DNA of 64,000 nucleotides. Source: Hahella chejuensis KCTC 2396. GTDB taxonomy: Bacteria; Pseudomonadota; Gammaproteobacteria; Pseudomonadales; Oleiphilaceae. The translations under genes were made by a program, and so were the position numbers. The notes beneath the pieces were generated by a model. It did not search any database, had not been told where the DNA came from, and saw only the letters and a list, made by a program, of their open reading frames with translations. Location of the stretch: positions 6,499,001-6,563,000 of the forward strand of contig NC_007645.1 of NCBI RefSeq assembly GCF_000012985.1. Direction: 5' to 3'. Numbering within the stretch: the stretch's first letter is position 1; every line of letters begins with the position of its first letter. Shown in pieces: positions 1 to 64,000 of the stretch.

Positions 1-2
1 TC

Positions 3-539
3 GACCTGGGATGCGGCGACGGTACGCTGCTGGACTATCTGCAAACCCATAAACAGGTTCGTGGTTACGGTCTGGAAATCAGCAGTGAGAATATCACTGA
101 GTGCCTGCGCAAAGGCGTCAACGTCATTGAACAGGACCTGGACAGTAAAGGCCTGAGCAACTTCAAGGACAAAAGCTTCGACATGGTGGTGATGACGCAG
201 GCGTTGCAGGCGGTCAGGCAGCCGGACGTGTTGCTGGAGGAAATGCTGCGTCTGGCCAAGGAAAGCATCATCACGTTCCCCAATTTCGGTTACTGGCGAC
301 TGCGCTACTATCTGGCGCGCAAAGGTCAGATGCCGGTATCCAAAACCTTACCCTATACTTGGTACAACACGCCCAACATCCACTTGTGCACATTCAAGGA
401 TTTTGAGGAGCTGTGCTACCAAAAGAACATCCATATTCTGCACAGGACCGTAGTGGACGACGAGCATCGGACCAACTGGCTGAACCAGCTTTGGCCAAAC
501 TTATTGGGGCAGATTGCTATCTACCACGTTACACGGTGA
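3..539 (+). CDS. metW: MetW, methionine biosynthesis methyltransferase-like protein (5' end missing)
   Basis: SAM-dependent methyltransferase-fold protein that is normally encoded next to metX (homoserine acetyltransferase) in proteobacteria. The frame is open from the first bases of the window and begins inside the SAM-binding glycine loop (DLGCGDGTLLDYL), so only a short N-terminal stretch is missing. Further family features are the GYGLEIS acidic-loop region and the ITFPNFGYWRLR segment. The gene ends 7 bases before the DUF4426 gene and is probably co-transcribed with it. Family assignment is firm; the biochemical role of MetW is only partly understood. Confidence 0.93.
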   Translation, partial: DLGCGDGTLLDYLQTHKQVRGYGLEISSENITECLRKGVNVIEQDLDSKGLSNFKDKSFDMVVMTQALQAVRQPDVLLEEMLRLAKESIITFPNFGYWRLRYYLARKGQMPVSKTLPYTWYNTPNIHLCTFKDFEELCYQKNIHILHRTVVDDEHRTNWLNQLWPNLLGQIAIYHVTR

Positions 540-546
540 GGCTCGT

Positions 547-1014
547 ATGAAACTATTTACAACGTTCTTCCGCTCTACTTTTTACTCCGCTCTGGTCTTG
601 CTTGCGTTGACGCTGGTCGGTCGCCCGGCTCTGGCTGAACAAAAGCAGGTTTTCGGCGATTATGAAATACACTATATAGCGCTTCCCACCACAATTCTGG
701 ACCCGGAAGTGGCGACGCGCTATGAGCTGCCACGCAGTAAATCCACCGGCTTCGTGAATATCTCCGTGCTCAAAAAGCAGGAGGATGGCTCTATGCGCGC
801 CGTCTCGGCGTTTATTCGCGGAAAAGTGAATAATCCCGTACAGCAAAGCAGAAGCCTGGATTTCCGGCGCATCAACGAGGGGGACGCGCTCTATCAAATC
901 GCTCAATTCTGGTACAGCCAGGGAGAGGTATTGACGTTCCAGCTGGAAATTCAGGCCGACCCGAATCAAGGGCCTTTCTCTCTACGCTTCCATCAAGAAC
1001 TGTTCCCGCAATAA
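547..1014 (+). CDS. DUF4426 family periplasmic protein
   Basis: A 155-aa exported protein of unknown function. The chosen ATG gives a classical signal peptide (basic start, hydrophobic core, cleavage near ALAEQ); an in-frame upstream start would overlap metW and place extra residues ahead of the signal. The mature part is beta-rich with the segments YEIHYIALPTTILDPEVA and VNISVLKKQEDG, which I recognise as DUF4426. This family usually follows metX-metW and precedes rdgB, as here. No catalytic motif is visible. Confidence 0.85.
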   Translation: MKLFTTFFRSTFYSALVLLALTLVGRPALAEQKQVFGDYEIHYIALPTTILDPEVATRYELPRSKSTGFVNISVLKKQEDGSMRAVSAFIRGKVNNPVQQSRSLDFRRINEGDALYQIAQFWYSQGEVLTFQLEIQADPNQGPFSLRFHQELFPQ

Positions 1015-1058
1015 CTCCCGGGAACAGTCATCCGACTTATTCAAACATACTGAAAATC

Positions 1059-1658
1059 ATGCAAAAGATCGTATTAGCCAGCCATAACGCCGGCAAAATC
1101 AAGGAGCTGAACCGATTGCTCGGCTCCCTCGACATTACTGTCGTCTCTCAGAAAGAGCTGAACATTCCCTCCATTGAGGAAACTGGACAGACTTTTATCG
1201 AAAACGCCATTCTCAAAGCCCGTCACGCAGCCGCCGTCTCCGGCCTGCCTGCTCTGGCGGACGACTCCGGCTTGGAAGTGGACGCCTTGCAGGGCGCACC
1301 GGGCATCTATTCCGCACGCTTCGCTGGCGAAAGCGCTTCAGATCAGGATAACAACGCCAAGCTGCTGCAGTTGCTGGCGAATACACCCACCGGCGCCAGA
1401 ACCGCGCGCTTTCACTGCGTACTCGCCTTTATGCGACACGAAGCCGACCCAGTTCCGGTTATTTGTCACGGCGCCTGGGAAGGCTCTATTGCAGAGCAGG
1501 CGAGCGGCGGCGGCGGTTTCGGCTACGACCCATTATTCTGGCTGTCTGATCGACAGTGCACCTCGGCGGAGCTGACGCCGGAAGAGAAGAACGCTCTCAG
1601 CCATCGCGGACAGGCGATGGCGCAACTGGTTGCGGAGTTGACCCGCCTATATGGCTGA
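1059..1658 (+). CDS. rdgB: RdgB, dITP/XTP pyrophosphatase
   Basis: House-cleaning nucleotide pyrophosphatase (Ham1 family) that hydrolyses dITP, ITP and XTP to monophosphates and so keeps deaminated purines out of DNA. The 199-aa protein has the family's usual length. Visible motifs are SHNAGKIKEL at the N-terminus, DDSGLEVDAL with the metal-binding acidic residues, GAPGIYSARFAG, and GFGYDPLF near the C-terminus. It overlaps the start of hemW by 8 bases, suggesting translational coupling. Confidence 0.96.
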   Translation: MQKIVLASHNAGKIKELNRLLGSLDITVVSQKELNIPSIEETGQTFIENAILKARHAAAVSGLPALADDSGLEVDALQGAPGIYSARFAGESASDQDNNAKLLQLLANTPTGARTARFHCVLAFMRHEADPVPVICHGAWEGSIAEQASGGGGFGYDPLFWLSDRQCTSAELTPEEKNALSHRGQAMAQLVAELTRLYG

Positions 1659-2817
1659 CATTTTGACGCCGGGGCTGCATACGCCGCCCCTGGCGCTTTA
1701 CGTTCACATCCCCTGGTGCGTGCGTAAATGCCCATATTGCGACTTTAATTCTCACACCGCCCGATCGGAGCTGCCTGAGCGGGAATATCTACAAGCGCTG
1801 TTAAGCGATCTGGATACGGAGATGTTCCGGCTGGAACAGATCGGCGGGAAAAGAGCTCTTGGCTCCATTTTCTTTGGCGGCGGTACGCCGAGCCTGCTCT
1901 CACCCGACATTATCGCATCGGTTATCGACGGCGCGCGCCAGCGACTGGGCTTCCATGACGACATTGAGATCACGCTGGAAGCCAATCCAGGAACGGTTGA
2001 CGAGGCCAAGTTCAAAGACCTGTTTCAAGGCGGCGTTAATCGCTTGTCTCTGGGCGTACAGAGCTTCCAGCCTGAACTGCTGACAACGCTTGGCCGCATA
2101 CATAACGGCGAGGACGCCATTCGCGCCGTGGATAAAGCCCGGCAGGCGGGATTCGATAATTTTAACCTGGATCTGATGCACGGATTGCCAGGACAATCTC
2201 TGCAGCATGCGATGGAAGATCTCGACACAGCGATTAGCCTTGGCCCAACGCATCTTTCCTGGTATCAACTGACCATCGAACCGAATACCGAGTTTTACCG
2301 CCATCCGCCCCAATTACCGGAAGACGATACCCTCTGGGAAATCCATGAGAACGGCTGCGAACGTCTAGCTCAGGCTGGTTATAACCAGTATGAGATCTCC
2401 GCCTTCGCCCAAACGGGGAAGGAGTCCAGACACAATCTCAATTACTGGCGCTTTGGCGACTATCTGGCCATCGGCGCCGGCGCTCATGGCAAGCTGACGG
2501 GATCTTCCGGGGACGTTATCCGCTATTGGAAAACCCGCTTGCCACAGCACTATCTCAGCCGCATCGACAACTATACAGCGGGGGAGGAGATAACTCCGGC
2601 CCATGAAGCCGGCGTGGACTTTCTGATGAATGCGCTAAGACTAAGGGAAGGCGTGGAGGAAGAGCTGCTGGTGCGCCGCACTGGCGTTGGCGTCTCTCTA
2701 TTAGAGCCGCAACTGAGCGAAGCGCGCCAAAAAGGCTGGCTACAGGCTGACAGACTGCAGTGTACAGAATTAGGCTATCGTCACTTGAACGCTGTTTTAA
2801 CTCATTTTATGGACTAG
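1651..2817 (+). CDS. hemW: HemW, radical SAM heme chaperone
   Basis: HemW (formerly called HemN-like) is a radical SAM protein that binds heme and delivers it to respiratory enzymes. The 388-aa protein carries the 4Fe-4S motif CVRKCPYCDFNSH (CxxxCxxC) near residue 25, then FFGGGTPSLL and the GVQSFQ segment of the radical SAM barrel, and a C-terminal HemN_C region. Its start codon lies inside the end of rdgB, the usual rdgB-hemW arrangement. The NxYxxW-type C-terminal sequence (HNLNYWRFGDYLAIGAGAH) fits the family. Confidence 0.94.
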   Translation: MADILTPGLHTPPLALYVHIPWCVRKCPYCDFNSHTARSELPEREYLQALLSDLDTEMFRLEQIGGKRALGSIFFGGGTPSLLSPDIIASVIDGARQRLGFHDDIEITLEANPGTVDEAKFKDLFQGGVNRLSLGVQSFQPELLTTLGRIHNGEDAIRAVDKARQAGFDNFNLDLMHGLPGQSLQHAMEDLDTAISLGPTHLSWYQLTIEPNTEFYRHPPQLPEDDTLWEIHENGCERLAQAGYNQYEISAFAQTGKESRHNLNYWRFGDYLAIGAGAHGKLTGSSGDVIRYWKTRLPQHYLSRIDNYTAGEEITPAHEAGVDFLMNALRLREGVEEELLVRRTGVGVSLLEPQLSEARQKGWLQADRLQCTELGYRHLNAVLTHFMD

Positions 2818-2876
2818 CCCAGCCCGACAGCTTTGTTTTACACTGGACACTTCCCGGATAATACAGGTTTCTACCT

Positions 2877-3404
2877 ATGGACGACCCTCACCCGTCGCAG
2901 AAAAACCGCATTGCTTTCAGTCTCGCCGCCACGGTCCTTTTCGGCGGTCTGATTTTCTGGATTCACCCTCACCTGCAAAACGACATCGCGCCCTGGGGCT
3001 TCGTCAGTTTCGAACTGGCCAAAAATCCATTCCGAGCAGAACTCATCCTCAACTCATGGGGTCGTGAGGGACAGTTCTGGGCCACTTGGAGCCTGATTCT
3101 GGACTTTCCCTTCTTGGTCGCCTACACCGTGTTGCTTTGCGCACTGTCGCGAGGCGCGGACAGCGATCTGAAGCATTTGTTTACAGTGGGCTTTTTGATT
3201 GCGGGGATGTGCGACGCCGTTGAGAACTTCGCATTGGGCTTTGTACTGGGAGGTTGGTTATATCCACAGCTCACTGCTGCGGCCTACTATTTCGCCAGCC
3301 TGAAGTTCTTACTGCTGGTCACGGGAGGAGGATTTTTGCTCACCCGCCTGATGCGCTTCCTGCATATCAGAATCACCCGGGAAGCGACGGCGAAATCCAA
3401 CTGA
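2877..3404 (+). CDS. four-helix integral membrane protein of unknown function
   Basis: A 175-aa protein that I cannot place in a named family. About four hydrophobic segments are visible (near residues 12-29, 68-88, 98-122 and 128-152), so it should be an inner-membrane protein. A conserved-looking acidic pair lies in the GMCDAVENFALGF segment inside the third helix, which could be functional. It follows hemW by 59 bases and runs toward trmB, from which it is separated by a hairpin. Confidence 0.7.
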   Translation: MDDPHPSQKNRIAFSLAATVLFGGLIFWIHPHLQNDIAPWGFVSFELAKNPFRAELILNSWGREGQFWATWSLILDFPFLVAYTVLLCALSRGADSDLKHLFTVGFLIAGMCDAVENFALGFVLGGWLYPQLTAAAYYFASLKFLLLVTGGGFLLTRLMRFLHIRITREATAKSN

Positions 3405-3409
3405 GGCCT

Positions 3410-3432
3410 GGGGCGTCCGCAAACGCCCCTTT
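3410..3432 (+). terminator. hairpin between convergent genes
   Basis: A GGGGCGT / ACGCCCC stem (3410-3416 with 3423-3429) followed by TTT lies between the membrane-protein gene and the convergent trmB. It can serve as an intrinsic terminator for the plus strand; the T tract is short. Confidence 0.6.
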
Positions 3433-3439
3433 CGCAGTA

Positions 3440-4126
3440 TCAGTCTACGCGACGGAACATGAGGTCCCAAACGCCATGCCCCAAACGCTCGCCGCGCTTC
3501 TCAAACTTGGTGACGGGACGGGTGTCAGGGCGTGGTGAAAACTGCCCCGCTCCCGAAATATTCTCCATTCCCGGCGCTTCGCTCATGATTTCCATCATGT
3601 GCTCAGCATAAGGCTCCCAATCCGTCGCCATATGAAATACGCCGCCGCTTTTCAGTTTGGCGCGAATTCGCTGCACAAACTCCAACTGCACAATCCGACG
3701 CTTATTATGGCGCTTCTTATGCCAGGGGTCGGGAAAGAACAGCTGCACTCGATCAAGCGAAGCGTCCGGAAGGCATTTATCTATCACCTCGTTGGCGTCG
3801 TCCCAGAAAATACGGATATTCTCCAGGGACTGTTCCTCCATATTCCGCAACAGGGCGCCAACGCCCGGCTTATGCACTTCGACGCCAATGAAGTCCGCAT
3901 CAGGCTCACTGGCGGCCATTTCCGCCAAAGACTGTCCCATGCCGAAACCAATCTCCAGCACTACCGTTGAGCGGCGGCCGAACACGCTTTCCAAATCCAG
4001 CAGGCCGTTCTCCACAGCCAGGCCCTTTTCCGGCCACAGGCGATCAAAGGCTTTTTGCTGGGAGGCCGTCATACGCCCACCTCGAATAACAAAACTGCGA
4101 ATGGGGCGTAAATGTTGATTATCCAT
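3440..4126 (-). CDS. trmB: TrmB, tRNA (guanine-N7)-methyltransferase
   Basis: Forms m7G46 in the variable loop of tRNAs using SAM. The 228-aa protein shows the SAM-binding motif [16 protein letters not shown] and the signature [15 protein letters not shown], which is diagnostic for TrmB, followed by the [15 protein letters not shown] region. Length is normal. It is the only minus-strand gene in this part of the flank. Confidence 0.96.
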
Positions 4127-4658
4127 AGCTACTCTAAATCGTTACTCTAACTGCTTCAGGAAAGTCTGGTCACACCAATGAGGGAAACGCTATCGCCGTC
4201 ATCGGCAAACAGGGGCTGGAATGATAGGCCCCGTATAAAAAACACGCAACGACTTATCGCCCCATTTTTTATATGCGTCCGCCTCAGATCCGAACAAAAG
4301 ATCTCGCAATAACGCACCGAAACCTCCCGCGATCTTGCGCTATAAGAGTTCTTCAGCCTCATTACGTTATCGCAACGCACCAAAATAAAGCAGAATATAG
4401 GTGCGTTTTATCCCCGCAAAATGAGCGACGCACAACTTTGGTCCGGCGCCTGATACAAAGCAAAACGGAACCCTCAGTCCGCACCACCCGATACCATGGG
4501 CTTTAAGCTAAGCTATAAAGATAAGTGATCTAACGCTCCATGAACGGCGAGCCTTTCAGCAAGCTCCTTGGCCTTTATATTGCTTGGGCTGGAGATAGCA
4601 ACCCCGGCTATTGCAGTGCCGGAAACATCAACCATAGAGCTAATAATTAAAATGGAAG
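4127..4658. other. 532-bp intergenic region with an inverted repeat
   Basis: No convincing gene. An inverted repeat AACGCACC / GGTGCGTT (4374-4381 and 4400-4407) could be an operator. Short open frames here have neither ribosome binding sites nor recognisable products. The segment probably holds the promoters for trmB (minus) and for the gene at 4659 (plus). Confidence 0.45.
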
Positions 4659-5510
4659 ATGAACATATCTATTTCTAAAGTCCGCCAAGCCTATGAACGA
4701 CACCAAGCCCGGCAGCGCTGCCTGGAGCTTAGCCAACAGCTGCTGGAACTGATCACCCATATTCAGCAACATCGCGGCGCCACGCTGGCCATTCTGGGAG
4801 GCGACGACTTCTTCGAGATCCGCCTTGCCGCCATCAAACCCTATGTACTCAAAGACTTACAAGAAGTACAGCGGCTCCGGGGAGAATTGATCTCCGATGA
4901 GAGCTGGCAGAGTCTATGCGCAGAATGGTTTACTGTGAACTATCATTGGCGTCAGGATAGCGCCTTTCATAACTTTGAGTTGCATACCCATCTCATTCAG
5001 CAGTTATTGAAGCTATACAAGGACTTTCTGAACGGTCCTTTGTTTGAACATTTAGACATATCCCACCAGCCCGTGGCGCGCCTGACCTTGAATGAGCTGC
5101 CTGAGCTGATGGAAACCGCCGCCCAAATTCGCGGCATCGGCACTCACTGCCTGGCTTCAGGAGCGAAGGAGAAAGCCTTTGTCGACCGGCTTGGTTTTTT
5201 ATCCCGCTACTTCACGCAATCCAGCCACCACATCAGTGGTCAGTATGACGTGGATGAGCTTCTACAGGCTGGACAGCCCTGGTACAAGCTTGGGGATATC
5301 TGGCTGGGCATTGAACGCCGCATCACTCAGGAACTGACACCTGGGCGCACAGGAGAAGGACTTCTCGCGGATCAGTTCTTCAGTGACAGCAGCCAGCTTG
5401 TGTTCCAAGCCAAACAATATGTCAAAGCGGGCCTCAAACGCCTGAAAAGCGCCACCGACAGGGAGTTGGAGACATGGATAAACAGCAGCTCTTATCATAC
5501 CGGGACCTGA
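4659..5510 (+). CDS. hypothetical protein with nitrate/nitrite-sensor (NIT)-like helical features
   Basis: A 283-aa soluble, helix-rich protein. No signal peptide or membrane segment is present. The segment IQQHRGATLAILGGDDFFEIR resembles the QRERG-type motif at the start of NIT (nitrate- and nitrite-sensing) helical-bundle domains, and MetaAAQIRGIG-like residues follow around 150-165; this resemblance is weak and the call is an inference. An upstream GGAAG supports the ATG. It is followed by a strong terminator at 5710, so it is probably a single-gene unit. Confidence 0.55.
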   Translation: MNISISKVRQAYERHQARQRCLELSQQLLELITHIQQHRGATLAILGGDDFFEIRLAAIKPYVLKDLQEVQRLRGELISDESWQSLCAEWFTVNYHWRQDSAFHNFELHTHLIQQLLKLYKDFLNGPLFEHLDISHQPVARLTLNELPELMETAAQIRGIGTHCLASGAKEKAFVDRLGFLSRYFTQSSHHISGQYDVDELLQAGQPWYKLGDIWLGIERRITQELTPGRTGEGLLADQFFSDSSQLVFQAKQYVKAGLKRLKSATDRELETWINSSSYHTGT

Positions 5511-5709
5511 TCCCTCTACCTCCCGCTAAATCCGCCATGCTGAGCCGTTTTTACGCTCTCAGTTCACAAGCGCTTACAATCCTTGCTGCGTTCCTTTATA
5601 GATAGATTAGAGCATTTTTTGTACAATTTAATTGACTGGGCCATGCCTATGCACCCAGTCAAGCAAATTCGATCTGAAGCGATCGAAATTGTCTTCCTAA
5701 ACCCCATTT

Positions 5710-5735
5710 AGGAGCCCCCTTGGGCTCCTCTTTTT
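5710..5735 (+). terminator. Rho-independent terminator
   Basis: Perfect 8-bp stem AGGAGCCC / GGGCTCCT (5710-5717 and 5722-5729) with a CCTT loop, followed by CTTTTT. It ends the transcript of the 4659 gene and faces the 3' end of the comM remnant. Confidence 0.88.
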
Positions 5736-5793
5736 ATCGCTCCGCTTATTCATCAGCGATTCAAGCGCTTGCGCCCCGCGCTTATACCGACGT

Positions 5794-6288
5794 TTATTTC
5801 GCCTGCAGCATTTCATTCAGAGGCTCCCTGCGCCGGTCTAAAGCGCGAAAGCTGAGCGACTCTAGTAAGTGCGCCGCCTGGATATGGGGGGAGCCGGACA
5901 AATCAGCGATGGTTCTCGCCACCCGCAGAACCCGGTGGTAGGCTCTAGCGGACAAGCCAAGCCTTTGCAGGGCCCGCTCCAGCAACTGTCGCTCTTTTTC
6001 TCCCAACTGACAGTGCTGTTCCAGGGGTTCACCCTGCAAATACTGGTTGGCGCAGCCTGAGCGGGCTAATTGCGCCTGTCTGGCAGCGTTCACCCTGGAA
6101 GCAATCTGGGCGCTGCTTTCCGATCTGGCGGCGCGTTGCAGCTCGTTGATAGCGACGGCGGGGACTTCAACATGTAAATCAAAACGATCCAGCAAAGGGC
6201 CTGAAATCTTCTGCCGATAGCGACTCACTTGTATCTCCGTGCACTTGCACGCCACTTCAGGGTGGCCCGAATAACCGCAAGGACATGG
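5794..6288 (-). pseudogene. comM: ComM/YifB, C-terminal fragment left of the island
   Basis: About 165 residues from the C-terminal half of the Mg-chelatase-like AAA+ protein ComM, a branch-migration helicase used in natural transformation. The fragment starts at the PCPCGYSGHPEVACKC cysteine-rich segment and continues through LSGPLLDRFDLHVEVP and the C-terminal helical domain (AYHRVLRVARTIADLSG). Its upstream half is about 31 kb away at 37175-38218, the same strand, split by the island. Upstream of the junction the frame is island sequence, which can extend the open frame to 6324 but lacks the AAA+ Walker motifs. The remnant cannot be functional as a helicase. Confidence 0.95.
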
Positions 6289-6299
6289 TTTCATTGCCT
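6277..6299. repeat. attL, left attachment site of the island
   Basis: The core ACATGG (6283-6288) is preceded by host comM sequence and followed by island sequence. Compared with attR, the downstream arm agrees at TTCAT (6290-6294) and GC, giving 13 of 16 identical bases from the core onward. The left host arm shares CGCA with the island arm at the right end. Such short, imperfect identity is what a serine integrase with distinct attP and attB leaves. Confidence 0.85.
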
Positions 6300-6301
6300 T
6301 T

Positions 6302-6727
6302 TTGCCAGTTCGATTAACTGCCAAAAAATCAAAGGGTTACCTCTATCCGAAAGAGCTACGGACTCTCGGAGACCACATTAGAGCGCGAAGGCTTGATTTG
6401 CACCTTTCGCAGGCAGAGGTAGCAGAGCGTATCGGCGCATGCACCGAAACAGTGCTTGGCTGGGAGCATAATAAGCACCATCCGCCTGCGCGGTTTTATC
6501 CGAAAATAATGGAGTTCCTTACCTACTGCCCATGTGTATCAGTGGGCTCATTTGGAGAAAAGCTCTCTGTGTATGCCATACATCAGGGATACACCCTTAA
6601 AGCCCTAGCAGCGGCAATTCAGGCCGATGAGAGCACAGTGTTGGGCTGGGCACGGAATGAGCACTCCCCGAGCAGGAAATATGTAGATAGCCTGAGAGAG
6701 GCTTTGGGTAATGGCATATCGCCATGA
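6302..6727 (+). CDS. double helix-turn-helix (XRE-like) regulator at the island's left end
   Basis: 141 aa from a TTG start; no better start exists because an in-frame stop occurs at 6272 and no ribosome binding site is evident. Two tandem HTH units are visible: LSQAEVAERIGACTETVLGW near residue 35 and LKALAAAIQADESTVLGWAR near residue 97. It probably binds DNA and could control recombination. Odd feature: its frame is open back through the attL core and is in register with the frame of the integrase at the right end, so in the excised circle the two would form one protein of about 645 aa. As integrated, its expression is uncertain. Confidence 0.75.
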   Translation: MPVRLTAKKSKGYLYPKELRTLGDHIRARRLDLHLSQAEVAERIGACTETVLGWEHNKHHPPARFYPKIMEFLTYCPCVSVGSFGEKLSVYAIHQGYTLKALAAAIQADESTVLGWARNEHSPSRKYVDSLREALGNGISP

Positions 6728-6742
6728 CCCATAGAAATGACA

Positions 6743-6768
6743 AGAGGGTCTATGACCCTCTTTCTTTG
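6743..6768 (+). terminator. Rho-independent terminator after the double-HTH gene
   Basis: AGAGGGTC / GACCCTCT stem (6743-6750 and 6754-6761) with a TAT loop, followed by TTCTTT. It ends the double-HTH transcript and faces the convergent cluster. Confidence 0.82.
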
Positions 6769-6812
6769 TATTAACAGAGCAGACTATAAGCCTACCCCCG
6801 ATTAGCGATTAG

Positions 6813-7397
6813 CTAGGTAGCCATATTGTCGTCATAGTTCTCACGCTGAGCACGAACTAAAGCCATGTTGACGTTCTCATCAACCAGCCTTTGCCGATCA
6901 AACTTTTCTCTGAAAGAGTCATGCGCAAGCTCTTCCGATACAAGCGCAACCCCATACCAGTTACACAGCCACGCGGTGAGCTGCTGGGAGTTTTCTACTA
7001 CATATACAGGGCGCTTGAGCAACTCTCTAAGGCCGTCAACAGACTCTTTACCATCCAACGCTAATGGTTCACGAACCTCCCGTCCTTTCTTGTCCCAGCC
7101 GATCCAATAGCTATAAAAAGCAATTTTTGCAATTTTAGGACCGGGAGTGGCATGGAATTCGTAATACGCGGTATCTAAGTTCGGTTTGACGGCCGCGCAA
7201 TACTTGCGCATCAATGTCAGTGATATATTTGCAAACCTGTCCGTGGGAAGTTCAGGAAGACCACTTCTTAGGTCGTTATAGTGGTTGAAGCCATATTCTT
7301 GGCAACACTTATCTATCTTTTGACAGTGTGTGCCTTCATAGTCAGATATTTTTGCTAGATATTTGATAGAGGTAATGCAGTCTTGGAATGCGAACAT
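6813..7397 (-). CDS. hypothetical protein, last gene of the toxin-candidate module
   Basis: 194 aa from the ATG at 7397, chosen because GGAG lies at the right spacing upstream; a TTG further up has no such site. I do not recognise the family. The N-terminal part (about residues 1-40, with LAKISDYEG and the EYGFNHYNDLRS segment) resembles the small helical motif often found at the start of plasmid- or toxin-linked proteins; this is a weak impression. The centre is mixed alpha/beta with many aromatic residues (YYEFHATPGPKIAKIAFYSYW). It lies downstream of the HEAT protein on the same strand after about 180 bases and may be a partner or an immunity protein. Function unknown. Confidence 0.65.
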   Translation of the reverse strand: MFAFQDCITSIKYLAKISDYEGTHCQKIDKCCQEYGFNHYNDLRSGLPELPTDRFANISLTLMRKYCAAVKPNLDTAYYEFHATPGPKIAKIAFYSYWIGWDKKGREVREPLALDGKESVDGLRELLKRPVYVVENSQQLTAWLCNWYGVALVSEELAHDSFREKFDRQRLVDENVNMALVRAQRENYDDNMAT

Positions 7398-7581
7398 GTG
7401 GATACTCCGATGGCCTTGCAGTTCTTCCCGCAATTAGCATGCCGCTTGCTTGGCCTCAAAGTAAGTCCAAATGTTGAATGATTAGTTCGGTATTTCCCAA
7501 CGCGGCAGGGAGGCTACCTGAGCCCACGCACAAAATTATGAAAATTTTATTGCGTGAAGTCAACAGCATGCACTTGCAAAC

Positions 7582-8826
7582 TTACAGAACTCTTCCATTA
7601 CGCACCCACTGCCCAGCGCCAACACTGATTTGAGTAGCGAGCTCATTTTTCCAGAGCTCAACTTGTGTCAATTGATCTGCGTAGTAACGCTTTTCGTCGT
7701 ATGGTAAGTGCAGACCTGAAAACATCATTAAGTGCTCATGTGTTATTACACGAGACTCACGATCAGCGTTCATCATTTTGTTGGCCAGAGTCTTGAGATC
7801 AAACGCTACGCCACGCTGGTAACGAGTTGCAGCATCAAACTTAGCAATATTTTCCGCCAACCACTGATCCCAGAAAGAGGCTAGTTCATCCACATCTGCA
7901 TACTGATCAACATTCCACTCACCTGTTATCTCAGAGATTGCCGTACTTGCTGCGGCTCGCACCTCTTCACTTTCGTCCGCAAGGAAAGGCTTCAGTCCAT
8001 CAATTGCGCGAATATCACCGGTGAATCCCAAGCCTTTAAGTATCCCGGCGACGTCATCTTCATCATCGCTTTGCTCTTTCGCTTCGTTCAATAAGAAATG
8101 CACTACATCACCTGGATTCCCGTAACGGCCAATGAGGTATGCTAACGTTCCATCTTCCATCCTTTCTGACAGCGCGAATTTATAGAAATCCAGACCACTA
8201 TCGTCGCCCATCAGCAACAAGCTTTTTGCACATTCAATGCGGAAATAGCTACTCACATCTTCATCATTCATGAGCGTTTTGAGAGCACTGGTGTAGCTGG
8301 AATCACCAACGTAACCCAGCATGGAAATGGTGTATGTGGAAGGATTAGAGATAAGGGCGTCTACTCGGTAATACGAAGCTAGCTCATTGAGCATATTCTT
8401 AGCTACAACGCTTGAAAGCGCGTCATGAATCCATGGCTTCTGCAAGGCAAGGGCTTTATGGCCAAAGCGCTTTATTGTGTCTACGTCACATACTCGCAAA
8501 GCTGGCTCAACATTCCAGTGCGCGTTACCGTCCTTCTCCCCCATCTTTTGCAGGAGTATGGAATCCATGTCAGAGTCGCCGGAATACAGTACGACATGAC
8601 ATGCGACCTCTCCTCGCGCTCCTTTACTGTTGATTGCCGCCTGTAGTACGGCAGCATTGTCACCCACGCCAGTAGCCAGATGCCTCGCTATTTCCTCATA
8701 GGAAGTTTCTAACTGCATGAGGGCAGACGCCTTGCTTGCGTCTGCCACATACATACTCTTCGCTAACCTTTCCCGATCAGCCCACAACTTGACCGCATTC
8801 TCGAATTCATTTTCCCAGGCGTTCAT
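7582..8826 (-). CDS. HEAT-repeat protein of the toxin-candidate module
   Basis: 414-aa soluble protein. Helical repeats are visible in the middle (DEDVSSYFRIECAKSLLLMG, then LKPFLADESEEVRAAASTAI), typical of HEAT/armadillo-type scaffolds. I recall a broad family of such proteins (TIGR02270-like) next to type VI secretion cargo genes in proteobacteria, but cannot confirm membership. It follows the beta-propeller gene by 81 bases in the same direction, so it is probably in one operon with the HNH-like protein. A role as chaperone, adaptor or immunity partner is an inference. Confidence 0.72.
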   Translation of the reverse strand: MNAWENEFENAVKLWADRERLAKSMYVADASKASALMQLETSYEEIARHLATGVGDNAAVLQAAINSKGARGEVACHVVLYSGDSDMDSILLQKMGEKDGNAHWNVEPALRVCDVDTIKRFGHKALALQKPWIHDALSSVVAKNMLNELASYYRVDALISNPSTYTISMLGYVGDSSYTSALKTLMNDEDVSSYFRIECAKSLLLMGDDSGLDFYKFALSERMEDGTLAYLIGRYGNPGDVVHFLLNEAKEQSDDEDDVAGILKGLGFTGDIRAIDGLKPFLADESEEVRAAASTAISEITGEWNVDQYADVDELASFWDQWLAENIAKFDAATRYQRGVAFDLKTLANKMMNADRESRVITHEHLMMFSGLHLPYDEKRYYADQLTQVELWKNELATQISVGAGQWVRNGRVL

Positions 8827-8907
8827 ATATTTAATAGATCGTATGTAGGAAGCGTGGAGGCAATTCCAAAAAGGCCAGCCTCTTCTCCCACCACCGATAC
8901 AGACAAA

Positions 8908-9861
8908 TCACGAGTTAATCTTAGCCCATTCCATATCTGCGCCCGGTTGATATTGGACAACCCACGGCCTAGGTTGTTGTTCTGCAGGAATAAAATAAAT
9001 GGCATCCTTTGCCTCAAATACACCGACGATATCAGCCCTGTCCTTTAGGCATTCAAAACGCCCATCTTTCAGTTCAAATATTCCGCTTGGCCCGCCAGCA
9101 AAAAACAACCGCTCCTTGAAATATCCAACGCCATACCATTTGTACTCTGGCGAACCAATATCCTGGAATCCATCAAGAGCATTACCTTTAAGCACTCCGC
9201 CGCTTCTTCCGGTGATATACACCTCTTCTTTACTCACCACGCGTACATCAGTAAAGACTTCTCCTTCCGGCAAGTGGGCTGGGTATGGGACATCGGACCA
9301 ACTACTCCCATCAAAATGGTGAATTTTTCCGTGATAGCCAACTACATACACATCATTAGAAGCTGAACCATTAATGCCATTGGAGGTGTTACCTATGGCA
9401 TGCATCGTCCAACTCTTTCCGTCCCAATGAAACGCCTGTCCATTGAAGCTCGTTACCCATACATCGGAGTCGGATGATCCCCAAATCCCCTGCAGTGAGT
9501 TGCGATCAATTAACGTAACGTTCCACTGAACTCCAGAGTCCAAGTCTTTATAGTCGAGGTGTTGATATGGTGCATTAACAAACGTCACAGGGGCATTCGT
9601 GTATACGTTCCCCTTGCGATCCACTACCCACAAATGCCCTTCCGGTGACATCCACATCGCGTTCATTTGAGTATTCGCGTATAAAAGGCGTGTCCCTTTC
9701 CCACCGAGAACAATACCGTTTTTATCTGTCGTCGCTTTCTTTATAGTCCCAACGGCAGCTAAAGCATCTGATTCATCATAGTGGGTGTAGAGTTGGTATA
9801 CATTTCCGTCTGCATCTCCGCAGACGCCAATAACATGATTAATTTCATATGTGTTTGACAT
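8908..9861 (-). CDS. beta-propeller-like repeat protein
   Basis: 317-aa protein built from repeated blades with recurring patterns such as VWVTSFNGQAFHWDGKSW, VYVVGYHGKIHHFDGSSW and VYITGRSGGVLKG, each about 40-50 residues. No signal peptide is seen, so it should be cytoplasmic unless carried out with a partner. The start codon is 9 bases after the stop of the HNH-like toxin candidate, which implies coupling and a shared complex. Propellers of this type are known beside secreted toxins, but the specific function here is unknown. Confidence 0.75.
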   Translation of the reverse strand: MSNTYEINHVIGVCGDADGNVYQLYTHYDESDALAAVGTIKKATTDKNGIVLGGKGTRLLYANTQMNAMWMSPEGHLWVVDRKGNVYTNAPVTFVNAPYQHLDYKDLDSGVQWNVTLIDRNSLQGIWGSSDSDVWVTSFNGQAFHWDGKSWTMHAIGNTSNGINGSASNDVYVVGYHGKIHHFDGSSWSDVPYPAHLPEGEVFTDVRVVSKEEVYITGRSGGVLKGNALDGFQDIGSPEYKWYGVGYFKERLFFAGGPSGIFELKDGRFECLKDRADIVGVFEAKDAIYFIPAEQQPRPWVVQYQPGADMEWAKINS

Positions 9862-9870
9862 TTCAAATCC

Positions 9871-11049
9871 CTAGAACGCGTCGCGTGTAAAGTCTTCATC
9901 TTCAGGAACGGTACCGCCCCCAATGAGGTTCGAGCACAGTGCATTTTTGTCGCACCCGCACTGATCAAGGTAGTCTTCGTATTCCCTTCTAATGCATTTC
10001 GCAACAATAGCTGCCTCATCTGCCGGTACCCGTGCTCGATACTCATCTGGAGCACGCATTATGTCATTCATGGGCAGCGACATTGCGGTAATATATTCCA
10101 TGTGATCAAGCCACTCGGTAACCGTCGCGTACCGTCCCTCCGCTTCAAGCATTTGTCCAAACTGCTCTTCAGCTTCTGTCAGATATCTATGCTCTGTTCC
10201 CTGGCTTTGGTCGTCGTATACAAAATAGGTAATCGCATCGCCTTCGGTATATCTGCCAAAGGCGCGCCTAATGGGTACCGCTGATCGCGCTTCCTTAGCA
10301 GCCGCATTCCTCGAACGCTCCATAAAGCAACTATGCGGAACAAAGTGCTCACGCTGATAGCCCGGTTTGCTAATTTTTTGCAGCTTTTTATACGGACCTA
10401 CCGTGATACCGTGCTTTTTAAACAGCTCTTTTCGCTTCGCAGGATCATTAACAATTTCATTAACCTCTTGCTCGCTATATATTGTTCCGGCCTCGCTACT
10501 CTCCGCTTCTGAGTTAGATGTGTTGCCGGTAGAAGTAACTTTTCCTGGCTTTATCTGGCTCGCTCGATAACTCTCGTCATCTCGTTTCTCACTCGACCAA
10601 CCAAGGTTCCCATTAAAGGAGGAGACATCACTCACCTCTCCGGTAATTGCAGGAGGAGGCGGCGGCGGGGGATTAGCACGCACTATCAACCGATTTGCGA
10701 GGGATGGTTCAGAGTTAGTTGGTGTCAGGCCATTCTCGCCTTCAGCAATCAGAGGGCAAAAAGGCTTTCGTTTGTCTTTAAATACAAGCAGCACTTCTCC
10801 ACGCTCAACATCCCGCACGAAGTCATCACGCCACTTTCGGAAATACCGCGAACCTCTTCCCGGAAAAGTACCAAACATGGAGCGGAAATGTGAGCCAGCG
10901 AGGCTGTTAACGACCTGACCTACCGTTGCATCAGAGCTCAAACAGCGGTCAGCGTAGTGTGCTGCAAAGAACGGAGACTCAGCGAACGGAAGGTCGGCAG
11001 TGGTAATGTCAGACCAATGCTTAAATTCGTACCAGCGATTAGAGTACAT
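9871..11049 (-). CDS. modular protein with a C-terminal HNH-like nuclease candidate domain
   Basis: 392 aa, first gene of a four-gene minus-strand module. Three parts are visible: an N-terminal domain (about residues 1-115, with VGQVVNSLAGSHFRSMFG and GSRYFRKWRDDFVRDVERG), a proline-rich linker (seven prolines near residue 126) with a Ser/Thr/Gly-rich spacer, and a C-terminal domain starting near residue 215 with YQREHFVPHSC, RAFGRYTEGDA, GTEHRYLTEAE and TEWLDHMEYIT. The paired EHF...H and GTEH elements resemble HNH/Endo VII-type nucleases. The layout (delivery-like N-terminus, linker, nuclease-like tip) is that of polymorphic toxins. No secretion signal or PAAR domain is present. Toxicity is inferred. 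Confidence 0.68.
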   Translation of the reverse strand: MYSNRWYEFKHWSDITTADLPFAESPFFAAHYADRCLSSDATVGQVVNSLAGSHFRSMFGTFPGRGSRYFRKWRDDFVRDVERGEVLLVFKDKRKPFCPLIAEGENGLTPTNSEPSLANRLIVRANPPPPPPPAITGEVSDVSSFNGNLGWSSEKRDDESYRASQIKPGKVTSTGNTSNSEAESSEAGTIYSEQEVNEIVNDPAKRKELFKKHGITVGPYKKLQKISKPGYQREHFVPHSCFMERSRNAAAKEARSAVPIRRAFGRYTEGDAITYFVYDDQSQGTEHRYLTEAEEQFGQMLEAEGRYATVTEWLDHMEYITAMSLPMNDIMRAPDEYRARVPADEAAIVAKCIRREYEDYLDQCGCDKNALCSNLIGGGTVPEDEDFTRDAF

Positions 11050-11252
11050 CTAGAAATACATCCCTTGTATGGCGCTGAACCTGCCAGACCGCAAGCAGCG
11101 CGATGAATAGCCAAAAACACGTTACATTCATTCACAATGCAAGTGGATTGTACATATGTGGGATGTGCTGGTGAATCAGCAATCCGTCCTAACCCTGCTG
11201 ACATATTGACGCACTAAAGCATAACATCCAGCTTTACAGCCTCCCCTAACCC

Positions 11253-11281
11253 TGGACAAAATTCGCTCAAAACGCTATATT
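11253..11281 (+). promoter_or_regulatory. sigma-70-type promoter of a mini transcription unit
   Basis: TGGACA (11253-11258), 17-base spacer, TATATT (11276-11281). A short ORF and a very strong terminator follow within 140 bases, which supports real transcription on the plus strand. Confidence 0.6.
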
Positions 11282-11325
11282 CTAACTGTTAAAGGAATTT
11301 TGAGCTGCGTGTAGAGGTAGTCTGT

Positions 11326-11379
11326 ATGAGCGCCAGCAAATTTGACTTGATTGAGAAGCGAACGGGAAGTTCCACATAA
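11326..11379 (+). CDS. possible 17-aa leader peptide or small protein
   Basis: ATG with an upstream AGAGGTAG that could bind ribosomes; the product is MSASKFDLIEKRTGSST. The stop codon overlaps the first bases of the terminator stem. It may be a leader, a small protein, or the left-over beginning of a longer gene. Too short to assign a function. Confidence 0.4.
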   Translation: MSASKFDLIEKRTGSST

Positions 11380-11416
11380 GGCCGCATACGTTTTTTACGT
11401 ATGCGGCCTTTTTTTT
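11378..11416 (+). terminator. very strong Rho-independent terminator
   Basis: Perfect 14-bp stem (11378-11391 with 11397-11410), a five-T loop and a following run of T. It closes the short transcript that starts near 11288. Confidence 0.93.
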
Positions 11417-11489
11417 AGGCTATGCAGATGCTTCCAAGATAAATAACGCAGGTTAAACTCTAGAGTATAAGATCCAGAAAAGGCTAAAC

Positions 11490-11609
11490 GAGGAGGTATC
11501 ATGAAAAATAACGGAACGTAGAAAGCCCTTCCTTAGGAAGGGCTCCATAACGAAGGTACACTAGCTGCACACCCTTCGCTCTAAGAATCGGTGTGCACGC
11601 GAACCTCCT
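11490..11609 (+). promoter_or_regulatory. structured leader with a 6-codon ORF
   Basis: A perfect Shine-Dalgarno (GAGGAGGT, 11490-11497) precedes a six-residue ORF (11501-11521, MKNNGT). It is followed by a 9-bp hairpin AGCCCTTCC / GGAAGGGCT (11524-11532 and 11536-11544) and an 8-bp hairpin TGCACACC / GGTGTGCA (11566-11573 and 11590-11597). The segment ACCTCCT at 11603-11609 can pair with the Shine-Dalgarno. This looks like an attenuator or translational switch ahead of the small membrane protein at 11750; the mechanism is inferred. Confidence 0.5.
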
Positions 11610-11670
11610 ACCCGATACTACCACGGCAATCATCCTTTGCCAAGGAGTTAAGGTTGGCTGTGTGCCCTCA

Positions 11671-11725
11671 CACACTTACAACACACTTACAACACACTTA
11701 CAACACACTTACAACACACTTACAA
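11671..11725 (+). repeat. five exact 11-bp tandem repeats
   Basis: Unit CACACTTACAA occurs five times head to tail (11671-11681, 11682-11692, 11693-11703, 11704-11714, 11715-11725), then decays. It lies in the leader directly ahead of the 68-aa membrane protein. The flanking CCTCACACAC and TGTGTGAGG can pair across the array and would cover the ribosome binding site. Alternatives are an iteron-like protein-binding array or a simple slippage tract. Confidence 0.9.
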
Positions 11726-11749
11726 CAAACACTGTGTGAGGAGGTAGAC

Positions 11750-11956
11750 ATGTTCACCGCACAACTGTTTCTCAACCTGGCGATTATTATCCTGATCGCT
11801 GAAACGGCTATTTTTATTAGCTCGATCATAACAGGATCAACCGAAAATCTGCCTGCGATCATAGAAGGATTCAGGCTGTTCGTCCAGTGGGTAGTGATGT
11901 ACGAACAACTCCTACGTATCGTGTATATCCCACTGCTCCTGTACCTATCATCATAA
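11750..11956 (+). CDS. 68-aa membrane protein
   Basis: Starts at the ATG after GAGGAGGT (11740-11747). Two hydrophobic segments are visible: LFLNLAIIILIAETAIFISSI near the N-terminus and a C-terminal YEQLLRIVYIPLLLYLSS. It is similar in size and hydrophobicity to toxins of type I systems and to small phage or plasmid membrane proteins, but has no family signature that I know. The unusual structured leader with repeats suggests tight control. Confidence 0.62.
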   Translation: MFTAQLFLNLAIIILIAETAIFISSIITGSTENLPAIIEGFRLFVQWVVMYEQLLRIVYIPLLLYLSS

Positions 11957-12110
11957 GGACGCGCTTTTGAGGAAATGGATTTCCTCTTTTCCAGACTTTC
12001 TCTGTTTTACAAGGAAAAATCGCTAAATTGCTGTAAGTATAGTCAAGCTCTGAGAATTTGCTGACAATCTTTGAATTTTTTCAAGATACACTCGATCGTA
12101 ACACCGCACT

Positions 12111-12458
12111 CTATTCCTTCGAGCAGCCATCCACACTCTCTTTCGACACTTCGTATCCTTTCGCGAGCAAAAAGCCATTGCAGAAGCCATCAAGGTACCG
12201 CTCATCATGTTCTAGCAATGCAGGCATGTCTTTATCAAACCTTTTGATGAGCTCGTGGATGTTAACTGAGAGCACTTGGCAAATCGCCATAACCTCAAAA
12301 AGATCTAGTTTCCTATCGCCAGATTCGTATCTGGTAACAAAAACCTTATATTTCTGAAGGCGGCTTGATAGCTCCTCTTGATTCATACCCAGATCTTTTC
12401 GGGCTTTTTTCAATAGGCTGATAAGTAGTTCGTATCTGGGGTCATTATTAGGCTTCAT
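12111..12458 (-). CDS. XRE-family transcriptional regulator
   Basis: 115 aa with an HTH at residues about 12-65: KKARKDLGMNQEELSSRLQKYKVFVTRYESGDRKLD is split into the recognition helix (QEELSSRLQ) and the following RYESG loop typical of the Cro/CI class. The C-terminal 50 residues are of unknown role. It is divergent from the secreted-protein gene at 12626 and may repress both. It could be the immunity-type repressor of the island. Confidence 0.85.
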   Translation of the reverse strand: MKPNNDPRYELLISLLKKARKDLGMNQEELSSRLQKYKVFVTRYESGDRKLDLFEVMAICQVLSVNIHELIKRFDKDMPALLEHDERYLDGFCNGFLLAKGYEVSKESVDGCSKE

Positions 12459-12625
12459 GCAGGCAGCATAGAGGAGGTACGCACACCATCCTAAAGTGAA
12501 TTTTTTTTGTTTTTTCTTCTGTTTTAGAAAAAGTCAACTACACTTGATTTTGCAAGGTGTGAGAAGGCGCTCGATTGCTCGGGAACCTTTTCCTTGTATC
12601 TGTGTGTTTTTTCAGGAGGAAGATT

Positions 12626-12913
12626 ATGAAGAAGTCCGTTGCAGCGCTGAGCATATGTGCAGCACTGAGTCTCGTTATGTCACCGGCCATGGCCGAGAAT
12701 ACTCAAAACCCATGCAAAGATTCGGTGTATGTATCCCTTAAAAACAAAAGCTTGGAGCAGATGACCGACCGTGAGTATGAAACGTACAAACAGGCAGACC
12801 AAGCCTGCGCTTCCTACACCACAAATGTTGCCGCCATGCAGGAATCGACAAGTTTCAAAAATAACTGGTGGTGGGTAGCATTGGCTGCCCTTCCGCTACT
12901 ATTTCTCCTCTAA
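12626..12913 (+). CDS. small exported protein with a C-terminal membrane anchor
   Basis: 95 aa from the ATG preceded by CAGGAGGAAG. It has a signal peptide (MKKSVAALSICAALSLVMSP, cleavage after AMA) and a hydrophobic C-terminus (WWWVALAALPLLFLL) that should anchor it in the inner membrane. Two cysteines (CKDS and QACAS) may pair in the periplasm. No family recognised. It may belong with the conjugation-like ATPases or guard the cell surface; both are guesses. Confidence 0.65.
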   Translation: MKKSVAALSICAALSLVMSPAMAENTQNPCKDSVYVSLKNKSLEQMTDREYETYKQADQACASYTTNVAAMQESTSFKNNWWWVALAALPLLFLL

Positions 12914-13113
12914 TAACAAGGATAACCGGCGGGCAAGGATGCCCCCACCAACGTGTGCAAATCTGCACTTTTCACTGTCTTTGACCAATCCCCTTCTCGC
13001 GTATGTTGTATGCGTGCGTCACAGAGACGCGCGAGGTGAAGCCGCCAGTACGGGGCTTCACCCTTGCTGGCTGTTCTTCATGTTCTTTTGCATACCACAT
13101 AGAGAGAAGCTAC

Positions 13114-13626
13114 ATGAACGAAGATGTACAACAGCACTACTCAATCCACGAAGACGGCTCATACCAATTCAATCAGGCAATACATCCAGACAAAATCATT
13201 TCCATTGCAAAACATATCCTTGATGGAAGGTTTTTCCGTGGTAAAGCATTCTGCGACCCTGACGCGACCAAGTACTATCTCGTGCTCCAGCTCGCAGAAC
13301 ATGAACAAGAAGTATTTGCCTGCATGTTCCTTGATAACCAGAACCGCCTCATCAGCTTTGAAAAATTGTTCTACGGGACCATTGATCAAGCGTCCGTATA
13401 TCCACGAGAAATAGTGAAGCGTGCGCTTATGCTGAATGCAGCAGCAGTGATTCTTGCCCATAACCACCCGAGCGGAATGTCTGAACCCAGCGTGGCCGAT
13501 ATAGCAATGACAAAGACCGTGAAGAGTTCATTGGCGCTCATCGACGTGCGAGTGCTTGATCATATTGTGGTTGGAAGCGACGGAAGTTCCGTGAGTTTTA
13601 TAGAGAGAGGCTATATGGCAGGGTAA
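13114..13626 (+). CDS. RadC-family (JAB/MPN-like) protein
   Basis: 170 aa from the ATG at 13114. It carries the full RadC signature: [25 protein letters not shown] with the metal-binding HNHPSG, and a later Asp-containing segment ([13 protein letters not shown]). RadC-like proteins of this length (lacking the N-terminal HhH region of chromosomal RadC) are common in plasmids and genomic islands, where their function is unclear. A GTGAAGCC / GGCTTCAC hairpin (13036-13061) lies in the upstream leader. Confidence 0.9.
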
Positions 13627-13633
13627 ATTTCCA

Positions 13634-13660
13634 TCCCCCCCCTACTAATTGTAGGGGGGA
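13634..13660. terminator. hairpin between convergent genes
   Basis: C-run / G-run stem (13637-13644 with 13652-13659), loop of 7, just after the RadC-like gene and before the convergent CYTH gene. T tract is weak in both directions. Confidence 0.5.
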
Positions 13661-13677
13661 GTTTATATTAAGTATTA

Positions 13678-14193
13678 CTAAAAAAGCATATCCGAATAAG
13701 ACACGGATACAAGGCTTTTTTCCTTAATACAAAAGTGATTCCTAAGAAACTCAACTTCTTCTCTAGCTTCTTGCTCTGTTATCCCATTCATTACAACTTC
13801 AAACTCACCAAATTCACCCAGTCCCAGAACGCTATCGCAGTGTATTCGAGAGTTCTTATAAAAATATACTCGCCTTCTTTTCGAAACAATACCGCGAGCC
13901 CCAAGAATAAAGCTCAGAATAACTTCAACAATATTAGATAGTAAACGACCAACTCTGAAGCGGTAATATCTCGAAAGTCTCTCCCCCTTACAGTTGCTCC
14001 TAAAGTAATAAATAAATGTTTTTATTCCATTCTCGTCTCTTAGCTTTAGTCTTCCCTTATTTATCGAGTAAAATATATCTTTTTGCATCAATTCAACTGG
14101 TGATTCCATGGAAATTTTCTTTGCCATGGCCACAAACTCTGACATTGATTCAATAGAAAATTTTAATTCTATATTTTTTGACATAGAAATCAC
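13678..14193 (-). CDS. CYTH-domain protein (class IV adenylyl cyclase / triphosphatase-like)
   Basis: 171 aa from a GTG that overlaps the preceding stop (GTGA); an ATG at 14184 is an alternative. The protein aligns by eye with CyaB-type CYTH domains: N-terminal NIELKF (a variant of the ExExK strand), DIFYSINKGRLKLRDENG, FIYYFRSN, LSRYYRFRV, GIVSKRRRVYF, RIHCDSVLGLGEFGEFEVV and a C-terminal YSDMLF. These residues form the triphosphate tunnel that binds NTP or related substrates with divalent metals. Possible activities are cyclic-nucleotide synthesis or triphosphate hydrolysis. One acidic residue of ExExK is replaced by Asn, so activity may be altered. It is coupled to the SAHH-like gene upstream. 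Confidence 0.82.
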   Translation of the reverse strand: MISMSKNIELKFSIESMSEFVAMAKKISMESPVELMQKDIFYSINKGRLKLRDENGIKTFIYYFRSNCKGERLSRYYRFRVGRLLSNIVEVILSFILGARGIVSKRRRVYFYKNSRIHCDSVLGLGEFGEFEVVMNGITEQEAREEVEFLRNHFCIKEKSLVSVSYSDMLF

Positions 14194-15371
14194 AAATTAA
14201 CTAATCTAAGCCAGTCCTTAGAAATTTCATTTAGATAATTAAGATGCAGCTCATGAATTATTCCTGGTGGATATTTACCTTTAGTTTTGCTTGTAAGAAT
14301 AAGCATAATGCATATTAGTATTTCTGAAAAAACCAAATCAAGAATCTCTACAGGCATACTTGGAAGTATAAAGTTAACTGCTGCTCCTTGCTTAGCCACC
14401 AATACTCTTTTTGAGTTTGGTAATACATACCCCTTTAGCTCTTCTCCAACATCTTTTTCCTCTATGCAGTGCGCCTTTACTTCCTTAATATCAAACTCTG
14501 TATCTTTAGACCCCACACTAGCAAGTATAACATTATTCTTACACTCCTCAATCTCTTCATATGTCATTGATCCGCTTGGATCTCCCGTCGCAGAGAAGAT
14601 AATATCTGCATTCTTAATCAGCTCTCTTTTCTTATGGATAGCATAACCATCTATAAAAGCGGAAAGGTTTTTATGATCATGTTTATCATATACTGAAACA
14701 TTAAGATCACCTCCTCTCAATGCCCTAGCTACATTTTCACCTATCATTCCATAACCAATAACAAGAGCGTTTCGACCTGCCAGTGATATTCCTTTTTTCC
14801 GAAGAATATACTCTATTGCAGAAACCGCATCTCTACCAACAAATCTGGCCTCGATTTCTTTGAGCCCACTTCTTGCCACTGAAAATACAGGCACGCTTAT
14901 GTGCTTAACAGACATCTGATATCTATTGTGCCCAAAAGTAGTATCTTCCACCACCCCAGAAATATATTTTTTATCTTTGTCAGATATCTCTTTCAATGGT
15001 CTAGAAAAATATCCTCCAACATCTATCAATACAACATTCTTTTTATCCGCCTTACTTTTATCTATGGCCTCCAATATAAGATACTTCAAATAATCACTTT
15101 CTTCTAAGTATTGATATGATTTTTGTATAACTTTAATCCCATCACCCTGTAGCCGCATCAGAACCTCTGAATCAATAGAGTACGGCTTCGCTAATAGGGC
15201 AAATATCTCTGCCTCTGACTCCATCAGGCATCGAACCATTTCTTCAGTTGTTGGAAGCAAATGTTCAATAATAATGAACCTTGTATTTTTCAGATATGCT
15301 TTATTTCTATCCTGCCTCGCATACTTTTTAAATATACGAAGTTGCGAACCCTGGAAATGATAGCTCATCAT
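14190..15371 (-). CDS. S-adenosylhomocysteine hydrolase-like NAD-binding protein
   Basis: 393 aa. The centre holds a Rossmann fold with LAGRNALVIGYGMIGENVARAL near residue 205 and YDKHD after the second strand, matching the NAD domain of adenosylhomocysteinase, preceded by GVVEDTTFGHNRY (the counterpart of the ETTTGVHRLY segment) and HLLPTTEEMVRCL. ATGDPSGSMTYEEIEEC and ILASVGSKDTEFD follow as in the family. The C-terminal substrate lid of genuine enzymes is not recognisable, so the usual SAH hydrolysis is doubtful. GC is low compared with the ATPase gene upstream. It starts 30 bases after that gene with AGGAGGG and is coupled to the CYTH gene. Confidence 0.8.
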   Translation of the reverse strand: MMSYHFQGSQLRIFKKYARQDRNKAYLKNTRFIIIEHLLPTTEEMVRCLMESEAEIFALLAKPYSIDSEVLMRLQGDGIKVIQKSYQYLEESDYLKYLILEAIDKSKADKKNVVLIDVGGYFSRPLKEISDKDKKYISGVVEDTTFGHNRYQMSVKHISVPVFSVARSGLKEIEARFVGRDAVSAIEYILRKKGISLAGRNALVIGYGMIGENVARALRGGDLNVSVYDKHDHKNLSAFIDGYAIHKKRELIKNADIIFSATGDPSGSMTYEEIEECKNNVILASVGSKDTEFDIKEVKAHCIEEKDVGEELKGYVLPNSKRVLVAKQGAAVNFILPSMPVEILDLVFSEILICIMLILTSKTKGKYPPGIIHELHLNYLNEISKDWLRLVNL

Positions 15372-15384
15372 CGCCCTCCTAATA

Positions 15385-15401
15385 GGCTATATAATATAGC
15401 C
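15385..15401. repeat. 17-base perfect palindrome at the cargo boundary
   Basis: GGCTATAT / ATATAGCC around a single A, located between the stop of the large ATPase (15402) and the start of the SAHH-like gene. It may be an operator, an RNA hairpin that separates expression of backbone and cargo, or a mark of insertion. Confidence 0.6.
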
Positions 15402-18400
15402 CTAAATCTTCCGCACCGACCTCGCAATAATCTCCGCGATAACCGACCGCCCACCGTCAGGAGGAGGACTCCCTCGCTTCACCTTCACCCTATACCCCTT
15501 CACAGAACTGGTGGTAGGCTCAATCGGGGGAAATAGAGACTCGATATATTCCTGGATCTGCTCTGGCTTAATCACCAACACCGGGAGTTTCTTCGCATCT
15601 TCCTTCTTGAAATATTGCTCCATGCGGAGACGCATATTGGCCTTCTGCACAATCGAAAGAATCTGAGTGTATGTCCCAGCTGCCCGGCACTTCTCAATGT
15701 TTTGCAACTCGTGCTTCATGTCGGTAGTCACCGATATCTCACACGCCACCTTCACCTTTCCGCGATACAGCGCAACGTCCACAACCCCACCCGGGCACGG
15801 CTCTTCAATGACCGCCCTGCAACCCCGCTCTTCAGCAAGACGCTTTATGAGATTCTGGAGGTATATGTGTTGTGTGGTGGCGCGCTTTGTATCTTTCTCT
15901 TCTGCGTCTTCCTGGATAGCAGGGGGAGGTGTGGGAGTCTTTGGAGCAGCCCTCTCAGGCTCTTTAATGTGTTGTGCTGGTTTTTGCTTCTCTTGATCCT
16001 CGGCAGGCTCTTGTCTGGAGGGTGCGACGGCCTTTTGCGGCGCCTCTTTCCTCACATACCGTTCTTGGAAGAGTTGCTCTATCTGCGATACAGCAACTCC
16101 ATACTTCTCGCGGGAACGGGACACCAACGCTTCTCGCTGCCGGAATGCGTCGGGGACTTCGATATAGTCTGTTCTAATCGCAACCTCATTCCCCATGTTT
16201 CCCCTTCTCACCAGCGCCTCACCACGCCCCAGTGAAACAATGTTCTGATGATCAAACACGGAGAATCCCTGCGCGAGAGAGCGCGCATCATTGCCGCCAA
16301 CCCGAAACACAATACGGCTATGTGCATTGCCGAGCACAGCGTCTGCAACTTCAGGAGCACGGCTTAGCTGTGAAAGGTATTGATGGGAAAGCGTAAGCCC
16401 CAACTTATACTTCCGGCCTTCTCCAAAAATAGAAGCCAATGACGGCGTCACGAAGTGTTGGCATTCATCGATATAGAGAAAAAACGGTTTGCGATCCTGC
16501 TTCGGTATCGACTGCCTGGCTATCGCATACTGCTGGCATTTGGTAACGAGAAGGCTTCCGAGAAGCTGGGCGTTTGTTGCTCCCATGAGCCCAAGCGGAA
16601 GACGTGCAAGCAGGATCTTTCCTTCTTGCATAATGTTTCCCAAATGAATCCCACCTCTCGGCTGTCCAAGCACATACCGCAGCATGCGAGCTCGAAGAAA
16701 CGAATCGAGACGAGTCACCAACGGCCCGATGGAGCGTGATCCTATACGCGGAAAGTCATGCTCCCAGAATGCTTGTATCGCTTGATCTGTGATAGGAGCG
16801 AGGCATTTTGCCCGATATGAGGCATCAGAGAGGAAATGCCGCAAATCGAGAAGTGAGTACGCCTCATCGCTCTCCACCAGCGCAAGCACGGCCTCTGCAA
16901 GCACTGTTGTCATCACATCGCCCCAGGACGTAGAAAGGCGCGAAATCGTAGATACGAGATCAGAGACTAATAGATTTTTTTCGTGGGAGCTTTCTGCCTG
17001 CAGGATGTTTAATCCAATAGAAAACTGCTCATCAGATGGATCAAACACGATCACATCATCAAATCGATTCTCTGGCATACACTGCAAGATATCGTCGGTT
17101 AGATCGCCATGCGGATCTATGAGCATGCAGCCGTTACCACCACGCGCATCCTGCAACATCATAGAGAGCAACAACGATGACTTTCCTGTCCCAGAAGCAC
17201 CAACCACGTGCGTATGCGCAAATCGATCTATGTGCGGAATGGTAGCGGGTATGCGCTCCCCGTCATGCTGATAGGAGCCAATGACAAGACCGTTTTCATC
17301 CTCTTCTGGAAAGCCCGCGATCTCTCTCACCAACGGTCCTCGTACGGACTCGTCAGGTATATGCACCAACCCCACCAGCTCCTCAAGGGAGAGAATCATG
17401 CCTGTATGATGGCTCGCGCGCGAATACAAGAGCGTGTCGTCGTCATATGTTGGGTAGTACGTGACGTCCAGGGGAAATAGCTCATTTCCATGCACAGAGC
17501 CATACTGATCAAACACCCCATCAAACCCAGCCAAGAGCTCAGGAATCCGCAATTCATCTGCCTGTGCGCCAACCCTGAGAGATACGGCAAAGAGTGGCGA
17601 AGCCGTCTTCATTTTCGCGAATTGAAGAAACTCTGGTGCATCCGCAAAAAAGCAACTCCCGTCCTCCTCATCGGTGAGCGCATCCATGATTGTCCGCGCC
17701 CAGGGATTCTTCACCGGCTCGATGAGCACCTGCATGCAAAGACACTCTCCTTCTCCTGCACGTGAGAGTGCGGACACTAACGCGATGTATGGATCGATAG
17801 CGAAGTTGCGGACATGGACAAGGGGAATAAAGAATTCACGGAACAACCCAAAGTCTATCCGTGCTTGCGTATTGGTGCCGTCCCACGCAGCTAGGAGCAG
17901 ATCATCTCCCGCGTGTACTGACCCTTCTGGAAGAAATGCTCGTAACGTGCTTCCGACATACTCCGCATCAATCTGATGGCACGTCAGCGCGCACTCTACA
18001 ACACCATCAGTACCGACCAGCTCAAAGGAGATTGTCTCCATTGCGCCGGTGAGTGTTCGGAGCATGGCGCACATGCGCTCGTGATTTGTTTTGTATTCTG
18101 GAGGAATACACAGCTGAAACGATACAGGCTCATACGGAAGCGCCCTTGGAAATGGCGGCTGTTCTTCATAGCTTTTCTGGGGAAGTATCTGTCGATCTGG
18201 CCTCCGCTGAAATAACCGCTGCCAGAACGACAAATGGACTCCATCGTCATACGGCGCAACAAGCGGAGCTTCATGCTCGGGTAGCAAGAAAAAGGGGCGG
18301 TATGGAGGTTCAAGTTGTACTGCCTCATCGGCAGAAAGCCATCCCCTTCCCCGCATTTCCCAAGCATAGAAGCTCTTCGTCAGCGCCTCCTCTATGAGTT

Positions 18401-18407
18401 GCGACAC
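15402..18407 (-). CDS. large TraG/VirD4/HerA-type ATPase with C-terminal nuclease-like domain
   Basis: 1001 aa. The N-terminal 390 residues are a family-specific region. A RecA-like motor follows: Walker A GASGTGKSS near residue 405, GCMLIDPHGDLTDD, Walker B region FFLYIDECQHF, and LGLTLSHQYLSQL. This is the arrangement of conjugative coupling proteins and related DNA pumps. A Pro/Glu/Lys-rich linker (about 790-850) leads to a C-terminal domain with GGVVDVALYRGKVKVACEIS, where the Asp and the E-x-S pattern resemble PD-(D/E)xK nucleases. No transmembrane helix is clear. It starts 6 bases after the upstream 168-aa gene, so they are coupled. Confidence 0.83.
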   Translation of the reverse strand: MSQLIEEALTKSFYAWEMRGRGWLSADEAVQLEPPYRPFFLLPEHEAPLVAPYDDGVHLSFWQRLFQRRPDRQILPQKSYEEQPPFPRALPYEPVSFQLCIPPEYKTNHERMCAMLRTLTGAMETISFELVGTDGVVECALTCHQIDAEYVGSTLRAFLPEGSVHAGDDLLLAAWDGTNTQARIDFGLFREFFIPLVHVRNFAIDPYIALVSALSRAGEGECLCMQVLIEPVKNPWARTIMDALTDEEDGSCFFADAPEFLQFAKMKTASPLFAVSLRVGAQADELRIPELLAGFDGVFDQYGSVHGNELFPLDVTYYPTYDDDTLLYSRASHHTGMILSLEELVGLVHIPDESVRGPLVREIAGFPEEDENGLVIGSYQHDGERIPATIPHIDRFAHTHVVGASGTGKSSLLLSMMLQDARGGNGCMLIDPHGDLTDDILQCMPENRFDDVIVFDPSDEQFSIGLNILQAESSHEKNLLVSDLVSTISRLSTSWGDVMTTVLAEAVLALVESDEAYSLLDLRHFLSDASYRAKCLAPITDQAIQAFWEHDFPRIGSRSIGPLVTRLDSFLRARMLRYVLGQPRGGIHLGNIMQEGKILLARLPLGLMGATNAQLLGSLLVTKCQQYAIARQSIPKQDRKPFFLYIDECQHFVTPSLASIFGEGRKYKLGLTLSHQYLSQLSRAPEVADAVLGNAHSRIVFRVGGNDARSLAQGFSVFDHQNIVSLGRGEALVRRGNMGNEVAIRTDYIEVPDAFRQREALVSRSREKYGVAVSQIEQLFQERYVRKEAPQKAVAPSRQEPAEDQEKQKPAQHIKEPERAAPKTPTPPPAIQEDAEEKDTKRATTQHIYLQNLIKRLAEERGCRAVIEEPCPGGVVDVALYRGKVKVACEISVTTDMKHELQNIEKCRAAGTYTQILSIVQKANMRLRMEQYFKKEDAKKLPVLVIKPEQIQEYIESLFPPIEPTTSSVKGYRVKVKRGSPPPDGGRSVIAEIIARSVRKI

Positions 18408-18413
18408 AGCACA

Positions 18414-18920
18414 CTACCGACCACGCCCTAATAGATCCCGAATAGTTGGTTTATAGTCCTCCCGCGCAAGGGCATGCATTCCCCTAGCTTCCAATATGCC
18501 GTCCAGTACTTGCGACACGCAGCCGGCAGTGAGTGACTGGAACATGTTCGCGGTATCCAAGCGGTAGTACGTGATCGGCTTTATGAGGTGTCTGATAACG
18601 AAGCCTATAACCGGGAGGCGGGATAACCACGCAAAAAAGCCAGAGTCGATATACCCAAGCCACCACGAAATAAAGAACCCATTACCAAACGGCGCGGCGC
18701 ATACATGGAAGACATGCTCCCCTCGACGGACTTGGAGATATTCACGCTTTGAGGAGCCGATACCACCTTCAGAGAATCGGACTCGTTCAGTCCGTACTCG
18801 CGGCGCATCGTGCTCTTTAAGCTTGTGCTCGACGGCATCGTAGAATTCATTGGTGGACTGCTGTAGTCCTTCGACTCGGTAATGCCAGTTAGAAATGATA
18901 TCGGTAGGAATGGTACGCAT
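18414..18920 (-). CDS. hypothetical protein between the two pump-like ATPases
   Basis: 168 aa from the ATG with an upstream GGGAGG; a longer frame upstream has no ribosome site. The protein has a hydrophobic stretch around residues 88-115 (FFISWWLGYIDSG and LPVIGFVIRHLI) and is otherwise soluble and basic. I do not recognise it. Its position directly ahead of the large ATPase, 6 bases apart, suggests that it anchors or regulates that motor. Confidence 0.7.
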   Translation of the reverse strand: MRTIPTDIISNWHYRVEGLQQSTNEFYDAVEHKLKEHDAPRVRTERVRFSEGGIGSSKREYLQVRRGEHVFHVCAAPFGNGFFISWWLGYIDSGFFAWLSRLPVIGFVIRHLIKPITYYRLDTANMFQSLTAGCVSQVLDGILEARGMHALAREDYKPTIRDLLGRGR

Positions 18921-19225
18921 ACTTAACCTCCCTTTGCAGGTAAACGCATACTGCATAACACGCGCGTACTGCGCCGTCTTATGCGCTCTTCTTGCAACGT
19001 TAAAAAGCGTAGTGTGACCTAGCGCATATCTCAATGAAGTCGGTATGACAAAATTACTTTTTAATGTATATGCGTTGGTAACGATCAGAAATAAAACGCA
19101 CCGAGTTATTTATATTTACTGGTGTATATTTCCATTACCAGCGTTCAGCCTATATTGAACATGGACAGCGCCTTATATAGGAATACCATCGGTAACCATT
19201 TCCCAACAAAGTAGCTGGAGCATAC
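18921..19225. other. 305-bp gap between the 168-aa gene and the second ATPase
   Basis: AT-rich, without a credible gene. It should hold the promoter of the 168-aa gene and large ATPase on the minus strand. No clear terminator or clear sigma-70 boxes were identified. Confidence 0.4.
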
Positions 19226-20431
19226 CTAATGAAGCTTTCGCTTTTTCACAAAGTTCGTACGCGGCGGTAACGTATTCGCACTGAACGGTTTGCTCGCAGT
19301 ACCATCAATCATGAGTGAGAGCGCAATCGAGTGATACGGCAAGCTCATCAAATCATCCGCAGAGAATACTCGATTAAAGTGCTTCGCCATAATCGGCGCA
19401 TCCAGCGGCCCCAGGCGGAACGAAATGAGTGTTCCCATGTTGGATAACACTGCTTGGCTAATCTTTGGTTCAAGCTGATGGAGATGCTGGTGTGCAAACA
19501 CCAACCCAACCTTATACTTCCGAAGCTCAGACACCATCGACACAACCGCCTCTGTGGTGAAGTGCTGGAACTCATCGACATAGAGATAGAACGGGCGACG
19601 TGCATGCTCTGGGATATTTGCACGAGAGAAGGCAGCACTCTGAATGATGTTTATGAGAAACGCGCCTAGGAGACGTGTACTGTCCGCTCCAAGCTTTCCT
19701 TTAGCAAGGTTTACAACGAGCACCTTCCCCTCATCCATCGCTTTGCGAATCGAAAGCTGGACTGGTGGATTTGTCAGCATGCGGTATAGACGAGGGTCAG
19801 CCAGAAACGCCCCCACCTTGTTCTCAATAGGCGCGCATGCTTCACGCTTTTGAGCTGGCGTGTACCGCGCCCACTCTTTTGTCCAAAAGCGTAGAACCGC
19901 CTCATTCTTCACATGAGCTAGAACGAGGTTTCGAAACTCTTTATCTCCTGGAAGTCTGGTGATATCGGGAAATGAAGCCTTTCCATATTCCAGGAGCGCA
20001 AACAGAGTATTACGGAGCAAATGCTCCATACGGACACCCCAAGCTCCCTTCCCCCATAGTTGTTGCAAGACGTCCATAATGCTGGACGCGACCATAGGAA
20101 TATACGCTGTTCCCACGCCACGCAGCGGGTTATATCCATACGGCTGATTTGGATCAGCTGCATCCAAATAGATGAAGTTATCCTGAAGAGACTTCGGTAC
20201 ACGCTGAGCGATACGCTCTGCTATATCACCGTGGGGGTCGATAAAAGCACAGCCACGCCCAGCATGGATGTCCTGCAGGATGAGGTTTTCGAGAAGGGTA
20301 GATTTACCGGCACCTGTCTTCCCTATGGCGTACATATGGAAAAGCCGGTCTGGCTGCTTTATGCCAAATCGAGAATACGGTGGCCGCCAGTTCGTTTGCC
20401 CAAAATATGAAACTGCATGATTGTTTGCCAT
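19226..20431 (-). CDS. compact TraG/VirD4-type ATPase
   Basis: 401 aa from the ATG (MANNHAVSYF); an earlier in-frame start adds a Cys-rich stretch without ribosome site. Walker A is GKTGAGKSTLLENLI near residue 36, then GCAFIDPHGDIAERIAQ, the Walker B-like FYLYVDEFQHF and the sensor segment VGLVFAHQHLHQLEPKI. The same signatures as in the 1001-aa protein show common descent, but this one lacks the large N-terminal domain and the nuclease-like tail. No membrane helices, unlike classical VirD4. Together the two may form a two-part DNA-transfer or DNA-processing motor. Confidence 0.85.
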   Translation of the reverse strand: MANNHAVSYFGQTNWRPPYSRFGIKQPDRLFHMYAIGKTGAGKSTLLENLILQDIHAGRGCAFIDPHGDIAERIAQRVPKSLQDNFIYLDAADPNQPYGYNPLRGVGTAYIPMVASSIMDVLQQLWGKGAWGVRMEHLLRNTLFALLEYGKASFPDITRLPGDKEFRNLVLAHVKNEAVLRFWTKEWARYTPAQKREACAPIENKVGAFLADPRLYRMLTNPPVQLSIRKAMDEGKVLVVNLAKGKLGADSTRLLGAFLINIIQSAAFSRANIPEHARRPFYLYVDEFQHFTTEAVVSMVSELRKYKVGLVFAHQHLHQLEPKISQAVLSNMGTLISFRLGPLDAPIMAKHFNRVFSADDLMSLPYHSIALSLMIDGTASKPFSANTLPPRTNFVKKRKLH

Positions 20432-20502
20432 GCAGAGAGATAAACATCCTAGACACAACCTGACACGGCATGCCTTTGTGCGGAATAGACACACACTCCT
20501 CA

Positions 20503-20525
20503 GGGAAATTCAGTCTGAATTTCCC
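20503..20525. promoter_or_regulatory. inverted repeat upstream of the compact ATPase
   Basis: Perfect 10-bp arms GGGAAATTCA / TGAATTTCCC around GTC, 72 bases upstream of the ATPase start. It could be an operator or a hairpin that separates it from the C39-like gene. Confidence 0.55.
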
Positions 20526-20588
20526 CATTCTCTTTACCTAATACTTGTAGGAAGGTTAATAATATGAAAGTAATATTATTAAAACCAC

Positions 20589-20969
20589 TCAACTCTCAAT
20601 TACCAAAACACGAGTAATTTCATGTTTGGTTATCTTCTTTGGCGAGGGAGTACTTGGGCAAGGATCAAAGAATAGGCCATTATGATAGACAAACCAATGT
20701 CTCAAATTTTTATCACCTCTGTATCTACCATAACAAAGAGCAGTTTTATTAGTCTTATTCAGTGAGTATTTAAGTATAGGATCTAAGCCAAATTTAATTT
20801 TAACGGCCAACTTCATTTCTGAGATTTTCATAAATCCTTTTCTCTTTATAATATTTTTATTATCTATCCATTTGTCAGCTTGCTCAAAGCTTTCAATGTC
20901 TTTGCAAATCATTGCGAAAGAAGCAATACCACACCCTTCACTGGAGTCAATTTGTTTAATAGTCTCCAT
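20589..20969 (-). CDS. C39-like cysteine peptidase
   Basis: 126 aa from the ATG after AAGGAG. Catalytic residues of papain-fold C39-like peptidases can be placed: Gln-Cys region QIDSSEGCGIASFAMI (Cys near residue 14), His in RHWFVYHNG and Asp in FFDPCPS. Such domains cleave double-glycine leaders when fused to ABC exporters, but here the domain is alone and has no transporter partner. GC is low, suggesting cargo. Substrate unknown. Confidence 0.72.
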   Translation of the reverse strand: METIKQIDSSEGCGIASFAMICKDIESFEQADKWIDNKNIIKRKGFMKISEMKLAVKIKFGLDPILKYSLNKTNKTALCYGRYRGDKNLRHWFVYHNGLFFDPCPSTPSPKKITKHEITRVLVIES

Positions 20970-21060
20970 ACAAATCTCCTTATGTGTTTTTGATGACCAT
21001 GTAAAAACATAGCGAGAAGCCAAGGTCACTCCTCAAGAACTCGGAACACTTAATAAGTAC

Positions 21061-21690
21061 CTAAACAAAATTAATCTTATATTCCTGTCCAAACTTTGAC
21101 AGAATGTCGTTCACTGACTCTTTCAGCCTGTCGAAAGTCTCATACGAATCCAAAGGCAGCCAGCTGTACTTCACCTTTCGCCACAAGATCTCTATCAGGT
21201 TTAGCTCCGGTGAATATTTCGGCAAATAGATCGGCCAGATGCCTTTATCTATCCAATCCAACCTATGTCGGCGAAACTCCGCAGAGCGATGCATGGAGGC
21301 GTTGTCCAGAAGCACCACGGCAGGCTTAAGCGGATCTTTACTCTCCGCCAGCTTATTAAAAAGCGCTACGACTTTGGCGGAGTCCACCCGCTCCTCTGTG
21401 GCATGGAATATCAGCTTCTGGCGGCGACTCATAAACCCCAGAACGTTCAGTCTCTTATTGTGTGGATAGGATTTCATTTGCGTCGGCTTCCCCACAGGGC
21501 TCCAGCCATAAGGTAAGTTAGAACGCTGACTGAACCCTGATTCATCAAAGTAGTAAAGCTCGATTTCGCCTGCATCCTCCCAGGATTGAAGATCTTTCAC
21601 AACGCCTTGAAACTGGCGGAAGGCGACTTCATCCCGAAGCGCGCGCAGCGAAAAGCGGAATCGCTTGAAGCTATACTTTGATTTTTTTTA
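21061..21690 (-). CDS. IS630 transposase, C-terminal DDE catalytic part
   Basis: Frame reading on from the A8 tract (about 21680) through KYSFKRFRFSLRALRDEV into the catalytic core: first Asp in LYYFDESGFS, second in VVLLDNASMH, and Glu in NLIEILWRKVKY, the DDE triad of IS630/Tc1-mariner enzymes. Its own ATG at 21600 is internal and would give a protein lacking the DNA-binding part. Active product probably needs frameshifting, unless the copy is dead. Confidence 0.83.
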
Positions 21691-22087
21691 AGTTCCGTTT
21701 AACGGTCTCCAGACTGGCGCTTTTTCCAGTTTCTTTTTCCAGACGTATCTGGACATCTCGTAGTTGTTGGGGCTGCTCGTCAATCCACTTACAAACCTTT
21801 TCTTGTTCCTGCTCCGTGTAAATGGGCGGTCTTCCCGGGGAGGCGTCGCTAATGAGGCCGCATATTCCCATGCTTTCCCACTGCTCAATCCAGATCGAAA
21901 TGGTGTTGCGGTGGAAGTCGATAATGTCGGCAATTTTATCGATTTTATACCCCTTATTGCTGAGCAGTATGGCGTGACAGCGAATACGGAAGCGGGAGCT
22001 CGGGCTGTAGCGAAACCCATCGGTAAGAGTCTTTATTTCAGCGGGCTTAAGATGATTGACGTACTTCACGGTGCAAAATATGATCAA
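21671..22087 (-). CDS. IS630 transposase, N-terminal part (HTH)
   Basis: 138 aa containing the helix-turn-helix domains that bind the IS ends: FRIRCHAILLSNKGYKIDKI, FHRNTISIWIEQWE and the GRPPIYTEQEQE linker. The frame stops just after an eight-A tract. The catalytic half continues in another frame at 21061-21690, so a one-base shift (or slippage on the A run) is needed for a full transposase. Confidence 0.85.
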   Translation of the reverse strand: MIIFCTVKYVNHLKPAEIKTLTDGFRYSPSSRFRIRCHAILLSNKGYKIDKIADIIDFHRNTISIWIEQWESMGICGLISDASPGRPPIYTEQEQEKVCKWIDEQPQQLRDVQIRLEKETGKSASLETVKRNLKKIKV

Positions 22088-22115
22088 ATTGAGTGGTCGT
22101 AAGTCGCCTATTTTA

Positions 22116-22688
22116 TTAGAAAATTTTTATTTTTCTACTTATAAACAGCTTAAATCCTTGCAAATCTATCAAGAGGATCAGCATAAAAAGTGGAACTTTA
22201 ATATAAATACTGCTCTTATCAAAACGACACAACGCCTTCATAAGTAAAACACCATACATACCAAAAATAGTAAACACTAAAAAAGATAAAATCGGAGCTA
22301 CAATATATATACTAACAACTGATACCAATGGCTTTATAGAAATGACAACAATAACAAGGATAAGTGCAGCACTTGCCATGTCCGTATAATGAGCGAGTAT
22401 TGCATCAGCAGGTTTCTTTTGCTTATACTCATCCATATAAAATATTTCTTCCATTATCTTATCAACATCAATCCTTTTACTTGCATGCAAGTAGTTAATA
22501 ATTGAAGTTTGGAAAAAACCACCAATAACAAGGAAAAACCAGTAGCCATCTTGTTCGGCCCACATATGCGGCCAAAAACTACCATAACTCAGACAAAATA
22601 TTATATATATAGGAACAGAGAACAATAACACAAAAAGAAGGATCGCAAAGGCTATGCCCTGCCCCGTAAAACTGTCATGGCTTCTCAT
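22116..22688 (-). CDS. four-helix membrane protein of unknown function
   Basis: 190 aa with hydrophobic segments near residues 12-34, 49-65, 108-130 and 133-152 plus a hydrophobic C-terminus, in a low-GC region. No family recognised. It is the last of three minus-strand AT-rich genes and lies against the IS630 copy. It may be cargo of defence type, where membrane effectors are common, but no sensor or nuclease domain is visible in this protein. Confidence 0.62.
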   Translation of the reverse strand: MRSHDSFTGQGIAFAILLFVLLFSVPIYIIFCLSYGSFWPHMWAEQDGYWFFLVIGGFFQTSIINYLHASKRIDVDKIMEEIFYMDEYKQKKPADAILAHYTDMASAALILVIVVISIKPLVSVVSIYIVAPILSFLVFTIFGMYGVLLMKALCRFDKSSIYIKVPLFMLILLIDLQGFKLFISRKIKIF

Positions 22689-22860
22689 CTAACATCCCTT
22701 TACTAGTACTTCTGCGCATTATTGATAACGCTTCTAGAAACAAAAGTCTCACATCATTAGTATGCGACTGCACAGCGATTTAAGTTATCATTACAATTTT
22801 CATACCCACACTTGTATGCTGCTAATAACAGATTCAGTCTATTCGCTATTTTTCGACACT

Positions 22861-23631
22861 TCATATCCTGATAAACTCTTGTTTAGCATACTCCTCCAGA
22901 AGTCTATCGAGTATTTCATCTATCATTTCATCGTACTTTGAAAGATCAATATCGTTAGTAGCTGAAAATCCAAGATCAATACAGTCTTTCGCACTACGAT
23001 AATCACGCCGACCACAATATTTAGCAAGCGCTAGAATGTCTAATTCAAGGTCTGAAACCAACTTTGATATAGTGCCACTACTTACTACGCCAGCTTCTTT
23101 CACAATCATATCTATTGTATTTTCACAAAGAACATCTACGGATAGATTATTTCGGATTGAATCTGTGTAGCGAAACACATGAGAAGCTAACGTCTCGAAC
23201 TTGTCCTTTCCTCTTAATTGATATGCCAATACAGGATTCACTGTTGCCAACTCCAGAAGCGCATCGTCAAGCGGTGTAACAAGTCTTTCCTCAATATCAA
23301 TTTTTAACGAATTCGAGATATCAGTGAGTGACTGGATAATAAGAGGTAGGACTGATACCTTAATATCTTCCGAATCAAACGGAAGACCTCTTTCTTCTAC
23401 TCTCTTAAAATAATGTAATAAAAATTTCTCGGCAGTAGCATTAGGGTTAAATATAGACATGTTGACTGCATATCTAATTTCGAGCAGAAAATAAAGCACC
23501 TTACGTGCGCTTCTCTTACTCTCCGTCCAGTTCTTATAAAAGTATCCAGCACTGCTTATAACAGCAGCAAGCAATATTCCAACCAAGCTAACCAATGCAG
23601 CAATAAACTTCACATCAGAAAAAACGTCCAT
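22861..23631 (-). CDS. single-pass membrane protein with helical cytoplasmic domain
   Basis: 256 aa. One N-terminal transmembrane helix (AALVSLVGILLAAVISSAGYFY) is followed by a basic stretch and a long helical soluble region without recognisable motif. Low GC and rare-codon-rich like its neighbours. It lies between two other membrane proteins on the same strand, spacing 60-170 bases, and may work with them. Function unknown. Confidence 0.62.
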   Translation of the reverse strand: MDVFSDVKFIAALVSLVGILLAAVISSAGYFYKNWTESKRSARKVLYFLLEIRYAVNMSIFNPNATAEKFLLHYFKRVEERGLPFDSEDIKVSVLPLIIQSLTDISNSLKIDIEERLVTPLDDALLELATVNPVLAYQLRGKDKFETLASHVFRYTDSIRNNLSVDVLCENTIDMIVKEAGVVSSGTISKLVSDLELDILALAKYCGRRDYRSAKDCIDLGFSATNDIDLSKYDEMIDEILDRLLEEYAKQEFIRI

Positions 23632-23691
23632 TTAGTCATCCATTAATACATAAAACTATTCAAACATGAAAATTCATTACAAAGTTCACAT

Positions 23692-24183
23692 CTAATCATT
23701 TTTATCAATCTTATTTAGCTTTTCTTCCACATCAGACATTTTACGCTCTATATTCTTGATCGCCTTAGAATAATTCTTCAAATTGCTAAACTTTCTTATA
23801 TTATCGAAAGCAACCAATATTGTCACACCCCAAACAGGAACCGACAGCGGCAAGAGGAATTTAGTCACTGGCTCAAGAACAGGAACAACCGAAATTATGA
23901 TTGGACTGACTATAATCAAACCAAGTCCAATATTCATAAAGAAAAGAATAAAAAATATATCAGAATAAACAGCTCTAGCTAACGCAGCATTCGACCTTTT
24001 AACCTCAGCCAAATGCTCCTTTTCCCAAGTTAGAATTCGCATCTTATTTTCATATCTTTTAATTCTCCTTCCATTCCTATAATCAACATACTTGTTTTTC
24101 AATGGAGTACAAATATATGCCAGGACTACAACAAGACCAGATGCAGCAACACCTTGCCAGAAAGCCATACTAAAGAATTCCAC
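23692..24183 (-). CDS. membrane protein with coiled-coil tails
   Basis: 163 aa. An N-terminal helix (VAASGLVVVLAYIC), a charged coiled-coil region, two central helices (FFILFFMNIGLGLIIV and FLLPLSVPVWGVTILVAF) and a C-terminal coiled coil (IERKMSDVEEKLNKIDKND). First gene of the three-membrane-protein set. No family recognised. Confidence 0.6.
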   Translation of the reverse strand: MEFFSMAFWQGVAASGLVVVLAYICTPLKNKYVDYRNGRRIKRYENKMRILTWEKEHLAEVKRSNAALARAVYSDIFFILFFMNIGLGLIIVSPIIISVVPVLEPVTKFLLPLSVPVWGVTILVAFDNIRKFSNLKNYSKAIKNIERKMSDVEEKLNKIDKND

Positions 24184-24348
24184 AAACCACCTCTTATACT
24201 AGAAAAAACAGCAATTTATTACAAACAACCCTACTACGAGTAGCAATATTTAATTTCGCTCCATTCACTTCCAATCCATCTTAGGAAAGCGGCTAAAGTT
24301 GAGTTTTTGCGCACCTATTTTTCTCCCTTTCACCACTATTCACCATGT

Positions 24349-25920
24349 CTAAAATTCAGTAGGCATTACCTTTACAACTCTCTCTAACTTGGGATATACA
24401 AACGGATAAGACATGAACCAGTCAAAGAATTCGTCTAGGTCATAGTGTTGCTTGACATATCTGTACGCGGCATCGTGTTGAATGTTTTTTTGATAGTCAT
24501 TATTTATCACGTCTGGATAAGGACCATTTTCAGATATTCTTTCGCATAGTGAGGTATAATGCCTAGCCTTCAAGTTAAAATAGAAGTAAAGATACGCTTC
24601 CTGATATTCTGATTCCTTCATTCTATTTCCCAGAATGTCATATCCTAATAGCCTTATTCCATTTCTTAAAATATTGACATTCATGCCAGAATAAAACCCA
24701 AATCCTTTATCTTTTAACTGATCCTCAATCTCTCTCCACCTGCTGATAATTTCGATTTCATGCATACTTCCAGAAAGGCATAGACTGTGAACAATTCTTT
24801 TCAGCTTAATTACAGACTCAACATATTTATCATCGTAGATTTCTTTAAGTACATTTTTCTCACTTTCGGATAGCATTGGCTCTGGATACCAGTAGTTTTT
24901 TGCCAAAGTATAGAAGTCTTCTACACTATCCAGACCTTTCATCCAATTATTACTTAGATACTCTTTAGCCTTTTCTCTTGCTTCAAGATATGAACAAGCC
25001 CTCATTTCCTCCAACTCTTCGTGGTAGTCTTTTAAGAAAGAATCTCCATCCTCGTATCGTATTTGGCTGAATGAAGCCCTCTCTGTCTCAAAAGAAAATG
25101 TGATCTTTCCGTTTGAAAGGCGCGGTTTAAAATATGCAACAATAAGCTGGAGCTCTGAAGCAATCACTGTTAGCTTTTGAAGCTCTTCATTAAAGACAAA
25201 AAGATTGCCTCGGCTATTAAACCCAATATCTTTATGAACTTGCCGTATCTCCGCATCAATTTTCATTTCCTCTTGTGCCACCGCAACGGAGTCAAACGAG
25301 CATATCCACATTAGTTGATAGCCCATATCCTTATATAGTTGTTGTCGTCTGCCAATTATTTCAGGCGACTCGCTGCGCAGCTGGATCTCAAACACGACAT
25401 GACGCCCCTTATATTTCGCTAAGATATCGGGCTTGCCTCTCTGCCGTCGGTCAGGACTGAAAATAAATCGGTCATCAACAGCAATAACACTCCAATTAGG
25501 GAGCTGGCGAAGTGTTTCGCTAATTAAGGTCTTGAGTGCACGGTGGCGCCCGCCTTCTTTTATTCCCTTATAGACTAACGCTCGGTTAGAGTTATCAGAT
25601 TTCCATTGACAATGCTGACCACAACCGCGCCGATGCTTAAAAAAGTAGAGATGTGAATTCATTGCGTTCAGAGGTATGCCAGCTACACCATCCTGCTTCT
25701 TTAAGCGTGCGGTTAGCTGTACTGGCTCGTCACAAAAATAACACCGGAAGCGATTTCGAGCGCTCACCCGCATTTGGGCAATTGCATCAAGGCCATAATA
25801 TTCAGTGATGAGTACTGCTGGTACCGCATCCAGCTCTGGCCGCTCAAGATCTTTAACAAGGGGGATTTGGAGTTTTGATTCGGGAAAGTCAAATTGATCG
25901 AAGGAGTCCATCTTCGTCAC
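24349..25920 (-). CDS. CoiA-like / DUF6035-like protein with a predicted nuclease domain
   Basis: 523 aa from a GTG with an upstream GAGG; an ATG at 25911 is the alternative. Near residue 60 a zinc-binding element is visible (CYFCDEPVQL, then FKHRRGCGQHC), and near residue 160-185 a PD-(D/E)xK core: RGKPDILAKYKGRHVVFEIQL, with Asp and E-x-Q. The order Zn ribbon then PD-ExQ nuclease is that of CoiA-type competence proteins, and related proteins are frequent in islands. The C-terminal 300 residues are helical and unknown. A DNA-processing or defence role is inferred. Confidence 0.72.
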   Translation of the reverse strand: MTKMDSFDQFDFPESKLQIPLVKDLERPELDAVPAVLITEYYGLDAIAQMRVSARNRFRCYFCDEPVQLTARLKKQDGVAGIPLNAMNSHLYFFKHRRGCGQHCQWKSDNSNRALVYKGIKEGGRHRALKTLISETLRQLPNWSVIAVDDRFIFSPDRRQRGKPDILAKYKGRHVVFEIQLRSESPEIIGRRQQLYKDMGYQLMWICSFDSVAVAQEEMKIDAEIRQVHKDIGFNSRGNLFVFNEELQKLTVIASELQLIVAYFKPRLSNGKITFSFETERASFSQIRYEDGDSFLKDYHEELEEMRACSYLEAREKAKEYLSNNWMKGLDSVEDFYTLAKNYWYPEPMLSESEKNVLKEIYDDKYVESVIKLKRIVHSLCLSGSMHEIEIISRWREIEDQLKDKGFGFYSGMNVNILRNGIRLLGYDILGNRMKESEYQEAYLYFYFNLKARHYTSLCERISENGPYPDVINNDYQKNIQHDAAYRYVKQHYDLDEFFDWFMSYPFVYPKLERVVKVMPTEF

Positions 25921-26095
25921 TACTGCACCTCGCTACAAATTCCGTTAGCTTAAACTCTCCATCGAACTTTAATGTTCAGGCAAGCGTAGCAATATTCGCG
26001 TATTTTTTCTATTTACGCAAACTTTCTCAATTATCGAAGCGAATCTATGCGGGACGCAATGCCCTAAAGGTTATCTCTCAAAGTAAATATTTGAA

Positions 26096-26121
26096 AAAGA
26101 AGAGGGCATCCCCTCTTCTTT
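26096..26121 (-). terminator. Rho-independent terminator
   Basis: Perfect 11-bp stem AAAGAAGAGGG / CCCTCTTCTTT (26096-26106 and 26111-26121), loop CATC, with T runs when read on the minus strand. It ends the 64-aa gene at 26142 and may also act on the plus strand. Confidence 0.85.
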
Positions 26122-26141
26122 ATTAATCAGGTATGACTATA

Positions 26142-26336
26142 TCATCCCGATAAAAATGGCTCTAAAGTGAAGCGAGCAAACCAAAGCCAATCAATAATGA
26201 GTAGGCTATACTCAAACAACCATTCTTGATAGGTTTCGCCCTCATACATTCTTTCGCGACATATCTCGGCCTTCAGAATCAGTACGAGAAAATGACATAC
26301 ACCCACCAGTACTTTCAGCGCAACTAATATGCTCAT
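26142..26336 (-). CDS. 64-aa membrane protein
   Basis: ATG preceded by GAGGA at good spacing; a terminator follows immediately. Two hydrophobic helices (VALKVLVGVCHFLVLIL and YSLLIIDWLWFARF) around a charged loop. No family known. Similar in scale to the 68-aa membrane protein at 11750. Confidence 0.6.
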   Translation of the reverse strand: MSILVALKVLVGVCHFLVLILKAEICRERMYEGETYQEWLFEYSLLIIDWLWFARFTLEPFLSG

Positions 26337-26404
26337 ATCCGGTTCCTCTTCACAAGAAAAAGTATTGAGGCCACCGAACCGGAGTATGTATGTCGTGTCA
26401 TCGG

Positions 26405-26439
26405 TTGGAATTTGACAAATTTCAACGCGAGCGTATACT
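26405..26439 (+). promoter_or_regulatory. strong promoter with overlapping operator-like palindrome
   Basis: TTGACA (26412-26417), 16-base spacer, TATACT (26434-26439). An inverted repeat TTGGAATTTG / CAAATTTCAA (one mismatch) covers the -35 box, a natural place for a repressor. Confidence 0.75.
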
Positions 26440-26445
26440 CAAGCT

Positions 26446-26530
26446 TGGTTCTTGTAGCATGTCTACTCGCCAAAGTTTTGATGCTACATGTGGCCTGTTC
26501 TTCGAAAACCCTCCCTTTGGAGGGTTTTTT
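26446..26530 (+). ncRNA. candidate small RNA of about 85 nt
   Basis: The strong promoter is followed within 90 bases by a hairpin TGTAGCAT / ATGCTACA (26453-26460 and 26481-26488) and a textbook terminator: 10-bp perfect stem AAAACCCTCC / GGAGGGTTTT (26505-26514 and 26519-26528) plus T run. No ribosome binding site precedes the only ATG, and its frame runs through the terminator. The unit therefore looks like a regulatory RNA. Confidence 0.7.
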
Positions 26531-26585
26531 ATGACGTCACACTAATGGTTAGTCGCAAGCCATTCCTCCCCTATCACACAGACAC

Positions 26586-26626
26586 AAAAAACCCGCTCTC
26601 AACATCTATCTGTCTTATAAGCGGGT
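26586..26626 (-). terminator. Rho-independent terminator on the minus strand
   Basis: ACCCGCT / AGCGGGT stem (26591-26597 and 26620-26626) followed on the minus strand by a run of T (A run at 26586-26591). The loop is long (22 bases). Confidence 0.7.
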
Positions 26627-26731
26627 GTGGGTATCTCTAATATTGTCAGGCCCCGATTCGATCATCATGCTCGATCGAATCAGGCACGTCGCTCCGTATA
26701 TCAGGAGCTTGCTCGTCGTTCGTCGTCTCAT
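26615..26731 (-). CDS. possible 38-aa basic small protein
   Basis: ATG with an AGGTG about 8 bases upstream, product starting MRRRTTSKLLIYGATC and ending RDTHTRL. Upstream are TTGATC and TATAAG boxes on the minus strand (26777-26782 and 26755-26760, 16-base spacer), and a terminator overlaps the end. Alternatively the transcript is a structured RNA, because it folds into a 9-bp hairpin (26655-26663 with 26673-26681). Confidence 0.45.
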   Translation of the reverse strand: MRRRTTSKLLIYGATCLIRSSMMIESGPDNIRDTHTRL

Positions 26732-26754
26732 AAGAAGTCACCTACTGCATCTTA

Positions 26755-26782
26755 CTTATAATCAGCATACCAGACAGATCAA
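26755..26782 (-). promoter_or_regulatory. minus-strand sigma-70-type promoter
   Basis: TTGATC and TATAAG read on the minus strand with a 16-base spacer. It would start transcription near 26747 toward the 38-aa ORF and terminator. Confidence 0.55.
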
Positions 26783-26947
26783 AAAACAACCAACCACTTC
26801 TACATTACGTTATTTTTAGATAAGTATATGACGTCACATGAACATCTACTTACCTGATTTATAATAGAAATATATCTATTATTCACCTTTCAACTCATGA
26901 GTAGAAAACGACATTTCCGTCACAGCTTTCATTTTGATATTGGATGA

Positions 26948-26962
26948 GGGGACATGGGGACG
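26948..26962 (+). repeat. 15-bp inverted repeat, copy 1
   Basis: GGGGACATGGGGACG, just after the stop of the first serine recombinase. The exact inverse is at 28572-28586, so the recombinase gene sits between the two. It includes ACATGG, the same six bases as the island's core. Confidence 0.9.
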
Positions 26963-26969
26963 TTACACA

Positions 26970-28517
26970 TTATGCTCCCCCATCTTCCTTCCACACATCT
27001 CGTCCGAGTAATATGCTACGTGCAGCAACCTGCACACGCTCCTTTGTCCAAGTAAAACGTCGGTAGCAGATCGGCCGTTGCTCACCATAGTAAAATTTAC
27101 GGTCATTAAAGACTGCCGACATAGGAAAATCCCAAGTAATTTCAACGTTTTTTCGCTGTATTTCGATGTTCGAGATTGCAGATTTTAAAATTACTCGAAT
27201 TTCGTCTGATGGCTTCAATTTATCTATATTTTTCAAGCTATTTACTTGTTCGAGGAAAATCCGCTCTCTATCTTCAAATACGGTTTTTTGCTGAAGCTCA
27301 TGCAACCTCCGATCTATATCTAATCGCTCGTCAATTATGGCTTTTCTCCGATCCTGCAACATCACCTCATCGATAACACGATCAAGATATGCGTCGGTTA
27401 AACGAACTTCTTGTTCCTTTAATGTGGCAAGTCTCAGTTTAAGATATCCTCTCTGGCTCTCTACGTCTCTATTTAACTCATTAATAACAAAAGTAAACTC
27501 TTCAGCAAATGCTTTTAACACACCTTTTCTGAAGATACCCCGAGCTCGGAGGGTCATAGCAATAATTCTAAGTACAACATCTTCTCGAATACACGTACCG
27601 GCACACGCTTTTGTATGGCAACGATAGTATGCAATTCCCCGTTGTGTTTCGGCATAGAGACCATAGCTGCAATTTTTACAGCGTATTAGACGCTGTAACG
27701 CGTAAATGCGCTTCACAGGCCGCTTACTATTGAGTGGACGACGCATAACCTCTTGAACCCGATCAAAAAGTGCTTTTGTTATAAGTGGCTCGTGATTTCC
27801 CTGGAAGACTTGATTCGTACGCCTGATACGCATGAGTCCATAGTAAAATGGATTTTGAAGCAGGCACGAAATGCCATTCAAAGACAGAGGCTTGTTCTGG
27901 CGATTAACCAAGCCACGTTTACTGAGCTCTGTCAGCAAAGAAAATAAAGTATAACTTCCTGTCGCATAACGCTCGAAAGCCTCTTGAACTAGTGGTCCAA
28001 GTTTCGGACATATAGTTTTTGCTTTTGCAGACCCATTATCTAGATATCCAATAGGTGCCCGGAGAGGATAGAAGCCCTGCTTCAACCGACCGTACATTCC
28101 CTTTCGAACTTCTTCGCGGAGATTTCGAATATAGTCAGCAGCCACCACCGCTTGAATATCAGCGGAGAGACGTCCGCCTCGCGACTGAAGATCAAGATTC
28201 TCGTTCGCAAAATGTACCTCGATCCCGCTATCTATTAGTTTACCTAGATCTGCCCAATCTTTGAGATTGCGGGCTCCGCGATCAATCTTGTGCATGATGA
28301 CTCCATGCGCCTTTCCCTTTTCAAGAGCCTGAAACATCTTTCGGAAAATAGTTCTGCCCTGCTTCGCTGCAGTTTCTCGCTCCTCAAACCATTCCGTAAT
28401 GGTCAGGTTTTCGCGCTTTGCGAATGCATTGATAGCAGCTCGCTGTTCTTGCAGCGAGGAACCTTTATCACCCTGTCTTTGCGTTGAGACTCGTATGTAT
28501 GCGAAATATTTCCTCAT
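26970..28517 (-). CDS. large serine recombinase 1
   Basis: 515 aa. N-terminal resolvase domain with the catalytic serine at about residue 11 (YIRVSTQRQ), followed by the arginine-containing KIDRGARNLKDW, the recombinase DNA-binding domain (GFYPLRAPIGYLDNG), a zinc ribbon (CKNCSYGLY ... CHTKAC) and a helical coiled-coil part near residues 340-420, then a long C-terminus. Large serine recombinases integrate and excise mobile DNA. It has no obvious Shine-Dalgarno. It lies inside a pair of perfect inverted repeats, unlike the integrase at 35682. Confidence 0.93.
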   Translation of the reverse strand: MRKYFAYIRVSTQRQGDKGSSLQEQRAAINAFAKRENLTITEWFEERETAAKQGRTIFRKMFQALEKGKAHGVIMHKIDRGARNLKDWADLGKLIDSGIEVHFANENLDLQSRGGRLSADIQAVVAADYIRNLREEVRKGMYGRLKQGFYPLRAPIGYLDNGSAKAKTICPKLGPLVQEAFERYATGSYTLFSLLTELSKRGLVNRQNKPLSLNGISCLLQNPFYYGLMRIRRTNQVFQGNHEPLITKALFDRVQEVMRRPLNSKRPVKRIYALQRLIRCKNCSYGLYAETQRGIAYYRCHTKACAGTCIREDVVLRIIAMTLRARGIFRKGVLKAFAEEFTFVINELNRDVESQRGYLKLRLATLKEQEVRLTDAYLDRVIDEVMLQDRRKAIIDERLDIDRRLHELQQKTVFEDRERIFLEQVNSLKNIDKLKPSDEIRVILKSAISNIEIQRKNVEITWDFPMSAVFNDRKFYYGEQRPICYRRFTWTKERVQVAARSILLGRDVWKEDGGA

Positions 28518-28550
28518 ATGATGAATTGATTATGAATACAGCCTATCAAA

Positions 28551-28757
28551 TTAAGGGGTATTGTCATCCTTCGTCCCCATGTCCCCCCGTCCATGTGAGT
28601 CATTTTCTTTGCGACTTTGCACACTACGGTTGAGCGAGATCAAGGCTTTGAGAAAAGCCCGCAGCTTTTCTTGAGCAACAAGCTTCTCCTCCAACGATGC
28701 ATTCGGCATCTGCATCTCAACCAACGGTGAGATGTTTGTTTCTCTTTTTTCTGGCAT
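28551..28757 (-). CDS. 68-aa protein upstream of recombinase 1
   Basis: Begins MPEKRETNISPLVEMQMPN, helical centre (LEEKLVAQEKLRAFLKALISL) and a charged, gly-rich tail. It ends 33 bases before the recombinase start on the same strand and may regulate it or be translated with it. The inverted-repeat copy 2 lies inside its 3' end. Confidence 0.55.
   Translation of the reverse strand: MPEKRETNISPLVEMQMPNASLEEKLVAQEKLRAFLKALISLNRSVQSRKENDSHGRGDMGTKDDNTP
28572..28586 (-). repeat. 15-bp inverted repeat, copy 2
   Basis: CGTCCCCATGTCCCC, the exact reverse complement of the copy at 26948-26962, located in the last codons of the 68-aa gene. Confidence 0.9.
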
Positions 28758-28810
28758 GCCCGTACCTTGCAGGCGCGCAGGATAACTTCATAGCGGAATA
28801 AGAGTGCGCA

Positions 28811-30190
28811 ATGCGCACCTTTACCCGTCTATTTGTTTTCGCCTCAAGCGATACCATCTGGCGCATGCGTGAAAATCAAAAGAAGAAGTCAGAGCCAACT
28901 GTCTCTCGTCGGCTAAGCGATGGGGGCATTGTTGAGATGGTGTACCGATCAAGCGAGCGACGCACCGAGCTTGCAATATGGGACGGCAACCAGGTTACCT
29001 ATCAAGAATCTCTATCCCTGCCGAATGGCGAGACGCTCGTTCCGATCAAGGGAAGCAATAACCTTATCCGCCACAAGGCTATATTGCTGCCTGAGCGAGC
29101 AAAGGAGTACGGAACAACTAAACAGTTAATCGACGCAATCCGGTCGTACATCGATCGATATGTCCATCTTTCTGATCAATTCCGCTCTATTGCGCCTGTC
29201 TATGTGCTTCTTTCTTGGGTGAGTGACGCATTCAATGAAGTCCCGTATCTGCGTTTTCGCGGTGATTTTGGAAGTGGGAAAACCCGAGCGCTACAAGTCC
29301 TAGGGAGCATCCTATACAAGCCGTTTTTCGCCAGCGGCGCTTCTACACTTTCCCCGCTTTTTCATACTCTGGATCTCTTTCGCGGTTCTCTGGTTTTCGA
29401 CGAAACAGACTTTCGCTATTCGGATGAGCGTAGCGATATCGTGAAGATATTTAACAACGGCACGTCACGTGGACTGCCAGTGCTGCGAACAATCGTGAAC
29501 AAGGATAATGAGTACAATCCGCGTGCGTTCTCTGTCTTTGGTCCGAAAATCGTAGCCATGCGGCGCAACTTTAGCGATGAAGCGCTTGAGTCCCGTTTTA
29601 TCACTGAAGAAATGGGCACGCACCCGCTTCGACTCGATATCCCCATTAGTCTCCCCAACACATACAAAGACGAGGCAAAGGAACTCCGCAACATGTTGCT
29701 AATGTTTCGATTTCGGCACATGCAGGGCGCGCGATCCGGCAATATCGCCGCATACAGCACATCACACCCAACACTCTCCGCCCGAACGCAACAAATGCTT
29801 TTGCCGCTGCTTTCACTTGCACAGGATGAGGAAGCGAAGGGGCACATTCTCGACATTGGCCGCGTAATGGACGAGCGCGTTCAAAGTCTTCGCTCACGGT
29901 CACACGAGGCAATGCTCTTACCTATCCTGGCTTCATTCATGTACACAGAGCAGGACATTCCGATCCAGCAACTTACCGCAGCCTTCCTCGAAAAGCATGA
30001 CGCAGATATCGATCGCCCTATCACCTCTCGATATGTAGGAAGCTTGGTGCGTACCCGTCTATACCTGCCGACATACAAGCGGCATGGCGTGTTTGTGATC
30101 CCAGTTACTGAAAAGGTAAAGGAGCAGGTACATGGACTTTGTGTGCGGTATGGGGTTGGGAAAGATAGCGCCGCCTCAGACCGTTCATGA
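28811..30190 (+). CDS. P-loop ATPase, primase/helicase-like
   Basis: 459 aa; an ATG at 28865 is an alternative start and neither has a good ribosome site. Walker A is FRGDFGSGKTRALQVL near residue 150; the Walker B candidate is GSLVFDETDFR near residue 200, followed by DIVKIFNNGTSRGLPVLR and a sensor-like PKIVAMRRNFSDEALESRF. This set resembles the ATPase found C-terminal to primases in phages and mobile elements (DUF3631-type or superfamily-3-like). A C-terminal winged-helix-type region follows. It may support replication of the excised island. Confidence 0.7.
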   Translation: MRTFTRLFVFASSDTIWRMRENQKKKSEPTVSRRLSDGGIVEMVYRSSERRTELAIWDGNQVTYQESLSLPNGETLVPIKGSNNLIRHKAILLPERAKEYGTTKQLIDAIRSYIDRYVHLSDQFRSIAPVYVLLSWVSDAFNEVPYLRFRGDFGSGKTRALQVLGSILYKPFFASGASTLSPLFHTLDLFRGSLVFDETDFRYSDERSDIVKIFNNGTSRGLPVLRTIVNKDNEYNPRAFSVFGPKIVAMRRNFSDEALESRFITEEMGTHPLRLDIPISLPNTYKDEAKELRNMLLMFRFRHMQGARSGNIAAYSTSHPTLSARTQQMLLPLLSLAQDEEAKGHILDIGRVMDERVQSLRSRSHEAMLLPILASFMYTEQDIPIQQLTAAFLEKHDADIDRPITSRYVGSLVRTRLYLPTYKRHGVFVIPVTEKVKEQVHGLCVRYGVGKDSAASDRS

Positions 30191-30291
30191 GCCCGAAAAT
30201 AGCCAGCACACAACCATTAAGATCAAAATTTAATCTACACTTCTAATGGGTATATTACCCGTACTTATATCGCACCCATGGAGGCACGGCT

Positions 30292-30504
30292 ATGACAAAA
30301 ATCATCGGCAACAATGACGGTCCTGGCGGACGCAACGATACATACAAAATTGGCAACAGACCTAACGTGCCAAGAGCACAAGCTGTTAAAGAGGTTGAGC
30401 AAGGGAAGCATCCTGGAGCCCATGTTGTTGAAGTTAATGGCCAGAAATACGTTCGGGACAATCCCGACAACTCAAAGAAAGACAACGTAAACAGAAATAA
30501 ATAG
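30292..30504 (+). CDS. DUF3892-like small protein
   Basis: 70 aa, hydrophilic, with GAHVVEVNGQKYVRDNPDN near the C-terminus followed by KKDNVNR, the hallmark of DUF3892 (usually ending in a dNL-type motif). A GGAGG lies upstream. Such proteins are frequent small cargo in mobile DNA and have no known activity. Confidence 0.7.
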   Translation: MTKIIGNNDGPGGRNDTYKIGNRPNVPRAQAVKEVEQGKHPGAHVVEVNGQKYVRDNPDNSKKDNVNRNK

Positions 30505-30538
30505 CTCATGTTTGCCCAGAAAGCATGAGGAAGATCCT

Positions 30539-30820
30539 GTGAAGGCGCGATGCTTTCTTTGGTCTGGCGCCTTCATACTCTCGCTAGTCTCCCCGGCATT
30601 GTCTGCCGATGCGAACGAGGATATAAAAAGAAAAATAATTGAGCTGTCTATACAAAGCTATCCGGGAAATTGTCCTTGCCCGTATAACCGAGATCGAGCC
30701 GGAAGGAAGTGCGGAAAACGGAGCGCGTATAGCAAGCCGGGAGGATATTCCCCTATCTGTTATATATCTGATGTAACGGATGAGATGGTGAAAGAACACA
30801 AAAGGATGGATAAAAAGTAG
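30539..30820 (+). CDS. small secreted cysteine-rich protein
   Basis: 93 aa from a GTG after GAGGAAG. The N-terminus is a signal peptide (hydrophobic GAFILSLVSPALSA), and the mature part has the pattern YPGNCPCPYNRDRAGRKCG, KRSAYSKPGG and PICY, with four cysteines suited to disulfides. I recall this CPCPY pattern as a recurring family of exported proteins of unknown function. Next to the DUF3892-like gene with 34 bases between. Confidence 0.7.
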   Translation: MKARCFLWSGAFILSLVSPALSADANEDIKRKIIELSIQSYPGNCPCPYNRDRAGRKCGKRSAYSKPGGYSPICYISDVTDEMVKEHKRMDKK

Positions 30821-30833
30821 ACGATTTCTGTTT

Positions 30834-32324
30834 TTAAAGAAGAGGTTTAAATATTGATATTCCATCGGAAAAGAGACGACCATGAAATTCAGCAGCTTGT
30901 CTATCGGTCATACTAGCAACATAATCACAGACTACTCTGTGTGCATCAGATATATTCCTTTTTCTAGCCCTATCATAATCTATCTTCCATGGCCCAGGCA
31001 AAAGCTTACCCTCACTATCAATAATGGATTTAAATATTTGTTTTATGTATTCTTTTCCTTTAAATTCGAAAACAGAAAGTCTTTGAGAGTTGATCGTCAA
31101 CATAAAATTCAACTTCTTCAATAGCTCAACCGTTATAAGCTGTTCTCTTTTCAGCCTAACCCTAGAAAGCTGCGGGTAATTCTCATTTTCATGAGGCAAG
31201 AACTCAACTGACTCAATTAGCTTTCCGACTCTTCTAGCAGTAAACTTCACTCTTTCGAGAGGCTGCTCTGTAAACTTTGTATCAAACATATAGGTTAACA
31301 GCGTACAGAGCACATTATCTGCAACATTATTATCAGAAGATTTATCTATGTATTTTTTTATTTCGACAACTTCGAACAGATCAGACACAATATTCACTAT
31401 ATCATCAGGATCAGAAAGTTCCTTATATTTCTCTTTTTTTAAAGCCTTATTTATTTCCGAAAACAACTTATATTTAAGCGGTGGTATGCCGGCTCCATCA
31501 CCAATTGTTATAGATTTAAGCAAATATAAAGGCGTTATAAATCCGGCGTGAAAAGAGTCTTCCAAATCGTATGTAGAGTATGCAATATCATCAGCAACAT
31601 CCATGATGGAGCATTCAATTGTCTTAAAATTTTCTCCTGTATACCCAGGTGCAACATGTTTCTTTATTTGATCAACAAGGTTTCTTTCAACCCCATAGAA
31701 CCCTTTTCTGGGCTCTATTGCGTCTTTCCTTAAAGGGCTAATTTCCTCGTCATACTTTAGAATAGATGCCAATGATCGATAGGTAAGATTAAGTCCATAT
31801 GGCGCATCAACTGTACCGTCCTCTAAATCTAATAACTTTTTCTCCACATTAGATAGTATTCGGAGCGTTTGAGCATTACCTTCAAACCCGCCATATAGCC
31901 TCATCAATTCATCAAGAGCTTTTTCTCCATTATGCCCAAATGGTGGATGCCCTATATCATGTGCTAGAGAGGCAAACTGAACAAGATCCAAATCTATTTG
32001 ACATTGTTCGCCAATTTTTTTGGGTAGTTCGCGCACATTTAGATACTGAGCAATTCCAAAGGCAATTTGCGCAACTTCAAGTGAATGAGTCAGCCTATTT
32101 CGAAAAAAGTCATCCTCGTGCCCAGGATAAAGCTGGGTTTTTCCTTGCAGCCGGCGGAAAGATGCGGAATGGAGTAAACGTGCATAGTCTTTCTGGAATG
32201 GCGTACGGCCTAATTTACTTTTCTCTTGTCTTTCTTTATTGCCGTATGCTCTTCCATCCTGACGCTTACAGTCATTTTTTACGTTATACAGCTTGTTACT
32301 GGAATTATATAGGGGACTATCCAT
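30834..32324 (-). CDS. dGTPase-type HD-domain triphosphohydrolase
   Basis: 496 aa. The HD motif is complete: RLTHSLEVAQIA (His), LAHDIGHPPFGHNGE (His-Asp) and SIMDVADDIAYSTYDLED (Asp), preceded by FRRLQGKTQLY. This family hydrolyses dGTP or other dNTPs to nucleoside and triphosphate; related enzymes deplete dNTP in phage defence. Low GC marks it as cargo. The start codon sits directly after a predicted terminator hairpin and has no ribosome site, so translation may be leaderless or regulated. Coupled to the 111-aa gene upstream. Confidence 0.88.
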   Translation of the reverse strand: MDSPLYNSSNKLYNVKNDCKRQDGRAYGNKERQEKSKLGRTPFQKDYARLLHSASFRRLQGKTQLYPGHEDDFFRNRLTHSLEVAQIAFGIAQYLNVRELPKKIGEQCQIDLDLVQFASLAHDIGHPPFGHNGEKALDELMRLYGGFEGNAQTLRILSNVEKKLLDLEDGTVDAPYGLNLTYRSLASILKYDEEISPLRKDAIEPRKGFYGVERNLVDQIKKHVAPGYTGENFKTIECSIMDVADDIAYSTYDLEDSFHAGFITPLYLLKSITIGDGAGIPPLKYKLFSEINKALKKEKYKELSDPDDIVNIVSDLFEVVEIKKYIDKSSDNNVADNVLCTLLTYMFDTKFTEQPLERVKFTARRVGKLIESVEFLPHENENYPQLSRVRLKREQLITVELLKKLNFMLTINSQRLSVFEFKGKEYIKQIFKSIIDSEGKLLPGPWKIDYDRARKRNISDAHRVVCDYVASMTDRQAAEFHGRLFSDGISIFKPLL

Positions 32325-32350
32325 GAAAAAGAGCCAAATAGAATTGGCTC
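32325..32350 (-). terminator. attenuator-like terminator just before the dGTPase start
   Basis: GAGCCAA / TTGGCTC stem (7 bp, 32331-32337 and 32344-32350) followed on the minus strand by TTTTTC and then the ATG of the dGTPase gene at 32324. Confidence 0.72.
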
Positions 32351-32362
32351 CTCCCTTAATGC

Positions 32363-32698
32363 TTATGTGCTTTTAGCTAGGTTTTTTGCAGCATTGTGCT
32401 TTTTAGGCAACACACCAAAAGCTGCATACACTGCATCCGCCGCTCTTCTTGCAGCACTATCAAAGTCGTATGGTGAACTATCAAAGTCGTATGGGCGAGA
32501 TGGTTGTTGTTCATCAACCTCCCCGCTCTTACTAGTAGTCATAGTTCCATGACCAGCACGTTTTTTAACATCAGTCATTAGAGCTTCTCCCAACTTGTTT
32601 CTATGAATTAATTCTTCAATAACTTCCTGCTGCTCATCAACAGAAAGCGTGGAAAATTCTCGTAGGATCACATCAATAATCCGCTGTGTATTGCTCAT
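32363..32698 (-). CDS. 111-aa hypothetical protein upstream of the dGTPase gene
   Basis: ATG with GAGGAGT at the right spacing. N-terminal helical region (IIDVILREFSTLSVDEQQEV), then a low-complexity part containing the duplication PYDFDSSPYDFDSA encoded by an 18-base tandem copy. No family recognised. It is 38 bases ahead of the dGTPase gene, with the terminator hairpin in between, and may be its regulator or inhibitor. Confidence 0.58.
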   Translation of the reverse strand: MSNTQRIIDVILREFSTLSVDEQQEVIEELIHRNKLGEALMTDVKKRAGHGTMTTSKSGEVDEQQPSRPYDFDSSPYDFDSAARRAADAVYAAFGVLPKKHNAAKNLAKST

Positions 32699-33076
32699 AC
32701 CCTACACTCCTCATCAGATGGACATGAGGGCCAAGAAACTATTCTGGACCCGCAATGCCACCCCATAAGAAGATGGGCTTTCTAAGCTTTATAGTAGCAT
32801 AGGTTATAAAAAGACCAAATTTCCCTTTTTCACGTATCCAAGCAGAACGCCATAACATTCTGATTTGTATAAAAATAAACCTGGACGCGGTTCTGTAAAA
32901 TTCTGTAAGCCCAGCCATTTTTACCCACTTTTCCGTCAGAACACATCGTCTCTCCGATCACTTCAAAACAACGACCACACCTTAACCACAATTTCATAAA
33001 ACAGTCATGACGGGTTCTTGCTGGCAATATCGCTTTCTTAAGCGCATACCGTTAATTTTACAGAAGGAGCCTGAGA
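32699..33076. other. 378-bp intergenic region
   Basis: No credible gene. It should hold divergent promoters for the dGTPase unit (minus) and the PRTase-DprA unit (plus). No clear operator found. Confidence 0.4.
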
Positions 33077-33664
33077 GTGAATGGCACTCGACTAGACTGG
33101 AATCAGGTCAAAATACCCAAATATCACGAAAGCGGAGTCCCCGTATTCTCCATGAGCGAATACTACCCAATCCGCTCATCGAACCACGGTGATTTCAGCC
33201 GCCTAATCTTGGACTTTAAAGACGCGAAGCAAAACGCAATTCAGTATTTCACCAAAGCACTCTCCTATTTCCTTGCCCGCACGTCTCTGGCAACGACGCC
33301 GTTTTATGTTGCGGTAGTCCCGCCATCAGAAAGGGGATCGCAGAGCCAAGGCTTTGCACACGTGCTCCGCAATATCTCCAACCAGTTTCAGATACTCAAT
33401 TTGGAACAGAATTTGTTTAATCGAATTGAGACCAAGGAAAAGTCACACGCTGGAGGCAGCAGGGATTTAAGCGTACACTTGCGCACCATGGCAGTTGAAC
33501 CAAGCCTGATCAACGCTATACAGTCTCCAGCGACAGAGATATTGGTACTGGATGACGTCACTACAACAGGAAATAGCTTCAAAGCCGCAATTCAGCTATT
33601 ACAACAGGCAAATGCCAAGAAGATTACAGGGGCAATAGCCCTCGCTAAAACAGCAAGAACCTAA
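33077..33664 (+). CDS. phosphoribosyltransferase-domain protein
   Basis: 195 aa from a GTG after AGAAGGAG. The PRPP-binding loop is clear near residue 155: EILVLDDVTTTGNSFKAA, with the Asp-Asp and TTTG of type I PRTases. An upstream VAVVPPSERGSQSQG may bind the pyrophosphate. ComF-like proteins share this layout but have a zinc ribbon that is absent here. It ends 6 bases before the DprA-like gene. Pairing of the two folds points to a nucleotide-linked defence or DNA-handling role (inference). Confidence 0.78.
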   Translation: MNGTRLDWNQVKIPKYHESGVPVFSMSEYYPIRSSNHGDFSRLILDFKDAKQNAIQYFTKALSYFLARTSLATTPFYVAVVPPSERGSQSQGFAHVLRNISNQFQILNLEQNLFNRIETKEKSHAGGSRDLSVHLRTMAVEPSLINAIQSPATEILVLDDVTTTGNSFKAAIQLLQQANAKKITGAIALAKTART

Positions 33665-33670
33665 CTCCCT

Positions 33671-34372
33671 ATGCACAAAAAGTTTGGCGTTATCGCCATA
33701 CCACTTAACTCGTCAGAATACCCCAAACACCTCAAAAGCATTGCGAACCCTCCGGCGACTCTGTACGCCAGAGGAAATCTCGATCTGCTATACGAGGCAC
33801 CAGGGATAGCGATAGTCGGCACGAGAAACGCCACGGCAAACGGCTTGGAGATTACAAAGCGGGTTGCAGCTTATGCAGTCAGCAAAGGTGCAATTGTTGT
33901 AAGTGGTTTAGCTCTTGGCATTGATGCTGCCGCCCATCAAGGCTGCTTAAATGCTGGAGGCCGTACTATTGCTGTTCTCGCGAGCGGACTACACATAGCC
34001 ACTCCCCGGCAAAACGCAGGACTGGGTGACGCCATTCTTGAGTCTGATGGACTGTGGGTTTCAGAACATCCTGAAGGTACCCCACCCGCACGGCAGTATT
34101 TTGTACCGAGGAATAGAATTCAGGTAGGGCTTTCTGCCTGCTCAGTAATTATTGAGTCAGACGTTAAGAGCGGTACAACAACACACGCCAAATTCTGCGT
34201 TCAAGAGAAGCATCCATTATTCGCGGTGGTTCCGCAGCCTAGAAACCCCTTTGGACTCAATAGCGCTGGCCCTGAAATGATGGTGAGAGATATGGGGGCA
34301 ATTCCGTTAAAAACGAGAAATGACTATACCTTATTAAATCAAGCTTTACATGCTAGCCACAATCTGAACTGA
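33671..34372 (+). CDS. DprA/Smf-like (SLOG-fold) protein
   Basis: 233 aa. Rossmann-like fold with the DprA hallmarks: IAIVGTRNATANGLEITK near residue 45, VVSGLALGIDAAAHQG, TIAVLASGL and PRNRIQVGLSACSVII. Chromosomal DprA loads RecA on incoming single strands; here the N-terminal SAM and C-terminal winged-helix parts are absent, leaving the SLOG core. It is coupled to a PRTase gene. Such pairs appear in surveys of SLOG-containing conflict systems, though I cannot check that. Ligand and role are unknown. Confidence 0.85.
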   Translation: MHKKFGVIAIPLNSSEYPKHLKSIANPPATLYARGNLDLLYEAPGIAIVGTRNATANGLEITKRVAAYAVSKGAIVVSGLALGIDAAAHQGCLNAGGRTIAVLASGLHIATPRQNAGLGDAILESDGLWVSEHPEGTPPARQYFVPRNRIQVGLSACSVIIESDVKSGTTTHAKFCVQEKHPLFAVVPQPRNPFGLNSAGPEMMVRDMGAIPLKTRNDYTLLNQALHASHNLN

Positions 34373-34765
34373 GTATTCTTGTTATAGCAATCGCCCAGAC
34401 ACTTTTTCTTTCAGTTCATGCTTCTTAATGCAGAGACCGTTTACGTATAAGTTATAAAAACAAGAAGTGATGAACTTGTGAATAAAAAGCGTTTATTAAA
34501 CGTAACCTATGGTACTGTGAAGATATCAAAGCACTCGCTAAACACACTCTCACAGCAATACGAAGCGCTTTGATCCATAGACAGTAAGGCAAGACTACAC
34601 CCGTCCACGCATTCTGCTCACATACCGGCAGAATTTTCATGTTTTTCAGATGTGCACCCACCGCACATTTTTGCGTCTCATAGAATCGTATCCTCCATGC
34701 CAAAATCCCCCCGTTCATTCGCACACAGCGACGAACAAGGCATTTATCAATAACTATCCATCCCT
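34373..34765. other. 393-bp intergenic region
   Basis: AT-rich, with short inverted elements (AAGCGTTTATTAAACG near 34487) but no supported gene or terminator. An 18-codon frame at 34698 lacks a ribosome binding site. Confidence 0.4.
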
Positions 34766-35122
34766 ATGCCAAAGAGAACCCCAAAAGACATGCTCCGGTA
34801 CTACCGCCGCAGCAATGGCTTTACCCAAAAGGAGTTTGCGAGTCTGCTTGGCTTTAGAAGCCGCTCACAACTCTCCCGAGTCGAACGAGGAAAACGAATC
34901 CCCCGATTAGATCAGCTACTACGCTTCCGTATTTTGTTCGGCGTGCCAATGCAGAAACTCATTCCAACCACCTGGACCCGTACCCTCAACGGGCTCTGGG
35001 AGGATATTGAGCTCATGCGGACAACCTGCACGAAGAATAGCGACTGCAAACAAACAGAGAAGCACGCGTTCCTCATGCATGCCAAGGAGCAGGTTGAAAC
35101 ATTAGAAACAACTGACGCTTAG
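34766..35122 (+). CDS. XRE-family regulator
   Basis: 118 aa. HTH at residues about 7-60: RYYRRSNGFTQKEFASLLGF, QLSRVERGKRIPRLDQLLRF. The C-terminal half contains three cysteines and no known fold. It starts a three-gene set (XRE, RuvC-like, integrase) and may control the integrase. A Shine-Dalgarno is not evident; the bases before the ATG are TCCCT, also seen before the DprA-like and RuvC-like genes. Confidence 0.82.
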   Translation: MPKRTPKDMLRYYRRSNGFTQKEFASLLGFRSRSQLSRVERGKRIPRLDQLLRFRILFGVPMQKLIPTTWTRTLNGLWEDIELMRTTCTKNSDCKQTEKHAFLMHAKEQVETLETTDA

Positions 35123-35127
35123 TTCCT

Positions 35128-35634
35128 ATGACCAACCAGAAATCAGCAACACTCGCCCTGTATATCACCCGGCGAGGAGTTTCTTTCGTGTTCCTGCTTG
35201 GAACCACCCCGCATGACTGGGGCACCAAAACAGTGCGAAAACGAGATACTGCAAAGATACGAAAAATCACGCGCACGCTTATAGAGCAATACAAACCAGA
35301 CACCCTCGTCACAGAACAAAAAGGGGCACCACGTGCCAAATGGGTATGGTCTGTATGCCGATCAGCTATACAGTTCGCGACGCGTCATAGCATCCCAACG
35401 CATCGCTATGCGCGCAAAGATATCCAACAGCTTTTTAAAGCGGCCAACGCTTCAAACAAACACCAGATGAATCATGTCATCATGGCTACCTTCCCCGCCC
35501 TAAAGCCGCGTATGCCACGCAAACGCCTTGTATGGCATACAGAGTCATACGCACAAGGACTTTTCGACGCGGCCTCTCTCGCGCTCGTGTATCTTCATAC
35601 GGAGCACGGGCACACGATTAAGATAGAAAGCTAA
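35128..35634 (+). CDS. RuvC-like (RNase H-fold) protein
   Basis: 168 aa with strand-helix order of RuvC/YqgF resolvases. The N-terminal strand ALYITRRGVSFVFLL occupies the place of ALDPG-type motifs but has Tyr-Ile-Thr where the first catalytic Asp is expected. A Glu follows in PDTLVTEQKG, and a C-terminal FDAASLALVYL supplies a late Asp. The missing first Asp means nuclease activity is doubtful. It overlaps nothing but starts 5 bases after the XRE gene and ends 47 bases before the integrase. Confidence 0.72.
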   Translation: MTNQKSATLALYITRRGVSFVFLLGTTPHDWGTKTVRKRDTAKIRKITRTLIEQYKPDTLVTEQKGAPRAKWVWSVCRSAIQFATRHSIPTHRYARKDIQQLFKAANASNKHQMNHVIMATFPALKPRMPRKRLVWHTESYAQGLFDAASLALVYLHTEHGHTIKIES

Positions 35635-35681
35635 TCAGCTACACTTTCCAACAAACCTCATAGAAATAGTGGAGGTACATC

Positions 35682-37202
35682 ATGCGGACATCGCATAAGA
35701 GAGTAGGGATATGGATTCGAGTCTCTACCGAGGATCAGGTAAAAGGAGAAAGTCCAGAACACCACGAACGGCGCGGTCGTCTATACGCCGAAGCAAAGGA
35801 GTGGGAGGTCGTTGAGGTGTATCGCCTCGACGCTCTTTCAGGAAAGACCGTTAAAGAGTATCCGGAAACAAAACGGATGCTCGCCGATATTAAAACCGGA
35901 CACATAACAGGTCTCATCTTCTCAAAGCTTGCTCGCCTTGCGCGAAACACCCGCGAACTTCTTGAGTTTGCCGAGGTGTTTCGTGATTGTGGCGCGGATC
36001 TCATATCGCTTGCCGAATCCATAGACACATCAACTCCCGCAGGCCGCCTCTTCTACACCATGATTGCCGCAATGGCACAGTGGGAACGAGAAGAGATCGC
36101 AGAGCGCATATCCGCGTCCGTACCCATCCGCGCCAAGATGGGCAAGCCACTTGGCGGACAAGCATCATTTGGGTATCAATGGGAGGATGGCAAGCTCATC
36201 CCCCACCCTGATGAAGCTCCGATACGGAAACTCATGTATGAACTTTTCCGGGAGCATAAGCGGAAGAAGACCGTTGCACGGATACTGAACGAACGCGGAT
36301 ACCGCACCCGAAAAGGAGCAAAGTTCTCAGACACAACGATAGGGCGTCTCATAGAAGACCCAACCGCAAAAGGCATGCGTCGCGCTAACTACACGAAGTC
36401 CACAAACTCAACCAAAGCGTGGACACACAAGCCAGAGCATGAGTGGGTATTCCATGAAGTGCCCGCTATTGTCTCTGAAGAGGTATGGGAGGAGTGCAAC
36501 GCAATACTCACGACACGCAAAGGAACCCGACCTATCGCCAAACGTGTACGACACCTATTTGCAGGCCGCACCTATTGTGAATGCGGTTCAAAAATGTACG
36601 TTCCATCAAACAGCCCGAAATACATCTGCGCCAATTGCAGGAACAAGATACCAACTGAAGATCTAGAGACCATATTCCACGAACAGTTGCGAGACTTCTT
36701 CTGTTCGCCAGACGAAATCGAGCACCATCTCTCATCATTCTCAAACAGTATTGCAGCGAAAGAGGACGTGCTTACAGTCCTCCAAAAAGAGCGTGAGAAA
36801 GTAGTTACTCGAACAGACAAACTATACGAGCTATACCAAGAAGGAGGAATTGATAAACGAGGCTTTGGAGAACGCTATAAGCCACTGCAGGAACGCCTGG
36901 AACAAATCGATGCAGAGCTTCCGCAACTCCAAGCAGAAGTCGATTTTCTGAAGATCACCCAAATCTCACAGAACGAAATTGTCGATCACGCGCAAGACTT
37001 ATACGCCCACTGGGACAATCTCACCAGCGACGACAAACGACAGATCGTCGAAGCAATTACCGACCGCCTGATCATTGGCAAGGAGGAAGTTGAGATCGAG
37101 CTCTACTACGCCCCAACCCCCACCCCAAAGTGCAATAGCACTCCCCAAAACGCTGGCATTTTGGCAACGCATCAACATGGATTCATCGCAGCAATCAGCT
37201 GA
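35682..37202 (+). CDS. large serine recombinase 2, likely integrase of the island
   Basis: 506 aa from an ATG after GTGGAGGT. The resolvase domain has the catalytic serine at about residue 15 (WIRVSTEDQ) and [17 protein letters not shown], followed by the DNA-binding domain ([17 protein letters not shown]), a zinc ribbon (CECGSKMY ... CANC) and a coiled coil. Its last 7-8 residues (HGFIAAIS) are encoded across the attR core into comM. In the circular form the frame would continue into the double-HTH protein, keeping the sequence HGFIA because the two arms differ only at synonymous positions there. Confidence 0.93.
37166..37191. repeat. attR, right attachment site of the island
   Basis: Core ACATGG (37175-37180), followed by comM sequence ATTCATCGCA. 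The island side reads CGCATCA before the core. The pair of host arms (left and right of the island) rebuild the intact comM coding sequence. Confidence 0.85.
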
Positions 37203-38218
37203 AAACGGGCTGGAAACGTGGTCTGCTGCGCCGCTCTGGAAATCACGATCTCTCCAGATTCCATTGGCTCTCGCAACACTTCCAGGACTTTTCGGTCAAA
37301 TTCCGGCAATTCGTCGAGAAATAACACACTATTGTGCGCCAATGATATTTCTCCCGGTTTGGGATTGGAGCCGCCACCAACCAAAGCGACCGCAGAAGCG
37401 GTATGGTGCGGGGCCCGAAAGCGTCGCTGCCGCCACTGCGTCATATCCAGACTGACTCCCGCCACGGAATTGACCGCCGCCGTTTCCAGCGCTTCCATTT
37501 CCGTCAACTCGGGCAAGATGCCCACCAAACGCAACGCCAGCATGGTCTTACCCGTTCCCGGTGGGCCGAACATCAGCATGTTGTGATTGCCCGCAGCGGC
37601 GATCTCCAGCGCTCGCTTGGCTTGAAACTGCCCCTTGATGTCAGCCATATCGGGCGCTTTACGCCCGGAGGCGGCGCACTTCTGTTGGCGTATCGGCGTC
37701 ATGCGCTCATGTCCCAGCAGAAAGGCCACTAACTGCCCCAAAGTGGCCGGCGCAAATACGTCCAGCGCAGACACCAGGCTGGCCTCCTGGGAATTTTGCG
37801 GCGGCAGTATAATTTTGGCGCCAGACTGGGCGCAGCGAAGCGCGGCGGGCAACATTCCCGTTACCGGCCGCAATTCTCCAGAGAGCGCCAGTTCGCCATA
37901 GAACTCATATCCTGCAATCGCCTCATCAGGCAATTGCCCTGAAGCCGCCAGCACGCCGACGGCGATAGCGAGATCATAACGACCTCCCTCTTTAGGAAGA
38001 TCTGCGGGGGCGAGATTGATCGTGATGCGGCGGGCGGGAAATTCAAAGCCGCTGTTGAGTAATGCGCTCCTGACCCGATCTTTGCTTTCTTTGACTGCGG
38101 CTTCAGGAAGTCCAACGATAGACAGGGCCGGCAAGCCGTTCGACAGATGGGCTTCGACTTTTACCAGCGGGGCTTCCACGCCAAGTTTGGCGCGCGTGTT
38201 GACGATTGCGAGTGACAT
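37175..38218 (-). pseudogene. comM: ComM/YifB, N-terminal fragment right of the island
   Basis: 348 residues of the Mg-chelatase-like protein: the N-terminal LonB-type domain ([19 protein letters not shown]) and the first part of the AAA+ domain with Walker A ([15 protein letters not shown]) and the [21 protein letters not shown] Walker B region. The frame breaks at QLIAAMNPC and meets a stop 1-2 codons inside the island. Together with the 5794 fragment it would be a normal-length ComM (about 510 aa). Loss of ComM lowers natural transformation in other bacteria. Confidence 0.95.
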
Positions 38219-38283
38219 ACTCCCTCCTTGGATAAATTCAGCCTCGTTCCTGAGGCGCTAATGTGTGTAGATATTAAAGCGAG

Positions 38284-38310
38284 ACCGGCGATTTGATTCT
38301 CATCGCCGGT
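38284..38310 (-). terminator. hairpin between comM and ubiK
   Basis: Perfect 9-bp arms ACCGGCGAT / ATCGCCGGT with a 9-base loop. The T tract is poor on both strands, so it may be a weak terminator of ubiK. Confidence 0.55.
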
Positions 38311-38324
38311 TAATAAAAAGTCCG

Positions 38325-38603
38325 TTAGGCTTGATCGCCTTGCTCACTCTTGGCTTGCAAAGCCGCCTCCAGTTCAACCACGCGTTTTTCCAGGCTGTCC
38401 AGTTTCTCGCGGGTGCGGCGCAACACTTCCAATTGAACATCGAACTCTTCCCGGGTCACCAGATCCAGTTTAGAGATGATGCTGGATAAAGCCGCCTTGG
38501 CTTGCTGCTGCACATCTTCATGCGCCGATTTAGCGACATCCGGCAGAAACTGCCCGAAATGCTGGTTAAACGCGTTAAGTAAATCTACTGGTGATACCGA
38601 CAT
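38325..38603 (-). CDS. ubiK: UbiK-like (YqiC) accessory factor of ubiquinone biosynthesis
   Basis: 92 aa, helical, with a C-terminal coiled coil (EVLRRTREKLDSLEKRVVELEAAL), the typical BMFP/YqiC architecture. UbiK helps the ubiquinone-synthesis complex with UbiJ and binds lipids. Its position next to comM is known from gammaproteobacteria. Length matches the family. Confidence 0.85.
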   Translation of the reverse strand: MSVSPVDLLNAFNQHFGQFLPDVAKSAHEDVQQQAKAALSSIISKLDLVTREEFDVQLEVLRRTREKLDSLEKRVVELEAALQAKSEQGDQA

Positions 38604-38749
38604 GGAAAGTCCTCCGTTTTTCGGAGCGGCGATTGTACCACGGCGATCCTGGTTTGTTTATGCAATCCTCACCGTTTCCCGCCATTGGCTATAGAACCGA
38701 AGTGAAAGTGACAACAAATCCTGTTTATAACGTTGCCTGCCTTCTTTTT

Positions 38750-38766
38750 TGCACAAAATTTGTGCA
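38750..38766 (+). promoter_or_regulatory. NtrC-type binding site
   Basis: TGCACAAAATTTGTGCA, a perfect 17-base palindrome matching TGCAC-N7-GTGCA, about 140 bases upstream of the sigma-54 boxes. NtrC consensus is TGCACC-N5-GGTGCA, so nitrogen control is expected. Confidence 0.75.
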
Positions 38767-38902
38767 TTTTTATAAATGCGCACCAGCCACGGGCGCCAAT
38801 TAACCTCAAACAGGGGCGTGCTGCGCTATAATTGTGCCCTGGTTTTTCCACAAGGTAAGAAATATTCATCTAGTTAACTGTTTTAAATAAATTTTTTATC
38901 AT

Positions 38903-38918
38903 TGGCACAGCAGATGCT
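38903..38918 (+). promoter_or_regulatory. sigma-54 promoter of glnK-amtB
   Basis: TGGCAC-N5-ATGCT with the GG and GC dinucleotides exactly 12 bases apart (-24/-12 spacing). A 10-bp hairpin (38923-38932 with 38946-38955) lies in the leader behind it. Confidence 0.8.
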
Positions 38919-38969
38919 ACATCACGCACAAATTCCGCACATATTTTTGTGCGTGGTTGAGCTTGCTGA

Positions 38970-39353
<384 letters not shown>

Positions 39354-39404
39354 TCAAAACTAACAACAACTGGTAACTGACAAGCGTAGTGCGGAGGGCT
39401 TTTC

Positions 39405-40676
39405 ATGGAAAACAATGTTTTTCACTTACAATATGCATTAGATACCTTCTATTTCCTTGTGATGGGCGCATTGGTCATGTGGATGGCCGCCGGTTTCGCC
39501 ATGTTGGAATCCGGCTTGGTTCGCGCCAAGAACACCACTGAAATTCTTACCAAAAACGTCGCGCTCTACGCCATTGCCTGCATCATGTACCTGATCTGCG
39601 GCTATGAAATCATGTATGGCAGCGGCGGATATTTCCTGACCGGCATCATGCCCGGCGAGACCTATGTCGACGATACCTTGAATGCTTTCGCTGAACGCGA
39701 TGGTGGGTTCTCAGGCACCGCCATCTACTCTGGCGCATCCGACTTTTTCTTCCAGGTTGTGTTTGTCGCAACCGCCATGTCTATCGTATCCGGCGCTGTC
39801 GCAGAGCGCATGAAACTATGGGCGTTCCTGGCTTTCGCTGTAGTGATGACAGCATTCATCTATCCGATGGAAGGCTCCTGGACTTGGGGAACTCAACCAG
39901 TATTCGGACTATATAGTCTTGATGAAATGGGCTTCAAAGACTTCGCGGGCTCCGGCATCGTCCACTTGGCTGGCGCTGCGGCGGCTCTGGCTGGCGTATT
40001 GCTGCTTGGCCCACGTAAAGGCAAATACGGCCCTAACGGACAAGTTAACGCTATCCCGGGCGCCAACCTGCCTTTAGCGACACTGGGCACTTTCATTCTG
40101 TGGATGGGTTGGTTCGGTTTCAACGGCGGCTCAGTATTGAAACTGGGCGATATCGGCAACGCCAACTCCGTGGCAATTGTTTTCCTGAACACTAACGCCG
40201 CAGCGGCCACCGGCGCGATAGCCGCTCTGATCACCGCTCGCCTGTTGTTTGGCAAAGCAGATCTGACCATGCTTCTGAATGGCGCACTGGCCGGTCTGGT
40301 GGCAATCACCGCCAATCCTGACGCGCCGTCCCCCGTGGCCTCCTCTCTGATTGGCATAGTGGCTGGCGTGCTGGTCGTATTCTCCATCGTGACCCTGGAT
40401 AAACTGAAAATCGACGACCCTGTTGGCGCAATCTCCGTACACGGCGCTTGTGGTCTGCTGGGTCTGCTGGTAGTGCCTTTCACTACTGACGTCAGCTTCC
40501 TGGCTCAGTTGGCTGGCGCGTTTACCATCTTCGGGTGGGTGTTCACAACCAGCCTGGTGGTGTGGGGTCTGATCAAAGTGATCATGGGCATCCGCGTCAG
40601 CGAAGAAGAAGAGTATGAAGGCGTGGATCTGGCGGAATGCGGGATGGAAGCCTATCCTGAGTTCACCCGCGACTGA
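39405..40676 (+). CDS. amtB: AmtB ammonium transporter
   Basis: 423 aa, about 11 hydrophobic helices. Family segments FAMLESGLVRAKNTTEI, the twin region with GSGIVHLAGAAAAL (the conserved HxGG-type pore His), MGWFGFNGGSVL and the C-terminal SVHGACGLLGLL are visible. It starts without an obvious cleavable signal peptide. Ribosome site GGAGGG. Forms the trimeric channel inhibited by GlnK. A terminator follows at 40698. Confidence 0.97.
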   Translation: MENNVFHLQYALDTFYFLVMGALVMWMAAGFAMLESGLVRAKNTTEILTKNVALYAIACIMYLICGYEIMYGSGGYFLTGIMPGETYVDDTLNAFAERDGGFSGTAIYSGASDFFFQVVFVATAMSIVSGAVAERMKLWAFLAFAVVMTAFIYPMEGSWTWGTQPVFGLYSLDEMGFKDFAGSGIVHLAGAAAALAGVLLLGPRKGKYGPNGQVNAIPGANLPLATLGTFILWMGWFGFNGGSVLKLGDIGNANSVAIVFLNTNAAAATGAIAALITARLLFGKADLTMLLNGALAGLVAITANPDAPSPVASSLIGIVAGVLVVFSIVTLDKLKIDDPVGAISVHGACGLLGLLVVPFTTDVSFLAQLAGAFTIFGWVFTTSLVVWGLIKVIMGIRVSEEEEYEGVDLAECGMEAYPEFTRD

Positions 40677-40697
40677 TCTCCAAAACGACCTCCAAGA

Positions 40698-40722
40698 GGG
40701 CTGCCATTCGGCGGCCCTTTTT
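40698..40722 (+). terminator. Rho-independent terminator of glnK-amtB
   Basis: GGGCTGCC / GGCGGCCC stem with one G-T pair (40698-40705 and 40710-40717), then five T. Confidence 0.88.
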
Positions 40723-40852
40723 CGTGTGGGCAGATGCCGGTGGTATTAGAAGTCTGCGCCCCCGGCCATAACGACGGGGCGTACATATTTTCCCCTAGTT
40801 ACGCTGCCAGATAGCGTGATTAAAATGCGCGCAATTCTATAGGGTTAATAAG

Positions 40853-41104
40853 ATGTTAGCATCCATCATCGGCACACTGGCGGCGTTGTTCACCACTTTG
40901 GCGTTCTTGCCCCAGGTCAGACAAACGTTGAAAACGAAAAACACGTCCGGCATCTCTCTGGGCATGTACAGCATTTTTACGTTGGGCGTATTTCTGTGGC
41001 TGCTTTATGGAATCATGATGGTGGCGTGGCCAATCATTATCGCCAATACCCTGACATTGGCCTTGGCGTCCACAGTGCTTGCGCTGAAGCTGAAACATGG
41101 CTAA
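40853..41104 (+). CDS. SemiSWEET-like sugar transporter
   Basis: 83 aa with three helices and the PQ-loop motif: LAFLPQVRQTLKTKNTSGIS. SemiSWEETs dimerise to pass sugars. Length fits. It stands alone after the amtB terminator and its substrate cannot be told from sequence. Confidence 0.85.
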   Translation: MLASIIGTLAALFTTLAFLPQVRQTLKTKNTSGISLGMYSIFTLGVFLWLLYGIMMVAWPIIIANTLTLALASTVLALKLKHG

Positions 41105-41119
41105 CCGCCGTGCGTCTAT

Positions 41120-41656
41120 CTACGGAAGAATTTCGATAGGCGTGCCATCCGGCACCAAAGACCAGATCTCATCCATCGCCTGATTGTTAACGGCGATACA
41201 TCCATCCGTCCAATCAAACTCGTAAAGCCAGATGCTGTCGCGGTCATGATTAAAGCCATTGGGCCAACCATGGATCATGATCATTCCGCCAGGCTCACGT
41301 CCTTGACTCTTTGCATACTCAATGTCCTGGTCATTGGGGTAAGAAACGTGGATGGATTTATGAAAGGCGCTGTTTGGATTACGCCAGTCAAGAGAATAAG
41401 TGCCTTCAGGAGTGCGCTCGTCGCCCTCAAACTGCTTATGGCCAAGCGGCTTGTCGCCCAAGGCAATCGGATACACCCGAAACGGCTTCCCTTCTTTCAA
41501 TAGAATCAAAAGTCTGGACGCCTTCTTAACCTGCACTTTATCCACCAGGGGAGCCATGTATGCGGACTCAGACAACGCCAACGATGTCTGCGCCTGCTCC
41601 GCTCCGGCGCTGCACGCAAAAAGAACACCCGTCAGAAATAAAAAACCTTTCCGCAT
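41120..41656 (-). CDS. L,D-transpeptidase (YkuD-domain) protein
   Basis: 178 aa with a signal peptide (cleavage near ACSAGAEQ) and a YkuD catalytic domain: HGWPNG with the active-site His and DWTDGCIAVNN with the catalytic cysteine. It likely crosslinks or modifies peptidoglycan or its lipoprotein attachment. Single gene, convergent with the SemiSWEET. Confidence 0.88.
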   Translation of the reverse strand: MRKGFLFLTGVLFACSAGAEQAQTSLALSESAYMAPLVDKVQVKKASRLLILLKEGKPFRVYPIALGDKPLGHKQFEGDERTPEGTYSLDWRNPNSAFHKSIHVSYPNDQDIEYAKSQGREPGGMIMIHGWPNGFNHDRDSIWLYEFDWTDGCIAVNNQAMDEIWSLVPDGTPIEILP

Positions 41657-41846
41657 GAGACCCTTTAGAAATCGAATGGATGACGCTTACTTAAAAGCAT
41701 AGCAAACATAGAAATACTACACAGATTCGAACTGTGACCAACGCCTTCTATTTGTATCTCAGCCATGCATATGATGCGTTTTTTACAACACAATCAAAAA
41801 GATGCCAACTGTGTTTGATGAAAATACCAGAAAACAGGCACAAAAA

Positions 41847-41872
41847 AGCCCGCGCCGAGCGCAGGCTTTTTA
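41847..41872 (-). terminator. Rho-independent terminator of fabAB
   Basis: AGCCCGCGC / GCGCAGGCT stem with one wobble pair (41847-41855 and 41859-41867), with A and T runs on both sides; reads as a terminator on the minus strand behind fabB. Confidence 0.8.
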
Positions 41873-41892
41873 TGTTTTCGCAGTATCTGGAA

Positions 41893-43107
41893 TCAGCCTT
41901 TGTATTTGCTGAAAGCCAGACAGGCGTTAGTTCCACCGAAACCGAAGCTGTTGCTCAGAACGGTATTCAGTTCCGCATCTGTAGGTTCTGTGACAATCGG
42001 GAAGCCCGCCGCTCTCTCATCCAGCGCTTCAATGTGACGTGAAGGCGCAATGAAACCGCCTTCCATCATCAATAAGCAATAAATGGCTTCGTGAACGCCG
42101 GCGACGCCCAAAGAATGGCCGGACAGCGATTTAGTGGAGCTGATGCGCGGCAGATTGTCGCCAAAGGCTTCTTTCACTGCTTTCAGCTCAATGATATCGC
42201 CGACTGGCGTACTGGTGCCGTGAGTGTTGACGTAGTCAACTGGCGTGTTTACGGTAGACAGCGCCTGATGGATACAGCGCACAGCGCCTTCTCCAGATGG
42301 AGCCACCATGTCATCGCCGTCGGAAGTGGCGCCGTAGCCCACCAACTCAGCGTAGATCGGCGCGCCGCGACGCAGCGCGTGCTCCAGCTCTTCTACGACG
42401 ACCACAGCTCCGCCGCCAGCGATGACAAAACCATCACGGGTGGAGCAGTATGGACGTGAAGCGCGGGAAGGATCGTCGTTGTACTTGCTGGACAAGGCAC
42501 CCATAGCGTCGAACAGAACCGCCAGGCTCCAATGCTCTTCTTCGCCACCGCCAGCGAATACAACGTCTTGTTTACCCAACTGAATTTGTTCCCAAGCATG
42601 ACCGATACAATGAGCGGCGGTCGCGCAAGCGGAAGTGATGGAGTAGTTGACGCCGCGAATTTTGAATGCGGTGGACAAACAGGCGTTTACAGAGCTGTTC
42701 ATGGTGCGGGGTACGCGATAAGGCCCCACGCGCTTGACGCCTTTCTCACGCAGAATATCGACGGACTCGACGACGTTGCTGGTGGAGGCTCCGCCAGACC
42801 CCATCACGATGCCGGTGCGAGTGCTGCTCAACAGCTCGTCGTCTATTTTAGCGTCCGTGATGGCCTGATTCATGGCGATATAGGCGTACGCAGCCGCGTC
42901 GCCCATGAAGCGCAGATGTTTGCGGTCGATGTGTTCAGCGAAATCGATCTGGACGCTACCACTGACCTGGCTTCTTAAGCCCGCTTCTTTATAGCTTTCG
43001 TTAAACCGAATGCCTGAGCGGCCAGCTTTCAGTGACTCGGCCACCTCCTCTTTGGAGTTGCCCAAGCAGGATACGATTCCCATTCCGGTTATGACGGCGC
43101 GTTTCAT
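41893..43107 (-). CDS. fabB: FabB, 3-oxoacyl-ACP synthase I
   Basis: 404-aa condensing enzyme needed for unsaturated fatty acid elongation. The catalytic Cys is in [14 protein letters not shown], the two histidines in [11 protein letters not shown] and [11 protein letters not shown]. Length and order (downstream of fabA, 31 bases) match the fabAB operon of gammaproteobacteria. Confidence 0.96.
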
Positions 43108-43138
43108 TCAGAAACCTCTTACATTTGCAAAGGATAAC

Positions 43139-43690
43139 TTATTTGATTTCCGCGCCGCTCATAGCGGCCGGGTCAAACAAGCCCACTCGTAAATCCTTGG
43201 CAGTATAAATGGCTTTACCGTCGACATACACGGTTCCATCAGCCAAGGCCATAATTAACTTACGAGCGATTACTCTTTTGATATCGAGAACATACTCGAC
43301 TGATTTTGCGGACGGCAGCACCTGGCCGGTAAATTTAACCTCGCCGACCCCCAGCGCCCGGCCCAGTCCCTTGTGACCTTTCCACGCAAGGAAAAAGCCT
43401 ACCAGCTGCCACATGGCGTCCAATCCGAGACAACCCGGCATGACCGGATCGCCCACGAAATGACACTTAAAAAACCACAGATCCGGATTGATATCCAACT
43501 GCGCACGCACGATCCCGTGACCGTATGCTCCGCCTTCTGCGGAGATTTGAGACACCCGGTCGACCATCAACATCTGATCTACGGGAAGTTTCGCAGCGCC
43601 CTCGCCAAATAACCGTCCCTGTCCGCAGGCTTGAAGTTCTTCTTTCGTATATGAAGCTTTCACTCCATGGTTTTCTGCTATTGCGTGCAC
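43139..43690 (-). CDS. fabA: FabA, 3-hydroxydecanoyl-ACP dehydratase/isomerase
   Basis: 183 aa from a GTG with GGAG upstream. Active-site His and Asp are in [21 protein letters not shown], the hot-dog fold signature. It introduces the cis double bond of unsaturated fatty acids. The chosen start adds a few residues to the usual 171 aa; a GTG at 43663 would give 174 aa but has a poorer ribosome site. Confidence 0.95.
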
Positions 43691-43910
43691 GCAGTTAACT
43701 CCGATTTCTATTCACGTCCAATAGCCTGCCAACCATATACCGGCTGTATTGCCGTTTCTTGACAGGAGTTATGGTTTGCATGTTAGTGCGCCCGAAAAAA
43801 GTACGTCTATTGGACAAAGGTAGGTTCGCACCCTGTTCGGAAGGCCGGATTCCCTTATGGCATCTGGCCTTAAGCATTAAAATACAGATGTATAGAAATA
43901 AACGTTCGGA

Positions 43911-44774
43911 CTAATCTAAGTCAAGTTCATTCTTCATAAATTCAGGCAGGGCCAGGGCTGCTTTATGCACTTCCGCATTGTAGTAGCGGGTGACGAAAGG
44001 ACGCTCCGCCGCATCTTCTTCTCGGAAAAACTCCAGCTTCTTACCCTTGCCCGCCATGGTGCAGCTCCACCAGCCGGTAGGATATACAGGCTGTGGGAAC
44101 GGCAGCGTTCTGACGCCGTCAAAACCAGCCTGACGCATATCGTCATGCACTTTCTTGATGATGCTGGAAGTGTGCAGCAAAGGGGATTCCGTCTGCTGCA
44201 CGATCATGCCGCCTTCGCGCAGCGCCATGAAACAGTTGCGGTAGAAGTCGACGGCGAACAGACCTTCAGCAGGTCCAACCGGGTCGGTGGAGTCAACAAT
44301 AATCAGGTCGATGGATTCCAATGGCGCGTCAGCGATCCATTTGATGCCATCGCCGAAGAAGAAGTTGGCGCGCGGGTCATTGTTGGCGGTGCACAGGTCA
44401 GGGAAATACTTCTCTGCAACGCGAGTGACGCGCTCATCGATTTCCACCTGCCAGGCTTCCTCTACGCCAGGGTGTTTGAGCACTTCTTTCAATGTGCCGC
44501 AATCGCCGCCGCCAACAATCACGACTTTCTTCGGCGCGTGATGAGTAAACAGCGCGGGGTGGGTCATCATTTCGTGGTAGAGGAAATTGTCACGGTCAGT
44601 CAACATGACGCAACCGTCCAACACCATCAGATTACCGAAGGTTTCCGTCTCAAAGATTTCAATCTTTTGATACTGGCTCTGCTCTTCGTGCAGTTTACTT
44701 TTTACTTTGAGGGAAAACCCGGTGCCCTGGTCCTGAAAGATTTCGGTAAACCACCCGGGGATCTGCTCGCTCAT
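43911..44774 (-). CDS. speE: SpeE, spermidine synthase
   Basis: 287 aa. Aminopropyltransferase with VVIVGGGDCGTLKEVLKH and the substrate loop IIVDSTDPVGPAEGLF. It makes spermidine from putrescine and decarboxylated SAM. Divergent from speA, which supplies the agmatine route to putrescine. Confidence 0.95.
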   Translation of the reverse strand: MSEQIPGWFTEIFQDQGTGFSLKVKSKLHEEQSQYQKIEIFETETFGNLMVLDGCVMLTDRDNFLYHEMMTHPALFTHHAPKKVVIVGGGDCGTLKEVLKHPGVEEAWQVEIDERVTRVAEKYFPDLCTANNDPRANFFFGDGIKWIADAPLESIDLIIVDSTDPVGPAEGLFAVDFYRNCFMALREGGMIVQQTESPLLHTSSIIKKVHDDMRQAGFDGVRTLPFPQPVYPTGWWSCTMAGKGKKLEFFREEDAAERPFVTRYYNAEVHKAALALPEFMKNELDLD

Positions 44775-45030
44775 TATGTTCTCCCAATGATTCGGTTAAT
44801 TATTTGTCGGCGCGATGCGCCTGCGGCTAAAGCAGCATATTGTAGGCGCAAGGCGTGAAGATCACAGCATTATTTTAGGAGTCGCCTGCACTGCTCCGCT
44901 CCCATAAAACACAGAAAGATATAAAGCCCATAACTTATTAACGCTAGGGATTCCGCTTGCTTTAAAATGGCGCCCCTTGACGATAACCTTAACATTTTAT
45001 CCGGGGGCATATTGCCGAGGAGACGCATTG

Positions 45031-46941
45031 ATGGAAGATTGGACCCGCGATCACGCACTGTCCACCTACAACATCCCATTCTGGGGTGACGGTTATATAG
45101 ATGTTGACGCCAATGGCGACGTTATCATCCGCCCCAAAGGCTCAGAGCATAACGCCAGCGTGAGTCTGAAAGGACTCGCCCAACAAGTACGCGACGCCAA
45201 TCTAGGGTTGCCGGTCCTGGTGCGTTTTGCGGATATTCTGCATCACAGGGTCAACCATTTATGCGAGGCGTTTAACCGCGCCGCCGAACAACTTGCGTAT
45301 TCAGGCCGCTATACTGCGGTCTATCCGGTCAAAGTGAACCAGCAACGCCGCGTCATTGAAGAAATCGTCGCAGCACAACCCGCCGCCGCCAATGGCCAGA
45401 TTGGTCTGGAAGCCGGCAGTAAACCGGAGCTGATCGCCGTCCTGGCCATGAGCAACCCCGGAGCCACTATTGTTTGCAACGGATACAAAGACCGTGAGTT
45501 CATACGCCTGGCCCTGTTGGGCCAGCAGATGGGCTACAAGGTTTACATCGTGGTCGAGAAGCTGAACGAACTGACTTACGTGCTGGAAGAAAGCCGCAGT
45601 ATGGGCGTTACCCCGCGCATTGGCGTACGCGCCCGTCTGGCTTCTATCGGCAAGGGCAATTGGCAGAATACCGGTGGCGAAAAGTCAAAATTCGGTCTGT
45701 CCTCCGTGCAAATCCTGCAGGTGCTGGACACGCTGAAACAAGCCAACGCACTGGAATCTCTCCAGTTACTGCACTTCCACCTCGGTTCACAAATCGCCAA
45801 TATCCGGGATATTCAAACCGGATTGCGCGAATGCGCACGTTTTTACGGCGAACTCCGTCGCCAGGGCGCTGACGTAAAAATCGTCGACGTGGGCGGCGGT
45901 CTGGGGATCGACTATGAAGGCACCCGCTCCCGCAGCGCCTGCTCCGTTAACTACAGCGTGCACGAGTACGCCTTCCACGTTCTGCGTACGATCAAAGAAG
46001 AGTGCGACCGCGAAGGCATTCCACATCCCAATGTGATCACTGAATCCGGCCGGGCCATCACCGCACATCACGCCGTGCTGATCACCGACGTCATTGATAG
46101 AGAAAGCGTGGCGCAACCGGACGCCGTCAGGCAACCGGATGCGGAGGCCCCATCTGTCGTTCGCGATTTGTGGCAGGACTTGGAGGCGTTAAAGGACCGC
46201 AATAACCGTCGTTCGGTAATTGAAATCTATCACGACGCCGCCCATGCCCTGCAGGAAGCGCAAACCCTGTTTATTCATGGCGTGCTGAGCCTCAGCGATC
46301 GGGCGCAGGCGGAAACCATTTATCAAGCATTGTGCTTATACATCCGCGAACATCTGCAACCGGAAATCCGCGCGCACCGGGAAATCTATGACGAGCTGAA
46401 CGAGAAATTGGCGGATAAACTGTTCGTGAATTTTTCCCTGTTCCAGTCTCTGCCGGATATTTGGGGCATCGACCAGATTTTTCCGATTCTGCCCCTGGCC
46501 GGACTGAACAAACGCCCAACGCGTCGCGGCGTCATTCAGGACATCACTTGCGACTCCGACGGCCGTATCGACCAATACGTAGACAGCCATGGCATTGAAA
46601 CCACATTGCCGATCCCCGAACCGGAAAAGGATCAGCCTTTCCTTCTTGGATTCTTCCTGGTGGGCGCTTATCAGGAAATCCTGGGCGATATGCATAACCT
46701 GTTCGGCGACACCGATTCCGTTGACGTCTGCCTGAATGAGAAGGGCGAGGTGTCACTGCAACATCCGATCAGCGGCGATACGGTGGACAAAGTGTTGCGC
46801 TACGTGAACTTCGAGCCAGAGCAGTTATTACGGGCCTTCGAAGGCAAAATGGCGGCGGCGGATCTGAAAGAGCAGCAAAAGCAGGATTACCTGCAGGAAC
46901 TGAAGGCGGGTCTGACTGGCTACACCTACCTGGAAGAGTAA
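45031..46941 (+). CDS. speA: SpeA, biosynthetic arginine decarboxylase
   Basis: 636-aa PLP enzyme that forms agmatine from arginine. The ATG after GAGGAGA is used; an upstream frame adds 18 unlikely residues. PLP-lysine region YPVKVNQQRRVIEE, DVGGGLGIDYEGTRS and the C-terminal CDSDG segment are present. Length matches family. Confidence 0.95.
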   Translation: MEDWTRDHALSTYNIPFWGDGYIDVDANGDVIIRPKGSEHNASVSLKGLAQQVRDANLGLPVLVRFADILHHRVNHLCEAFNRAAEQLAYSGRYTAVYPVKVNQQRRVIEEIVAAQPAAANGQIGLEAGSKPELIAVLAMSNPGATIVCNGYKDREFIRLALLGQQMGYKVYIVVEKLNELTYVLEESRSMGVTPRIGVRARLASIGKGNWQNTGGEKSKFGLSSVQILQVLDTLKQANALESLQLLHFHLGSQIANIRDIQTGLRECARFYGELRRQGADVKIVDVGGGLGIDYEGTRSRSACSVNYSVHEYAFHVLRTIKEECDREGIPHPNVITESGRAITAHHAVLITDVIDRESVAQPDAVRQPDAEAPSVVRDLWQDLEALKDRNNRRSVIEIYHDAAHALQEAQTLFIHGVLSLSDRAQAETIYQALCLYIREHLQPEIRAHREIYDELNEKLADKLFVNFSLFQSLPDIWGIDQIFPILPLAGLNKRPTRRGVIQDITCDSDGRIDQYVDSHGIETTLPIPEPEKDQPFLLGFFLVGAYQEILGDMHNLFGDTDSVDVCLNEKGEVSLQHPISGDTVDKVLRYVNFEPEQLLRAFEGKMAAADLKEQQKQDYLQELKAGLTGYTYLEE

Positions 46942-46949
46942 ACCGAAAG

Positions 46950-46988
46950 TCTGGGGTGACCGGACCGAAAAGCCGGTTACCCCAGACA
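46950..46988. terminator. long hairpin after speA
   Basis: 15-bp arms GTCTGGGGTGACCGG / CCGGTTACCCCAGAC with one mismatch, between the convergent speA and amylase genes. No T run, so termination may depend on another factor. Confidence 0.7.
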
Positions 46989-47001
46989 TGGTTGCAACGA
47001 T

Positions 47002-48672
47002 TTATAGCGTTGGCGCAGTCACCAACATAAAGCGCGCGCTGTATGGCGGCACGACAATACTGTGATAACCGGACAATAAAGCAATTTCTGCATCACTCAT
47101 CAGGTCTTTCAAGTTCCCTTCACTACCAATAGTCGTTCCCTCCAACTCAACGGTGACAGGATCGCCAGTAATATTCAGTAGATATAACACCACTTCACTA
47201 CCCGCCTGCTTGCGATCGACATAGACCTTGCCTGACTGACCATGATTGACCGACGTCCGCGTTCCCGCGTACAGGGCTGGATGGAGGGCGCGCATCCCCA
47301 TAAGGTCACGAATATAGTCGCGTATTTCCGTTTGTTTGGCGTCAGCCGCGAACAGCGCGCCATCTTCCCCGCTCGGCAAACCTTCCACCTTGGCGCTGGA
47401 GCGCGAGACATGATCGTCGCACAAGCCTGCTTTAGCGCCGGCGCCATTGTCCGACTCACATGGGACGCGATCCGAGAAGCCGACCACATCATCGCCAATT
47501 TCGTCGCCGTAATACAGCGTGATAGGCCCGGTGTAAGCGGCAAGGAAACTGTAGGCGGCTTTGTGCAGGTCGGTATAACGTTCCTCGCCCGGACTGGCGA
47601 TCCTGCCCCGCTGCAACAAGTCGCCAAAGCGCACCAGGTCGTGATTGGTCAGGAACCCATTAGGTAATGCATGCGCCGGATAGGCCGCCTGCGTGGCGTA
47701 TCCTTCCTTGAGCGTTGAAACGGCGGACGCGCGATGCCCGCTCTCTTCTACCCCTAACGTCTGGACAATCCGATAGCGCATGGGGAAATCAAAAGAGGAG
47801 CACAAGCCGGGCTGCGCTTCTGAACCATATGCCTGTGCAGCAATTTCAGCCTCGCCTTTCCAGACTTCGCCCACCATATAGCCCAGCGGATTCACCTGCT
47901 CTCCGTTCATGGTGTAAGTCACGCTTTTTGAGGCATCTTCCACAGACTTGCGGATTTCTCCCCAGGCGCCGGTTGGAACCTGGTAGGCCTGATCCAAACG
48001 CCATCCGTCTATCTTCAGTTCTTTCACCCAATAGGCGGCGACTTCCTTGAAGAAGTCCAGATCATTAGGATAAACCGCTTCCCTTCCCGTCCCCGCCTGG
48101 GCGACGCCATTAGCGCTGACCACACGCCCTTGCGGCGAGGGGAAGTCTCCGGCGTTATTCTTGAAATGGCCGAACACGCCGTCAAAGAAAACATAAATGC
48201 CGCGCGCGTGCGCCTGCTCCACCAGCTCCCGGGCTTGCGCCATCGTGCCGAAATTAGGGTCTATGGAAAAATAGTCGCTGGTGAAATATCCCGTCGCATC
48301 GAGGCGATCCGCCCATTCATCCTGGCCGGATATAGGCGCGCTGTGAAACACTGGGGTCAACCAGATCGCGTTCATGCCCAGATTCTTGATGTAGTCCAGG
48401 GAGTCGATAACGCCTTGCAGGTCGCCGCGATGATGACTGCTTCCATATCCCGCGCCGTAATTGGCGTTCAGATCGCCGTCAATGAACGACTCCACCATGA
48501 CCTGATAAATCCGTAGTTCTTTGGCTTTGTCGTAAGTTTCCTGATTGCAGGCGTAAGGCTGATAACTTGACTCGACAGGCGTGGAGCCGCCGGAACTGTT
48601 TCCACCGCCACCGCTGCATCCGGCCATGAAAACGCTGAACGACAGTATGGCCGCCGCTTTGTTCAACTGCAT
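47002..48672 (-). CDS. lipoprotein alpha-amylase (GH13)
   Basis: 556 aa from the ATG at 48672, which begins a lipoprotein signal: hydrophobic ILSFSVFMAGC with the lipobox cysteine and a Gly/Ser-rich linker. GH13 motifs are present: GVFGHFKNN-type region I, DGWRLDQAYQVP (nucleophile Asp), MVGEVWKGE (acid Glu) and FLTNHDLVRFGD. It should digest alpha-glucans at the cell surface. A longer N-terminus from 48726 would bury the signal peptide. Confidence 0.92.
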   Translation of the reverse strand: MQLNKAAAILSFSVFMAGCSGGGGNSSGGSTPVESSYQPYACNQETYDKAKELRIYQVMVESFIDGDLNANYGAGYGSSHHRGDLQGVIDSLDYIKNLGMNAIWLTPVFHSAPISGQDEWADRLDATGYFTSDYFSIDPNFGTMAQARELVEQAHARGIYVFFDGVFGHFKNNAGDFPSPQGRVVSANGVAQAGTGREAVYPNDLDFFKEVAAYWVKELKIDGWRLDQAYQVPTGAWGEIRKSVEDASKSVTYTMNGEQVNPLGYMVGEVWKGEAEIAAQAYGSEAQPGLCSSFDFPMRYRIVQTLGVEESGHRASAVSTLKEGYATQAAYPAHALPNGFLTNHDLVRFGDLLQRGRIASPGEERYTDLHKAAYSFLAAYTGPITLYYGDEIGDDVVGFSDRVPCESDNGAGAKAGLCDDHVSRSSAKVEGLPSGEDGALFAADAKQTEIRDYIRDLMGMRALHPALYAGTRTSVNHGQSGKVYVDRKQAGSEVVLYLLNITGDPVTVELEGTTIGSEGNLKDLMSDAEIALLSGYHSIVVPPYSARFMLVTAPTL

Positions 48673-48831
48673 GAGTGCTTCCCCGTTTTTTATTCTCGAC
48701 ATAAGGTGCGGGCTTACCTCCGCCAAGATTGCTCAGGGCGAGAAGTCCGCTAATGATATAGCGCCAAGTAATATCACCTATCAGACGAAAATTTATCCTT
48801 CCGGGGGGACGAGAATGGGGCGTAGAAAGAG

Positions 48832-48858
48832 GGAGGGATGCTCCTCCCTCCTAATGCA
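48832..48858 (-). terminator. terminator of dps
   Basis: GGAGGGA / TCCCTCC stem (48832-48838 and 48845-48851). It can stop dps on the minus strand (CTCTTTC follows). Confidence 0.6.
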
Positions 48859-48876
48859 GAGAGAGGAGCTGATAGG

Positions 48877-49344
48877 TCAAACCATGCTGCGCAACATCCA
48901 GGCGGTCTTTTCATGGACGCTCAAGCGGTCAGACAGCAGCGAGGCGGAGCTTTCGTCCGTCGCCTCTTGGGCCGCAGGCAACGCTTCGCGGATATTCCGG
49001 GCGATCTGCTCGTGGTCTTTCGCCAGCACCGCCAGCATCTCATTCGCCGCAGGTACGCCGGCCTCTTCCTTCAGCGTCGCCAGTTTCTGGTAGCTGGAGT
49101 AGCTGCCGGGAGCGAATTCACCCAGTGCGCGAATGCGTTCGGCGATAGCGTCAATGGCGGCCGCCAGATCGGTGTAATGCATTTCCGTCAGGGCATGCAC
49201 TTCCTGAAATCGGGGACCGGTGACGTTCCAGTGGAAGTTCTGTGTTTTCAGGTACAGGGTGTAGCTGTCCGCCAGCAAGCTAGACAATGAGTGCGCGATA
49301 TTCTGACGGGCGTTTTCAGTTAATCCGATATTGATATCCGACAT
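48877..49344 (-). CDS. dps: Dps-family DNA-protecting ferritin-like protein
   Basis: 155 aa from the ATG with GGAG before it (an upstream ATG lies in the ribosome site). The ferroxidase pattern LKTQNFHWNVTGPRF, HYTDLAAAID and GEFAPGSYSSY is typical. Dps binds DNA and oxidises iron during starvation and oxidative stress. Confidence 0.94.
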   Translation of the reverse strand: MSDINIGLTENARQNIAHSLSSLLADSYTLYLKTQNFHWNVTGPRFQEVHALTEMHYTDLAAAIDAIAERIRALGEFAPGSYSSYQKLATLKEEAGVPAANEMLAVLAKDHEQIARNIREALPAAQEATDESSASLLSDRLSVHEKTAWMLRSMV

Positions 49345-49500
49345 GGTCGTCTCCATTCCTGGTTACTTAAAGTGGTTGAGGAGATGATATGCTCAACCCG
49401 ATAAGCAATAAATTTTATTAAAACTAAAATCATGATTGATTCTAGCTATACAACCATTAATTATTCCGTTTACTCCGCCATGTTATAGCTGATCAAGACC

Positions 49501-50865
49501 TTAGCTAACAACCCGCCCGGGCATGATCATTTCAATTGTCACGCCATCGCTGACGCCCGAAGCCAGTTTCAGTTCGCCACGATAACTTTCCACCAGTTCG
49601 CGCACGACGGAAAGCCCAATGCCCTGACCAATCGGGCGACTATCCAGGCGCACGCCGCGCTGTAGCGCTTTTTCCCAATCCTGCGCGGGAATGCCGGGAC
49701 CATCGTTCCTGATCGCCAGCGTCACAAAACCGTCCACTTCGCCAGAACCTTGAATAGACACTTCCGCATCGCCGTATTTAAAAGCGTTATCAATCAGATT
49801 GCCCAGCATCTCCATCAAGTCCGCTTCATCCGCGAGAAACGCCACATCTTCGGGCACGTTGATTTCACAATACATGCCTCGATCAGCATAGACTTTCTGT
49901 AAAACGGAGGTGACGCGATTAACCAAGGGCAGGATAGGCGTTGGTTTATGCCAAACCCCCTCCCCCCCGGCGCTGGCTCGCTTGAGCTGGTAAGTCACGA
50001 CGTCATCCATCCGCGCCACCTGTTCACCCAGGGTGCGCCGACGTTCTTCCTCATTCATGTCAATAGCGCCGCGCAGCACCGCCAGCGGCGTCTTCAGACT
50101 ATGCGCCAGGTCGCCGAGACTATTGCGATAGCGCTCCCGTTGTCGCCGCTCCACATCCAGGACCGTATTCAGCGCGTGGGTCAACGCGGCGATTTCTTTG
50201 GGGTAGTTTTCCGACAGAGTGTCCATCTCGCCTTTTTCAATCGCCCCCAATTCTCTGGTCACATTTTGCAGAGGCCGCAACGCCCAGCTCAGAAACAATG
50301 CAACGATGGCGCACAAGGCGATTGTGACAATCACCAGACCGATAGAGAGCGTCCTGGTGAATGAACGGGACTCCTGCTCCAGCAAAGACGCCTGCTGCCA
50401 AACCTCGAATACATAGCGACGAAAGCCATTTTCGACGAGGCCGCTGTCCACAGCGAACAGAGCAGGCAGTTGCACTTGCAGATAGCCTGGCCTGGCGTCT
50501 ACGCGCCGATGGGAAATTCTGCCCGGCTCGGTCTCCGGCGCCAGCCAGGGTAATGTCTGCGGGAGACCTAAACTGGAACGGGACTGCCAGACGATAAATC
50601 CATCGCTGTTGCGCACAACCGCGACCAGACCCGACTGGGCCTGATTAAAGCGGCTTTCCTGAAGCTCTTCCGGTAAGTGCAGACTGTCGCCAGAAGGCTC
50701 CGCCGCCGCCAGCAACAAATAAAGATGCGCGCTGAGGCGATCGATGTGCGCCCGCTCCAGACTTTCCTGATAAGCGACATAAACAACCCACCCTGCCGAT
50801 ACCACGAAAAAGGGAATTACCAGGGTGAGCAGCCAGAAGCGGGCGCGAAGTGAGAGCCGCCGCAC
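49501..50865 (-). CDS. sensor histidine kinase (PhoQ-like)
   Basis: 454 aa from a GTG. An N-terminal helix, a periplasmic region of about 140 residues, and a second helix near residue 172 (IGLVIVTIALCAIVALFLSW) precede a HAMP-like linker. The phosphate-accepting His is in GDLAHSLKTPLAVL, with NLIDNAFKYGD and GPGIP of the ATPase domain after it. It follows the response regulator with 5 bases between, so they form one system. The signal is unknown; acidic PhoQ-type sensor sites are not obvious. Confidence 0.9.
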   Translation of the reverse strand: MRRLSLRARFWLLTLVIPFFVVSAGWVVYVAYQESLERAHIDRLSAHLYLLLAAAEPSGDSLHLPEELQESRFNQAQSGLVAVVRNSDGFIVWQSRSSLGLPQTLPWLAPETEPGRISHRRVDARPGYLQVQLPALFAVDSGLVENGFRRYVFEVWQQASLLEQESRSFTRTLSIGLVIVTIALCAIVALFLSWALRPLQNVTRELGAIEKGEMDTLSENYPKEIAALTHALNTVLDVERRQRERYRNSLGDLAHSLKTPLAVLRGAIDMNEEERRRTLGEQVARMDDVVTYQLKRASAGGEGVWHKPTPILPLVNRVTSVLQKVYADRGMYCEINVPEDVAFLADEADLMEMLGNLIDNAFKYGDAEVSIQGSGEVDGFVTLAIRNDGPGIPAQDWEKALQRGVRLDSRPIGQGIGLSVVRELVESYRGELKLASGVSDGVTIEMIMPGRVVS

Positions 50866-50870
50866 AGTGA

Positions 50871-51557
50871 TCAGGCGGTCTTCTGTGGCGACCAGTTAAA
50901 CCGGTAGCCCTGTCCGCGCAAGGTGGTGATCGGCTTGTTGACCCCATCCGGGTCCAGCTTTTTGCGTAAGCGGCCGATGAAAACTTCTATGACATTGCTG
51001 TCGCGATCAAAGTCCTGCGCGTACAGATGCTCCGTCAATTCAGTTTTGGACACGGCCTGACCAGCGCGATGCACCAGATATTCAAGCGTGTTGTATTCGT
51101 AAGCCGTCAGCTCCAGAGCGGAACCGTCGATTTGCACCAGCTTGGCGCGGGTATCCAGGGTCATAGGGCCAGCCTGAATCACTGGACTGCTGAACCCGGA
51201 AGAGCGTCTCAGCAGGGCGCCCAGCCGCGCCATTAATTCGGCGACGTGAAAAGGTTTCACCAGATAGTCGTCAGCGCCGGCCTCCAGGCCGCTGACTTTA
51301 TCCTGCCAGTGTCCGCGAGCGGTAAGGATGAGAATGGGAAACTCCTTGCCCATGCCGCGCCACTCCTGGATCACCTCCAGGCCGGTGCGTTTGGGCAGGC
51401 CCAGGTCGACGACGGCAAGGTCATAAGGGTTTTCTTTACCCAGATAAGCGGCGACCTCGCCGTCTTCCGCCGTGTCTACGGCATAGCCATGTTTAACCAG
51501 CTCGTCCCGTAATTGGCCACGTAACAACGCTTCGTCTTCGACCAATAATATTCGCAT
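50871..51557 (-). CDS. response regulator (PhoP/OmpR type)
   Basis: 228 aa. Receiver domain LLVEDEALLRGQLRD with the phospho-acceptor Asp in LAVVDLGLPKRTGLEV, then a winged-helix DNA-binding domain (ELTAYEYNTLEYLVHR, RLRKKLDPDGVNKPI and TLRGQGYRF). First gene of the pair with the histidine kinase; the two exported proteins downstream in the opposite sense of reading (51613, 51931) lie just upstream and may be its targets. Confidence 0.93.
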   Translation of the reverse strand: MRILLVEDEALLRGQLRDELVKHGYAVDTAEDGEVAAYLGKENPYDLAVVDLGLPKRTGLEVIQEWRGMGKEFPILILTARGHWQDKVSGLEAGADDYLVKPFHVAELMARLGALLRRSSGFSSPVIQAGPMTLDTRAKLVQIDGSALELTAYEYNTLEYLVHRAGQAVSKTELTEHLYAQDFDRDSNVIEVFIGRLRKKLDPDGVNKPITTLRGQGYRFNWSPQKTA

Positions 51558-51612
51558 GCTTGATTCCCGCTAACTTCCTATACCCTGTCGCTTTATCGGA
51601 GTTGACGCCCCG

Positions 51613-51894
51613 TTAGCTGACTCTTCCCGAGCTGCGCTCAACTACGTAGGTTTTCACCACTCCGTTGGGAAGCAAAACTTTCACCCGATAGACATCGCCC
51701 TGGGACTCAACTTTCAGCACCCGTCCTCCACTTACCTGACGCACGAGACTGGCGGCGTCCTGCTCACTCACGTCCGCCAGCAACAAGGTGTCCGCTTGCG
51801 AGGGTGAATAACCGAAGGCCGGAGCGGCCAACGCAGCCGGGGTATGCAGCCAGGCTGTCAGTAAAATGGATGTTAAGAGCAATGTTCTGGTCAT
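51613..51894 (-). CDS. PepSY-domain-like exported protein
   Basis: 93 aa with a signal peptide (LLLTSILLTAWLHTPAALA) and a C-terminal PepSY-like strand pattern (GGRVLKVESQGDVYRVKVLL). Such proteins are often next to PhoP/PhoQ-type systems and may sense or buffer envelope state. It precedes the response regulator by 55 bases. Confidence 0.78.
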   Translation of the reverse strand: MTRTLLLTSILLTAWLHTPAALAAPAFGYSPSQADTLLLADVSEQDAASLVRQVSGGRVLKVESQGDVYRVKVLLPNGVVKTYVVERSSGRVS

Positions 51895-51930
51895 GGTTCA
51901 GCTTCTCGTAGAGGGCCGCCCGCCAACCAA

Positions 51931-52476
51931 TCAGGCGGGCTCCACAGTCACTCTGATACGAATGCGGTCACCCGGGTATTGGTCCATGCGGGTGCGGTAT
52001 TCGCGTCCCTGATACTTATAGGTCACCCAGTATCCCATAGTCTCCTGCACATATTCCACGTCGTAGGTGGTTTCGCAGCGTCTTTCATTGGTGTAGTAGG
52101 ACTGGGAATAAGAGGTTGATCCCCGATTGGAAATATCATGTCCGATGGACGCGCCCAGTATCGCGCCGACAGCGGTTCCAACCTGCTTATTGCGTTTCTT
52201 GTGCCCTACCGCATTACCGATGGCTCCGCCGATCACGCCGCCCAGAATAGTGCCGGTGTATGAGTCGGAAGACTGACGCGGCGCTTCGTGGCGAACCTGT
52301 TCAGTCCAGCAGGACTCGCGAGGCGTGCGATGCTCAACGGATTTAGTGATAGGCTCTACATCCACCACTTTGGCGTAATCGTATTCAGCGCCGCCGCGGT
52401 GGTGACGGCCGCCAGCAAGAGCCGGCGTGGCCAGGGTAACTGAAAGTGCGGCGACGGCCAGTGTTTTGATTTTCAT
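51931..52476 (-). CDS. glycine-zipper 2TM-domain envelope protein
   Basis: 181 aa. Signal peptide (ALSVTLATPALAG), then the glycine zipper ILGGVIGGAIGNAVGHKK and VGAILGASIGHD, the 17-kDa surface-antigen-like domain, and a Tyr-rich C-terminus. It sits upstream of the PepSY gene and may be in its operon. It likely affects outer-membrane structure. Confidence 0.82.
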   Translation of the reverse strand: MKIKTLAVAALSVTLATPALAGGRHHRGGAEYDYAKVVDVEPITKSVEHRTPRESCWTEQVRHEAPRQSSDSYTGTILGGVIGGAIGNAVGHKKRNKQVGTAVGAILGASIGHDISNRGSTSYSQSYYTNERRCETTYDVEYVQETMGYWVTYKYQGREYRTRMDQYPGDRIRIRVTVEPA

Positions 52477-52659
52477 GAATGAATCTCCTTGCGCTTATCT
52501 GATGGGGTCAGATTAATGCAGTCAACCTGAATGCTAACTGAACTTGCGCCAACTATTATTTGTCTGCAACGACAGGGCCTGCCCATGTCAGGCCCAGCCT
52601 CCCGCGGCTGGCCGCGCAGGCGCATCCATACGTCTGATTATTAACCGTCCTCAGCGGCG

Positions 52660-53253
52660 CTAGACCGCCCAGCCTTTTACTTCCTGCATAAGGAATGTGA
52701 ATGCGTTCTCCACCCGGCATTGTCTGCTGCAGGTGCGGCGCAGAGCGATCAGCCCCTGAGTCACGCTCACCAGGTAACAGGCGGCGGCTTCCGCATCCAC
52801 ATCCCCACGCAAGCCATTATTGTCCCGCGCACGGACCAGAGCCCGAGCCAATAGCATCTCCAACTGGCGCAGCCAGTCATCCACTTTTTTCTGCACTAGT
52901 TCGTCCACGCCCCCCATCTCAGAACCCGCATTTTGAACATAGCAGCCAACTCGGCCGCCTTCGCTGCAAAGCACTGCGCTCAACCCCGCCAGGTACTCTA
53001 CGACCGCTTCCAGCGCAGCCTCATCGTGCAATAAAGGCGCAGCGATACGCCGTATTACCGTATTCAAATAATGGTCAAGCGTTAAGTGAAACAGGGCCCG
53101 CTTGTCGCCAAAGGTGTTATAGATACTGAAGCGGTTCAATTCCAGTTCGTCACACAACTGCTGTAACGAAGTGGCTTCGAAGCCCTGCCTCCAGAACAGC
53201 TTCATGGCGATATGCAGTTTTTCTTGTGGGTCAAATGCGGTAGGTCTTCCCAT
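52660..53253 (-). CDS. TetR-family regulator
   Basis: 197 aa from the ATG (MGRPTAFD); the frame further up has no ribosome site. HTH: SLQQLCDELELNRFSIYNTFGDKRALF. The C-terminal ligand domain has a TetR_C-type helix pattern. It is divergent from two glutathione S-transferase genes and the large inverted repeat at 53324-53370 lies between them, so it most likely represses these genes. Confidence 0.88.
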   Translation of the reverse strand: MGRPTAFDPQEKLHIAMKLFWRQGFEATSLQQLCDELELNRFSIYNTFGDKRALFHLTLDHYLNTVIRRIAAPLLHDEAALEAVVEYLAGLSAVLCSEGGRVGCYVQNAGSEMGGVDELVQKKVDDWLRQLEMLLARALVRARDNNGLRGDVDAEAAACYLVSVTQGLIALRRTCSRQCRVENAFTFLMQEVKGWAV

Positions 53254-53323
53254 TAATCTCTTCTGATTGCTCAGGCTCTTAAGCGGATTTTCAAACAAAG
53301 GTCGTCTACATTATAAGCAGTTC

Positions 53324-53370
53324 TTGACTGAACATTTAGAAAAAATCTATATTTCTAAACGATCAGTCAA
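53324..53370. promoter_or_regulatory. large inverted repeat, probable TetR operator
   Basis: 19-bp arms (53324-53342 and 53352-53370) that match at 17 positions, spacing 9. Arms start TTGACTGA and end TTTAGAAA or its reverse. Located between the TetR gene and the GST gene. Confidence 0.75.
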
Positions 53371-53387
53371 AAATAAAAGGCGGAACA

Positions 53388-53996
53388 ATGAAAATTTATC
53401 AGGCACGGATCGCGCCCAATCCTCGCAGAGTAAGAATTTTCCTGGCGGAAAAAGACATTGCGATGGAGTATGTCGAAGTCGACATTCAGAAAGGAGAACA
53501 ATACAGCCCTGAATTCAAACAGAAAAATGTGCTGGGTCTGCTCCCCGTACTGGAGCTGGACGACGGCTCCCACTTGTCGGAATCCATCGCCATCTGCCGC
53601 TACTTCGAAGAAGTCCAGCCCGAGCCGCTACTGTTTGGACGAGACGCCAAAGAGAAAGCAATCGTCGAGATGTGGATCAGACGCTGTGATTTCTATTTCA
53701 TGTTTCCCACCGGAATGTGTTTCCAAAACACATCCGACTATTTCAAAGGGCTCAAGCGCCAGGTTCCCGAATGGGGCGAGCTATGTCGTGAGAAGTCCGC
53801 CAAGTTTTTCAATCTATTGAACAACCATTTTGAGCATAACGATTATCTGGCTGGCGATTACTTCAGCATCGCCGATATCAGCGCGTTCTGTACGGTAGAC
53901 TTCGCCAAGGTCATCCAACAGCGAATTCAACCAGAGCATACTCATTTGCAGCGCTGGTATGACGCGGTTGCTGCGCGGCCGTCCAGCAAAGCTTAA
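53388..53996 (+). CDS. glutathione S-transferase 1
   Basis: 202 aa with an N-terminal thioredoxin-like domain (GLLPVLELDDGSHLSESIAICRYFEE binds glutathione through the cis-Pro and the Glu-Ser pair) and a helical C-terminal domain (NDYLAGDYFSIADISAF, the N-capping box). First gene after the TetR operator; GST2 follows 43 bases later. Confidence 0.93.
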   Translation: MKIYQARIAPNPRRVRIFLAEKDIAMEYVEVDIQKGEQYSPEFKQKNVLGLLPVLELDDGSHLSESIAICRYFEEVQPEPLLFGRDAKEKAIVEMWIRRCDFYFMFPTGMCFQNTSDYFKGLKRQVPEWGELCREKSAKFFNLLNNHFEHNDYLAGDYFSIADISAFCTVDFAKVIQQRIQPEHTHLQRWYDAVAARPSSKA

Positions 53997-54039
53997 ATAG
54001 CGAACGTCGCCGCATGGGCGACGCATAAGGAGCAATCTC

Positions 54040-54699
54040 ATGATAGACCTGTATACCGCCGCCACTCCCAACGGGCATAAAATCAGCATCGCCCTGGAAG
54101 AGATGGCTCTTCCCTACACTGTGATCGCAATAGATTTGAGCTCCGGCGTGCAGAAACAGCCGGAATACCTGAAGCTGAACCCCAACGGACGCATCCCCAC
54201 CATCGTGGACCGGGATAATGATGACTTTGTGGTATTCGAGTCCGGCGCTATTCTGGTTTATCTGGGCGAGAAATCGGGCGAATTTTACCCCACTGACGCC
54301 AAGCAGCGGTCACAGGTTCTACAATGGCTGATGTTTCAAATGGGGGGCATCGGTCCCATGATGGGACAGGCCAACGTGTTCTTCCGTTACTTCCCGGAAA
54401 AGCTGCAACCTGCTATAGACCGTTATCAGAATGAGGTGAAACGGCTTTTCGGCGTACTGGACGGACATTTGGCGGAAAACCAATTTCTGGCGGGCGACTA
54501 CTCCATCGCAGATATCGCCAACTGGGCCTGGGTGCGCACGCATAACTGGTCTGGCGTTGATATCGTCGATCTGCCTCACCTGACTCGTTGGGTGCAGGAA
54601 ATCGCCGCCCGGCCTGCCGTGCAGAAAGGCATCGAAATTCCCAAGCGCGCAGAGCCGGAAGATATAGTGAAAGGCGTACAGTCCATCCTTGTAAGGTGA
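54040..54699 (+). CDS. glutathione S-transferase 2 (Ure2p/YfcG-like)
   Basis: 219 aa. Starts [20 protein letters not shown], then [12 protein letters not shown] and [15 protein letters not shown], the pattern of YfcG/Ure2-type disulfide reductases. C-terminal domain [15 protein letters not shown]. It probably acts with GST1 on an electrophile or peroxide. Confidence 0.92.
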
Positions 54700-54704
54700 C
54701 GAAG

Positions 54705-55685
54705 CTAGAGCTTGAAGCGCTCCAGCATGCCGTCGGACGTAATGGCGATCACCTCTCCATTAGCGGCGAACGCCATGTCCAACACCGCCCCGCTGCTTGC
54801 GGGGCCCCAGATACGTCTTGCCTTGGCGGACCAGTATCCGATTTCATTGCCGTTCACGGCGTCAACAAGGTAGATATCGCCACGGAAAGTGCCTAGCAAT
54901 AGACGACGTCCGTCCTCGGAAAATCGGGCGCTGGTGAAGTTCTCATAGCGATAGGAAAGCTTGGCTTTGGCGTCGCCGCTGATGGTGTCCCAGATCACCG
55001 CGTCTTCTCTCTGTGCGGAGGAAAACGCCAAAGCGCCGTCATTGGAGAGCGCAACGGTTTTTACCTGGTTGGAGTGAGAGAAGGTATGCATCAATGCGCC
55101 CGTGTCCAAGCGCCACAGGCGCGCGCTCTGATCATCCGAGCCAGTAATCGCCCAACGGCTGTCGCCGGAAATATCCACCGACGTTACTTCCGCTTTATGA
55201 GGAAACTCATAGCGGGCCTGACCTTTTTCCAGATCAAAATACACCGCTTGGTTGCTGCGCATGCCAAGCAAAGCGTATTTATTATTCGGACCAATGGCGA
55301 TACTGGAGATTTTATCCGGCGCACGCCAAAAGTTGAGCGAGCGCCCATCCAACACATTCCAAACAGCCAGATCCGCATCGACAGCAGTAATGGCCAGCTT
55401 AGCGTCGTCCGCCATCGCTACTGCGCGGATGGTGCTGAACTCTCCCTGTTCATGATTCCAGTTGTATAGCCGCTCATTTTTGCCCACCCCCCACAAACTA
55501 CCGCCATGCTGCAACGAGCCGATAAGCGCATAACCTGCGTCGGCGGAAAGCCCGGCGCTGAGCAACCCTTGTTGCGCCACTTTTAATGAACTTTCAGGGC
55601 CTTTGCCGCCACAGCCGGAAAGCAGCAAAAAGACTGATAAAATCAGCGACAGGGATTTCCACAGGTAAGTCCTTGGGGCGCGCAT
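54705..55685 (-). CDS. WD40-repeat lipoprotein
   Basis: 326 aa with a lipoprotein signal (LSLILSVFLLLSGC) and several WD-type blades (DISGDSRWAITGSDDQSARLW, ALSNDGALAFSSAQREDAVIW). About six to seven blades would form a propeller. It is convergent with the GST pair. Function unknown; perhaps an envelope scaffold. Confidence 0.85.
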   Translation of the reverse strand: MRAPRTYLWKSLSLILSVFLLLSGCGGKGPESSLKVAQQGLLSAGLSADAGYALIGSLQHGGSLWGVGKNERLYNWNHEQGEFSTIRAVAMADDAKLAITAVDADLAVWNVLDGRSLNFWRAPDKISSIAIGPNNKYALLGMRSNQAVYFDLEKGQARYEFPHKAEVTSVDISGDSRWAITGSDDQSARLWRLDTGALMHTFSHSNQVKTVALSNDGALAFSSAQREDAVIWDTISGDAKAKLSYRYENFTSARFSEDGRRLLLGTFRGDIYLVDAVNGNEIGYWSAKARRIWGPASSGAVLDMAFAANGEVIAITSDGMLERFKL

Positions 55686-55787
55686 ACTGAGTCAGGTGGT
55701 CGAGACTGAATTCAAGGTTGATTAAGGAAGTTTAGACAACCTTATATGATAGGCAAAATTATTTGTGAAAAATTAACAGCTTAGAAC

Positions 55788-55815
55788 AAGCCGACCGCCT
55801 GAGGCGACCGGCTTT
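55788..55815 (-). terminator. hairpin after rsd
   Basis: Imperfect stem AAGCCG...CGGCTT covering 55788-55815, directly after the stop of rsd read on the minus strand. Confidence 0.5.
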
Positions 55816-55831
55816 CATGATTTGGGCCGGT

Positions 55832-56305
55832 TCAGGCGACTTGGTCAGCGTGAGCGTTATGCAGCTTTTCGATCAGCATATCTTCCAGTTCGAAACGCTC
55901 TTCAAGGCGTTCGCCCAATCTGGAGAGTTCAGGCAACAGCGCATTCAGCTCCGACAACTCTTCCGGCGTTTTATCAAACCGGTCGTTATAGTCCAGCGCA
56001 GCTTCAGTGGTGGACTGGATCTTAGGATACAGCTCTTTCACCAGTTCCATACCGCCGTCGTTAAACTCGCGAGCTTCTTCGATTAATTGCTCGTACACTT
56101 CAAAGTGGCCTGCGGAAACGTAATCCAACAGCACTTGGCAGAACGTCTTAAAGTTTTTTACCGCTGATTCCACATCGTCAAACTTGCTCTTACCAACCAG
56201 ATCGCAATAACGCACGATCAGGTCTTGCCTCTCCTTAAGCCAGCGGTCGATTATTTCACTGACGCCACCCCATCGCTCTTTGGCGTTTTGGCAATTTTCC
56301 AGCAT
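55832..56305 (-). CDS. rsd: Rsd/AlgQ-family anti-sigma factor
   Basis: 157 aa, all helical, starting MLENCQNAKERWGGVSEIID, diagnostic for Rsd/AlgQ, with the same length as E. coli Rsd. It binds sigma-70 and shifts RNA polymerase toward alternative factors in stationary phase. Confidence 0.93.
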   Translation of the reverse strand: MLENCQNAKERWGGVSEIIDRWLKERQDLIVRYCDLVGKSKFDDVESAVKNFKTFCQVLLDYVSAGHFEVYEQLIEEAREFNDGGMELVKELYPKIQSTTEAALDYNDRFDKTPEELSELNALLPELSRLGERLEERFELEDMLIEKLHNAHADQVA

Positions 56306-56445
56306 GACCTCACCCTTATCTCTATCTATCTGTGCTAGCCGTTAGTGTTATAAGTATTTTTAATAGTGGCTTCCAACTATACGCGATCACTCGTTTGCTA
56401 AACAAGCGTACCGAATTCCTTTTTCAATGTTTTACCAAACCACGT

Positions 56446-56943
56446 TCAACGCGGCCTGCGCACCCATGCGAAAGCCCAGACGGCGGTAAAACCAATGAAA
56501 GCGACCAGCGTCCAGCCGGGTATGCTTAACCCCAGAAACGTCCACTGCACCTCAGCGCATTCGCCAGTGCCGGTAAGCATCATCGTCAACACTTCCGAGA
56601 ATGGAAAAGCCTCCAGCATATACTCCAAACCGGGACCGCACGCAGGCACCTGATCCGCCGGCAGACTCTGCAGCCATAACTGACGCGTCGCCAGCGCCGC
56701 GCCGCCCAATGTGGTCACCCAACCCAGGAATGCATAAACCGTTGTTCCCGTGTTCTTCGGGTTATGCAGCGCCGCCGCAAGAAACACCAGTCCCGCCAGC
56801 ACAAACGCGATACGCTGCGCCATACACAATGGACACGGCTCAAGATCTTTCACGTATTGCAGGTAGAAAGCGAATCCCATTAGTCCGGCGATAGCCAGAA
56901 AACACAGGAAGTAAATCGTTCGGTTAGTGAGCCATGCGGGCAT
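56446..56943 (-). CDS. dsbB: DsbB, disulfide bond formation protein
   Basis: 165 aa, four membrane helices. First cysteine pair in LEPCPLCMAQR, second in the periplasmic loop (PACGPGLEYM and GTGECAEVQW). It reoxidises DsbA through quinone. The ATG at 56943 is preferred over longer forms that add a non-membrane tail. Confidence 0.95.
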   Translation of the reverse strand: MPAWLTNRTIYFLCFLAIAGLMGFAFYLQYVKDLEPCPLCMAQRIAFVLAGLVFLAAALHNPKNTGTTVYAFLGWVTTLGGAALATRQLWLQSLPADQVPACGPGLEYMLEAFPFSEVLTMMLTGTGECAEVQWTFLGLSIPGWTLVAFIGFTAVWAFAWVRRPR

Positions 56944-57098
56944 GAGATCTCCTGTTCTCCTGGTAGAGTAGCGTGTCAAAACGGTTTTCGATTTTGCTGA
57001 GAATAAACTTTGCTTGCAAGACGCGAAAACCATTTGACGCTCTCCAAGGCCTTGTCTAGGCTCGAAATAACCAAAGTTTAATCAAGAGGACGCCTTCC

Positions 57099-57527
57099 AT
57101 GGTATTCAAGCACGCGTTTCCGCGGGACATCCGTCTGCTTGCGCTGCTGGCGATCATCGCCCTGGCGACGGCGTCCGGCGCATACGCGGAAGGTCAGGAT
57201 GACCTGGTGCAATATATCGATCTGAAGCCCTCGTTCGTACTTAACTACGACGGTCCCAGCAGCAAACTGAAGTTCGCCAAAATAGATGTTTCCGTACGAG
57301 TCAACACACGCACTGCGGCGTCGGCGGTGGAACACCATATGCCGGCGCTACGCAACCTGCTGGTGTTGATGTTCAGTCGTCAAACGGAAAAGGTGATGGG
57401 CTCGAATGATGGCCGCGAACAGTTGCGAGCCGAAGCGTTGCAGGCGCTGCAGGACTTCCTGCAGGAAGAGTCCGGAGGCAAAATGGTGGAGGATCTGCTG
57501 TTCACCAACTTTGTAGTGCAACGCTGA
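57099..57527 (+). CDS. FliL-like exported protein
   Basis: 142 aa with an N-terminal signal or anchor helix (LALLAIIALATASGAYA) and the FliL-type sequence YIDLKPSFVLNYDG, LKIDVSVRV-like and ETEKVM-like segments ending in LLFTNFVVQR. It is alone, outside flagellar genes, which suggests a specialised function or a relic. Confidence 0.82.
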   Translation: MVFKHAFPRDIRLLALLAIIALATASGAYAEGQDDLVQYIDLKPSFVLNYDGPSSKLKFAKIDVSVRVNTRTAASAVEHHMPALRNLLVLMFSRQTEKVMGSNDGREQLRAEALQALQDFLQEESGGKMVEDLLFTNFVVQR

Positions 57528-57596
57528 CCTCTTAAGCACCGGACCCCGACGTCGCCATTACCAGCGACGTCGGCGAGACCCTTCGGTTCGACAGAC

Positions 57597-57794
57597 TCAG
57601 GCCGTTCTCGCCTTCCCTTTCTTGTCGCCTGCTTGAGCGCCGTCTTCCCAGCCCGCCTCCCAGGCTGCGATGACAACTTCACCTCGGTACGGGCATTTAA
57701 CCCGCTCCATACCCAGGACGCCCGCCATGTATCCTTGCTGATAAGCCTTGTTTAGCGTTTCCAGATTCCAATTCAGAGATAGATCTGCGGCCAT
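57597..57794 (-). CDS. rmf: ribosome modulation factor-like protein
   Basis: 65 aa from the ATG with GGGAGG at good spacing. KAYQQGYMAGVLGMERVKCPY and AAWEAGWEDGAQAGDKKGKA fit RMF, which dimerises ribosomes in stationary phase. Somewhat longer than the E. coli protein at the C-terminus. Confidence 0.85.
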   Translation of the reverse strand: MAADLSLNWNLETLNKAYQQGYMAGVLGMERVKCPYRGEVVIAAWEAGWEDGAQAGDKKGKARTA

Positions 57795-58227
57795 ACCCGG
57801 CCTCCCAATTCGCATGCCAAATTAAGTTGATGGTTCAGATTTGCTTTTATCGTTATATCGCCGCCAGCGTCGTGGATGACTTGTTTAGTAATCCCTGCAG
57901 CAGGCTGCGAGCTTATTCATTGGCTACTTCGCGACCCAGGATTAGGCCAATAGGCTTAGTCGCATTACAACAATAATCCAACACACCAATAACAAAAAGC
58001 TTCTGACGCCTAAAAAGTGTAGCAAATTGTAAACTTATGTTACAGCAGGCAAAAAGTAGCACGCCAAAAGGAGTAGAACAAGGTGAATGGCTCGGAAATG
58101 TGCACTGGTTGACGCGATGGTTGATCGGACAATTTCAGCAAGGGTAAGCAGGAGGCGCGGAGCCTGGAGAGATCAATCAAGCCGGGACCTGCACGATCCC
58201 GGCATGCTTAAAGTAGACCAGATAGGA
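57795..58227. other. 433-bp intergenic region between rmf and gshA
   Basis: Holds a GCCGGGA / TCCCGGC hairpin (58181-58203) near the gshA end and probably the rmf promoter on the minus strand. No supported gene. Confidence 0.5.
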
Positions 58228-59805
58228 TTAGACGTACGTCAGATACTGTTTCAAATAGGCGTCGAAAGACAGGTTGTCCGCTTCCCGCAGCGCTCTTTCG
58301 TCGGCCCAGGACTGTTCACCGGCGCGAACATAGTGCTGCATACGCTCTGGAGACAACGGATTTGCGATCAATGTCTGATGATGCGCTTGCGACATCGCCA
58401 GGGTCCAGTCAACGTAGCTCTGACCGTTGGAGACCGCCGCATAGGTGCGCGCGGACGGCGTCAGGCTGGGGTCATTCACTTTCGCCCTGGCGTCACGTAC
58501 AGCCACTGCATAGCTATCGCCGCCTTTAATGGCGTCCAGCTCTCTGGCGCATAATTCGACCTGCTCCAGAATGCGCGACGCCCATTCCTGGAGGCCGCCC
58601 TGAACGTAATCATTCTGCAGCAAACGCACCAGCTCAACGTCTGTGGCGCGCCCTCGAGAGACCGCGGTCAGGAAGTTCTCTTCAATGATCGAACATTCTT
58701 CATCCACGATCTTAGCGCTGTCAGACAGCAAGCAGGTCAACAGGAAGGCGTCCAGAAAACGGATTTGCGACTCGCTCACGCCGATAGGCGAGAACGGGTC
58801 CAAATCAAGGCAGCGCACTTCAATGTACTCAATCCCGCGGCGCTTGAGCGCCTGGATCGGCTTCTCGCCGCTCTGAGTCACCCGCTTGGGCCGGATGGTG
58901 TTGTAGTACTCGTTTTCGATCTGCAACAGGTTGGCGTTAAGCTGAATGTATTCGCCATCCCGCTGCAAGCCGATCGCCTCGTAACGAGGAAACGGCGTGT
59001 GCGTGGCGTCATACAGGGTTTTGACGTAGGTGCTGAGGTGATTAAAACAGATCTTCAGCGACGACTGCGCATTATTCTGGTACCCCAGATCGCTCATCCG
59101 TAAAGAGGTCGCATGAGGTAATCCCAGGGTGTCGGTCCCAAATTGATCCAGCTTATGATCGCGACCATTCAGGAAACTGCGGTCCAACGCCGGCGAGGCG
59201 CCGAACAGATACATCAACAGCCAGGACCAACGGCGGAAATTGCGAATCAATGAGAAATAGCTCTCTGATTTAAATTCCTGCAGCGGCGCGCTTTGCGCCA
59301 GCACTTCCTGATAAGCGCGCCAGAAATCATCTCCCAAGGAGAAGTTGAAATGCACGCCGGCGATGCTCTGCATAATGCGGCCGTAACGATAAGCCAACCC
59401 GCGTCGATAGACGTGCTTGATTTTACCCAGGTTGGACTCGCCGTATTCCGCGATGCGAATACTTTCATCCCCATCCAACAGACTGGGCATGCTGCCCGCC
59501 CACAGGGATTCGCCCGCAGGCAGATTGGCGTGTACGAACTGATGTATTTCCTGCAGAGAGGTCAGCAGTTCATCCACTTCACGAGTCACCGGAGTGATCA
59601 ACTCCAGCAACGCTTCAGAATAATCCGTGGTGATATTCGGGTGGGTCAATGCGGAGCCCAACGCCTGCGGATGGTCGGACTGGGCGATGAAGCCCTTACT
59701 GTCGACGCGCAGACCTTCCTTTTCTATACCGCGATAGATATCCGCCAGCGCTTGGGGGTGACGACGTCTCAACTTTTCCAGTCGCGCCGCTAACTTCTCA
59801 CTCAT
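58228..59805 (-). CDS. gshA: GshA, glutamate-cysteine ligase
   Basis: 525 aa from the ATG at 59805, close to the family's usual 518. N-terminal EKLRRRHPQALADIYRGIEKEGLRV, VQSIAGVHFNFSLGD-type and RGIEYIEVRCLDLDPF are typical. It makes gamma-glutamylcysteine, the first step of glutathione synthesis, which the nearby GSTs would use. Confidence 0.94.
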   Translation of the reverse strand: MSEKLAARLEKLRRRHPQALADIYRGIEKEGLRVDSKGFIAQSDHPQALGSALTHPNITTDYSEALLELITPVTREVDELLTSLQEIHQFVHANLPAGESLWAGSMPSLLDGDESIRIAEYGESNLGKIKHVYRRGLAYRYGRIMQSIAGVHFNFSLGDDFWRAYQEVLAQSAPLQEFKSESYFSLIRNFRRWSWLLMYLFGASPALDRSFLNGRDHKLDQFGTDTLGLPHATSLRMSDLGYQNNAQSSLKICFNHLSTYVKTLYDATHTPFPRYEAIGLQRDGEYIQLNANLLQIENEYYNTIRPKRVTQSGEKPIQALKRRGIEYIEVRCLDLDPFSPIGVSESQIRFLDAFLLTCLLSDSAKIVDEECSIIEENFLTAVSRGRATDVELVRLLQNDYVQGGLQEWASRILEQVELCARELDAIKGGDSYAVAVRDARAKVNDPSLTPSARTYAAVSNGQSYVDWTLAMSQAHHQTLIANPLSPERMQHYVRAGEQSWADERALREADNLSFDAYLKQYLTYV

Positions 59806-59956
59806 GCACGATTCCTTGCTCCAGGAACTAATATTGGAGGAGAGAACACTCTCCCCGCCTTCGCCGCCGCGTCGCTCCCGGCGAAACCCGCAGAGAGCGC
59901 GCAAAAATCTCCGCAGATGCGACCGTCCCTGGAATCACGGCAGTTATATTTAAATA

Positions 59957-62284
59957 CTAGCCTTTCTTTCCTGGTTGCTGCTTCTGCGCTTTCAACAACA
60001 AGGCGCCGAACGAGCCCATGCCTCCCGCAGCGGATTCGTTACCGGCATTCCTCTTTTGTTTTTGAGGCTGCCGTCCGGCGTCGCGAGCGCCTGCGCTGGC
60101 GCCGCTTTGCACTTCGTCGTCCAGGCGCATGGTTAAAGCGATACGCTTACGCGCCGCGTCCACTTCGATAACCTTCACCTTCACTATGTCGCCCGCTTTG
60201 ACCACTTCCCTGGGGTCTTTGACGAACTTGTGCGACAGAGCGGAGATATGCACCAGGCCATCCTGATGCACGCCGATATCCACAAACGCGCCGAAGTTGG
60301 TCACGTTGGTGACAGCGCCTTCCAACACCATGCCGGGCTTAAGGTCTTTAATATCCTCAACGCCTTCCTGGTACTGCGCGAACTTGAATTCAGGGCGCGG
60401 ATCGCGGCCCGGTTTATCCAGCTCGGTCAGAATATCTTTGACCGTGGGAACGCCAAAATGTTCATCCACATAGTCATTCGCTTTCAGGCTGCGTAAGAAT
60501 GTGGTGTCGCCAACCAGGGATCGCAAGTCCCGGCCATTTTTTTCTGCGATTTTATTTACCACTACATAGGCTTCCGGGTGCACCGCCGAGGCGTCCAGCG
60601 GGTTGTCGCCGTTCATGATGCGCAGGAAGCCGGCGGCCTGTTCGTAGGTCTTGTCTCCCAGACGCGGTACTTTAAGCAGTTGCTGACGATTCAGAAACGC
60701 GCCCTTGGCGTCGCGATAGGCCACAATGTTGCCCGCCAGCGTCTGGTTCAGACCCGCCACTCGCGCCAACAACGGCGCAGAGGCGGTATTGACGTCTACG
60801 CCCACCGCGTTAACACAGTCTTCCACCACCGCATCCAAGGTACGCGCCAGCTGCGTTTGGCTGACGTCGTGCTGATATTGGCCCACTCCGATGGATTTGG
60901 GATCGATTTTCACCAGTTCGGCCAGCGGGTCCTGCAAGCGTCGCGCAATAGAGACCGCGCCGCGGATGGTAACGTCCAGATCCGGAAATTCTTTTGCGGC
61001 GTATTCAGAAGCGGAATAAATCGAAGCGCCGGATTCATTGACCATAATTTTGGTCAGTTTCAGTTGCGGGAACTGTTTGATCAGATCGGCGACCAGCTTG
61101 TCGGTTTCTCTGGAAGCCGTCCCGTTGCCGATACTGACCAGCTCCACTTTGTGCTTGGCGCACAGAGCCGCCAATTGCGCGATGGATTGCGACCACTGAT
61201 TTTTCGGCGCATGAGGATATATCGTCGCGTGATCGACAAACTTACCGGTGGCGTCGATCACCGCCACTTTAACGCCTGTGCGCAGACCGGGGTCCAACCC
61301 CATGGTGGCCTTGGCGCCCGCCGGCGCCGCCAGCAGCAGGTCCTTGAGATTGCTGCCGAATACATTGATGGCCTCTTCTTCCGCACGCTCGCGAATTCTA
61401 CCCATCAAGTCGGTTTCCAACTGCGTCAGCAGCTTGACGCGCCAAGTCCAGCGCACCACATCCTTGAGCCAGCCATCGGCGGCGCGGCCTTTGTCGGAGA
61501 TGCGCCAGTGCGCGGCGACGATGTTTTCACAGGGATGCGGCTCCAGCCGGGACTCAGGCTCGTCCGGCAACACGATCTGAAAGCTCAGCACGCCTTCGTT
61601 GCGGCCGCGAAAAACCGCCAGCGCGCGGTGTGAGGGAACGCCTTTCAGCGGCTCCTGGTGTTCGAAGTAATCGCGGAATTTGGCGCCGTCCTGTTCTTTG
61701 CCCTCTACGACGGCCACTTTCAATACGCCCTGCCCCCAGAGATGTTCTCGCAGGCGGCCGATCAATTCGGCGTCTTCCGCAAAGCGCTCCATCAGGATGT
61801 AACGCGCGCCTTCCAACGCGGCTTTAACATCGGCGACGCCTTTATCCGCATCAACAAAGCCTTCCGCCAGAGTTTCAGGAACCAGCGTGGGGTCCGCCAG
61901 CAGCTGTTCCGCCAACGGCTCCAATCCTGCTTCTTTGGCGATCTGCGCTTTGGTGCGGCGTTTGGGTTTATATGGGAGATACAAATCCTCCAGGCGGTTC
62001 TTGGTGTCCGCATCGATGATCTGCGCGCGCAACTCGTCGGTGAGTTTGCCCTGCTCCTCAATGCTGCTCAGGATAGTCTGCCGCCGATCTTCCATTTCAC
62101 GCAGGTAGCGTAAACGGTCTTCCAAGTGACGCATCTGGGTGTCATCAAGACCGCCAGTGACTTCCTTACGATAACGGGAGATAAATGGAACGGTAGCCCC
62201 TTCATCTAGCAGCGTGACGGCCGCCGCAACCTGTTCGGTTTTGGCGTTGAGTTCTTGGGCGATAACGCGATAAATCTTTTCCAT
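59957..62284 (-). CDS. tex: Tex-family transcription accessory protein
   Basis: 775 aa. Order: N-terminal helical Tex region ([20 protein letters not shown]), YqgF-like fold ([16 protein letters not shown]), helix-hairpin-helix part ([19 protein letters not shown]) and C-terminal S1 domain ([21 protein letters not shown]) with a basic tail. It binds RNA and nucleic acids during transcription. Confidence 0.95.
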
Positions 62285-62573
62285 TAAAAACCTGTTTACT
62301 CAGTTCTTTGCATAATATCTGCTGAATTTCGCCAGCTCGCTCTCCCATTGTCTATAGGGGTCGAAGTCTTGCGCAGCCCCGTCCTTTTACTCAAGAAATT
62401 CCTTATCAATCAACGGCCATTGCAGTTACAACAGGCCTTGGGCGACGCCTTCGACACAGGGGGACGGCCGACAGTCTTATATTCCGGGCGTCCCATTATA
62501 TAGATCAGGCCTCAAACAAGAAGAGCCAAAACAGACAGGGGGAATGCGGTTTGGACAGGCCAGTCCTTACTCA

Positions 62574-64000
62574 TTACTGCTTGCGCAAGCGGCGCAGGTC
62601 GCCGGCCACCTGCAGAAAATCGCAGAATTCATGGAAAGGCAACGGGCGCGCGAACCAGTAGCCTTGGGCCTGATCGCAGTTATGCTGGCGCAGAAATTCC
62701 AACTGCTCAGGTTTCTCTACGCCTTCGGCGACAACGGTCATGGAAAGACTATGCGCCAGCGAGATCATCCCACTGACCAGAGTGGCGTCTTCAGCAATCG
62801 TGCAGACGTTCTCGATAAAGGACTTGTCTATCTTCACCGTGGAGATAGGCAGGTTGCGCAAGTTGGTGAACGAGGAGTAGCCCGTTCCGAAGTCGTCCAG
62901 CGCGAAGCGCAGCCCCAGATGAGTCAACTCTTTCAGGCATTTGAGCGTGTAGTCCCGGTCAAACATCATCGCGGACTCGGTCAGCTCGAACTCGAACTTG
63001 GTGGTGTCGATATTGGCGTTATAGATAATGCGGAAGACTGTTTCCGACAAACGCCTGTCGAAAAACTGTCGGAACGACAGGTTCACCGCACACACCAGGT
63101 CGTCATACCCCATTGTCTGCAACATATTGAGATCCCGGCAGGCGCGCTCCAGCACCCAATATCCCATGGGAATTATCAGACTGCTGCGCTCGGCGGCGGC
63201 GATAAAAGCCGCAGGCGTCAGCACGCCCAGACGCGGATGGGGCCAGCGCACCAGCGCTTCCATGCCCACCACTTCGCCACTGCGCACGTCGATCTTGGGT
63301 TGATAGTAGAGGTCCAGCTTGTCGCCGCGCAGCGCCTGCCGGAACTCGGTCTCCAGCTCCAGGCGCATATCCAGTTCACGATTCATGCGATCATTGAAAA
63401 AGCGATAACTGACGCCATGCTCTTTTTTGGCGTCGAACATCGCCTGATTGGCGCGGCGAAGCAGTAAATCCGCGCTGTCGCCAGACTCTGGAAACACCGC
63501 CATACCCATGGATGCGGTCAAATTCACCGGATGCTGATTGACGACGAAGGCCTGTTCGAAAACGTTAGCCATTTTTTTGGCCACATTGATCAGGCTGAAA
63601 CTTTCCTGACCATCTTCAAGAATGACGGCGAACTCATCCCCTCCCACCCGGGCCAGGCAGTCGGAGCGCCGCAACACCTGGCGCAATCGCGCCGCCATCA
63701 TCTTGATCAGAATGTCCCCCGCCCGATACCCCAGGGACTGATTCACAGTGCGGAATTCATCCACATTCACGAATATCAGGCCAACCCGATGCTTAACCCG
63801 CTCCGCGCGCAGAATCGCCTGATGCAGGCGATCATAGAAGCGGGCGCGATCCAGGATGCCGGTCAGGCTGTCCAATTGCTCGCGCATTTCAAAGTCGAGG
63901 CGATACAGCTCGCGATACCAGGCCCGACGCAGCGCCCGCACCAGCAAAGAGGCGTCCAGGGAGGATTTACACAAGTAGTCCGCGGCGCCGGCCAGAATCA
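62574..64000 (-). CDS. REC-GGDEF-EAL protein, N-terminus beyond the window
   Basis: About 475 residues are in the window. The part nearest the cut (ILAGAADYLCKSS) is the end of a receiver domain. A GGDEF domain (LTGILDRARFYDRL, CLARVGGDEFAVIL with the intact GGDEF) and an EAL domain (GMEALVRWPHPRLGVL, with Glu-Ala-Leu, and FALDDFGTGYSSF) follow. Both motifs are intact, so it may make and degrade c-di-GMP in response to a phosphorelay. Confidence 0.93.
   Translation of the reverse strand, partial: ILAGAADYLCKSSLDASLLVRALRRAWYRELYRLDFEMREQLDSLTGILDRARFYDRLHQAILRAERVKHRVGLIFVNVDEFRTVNQSLGYRAGDILIKMMAARLRQVLRRSDCLARVGGDEFAVILEDGQESFSLINVAKKMANVFEQAFVVNQHPVNLTASMGMAVFPESGDSADLLLRRANQAMFDAKKEHGVSYRFFNDRMNRELDMRLELETEFRQALRGDKLDLYYQPKIDVRSGEVVGMEALVRWPHPRLGVLTPAAFIAAAERSSLIIPMGYWVLERACRDLNMLQTMGYDDLVCAVNLSFRQFFDRRLSETVFRIIYNANIDTTKFEFELTESAMMFDRDYTLKCLKELTHLGLRFALDDFGTGYSSFTNLRNLPISTVKIDKSFIENVCTIAEDATLVSGMISLAHSLSMTVVAEGVEKPEQLEFLRQHNCDQAQGYWFARPLPFHEFCDFLQVAGDLRRLRKQ

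Follow-up and report, generated by a model that had tools for sequence, protein, structure and literature searches.

What might a homologue of adenosylhomocysteinase (SAHH, AhcY) and a CYTH-domain protein do together, when they are encoded side by side in a genomic island of Hahella chejuensis KCTC 2396? The window analysed here, the whole stretch of 64,000 nucleotides, contains such a pair, and in it members of two known superfamilies are combined in a new way on mobile DNA, with the SAHH active site altered. Our leading, though tentative, reading is that the pair is a horizontally mobile two-enzyme nucleotide-processing module, used most likely in conflict with phages or rival elements, and we infer its substrate, the order of its steps and its role. 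The biochemical class that we infer, with the CYTH protein acting on a triphosphate and the SAHH-like protein acting with NAD on a nucleotide-derived sugar, is reasonably probable, while a role in conflict is a possibility that we hold with some reserve. The pair and its immediate surroundings are laid out as follows.

14190..15371, minus strand: SAHH-like gene, 393 aa; complete SAHH fold including the NAD domain, substrate and gate residues changed
13678..14184, minus strand: CYTH (triphosphate-tunnel) gene, 168 aa from ATG; start agrees with three relatives
14190..14193, minus strand: GTGA overlap of the SAHH-like stop and a possible CYTH GTG start
15375..15380, minus strand: AGGAGG, like a ribosome-binding site, ahead of the SAHH-like start (read from the sequence)
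13637..13659, plus strand: 9-pair stem-loop in the interval between the CYTH gene and a convergent RadC-like gene, terminator-like on the plus strand
15402..18407, minus strand: TraD/HerA-like ATPase gene, co-directional, directly upstream of the pair

Both open reading frames are present where the earlier note had placed them, and the DNA-pump ATPase that it described ahead of them is a TraD/HerA-type gene ending 30 bp from the SAHH-like gene. The AGGAGG stands 3 bases from the first ATG of the SAHH-like gene. The CYTH gene has no obvious site of this type, and starts either at the GTG over the SAHH-like stop or at an ATG 9 bases further. Of the claimed GTGA overlap, the overlap itself exists and the use of its GTG as a start is uncertain: begun at GTG 14193, the CYTH ORF would span 13678-14193 (minus strand) and encode 171 aa, but the ATG at 14184 (MSKNIE) matches the start point in three of the related loci introduced below (L022, L016 and L017; L018 has no ATG there), so that the GTG need not be the start. 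Because the CYTH start overlaps or closely trails the SAHH-like stop, the GTG and ATG positions suggest that the two genes are translationally coupled. Residues of the CYTH protein are counted here from the ATG. The search that gave the stem-loop found 5 terminator-like sites in the 64-kb stretch, against a mean of 1.5 in shuffles. The low GC content noticed earlier is borne out, at 0.358 for the pair against 0.452 for the island and 0.539 and 0.544 for its flanks; with equally low values in 11 of 624 same-length segments across the 64 kb, it is unusual, though not unique.

The upstream protein keeps the NAD core of adenosylhomocysteinase, as had been claimed (Pfam AdoHcyase_NAD, E 3e-20). Its best NCBIfam match, adenosylhomocysteinase NF004005 (E 8e-43), spans residues 14-363 and misses the equivalog cut-off (146.8 vs 275 bits), and for this branch the Pfam and NCBIfam scans returned general SAHH and Rossmann models only. 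A structure model built from a ten-sequence alignment (pLDDT 90.5) aligns to whole SAHH structures over 388-401 columns, with TM scores of 0.76-0.83 for the ten best, and each of the 50 solved-structure matches listed is SAHH or SAHH-like. Since the model aligns to whole SAHH structures, the substrate domain is present in the predicted fold. The suggestion that the protein has no recognisable substrate lid can thus be set aside; the losses instead concern the gate His of the GHF motif and several substrate residues.

These residues were compared in an alignment of 26 SAHH-like family members and 8 canonical SAHH controls, numbered as in human SAHH. Equivalents of His55, Glu156 and Lys186 are retained in all 26 members and are His37, Glu142 and Lys171 in the window protein. 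The Asp131 position is Tyr in 24 of the 26, the window protein included; at the Asp190 position, members of the CYTH-linked clade and their closest relatives have Ala, L102 has Gly, and the other main branch has Asp; and no family member has a His at the His353 position, where L021 is too short to judge. All three are presumably substrate or catalytic residues of SAHH, an assignment that we draw partly from mutants of AgmF (PMC8599513). The GHF motif (H301-F302) has been described as the molecular gate of SAHH (PMC13406329). It reads GSK in the window protein, and with it the gate His is gone; the His301 position is Ser in 26/26 family members and His in 8/8 controls. The window protein also has Arg in place of Asn191, a Lys62 that is invariant in two family alignments, and Pro63 where SAHH carries Ile. 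Judged from these alignments, a family that has the whole SAHH fold and NAD-binding domain in common with SAHH appears to retain the apparatus for NAD and some of the catalytic residues around a different pocket. Because the equivalents of Asp131, Asp190, His301 and His353 are replaced, the window protein is probably not an SAH hydrolase. Its NF004005 match would fit an ordinary SAH or S-inosylhomocysteine hydrolase, standing beside a CYTH protein that removes an unrelated triphosphate; given the distance from the equivalog cut-off, the four changed positions, a gate His kept in none of the family and in every control, and a separate SAHH encoded elsewhere in the same genome, we regard such a hydrolase as very improbable.

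The downstream protein carries a CYTH domain (Pfam CYTH, 37.5 bits vs a cut-off of 23.2, E 2.8e-9), and its sole NCBIfam match is cyaB TIGR00318, at 34.9 bits under the cut-off of 57.95. Its structure model (pLDDT 91.6), which with that of its partner supplies the two predictions proposed earlier, matches tunnel enzymes, in the order of two Pyrococcus proteins, then class IV cyclases and Saci_0718. The tunnel fold is common to CYTH enzymes such as CyaB, ygiF, ThTPase and Saci_0718, and ten tunnel residues (E6, K8, K47, R49, R62, K102, R104, D117, E127 and E129) are invariant in all five CYTH proteins found paired with an SAHH-like protein. They differ from those enzymes in the first Glu of the ExExK motif, which reads NIELK in the window protein, as the earlier note had seen. 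This change is not peculiar to the one protein: N-x-E-x-K is usual in the subfamily, occurring in four of the five paired proteins (Cys in L018) and in 9/9 complete solo relatives. In AtTTM3, Glu-2 helps to bind a second metal and is required for PPPi hydrolysis (PMC4641920). Since the position of this Glu is Asn or Cys, the second metal site of the subfamily is, by analogy, probably changed, and the paired proteins may have altered or weak catalysis. Hydrolysis of triphosphate is known from other CYTH enzymes and, at a weak level, from CyaB (PMC3440374).

The resemblance to CyaB raises the possibility of a signalling pair, in which the CYTH protein would be a class IV adenylate cyclase and the SAHH-like protein would bind or modify the cyclic nucleotide. 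The match to cyaB TIGR00318, the only one in NCBIfam albeit below cut-off, and the class IV cyclases among the top fold matches would agree with this. On the other hand, CyaB His-122, which binds metal 2 (PMC4641920), aligns with Arg113 of the window protein, and no common effector is seen, because four other pair loci (L016, L017, L018 and L022) have no further gene in common at E 1e-5. Altogether, we consider signalling improbable. Solo members of the NIEIK subfamily (L117-L122, L106-L108) occur singly, and their loci have no common neighbour, except within two closely related pairs and for a few isolated matches.

The proposal that the two genes form a system gains from their recurrence. 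Among the best 80 of 269 relatives of the SAHH-like protein from a scan of genome contigs, a tblastn search with the window CYTH protein found a CYTH gene beside the SAHH-like gene in four other loci, from Thiotrichaceae (L016), Halomonas cerina (L022), Acidobacteria (L017) and Auribacterota (L018), with L016, L017 and L018 being MAGs. The CYTH gene lies downstream by 3 bp in L016, 33 bp in L017 and 7 bp in L022, and in L018 the order is reversed, with the CYTH gene upstream and one small ORF between. All five pair loci fall inside a clade of seven SAHH-like sequences (support 100/98) together with L019 and L021, so that five of its seven members have CYTH adjacency, with one apparent exception, L019, which has no CYTH gene downstream, only 162 readable bases upstream, and, at E<=1e-6, no CYTH gene of the pair's subfamily anywhere in the genome. 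In L021, the SAHH-like gene ends early at an IS-like sequence and the contig end, and the genome's CYTH gene is on a different contig; by eye, the stretch after this early end (L021:8433-8571) resembles the start of a transposase. For L020, L023 and L024, which are more distant, a search at E<=1e-6 finds no CYTH of the subfamily in the genome. The paired CYTH proteins are unresolved as a single clade, which is also not rejected (p-AU 0.13). In addition, on a separate branch of the SAHH-like family, a Bacteroidetes locus (L046:6847-9808) has NDK, SAHH-like and CYTH genes consecutively, and its CYTH protein has an intact EYELK. The N-terminal extension of the long SAHH-like ORF of L046 is NUDIX-looking, by eye only.

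Could the pair nevertheless be two unrelated cargo genes, together by chance? Location in an island and low GC would, by themselves, permit this, and L019 lacks the partner. Since the window genome has three CYTH genes, we estimate that one would adjoin a given gene by chance about one time in a thousand, so chance is a poor explanation. The same neighbours occur in the window and four relatives, across three phyla and in both gene orders, with L046 besides, and identities of 56-63% between the window's SAHH-like protein and its pair relatives argue against one recent transfer. A chance association is hardly credible on this evidence. The upstream ATPase was considered as a third component and dropped, as a TraD/HerA-type gene adjoins none of the four other pairs; in L017, a different ATPase (with ATPase_2, cold-shock and TPR domains) follows the CYTH gene. 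With PADLOC 2.0.0, the pair matches no known anti-phage model, the only match being to BrxB at E 0.006 (SAHH-like protein). Neither protein reaches an NCBIfam equivalog cut-off, and in the open-access papers searched we found no description of an SAHH-like/CYTH pair and none linking SAHH with phage and a defense island; the one paper that came up for CYTH together with adenosylhomocysteinase was unrelated, and the one for CYTH in an anti-phage context dealt with an insect-gut genome.

The pair is carried by an island that also holds genes of known defence types.

6299..37175, strand not applicable: genomic island interrupting comM, ~30.9 kb, which holds the pair
35682..37202, plus strand: large serine recombinase gene at the right island edge
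30834..32324, minus strand: dGTPase-type defence gene (PADLOC E 1.8e-117)
33077-33664, plus strand: ShosT-like defence gene (PADLOC E 6.8e-21)
33671-34372, plus strand: ShosA-like defence gene (PADLOC E 3.4e-62)

Intact comM is found in five of six congeneric genomes (open frames of 521-528 aa), and in the sixth it extends over two contigs. In the alignment to intact comM, 14-15 bases are covered by both island junctions (6299 and 37175) and are likely the attachment core; a literal comparison of the island ends gave no shared word longer than 6 bases. The window's SAHH-like gene is absent from all six congeneric genomes, of which five have a single match each, as strong as expected for canonical SAHH, and the sixth has no match. 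Mobile-element genes lie near the pair in several loci, in line with the island context proposed earlier, with tyrosine-integrase genes beside it in L017 and L018.

The distribution of the pair is very patchy. With the SAHH-like family profile at E<=1e-60, carriers number 1/201 genomes in the family of L022, 1/63 in the order of L016, 1/44 in the phylum of L018, 2/396 in that of L017 and 1/392 in that of L021, and these 201, 63, 44, 396 and 392 genomes contain no carriers besides those already known. In the window's class, 4/369 genomes match the SAHH-like family, the window among them; the other three are distant members with no CYTH within the 14-15 kb read around them. The CYTH profile (E<=1e-12) matches 8/369 genomes of the class, again including the window, and only the window genome matches both profiles. 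The viral contig collections scanned contain no relative of the window pair. A phage collection gave three records at 23.5-23.9% identity, and L008 among them is a canonical SAHH amid bacterial genes. This record, labelled Acinetobacter phage MD-2021a, has bacterial housekeeping genes around ahcY and looks like host DNA.

What the two enzymes might act on is suggested mainly by gene association in the wider family. Our neighbour survey covered 63 loci, which form 29 clusters when grouped at 80% identity, leaving out 25 of 88 loci (24 from Streptomyces and L006, Streptomycetaceae) with no ORF passing E 1e-30. A CYTH, NUDIX or HD gene lies beside the SAHH-like gene in 12 of the 29 clusters, counting L018, where the CYTH gene is across one small ORF. 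Besides CYTH, the direct neighbour is NUDIX in L023, L027 and L090 and HD in L004, L005 and L100; L026 has a uridine-kinase-family gene as a neighbour, L024 a NUDIX gene two genes away, and L091 a HAD-type gene. The remaining 17 clusters have no directly adjacent CYTH, NUDIX or HD gene, a count that includes loci un- or part-covered by the family scan (in L054 it covered one of two neighbours and in L055, L081 and L087 none, and L058 had no neighbour called). Because genes for CYTH, NUDIX or HD hydrolases or nucleotide kinases adjoin, the neighbours point to a nucleotide substrate, and the nucleotide theme of the earlier note finds backing in the HD, NUDIX, NDK and uridine-kinase-family neighbours of other family members.

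A nucleotide substrate would also suit a metabolic or self-resistance pair, which detoxifies or salvages a nucleotide resembling a nucleoside antibiotic, or is the relict of a natural-product pathway, with no phage role. Distant family members do sit in cluster-like operons: a Staphylococcus epidermidis plasmid (L004:1306-10457) carries TIGR00730, hydroxylase, NUDIX, peptidase, PLP, PyrE, HD, SAHH-like and MFS genes, a Lactiplantibacillus plantarum plasmid carries MFS-HD-SAHH-like, and a Paenibacillus locus has NUDIX, PurA-like and ABC transporter genes. The S. epidermidis gene row resembles a cluster for a nucleoside-type metabolite. There is also a biochemical precedent in AgmF, the SAHH-type NAD-dependent dehydratase of angustmycin A, an SAHH homologue that dehydrates a nucleoside and so illustrates an SAHH-fold enzyme refusing SAH and acting on a nucleoside sugar (PMC8599513). 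However, of the residues reported as essential in AgmF (His56, Asp129, Lys184, Asp188 and His299; PMC8599513), the window clade retains only the equivalents of His56 and Lys184, as mapped by SAHH motifs, the others being replaced. Among the genes scanned beside the pair in L016, L017, L018 and L022, there is no transporter and no further nucleotide enzyme; a YcaO gene of L022 is located ~1.5 kb past its SAHH-like and CYTH genes. A purely metabolic role is therefore somewhat unlikely in our estimation.

Returning to the mobile nucleotide-processing module, we envisage that the CYTH tunnel would bind and cleave a nucleoside triphosphate, an analogue, or a triphosphate released from one. With NAD, the SAHH-like protein would oxidise a sugar hydroxyl of a nucleoside or nucleotide through Lys171, Glu142 and His37, and would then eliminate, epimerise or reduce at the sugar, in a reaction other than SAH hydrolysis. 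In conflict, the outcome would be nucleotide depletion or a modified nucleotide. We place conflict as the likeliest use on the grounds that the two genes move together as a small mobile unit and that defence genes lie near three of the five pair loci, with detoxification of a nucleotide analogue as the next option. In scans that covered chosen genes around the pair loci, the dGTPase and ShosT/ShosA-like genes of the window lie at a distance of ~15-19 kb, a CAP12-type TIR gene is found two genes past the pair in L016, and the L018 contig encodes SIR2 (PDC-S65) and TIR effector-like proteins ~14-20 kb off; this proximity in the window, L016 and L018 is suggestive, although islands gather such genes anyway. 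L017 gave weak or generic defence matches only, and L022 none in the two neighbours scanned. A dGTPase, like the module as we read it, acts on a nucleotide. The dGTPase and ShosTA systems are located in the same island as the pair, yet neither pair protein matches their PADLOC models. Jumbo phages, too, encode CYTH triphosphatases in a conflict setting, and the proposal there is that these enzymes break down NTPs whose bases are unmodified (PMC7824862); the passage that proposes it mentions no SAHH-like partner, and, in contrast to these enzymes, the window pair has no viral relatives in the collections scanned.

A bolder version, which we regard as a long shot, is a new nucleotide-destroying defence in which the SAHH-fold enzyme would take an NTP in place of SAH, oxidise its ribose by means of bound NAD and expel the 5'-triphosphate, and the CYTH protein would hydrolyse this triphosphate, pulling the reaction. 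If so, infected cells would lose the NTP or fill with a dead-end sugar-modified nucleoside. More generally, the pair reveals that the SAHH superfamily has a diverged branch seemingly tied to nucleotide chemistry, in a clean two-protein cassette in which each substrate class is directly testable. If the pair protects against phage, sugar-directed NAD redox chemistry would join nucleotide-based immunity; if it does not, it would still account for some genes in mobile DNA that are annotated as "adenosylhomocysteinase" or "class IV adenylate cyclase".

Some smaller features of these loci may be added. In the window, two TraD/HerA-like ATPases (mad8-like in PADLOC) flank a 206-aa gene without a family match (15402-20494). 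Small ORFs lie just before the SAHH-like gene in L018 (2263-2547), L021 (7195-7464) and L019 (1-156), and when compared they proved similar in position, with no significant similarity. Just downstream of the Halomonas CYTH gene, L022:9698-9853 repeats its last ~52 codons at 83% identity, in an ORF that also matches PagL, and this repeat could be a scar of integration or duplication.
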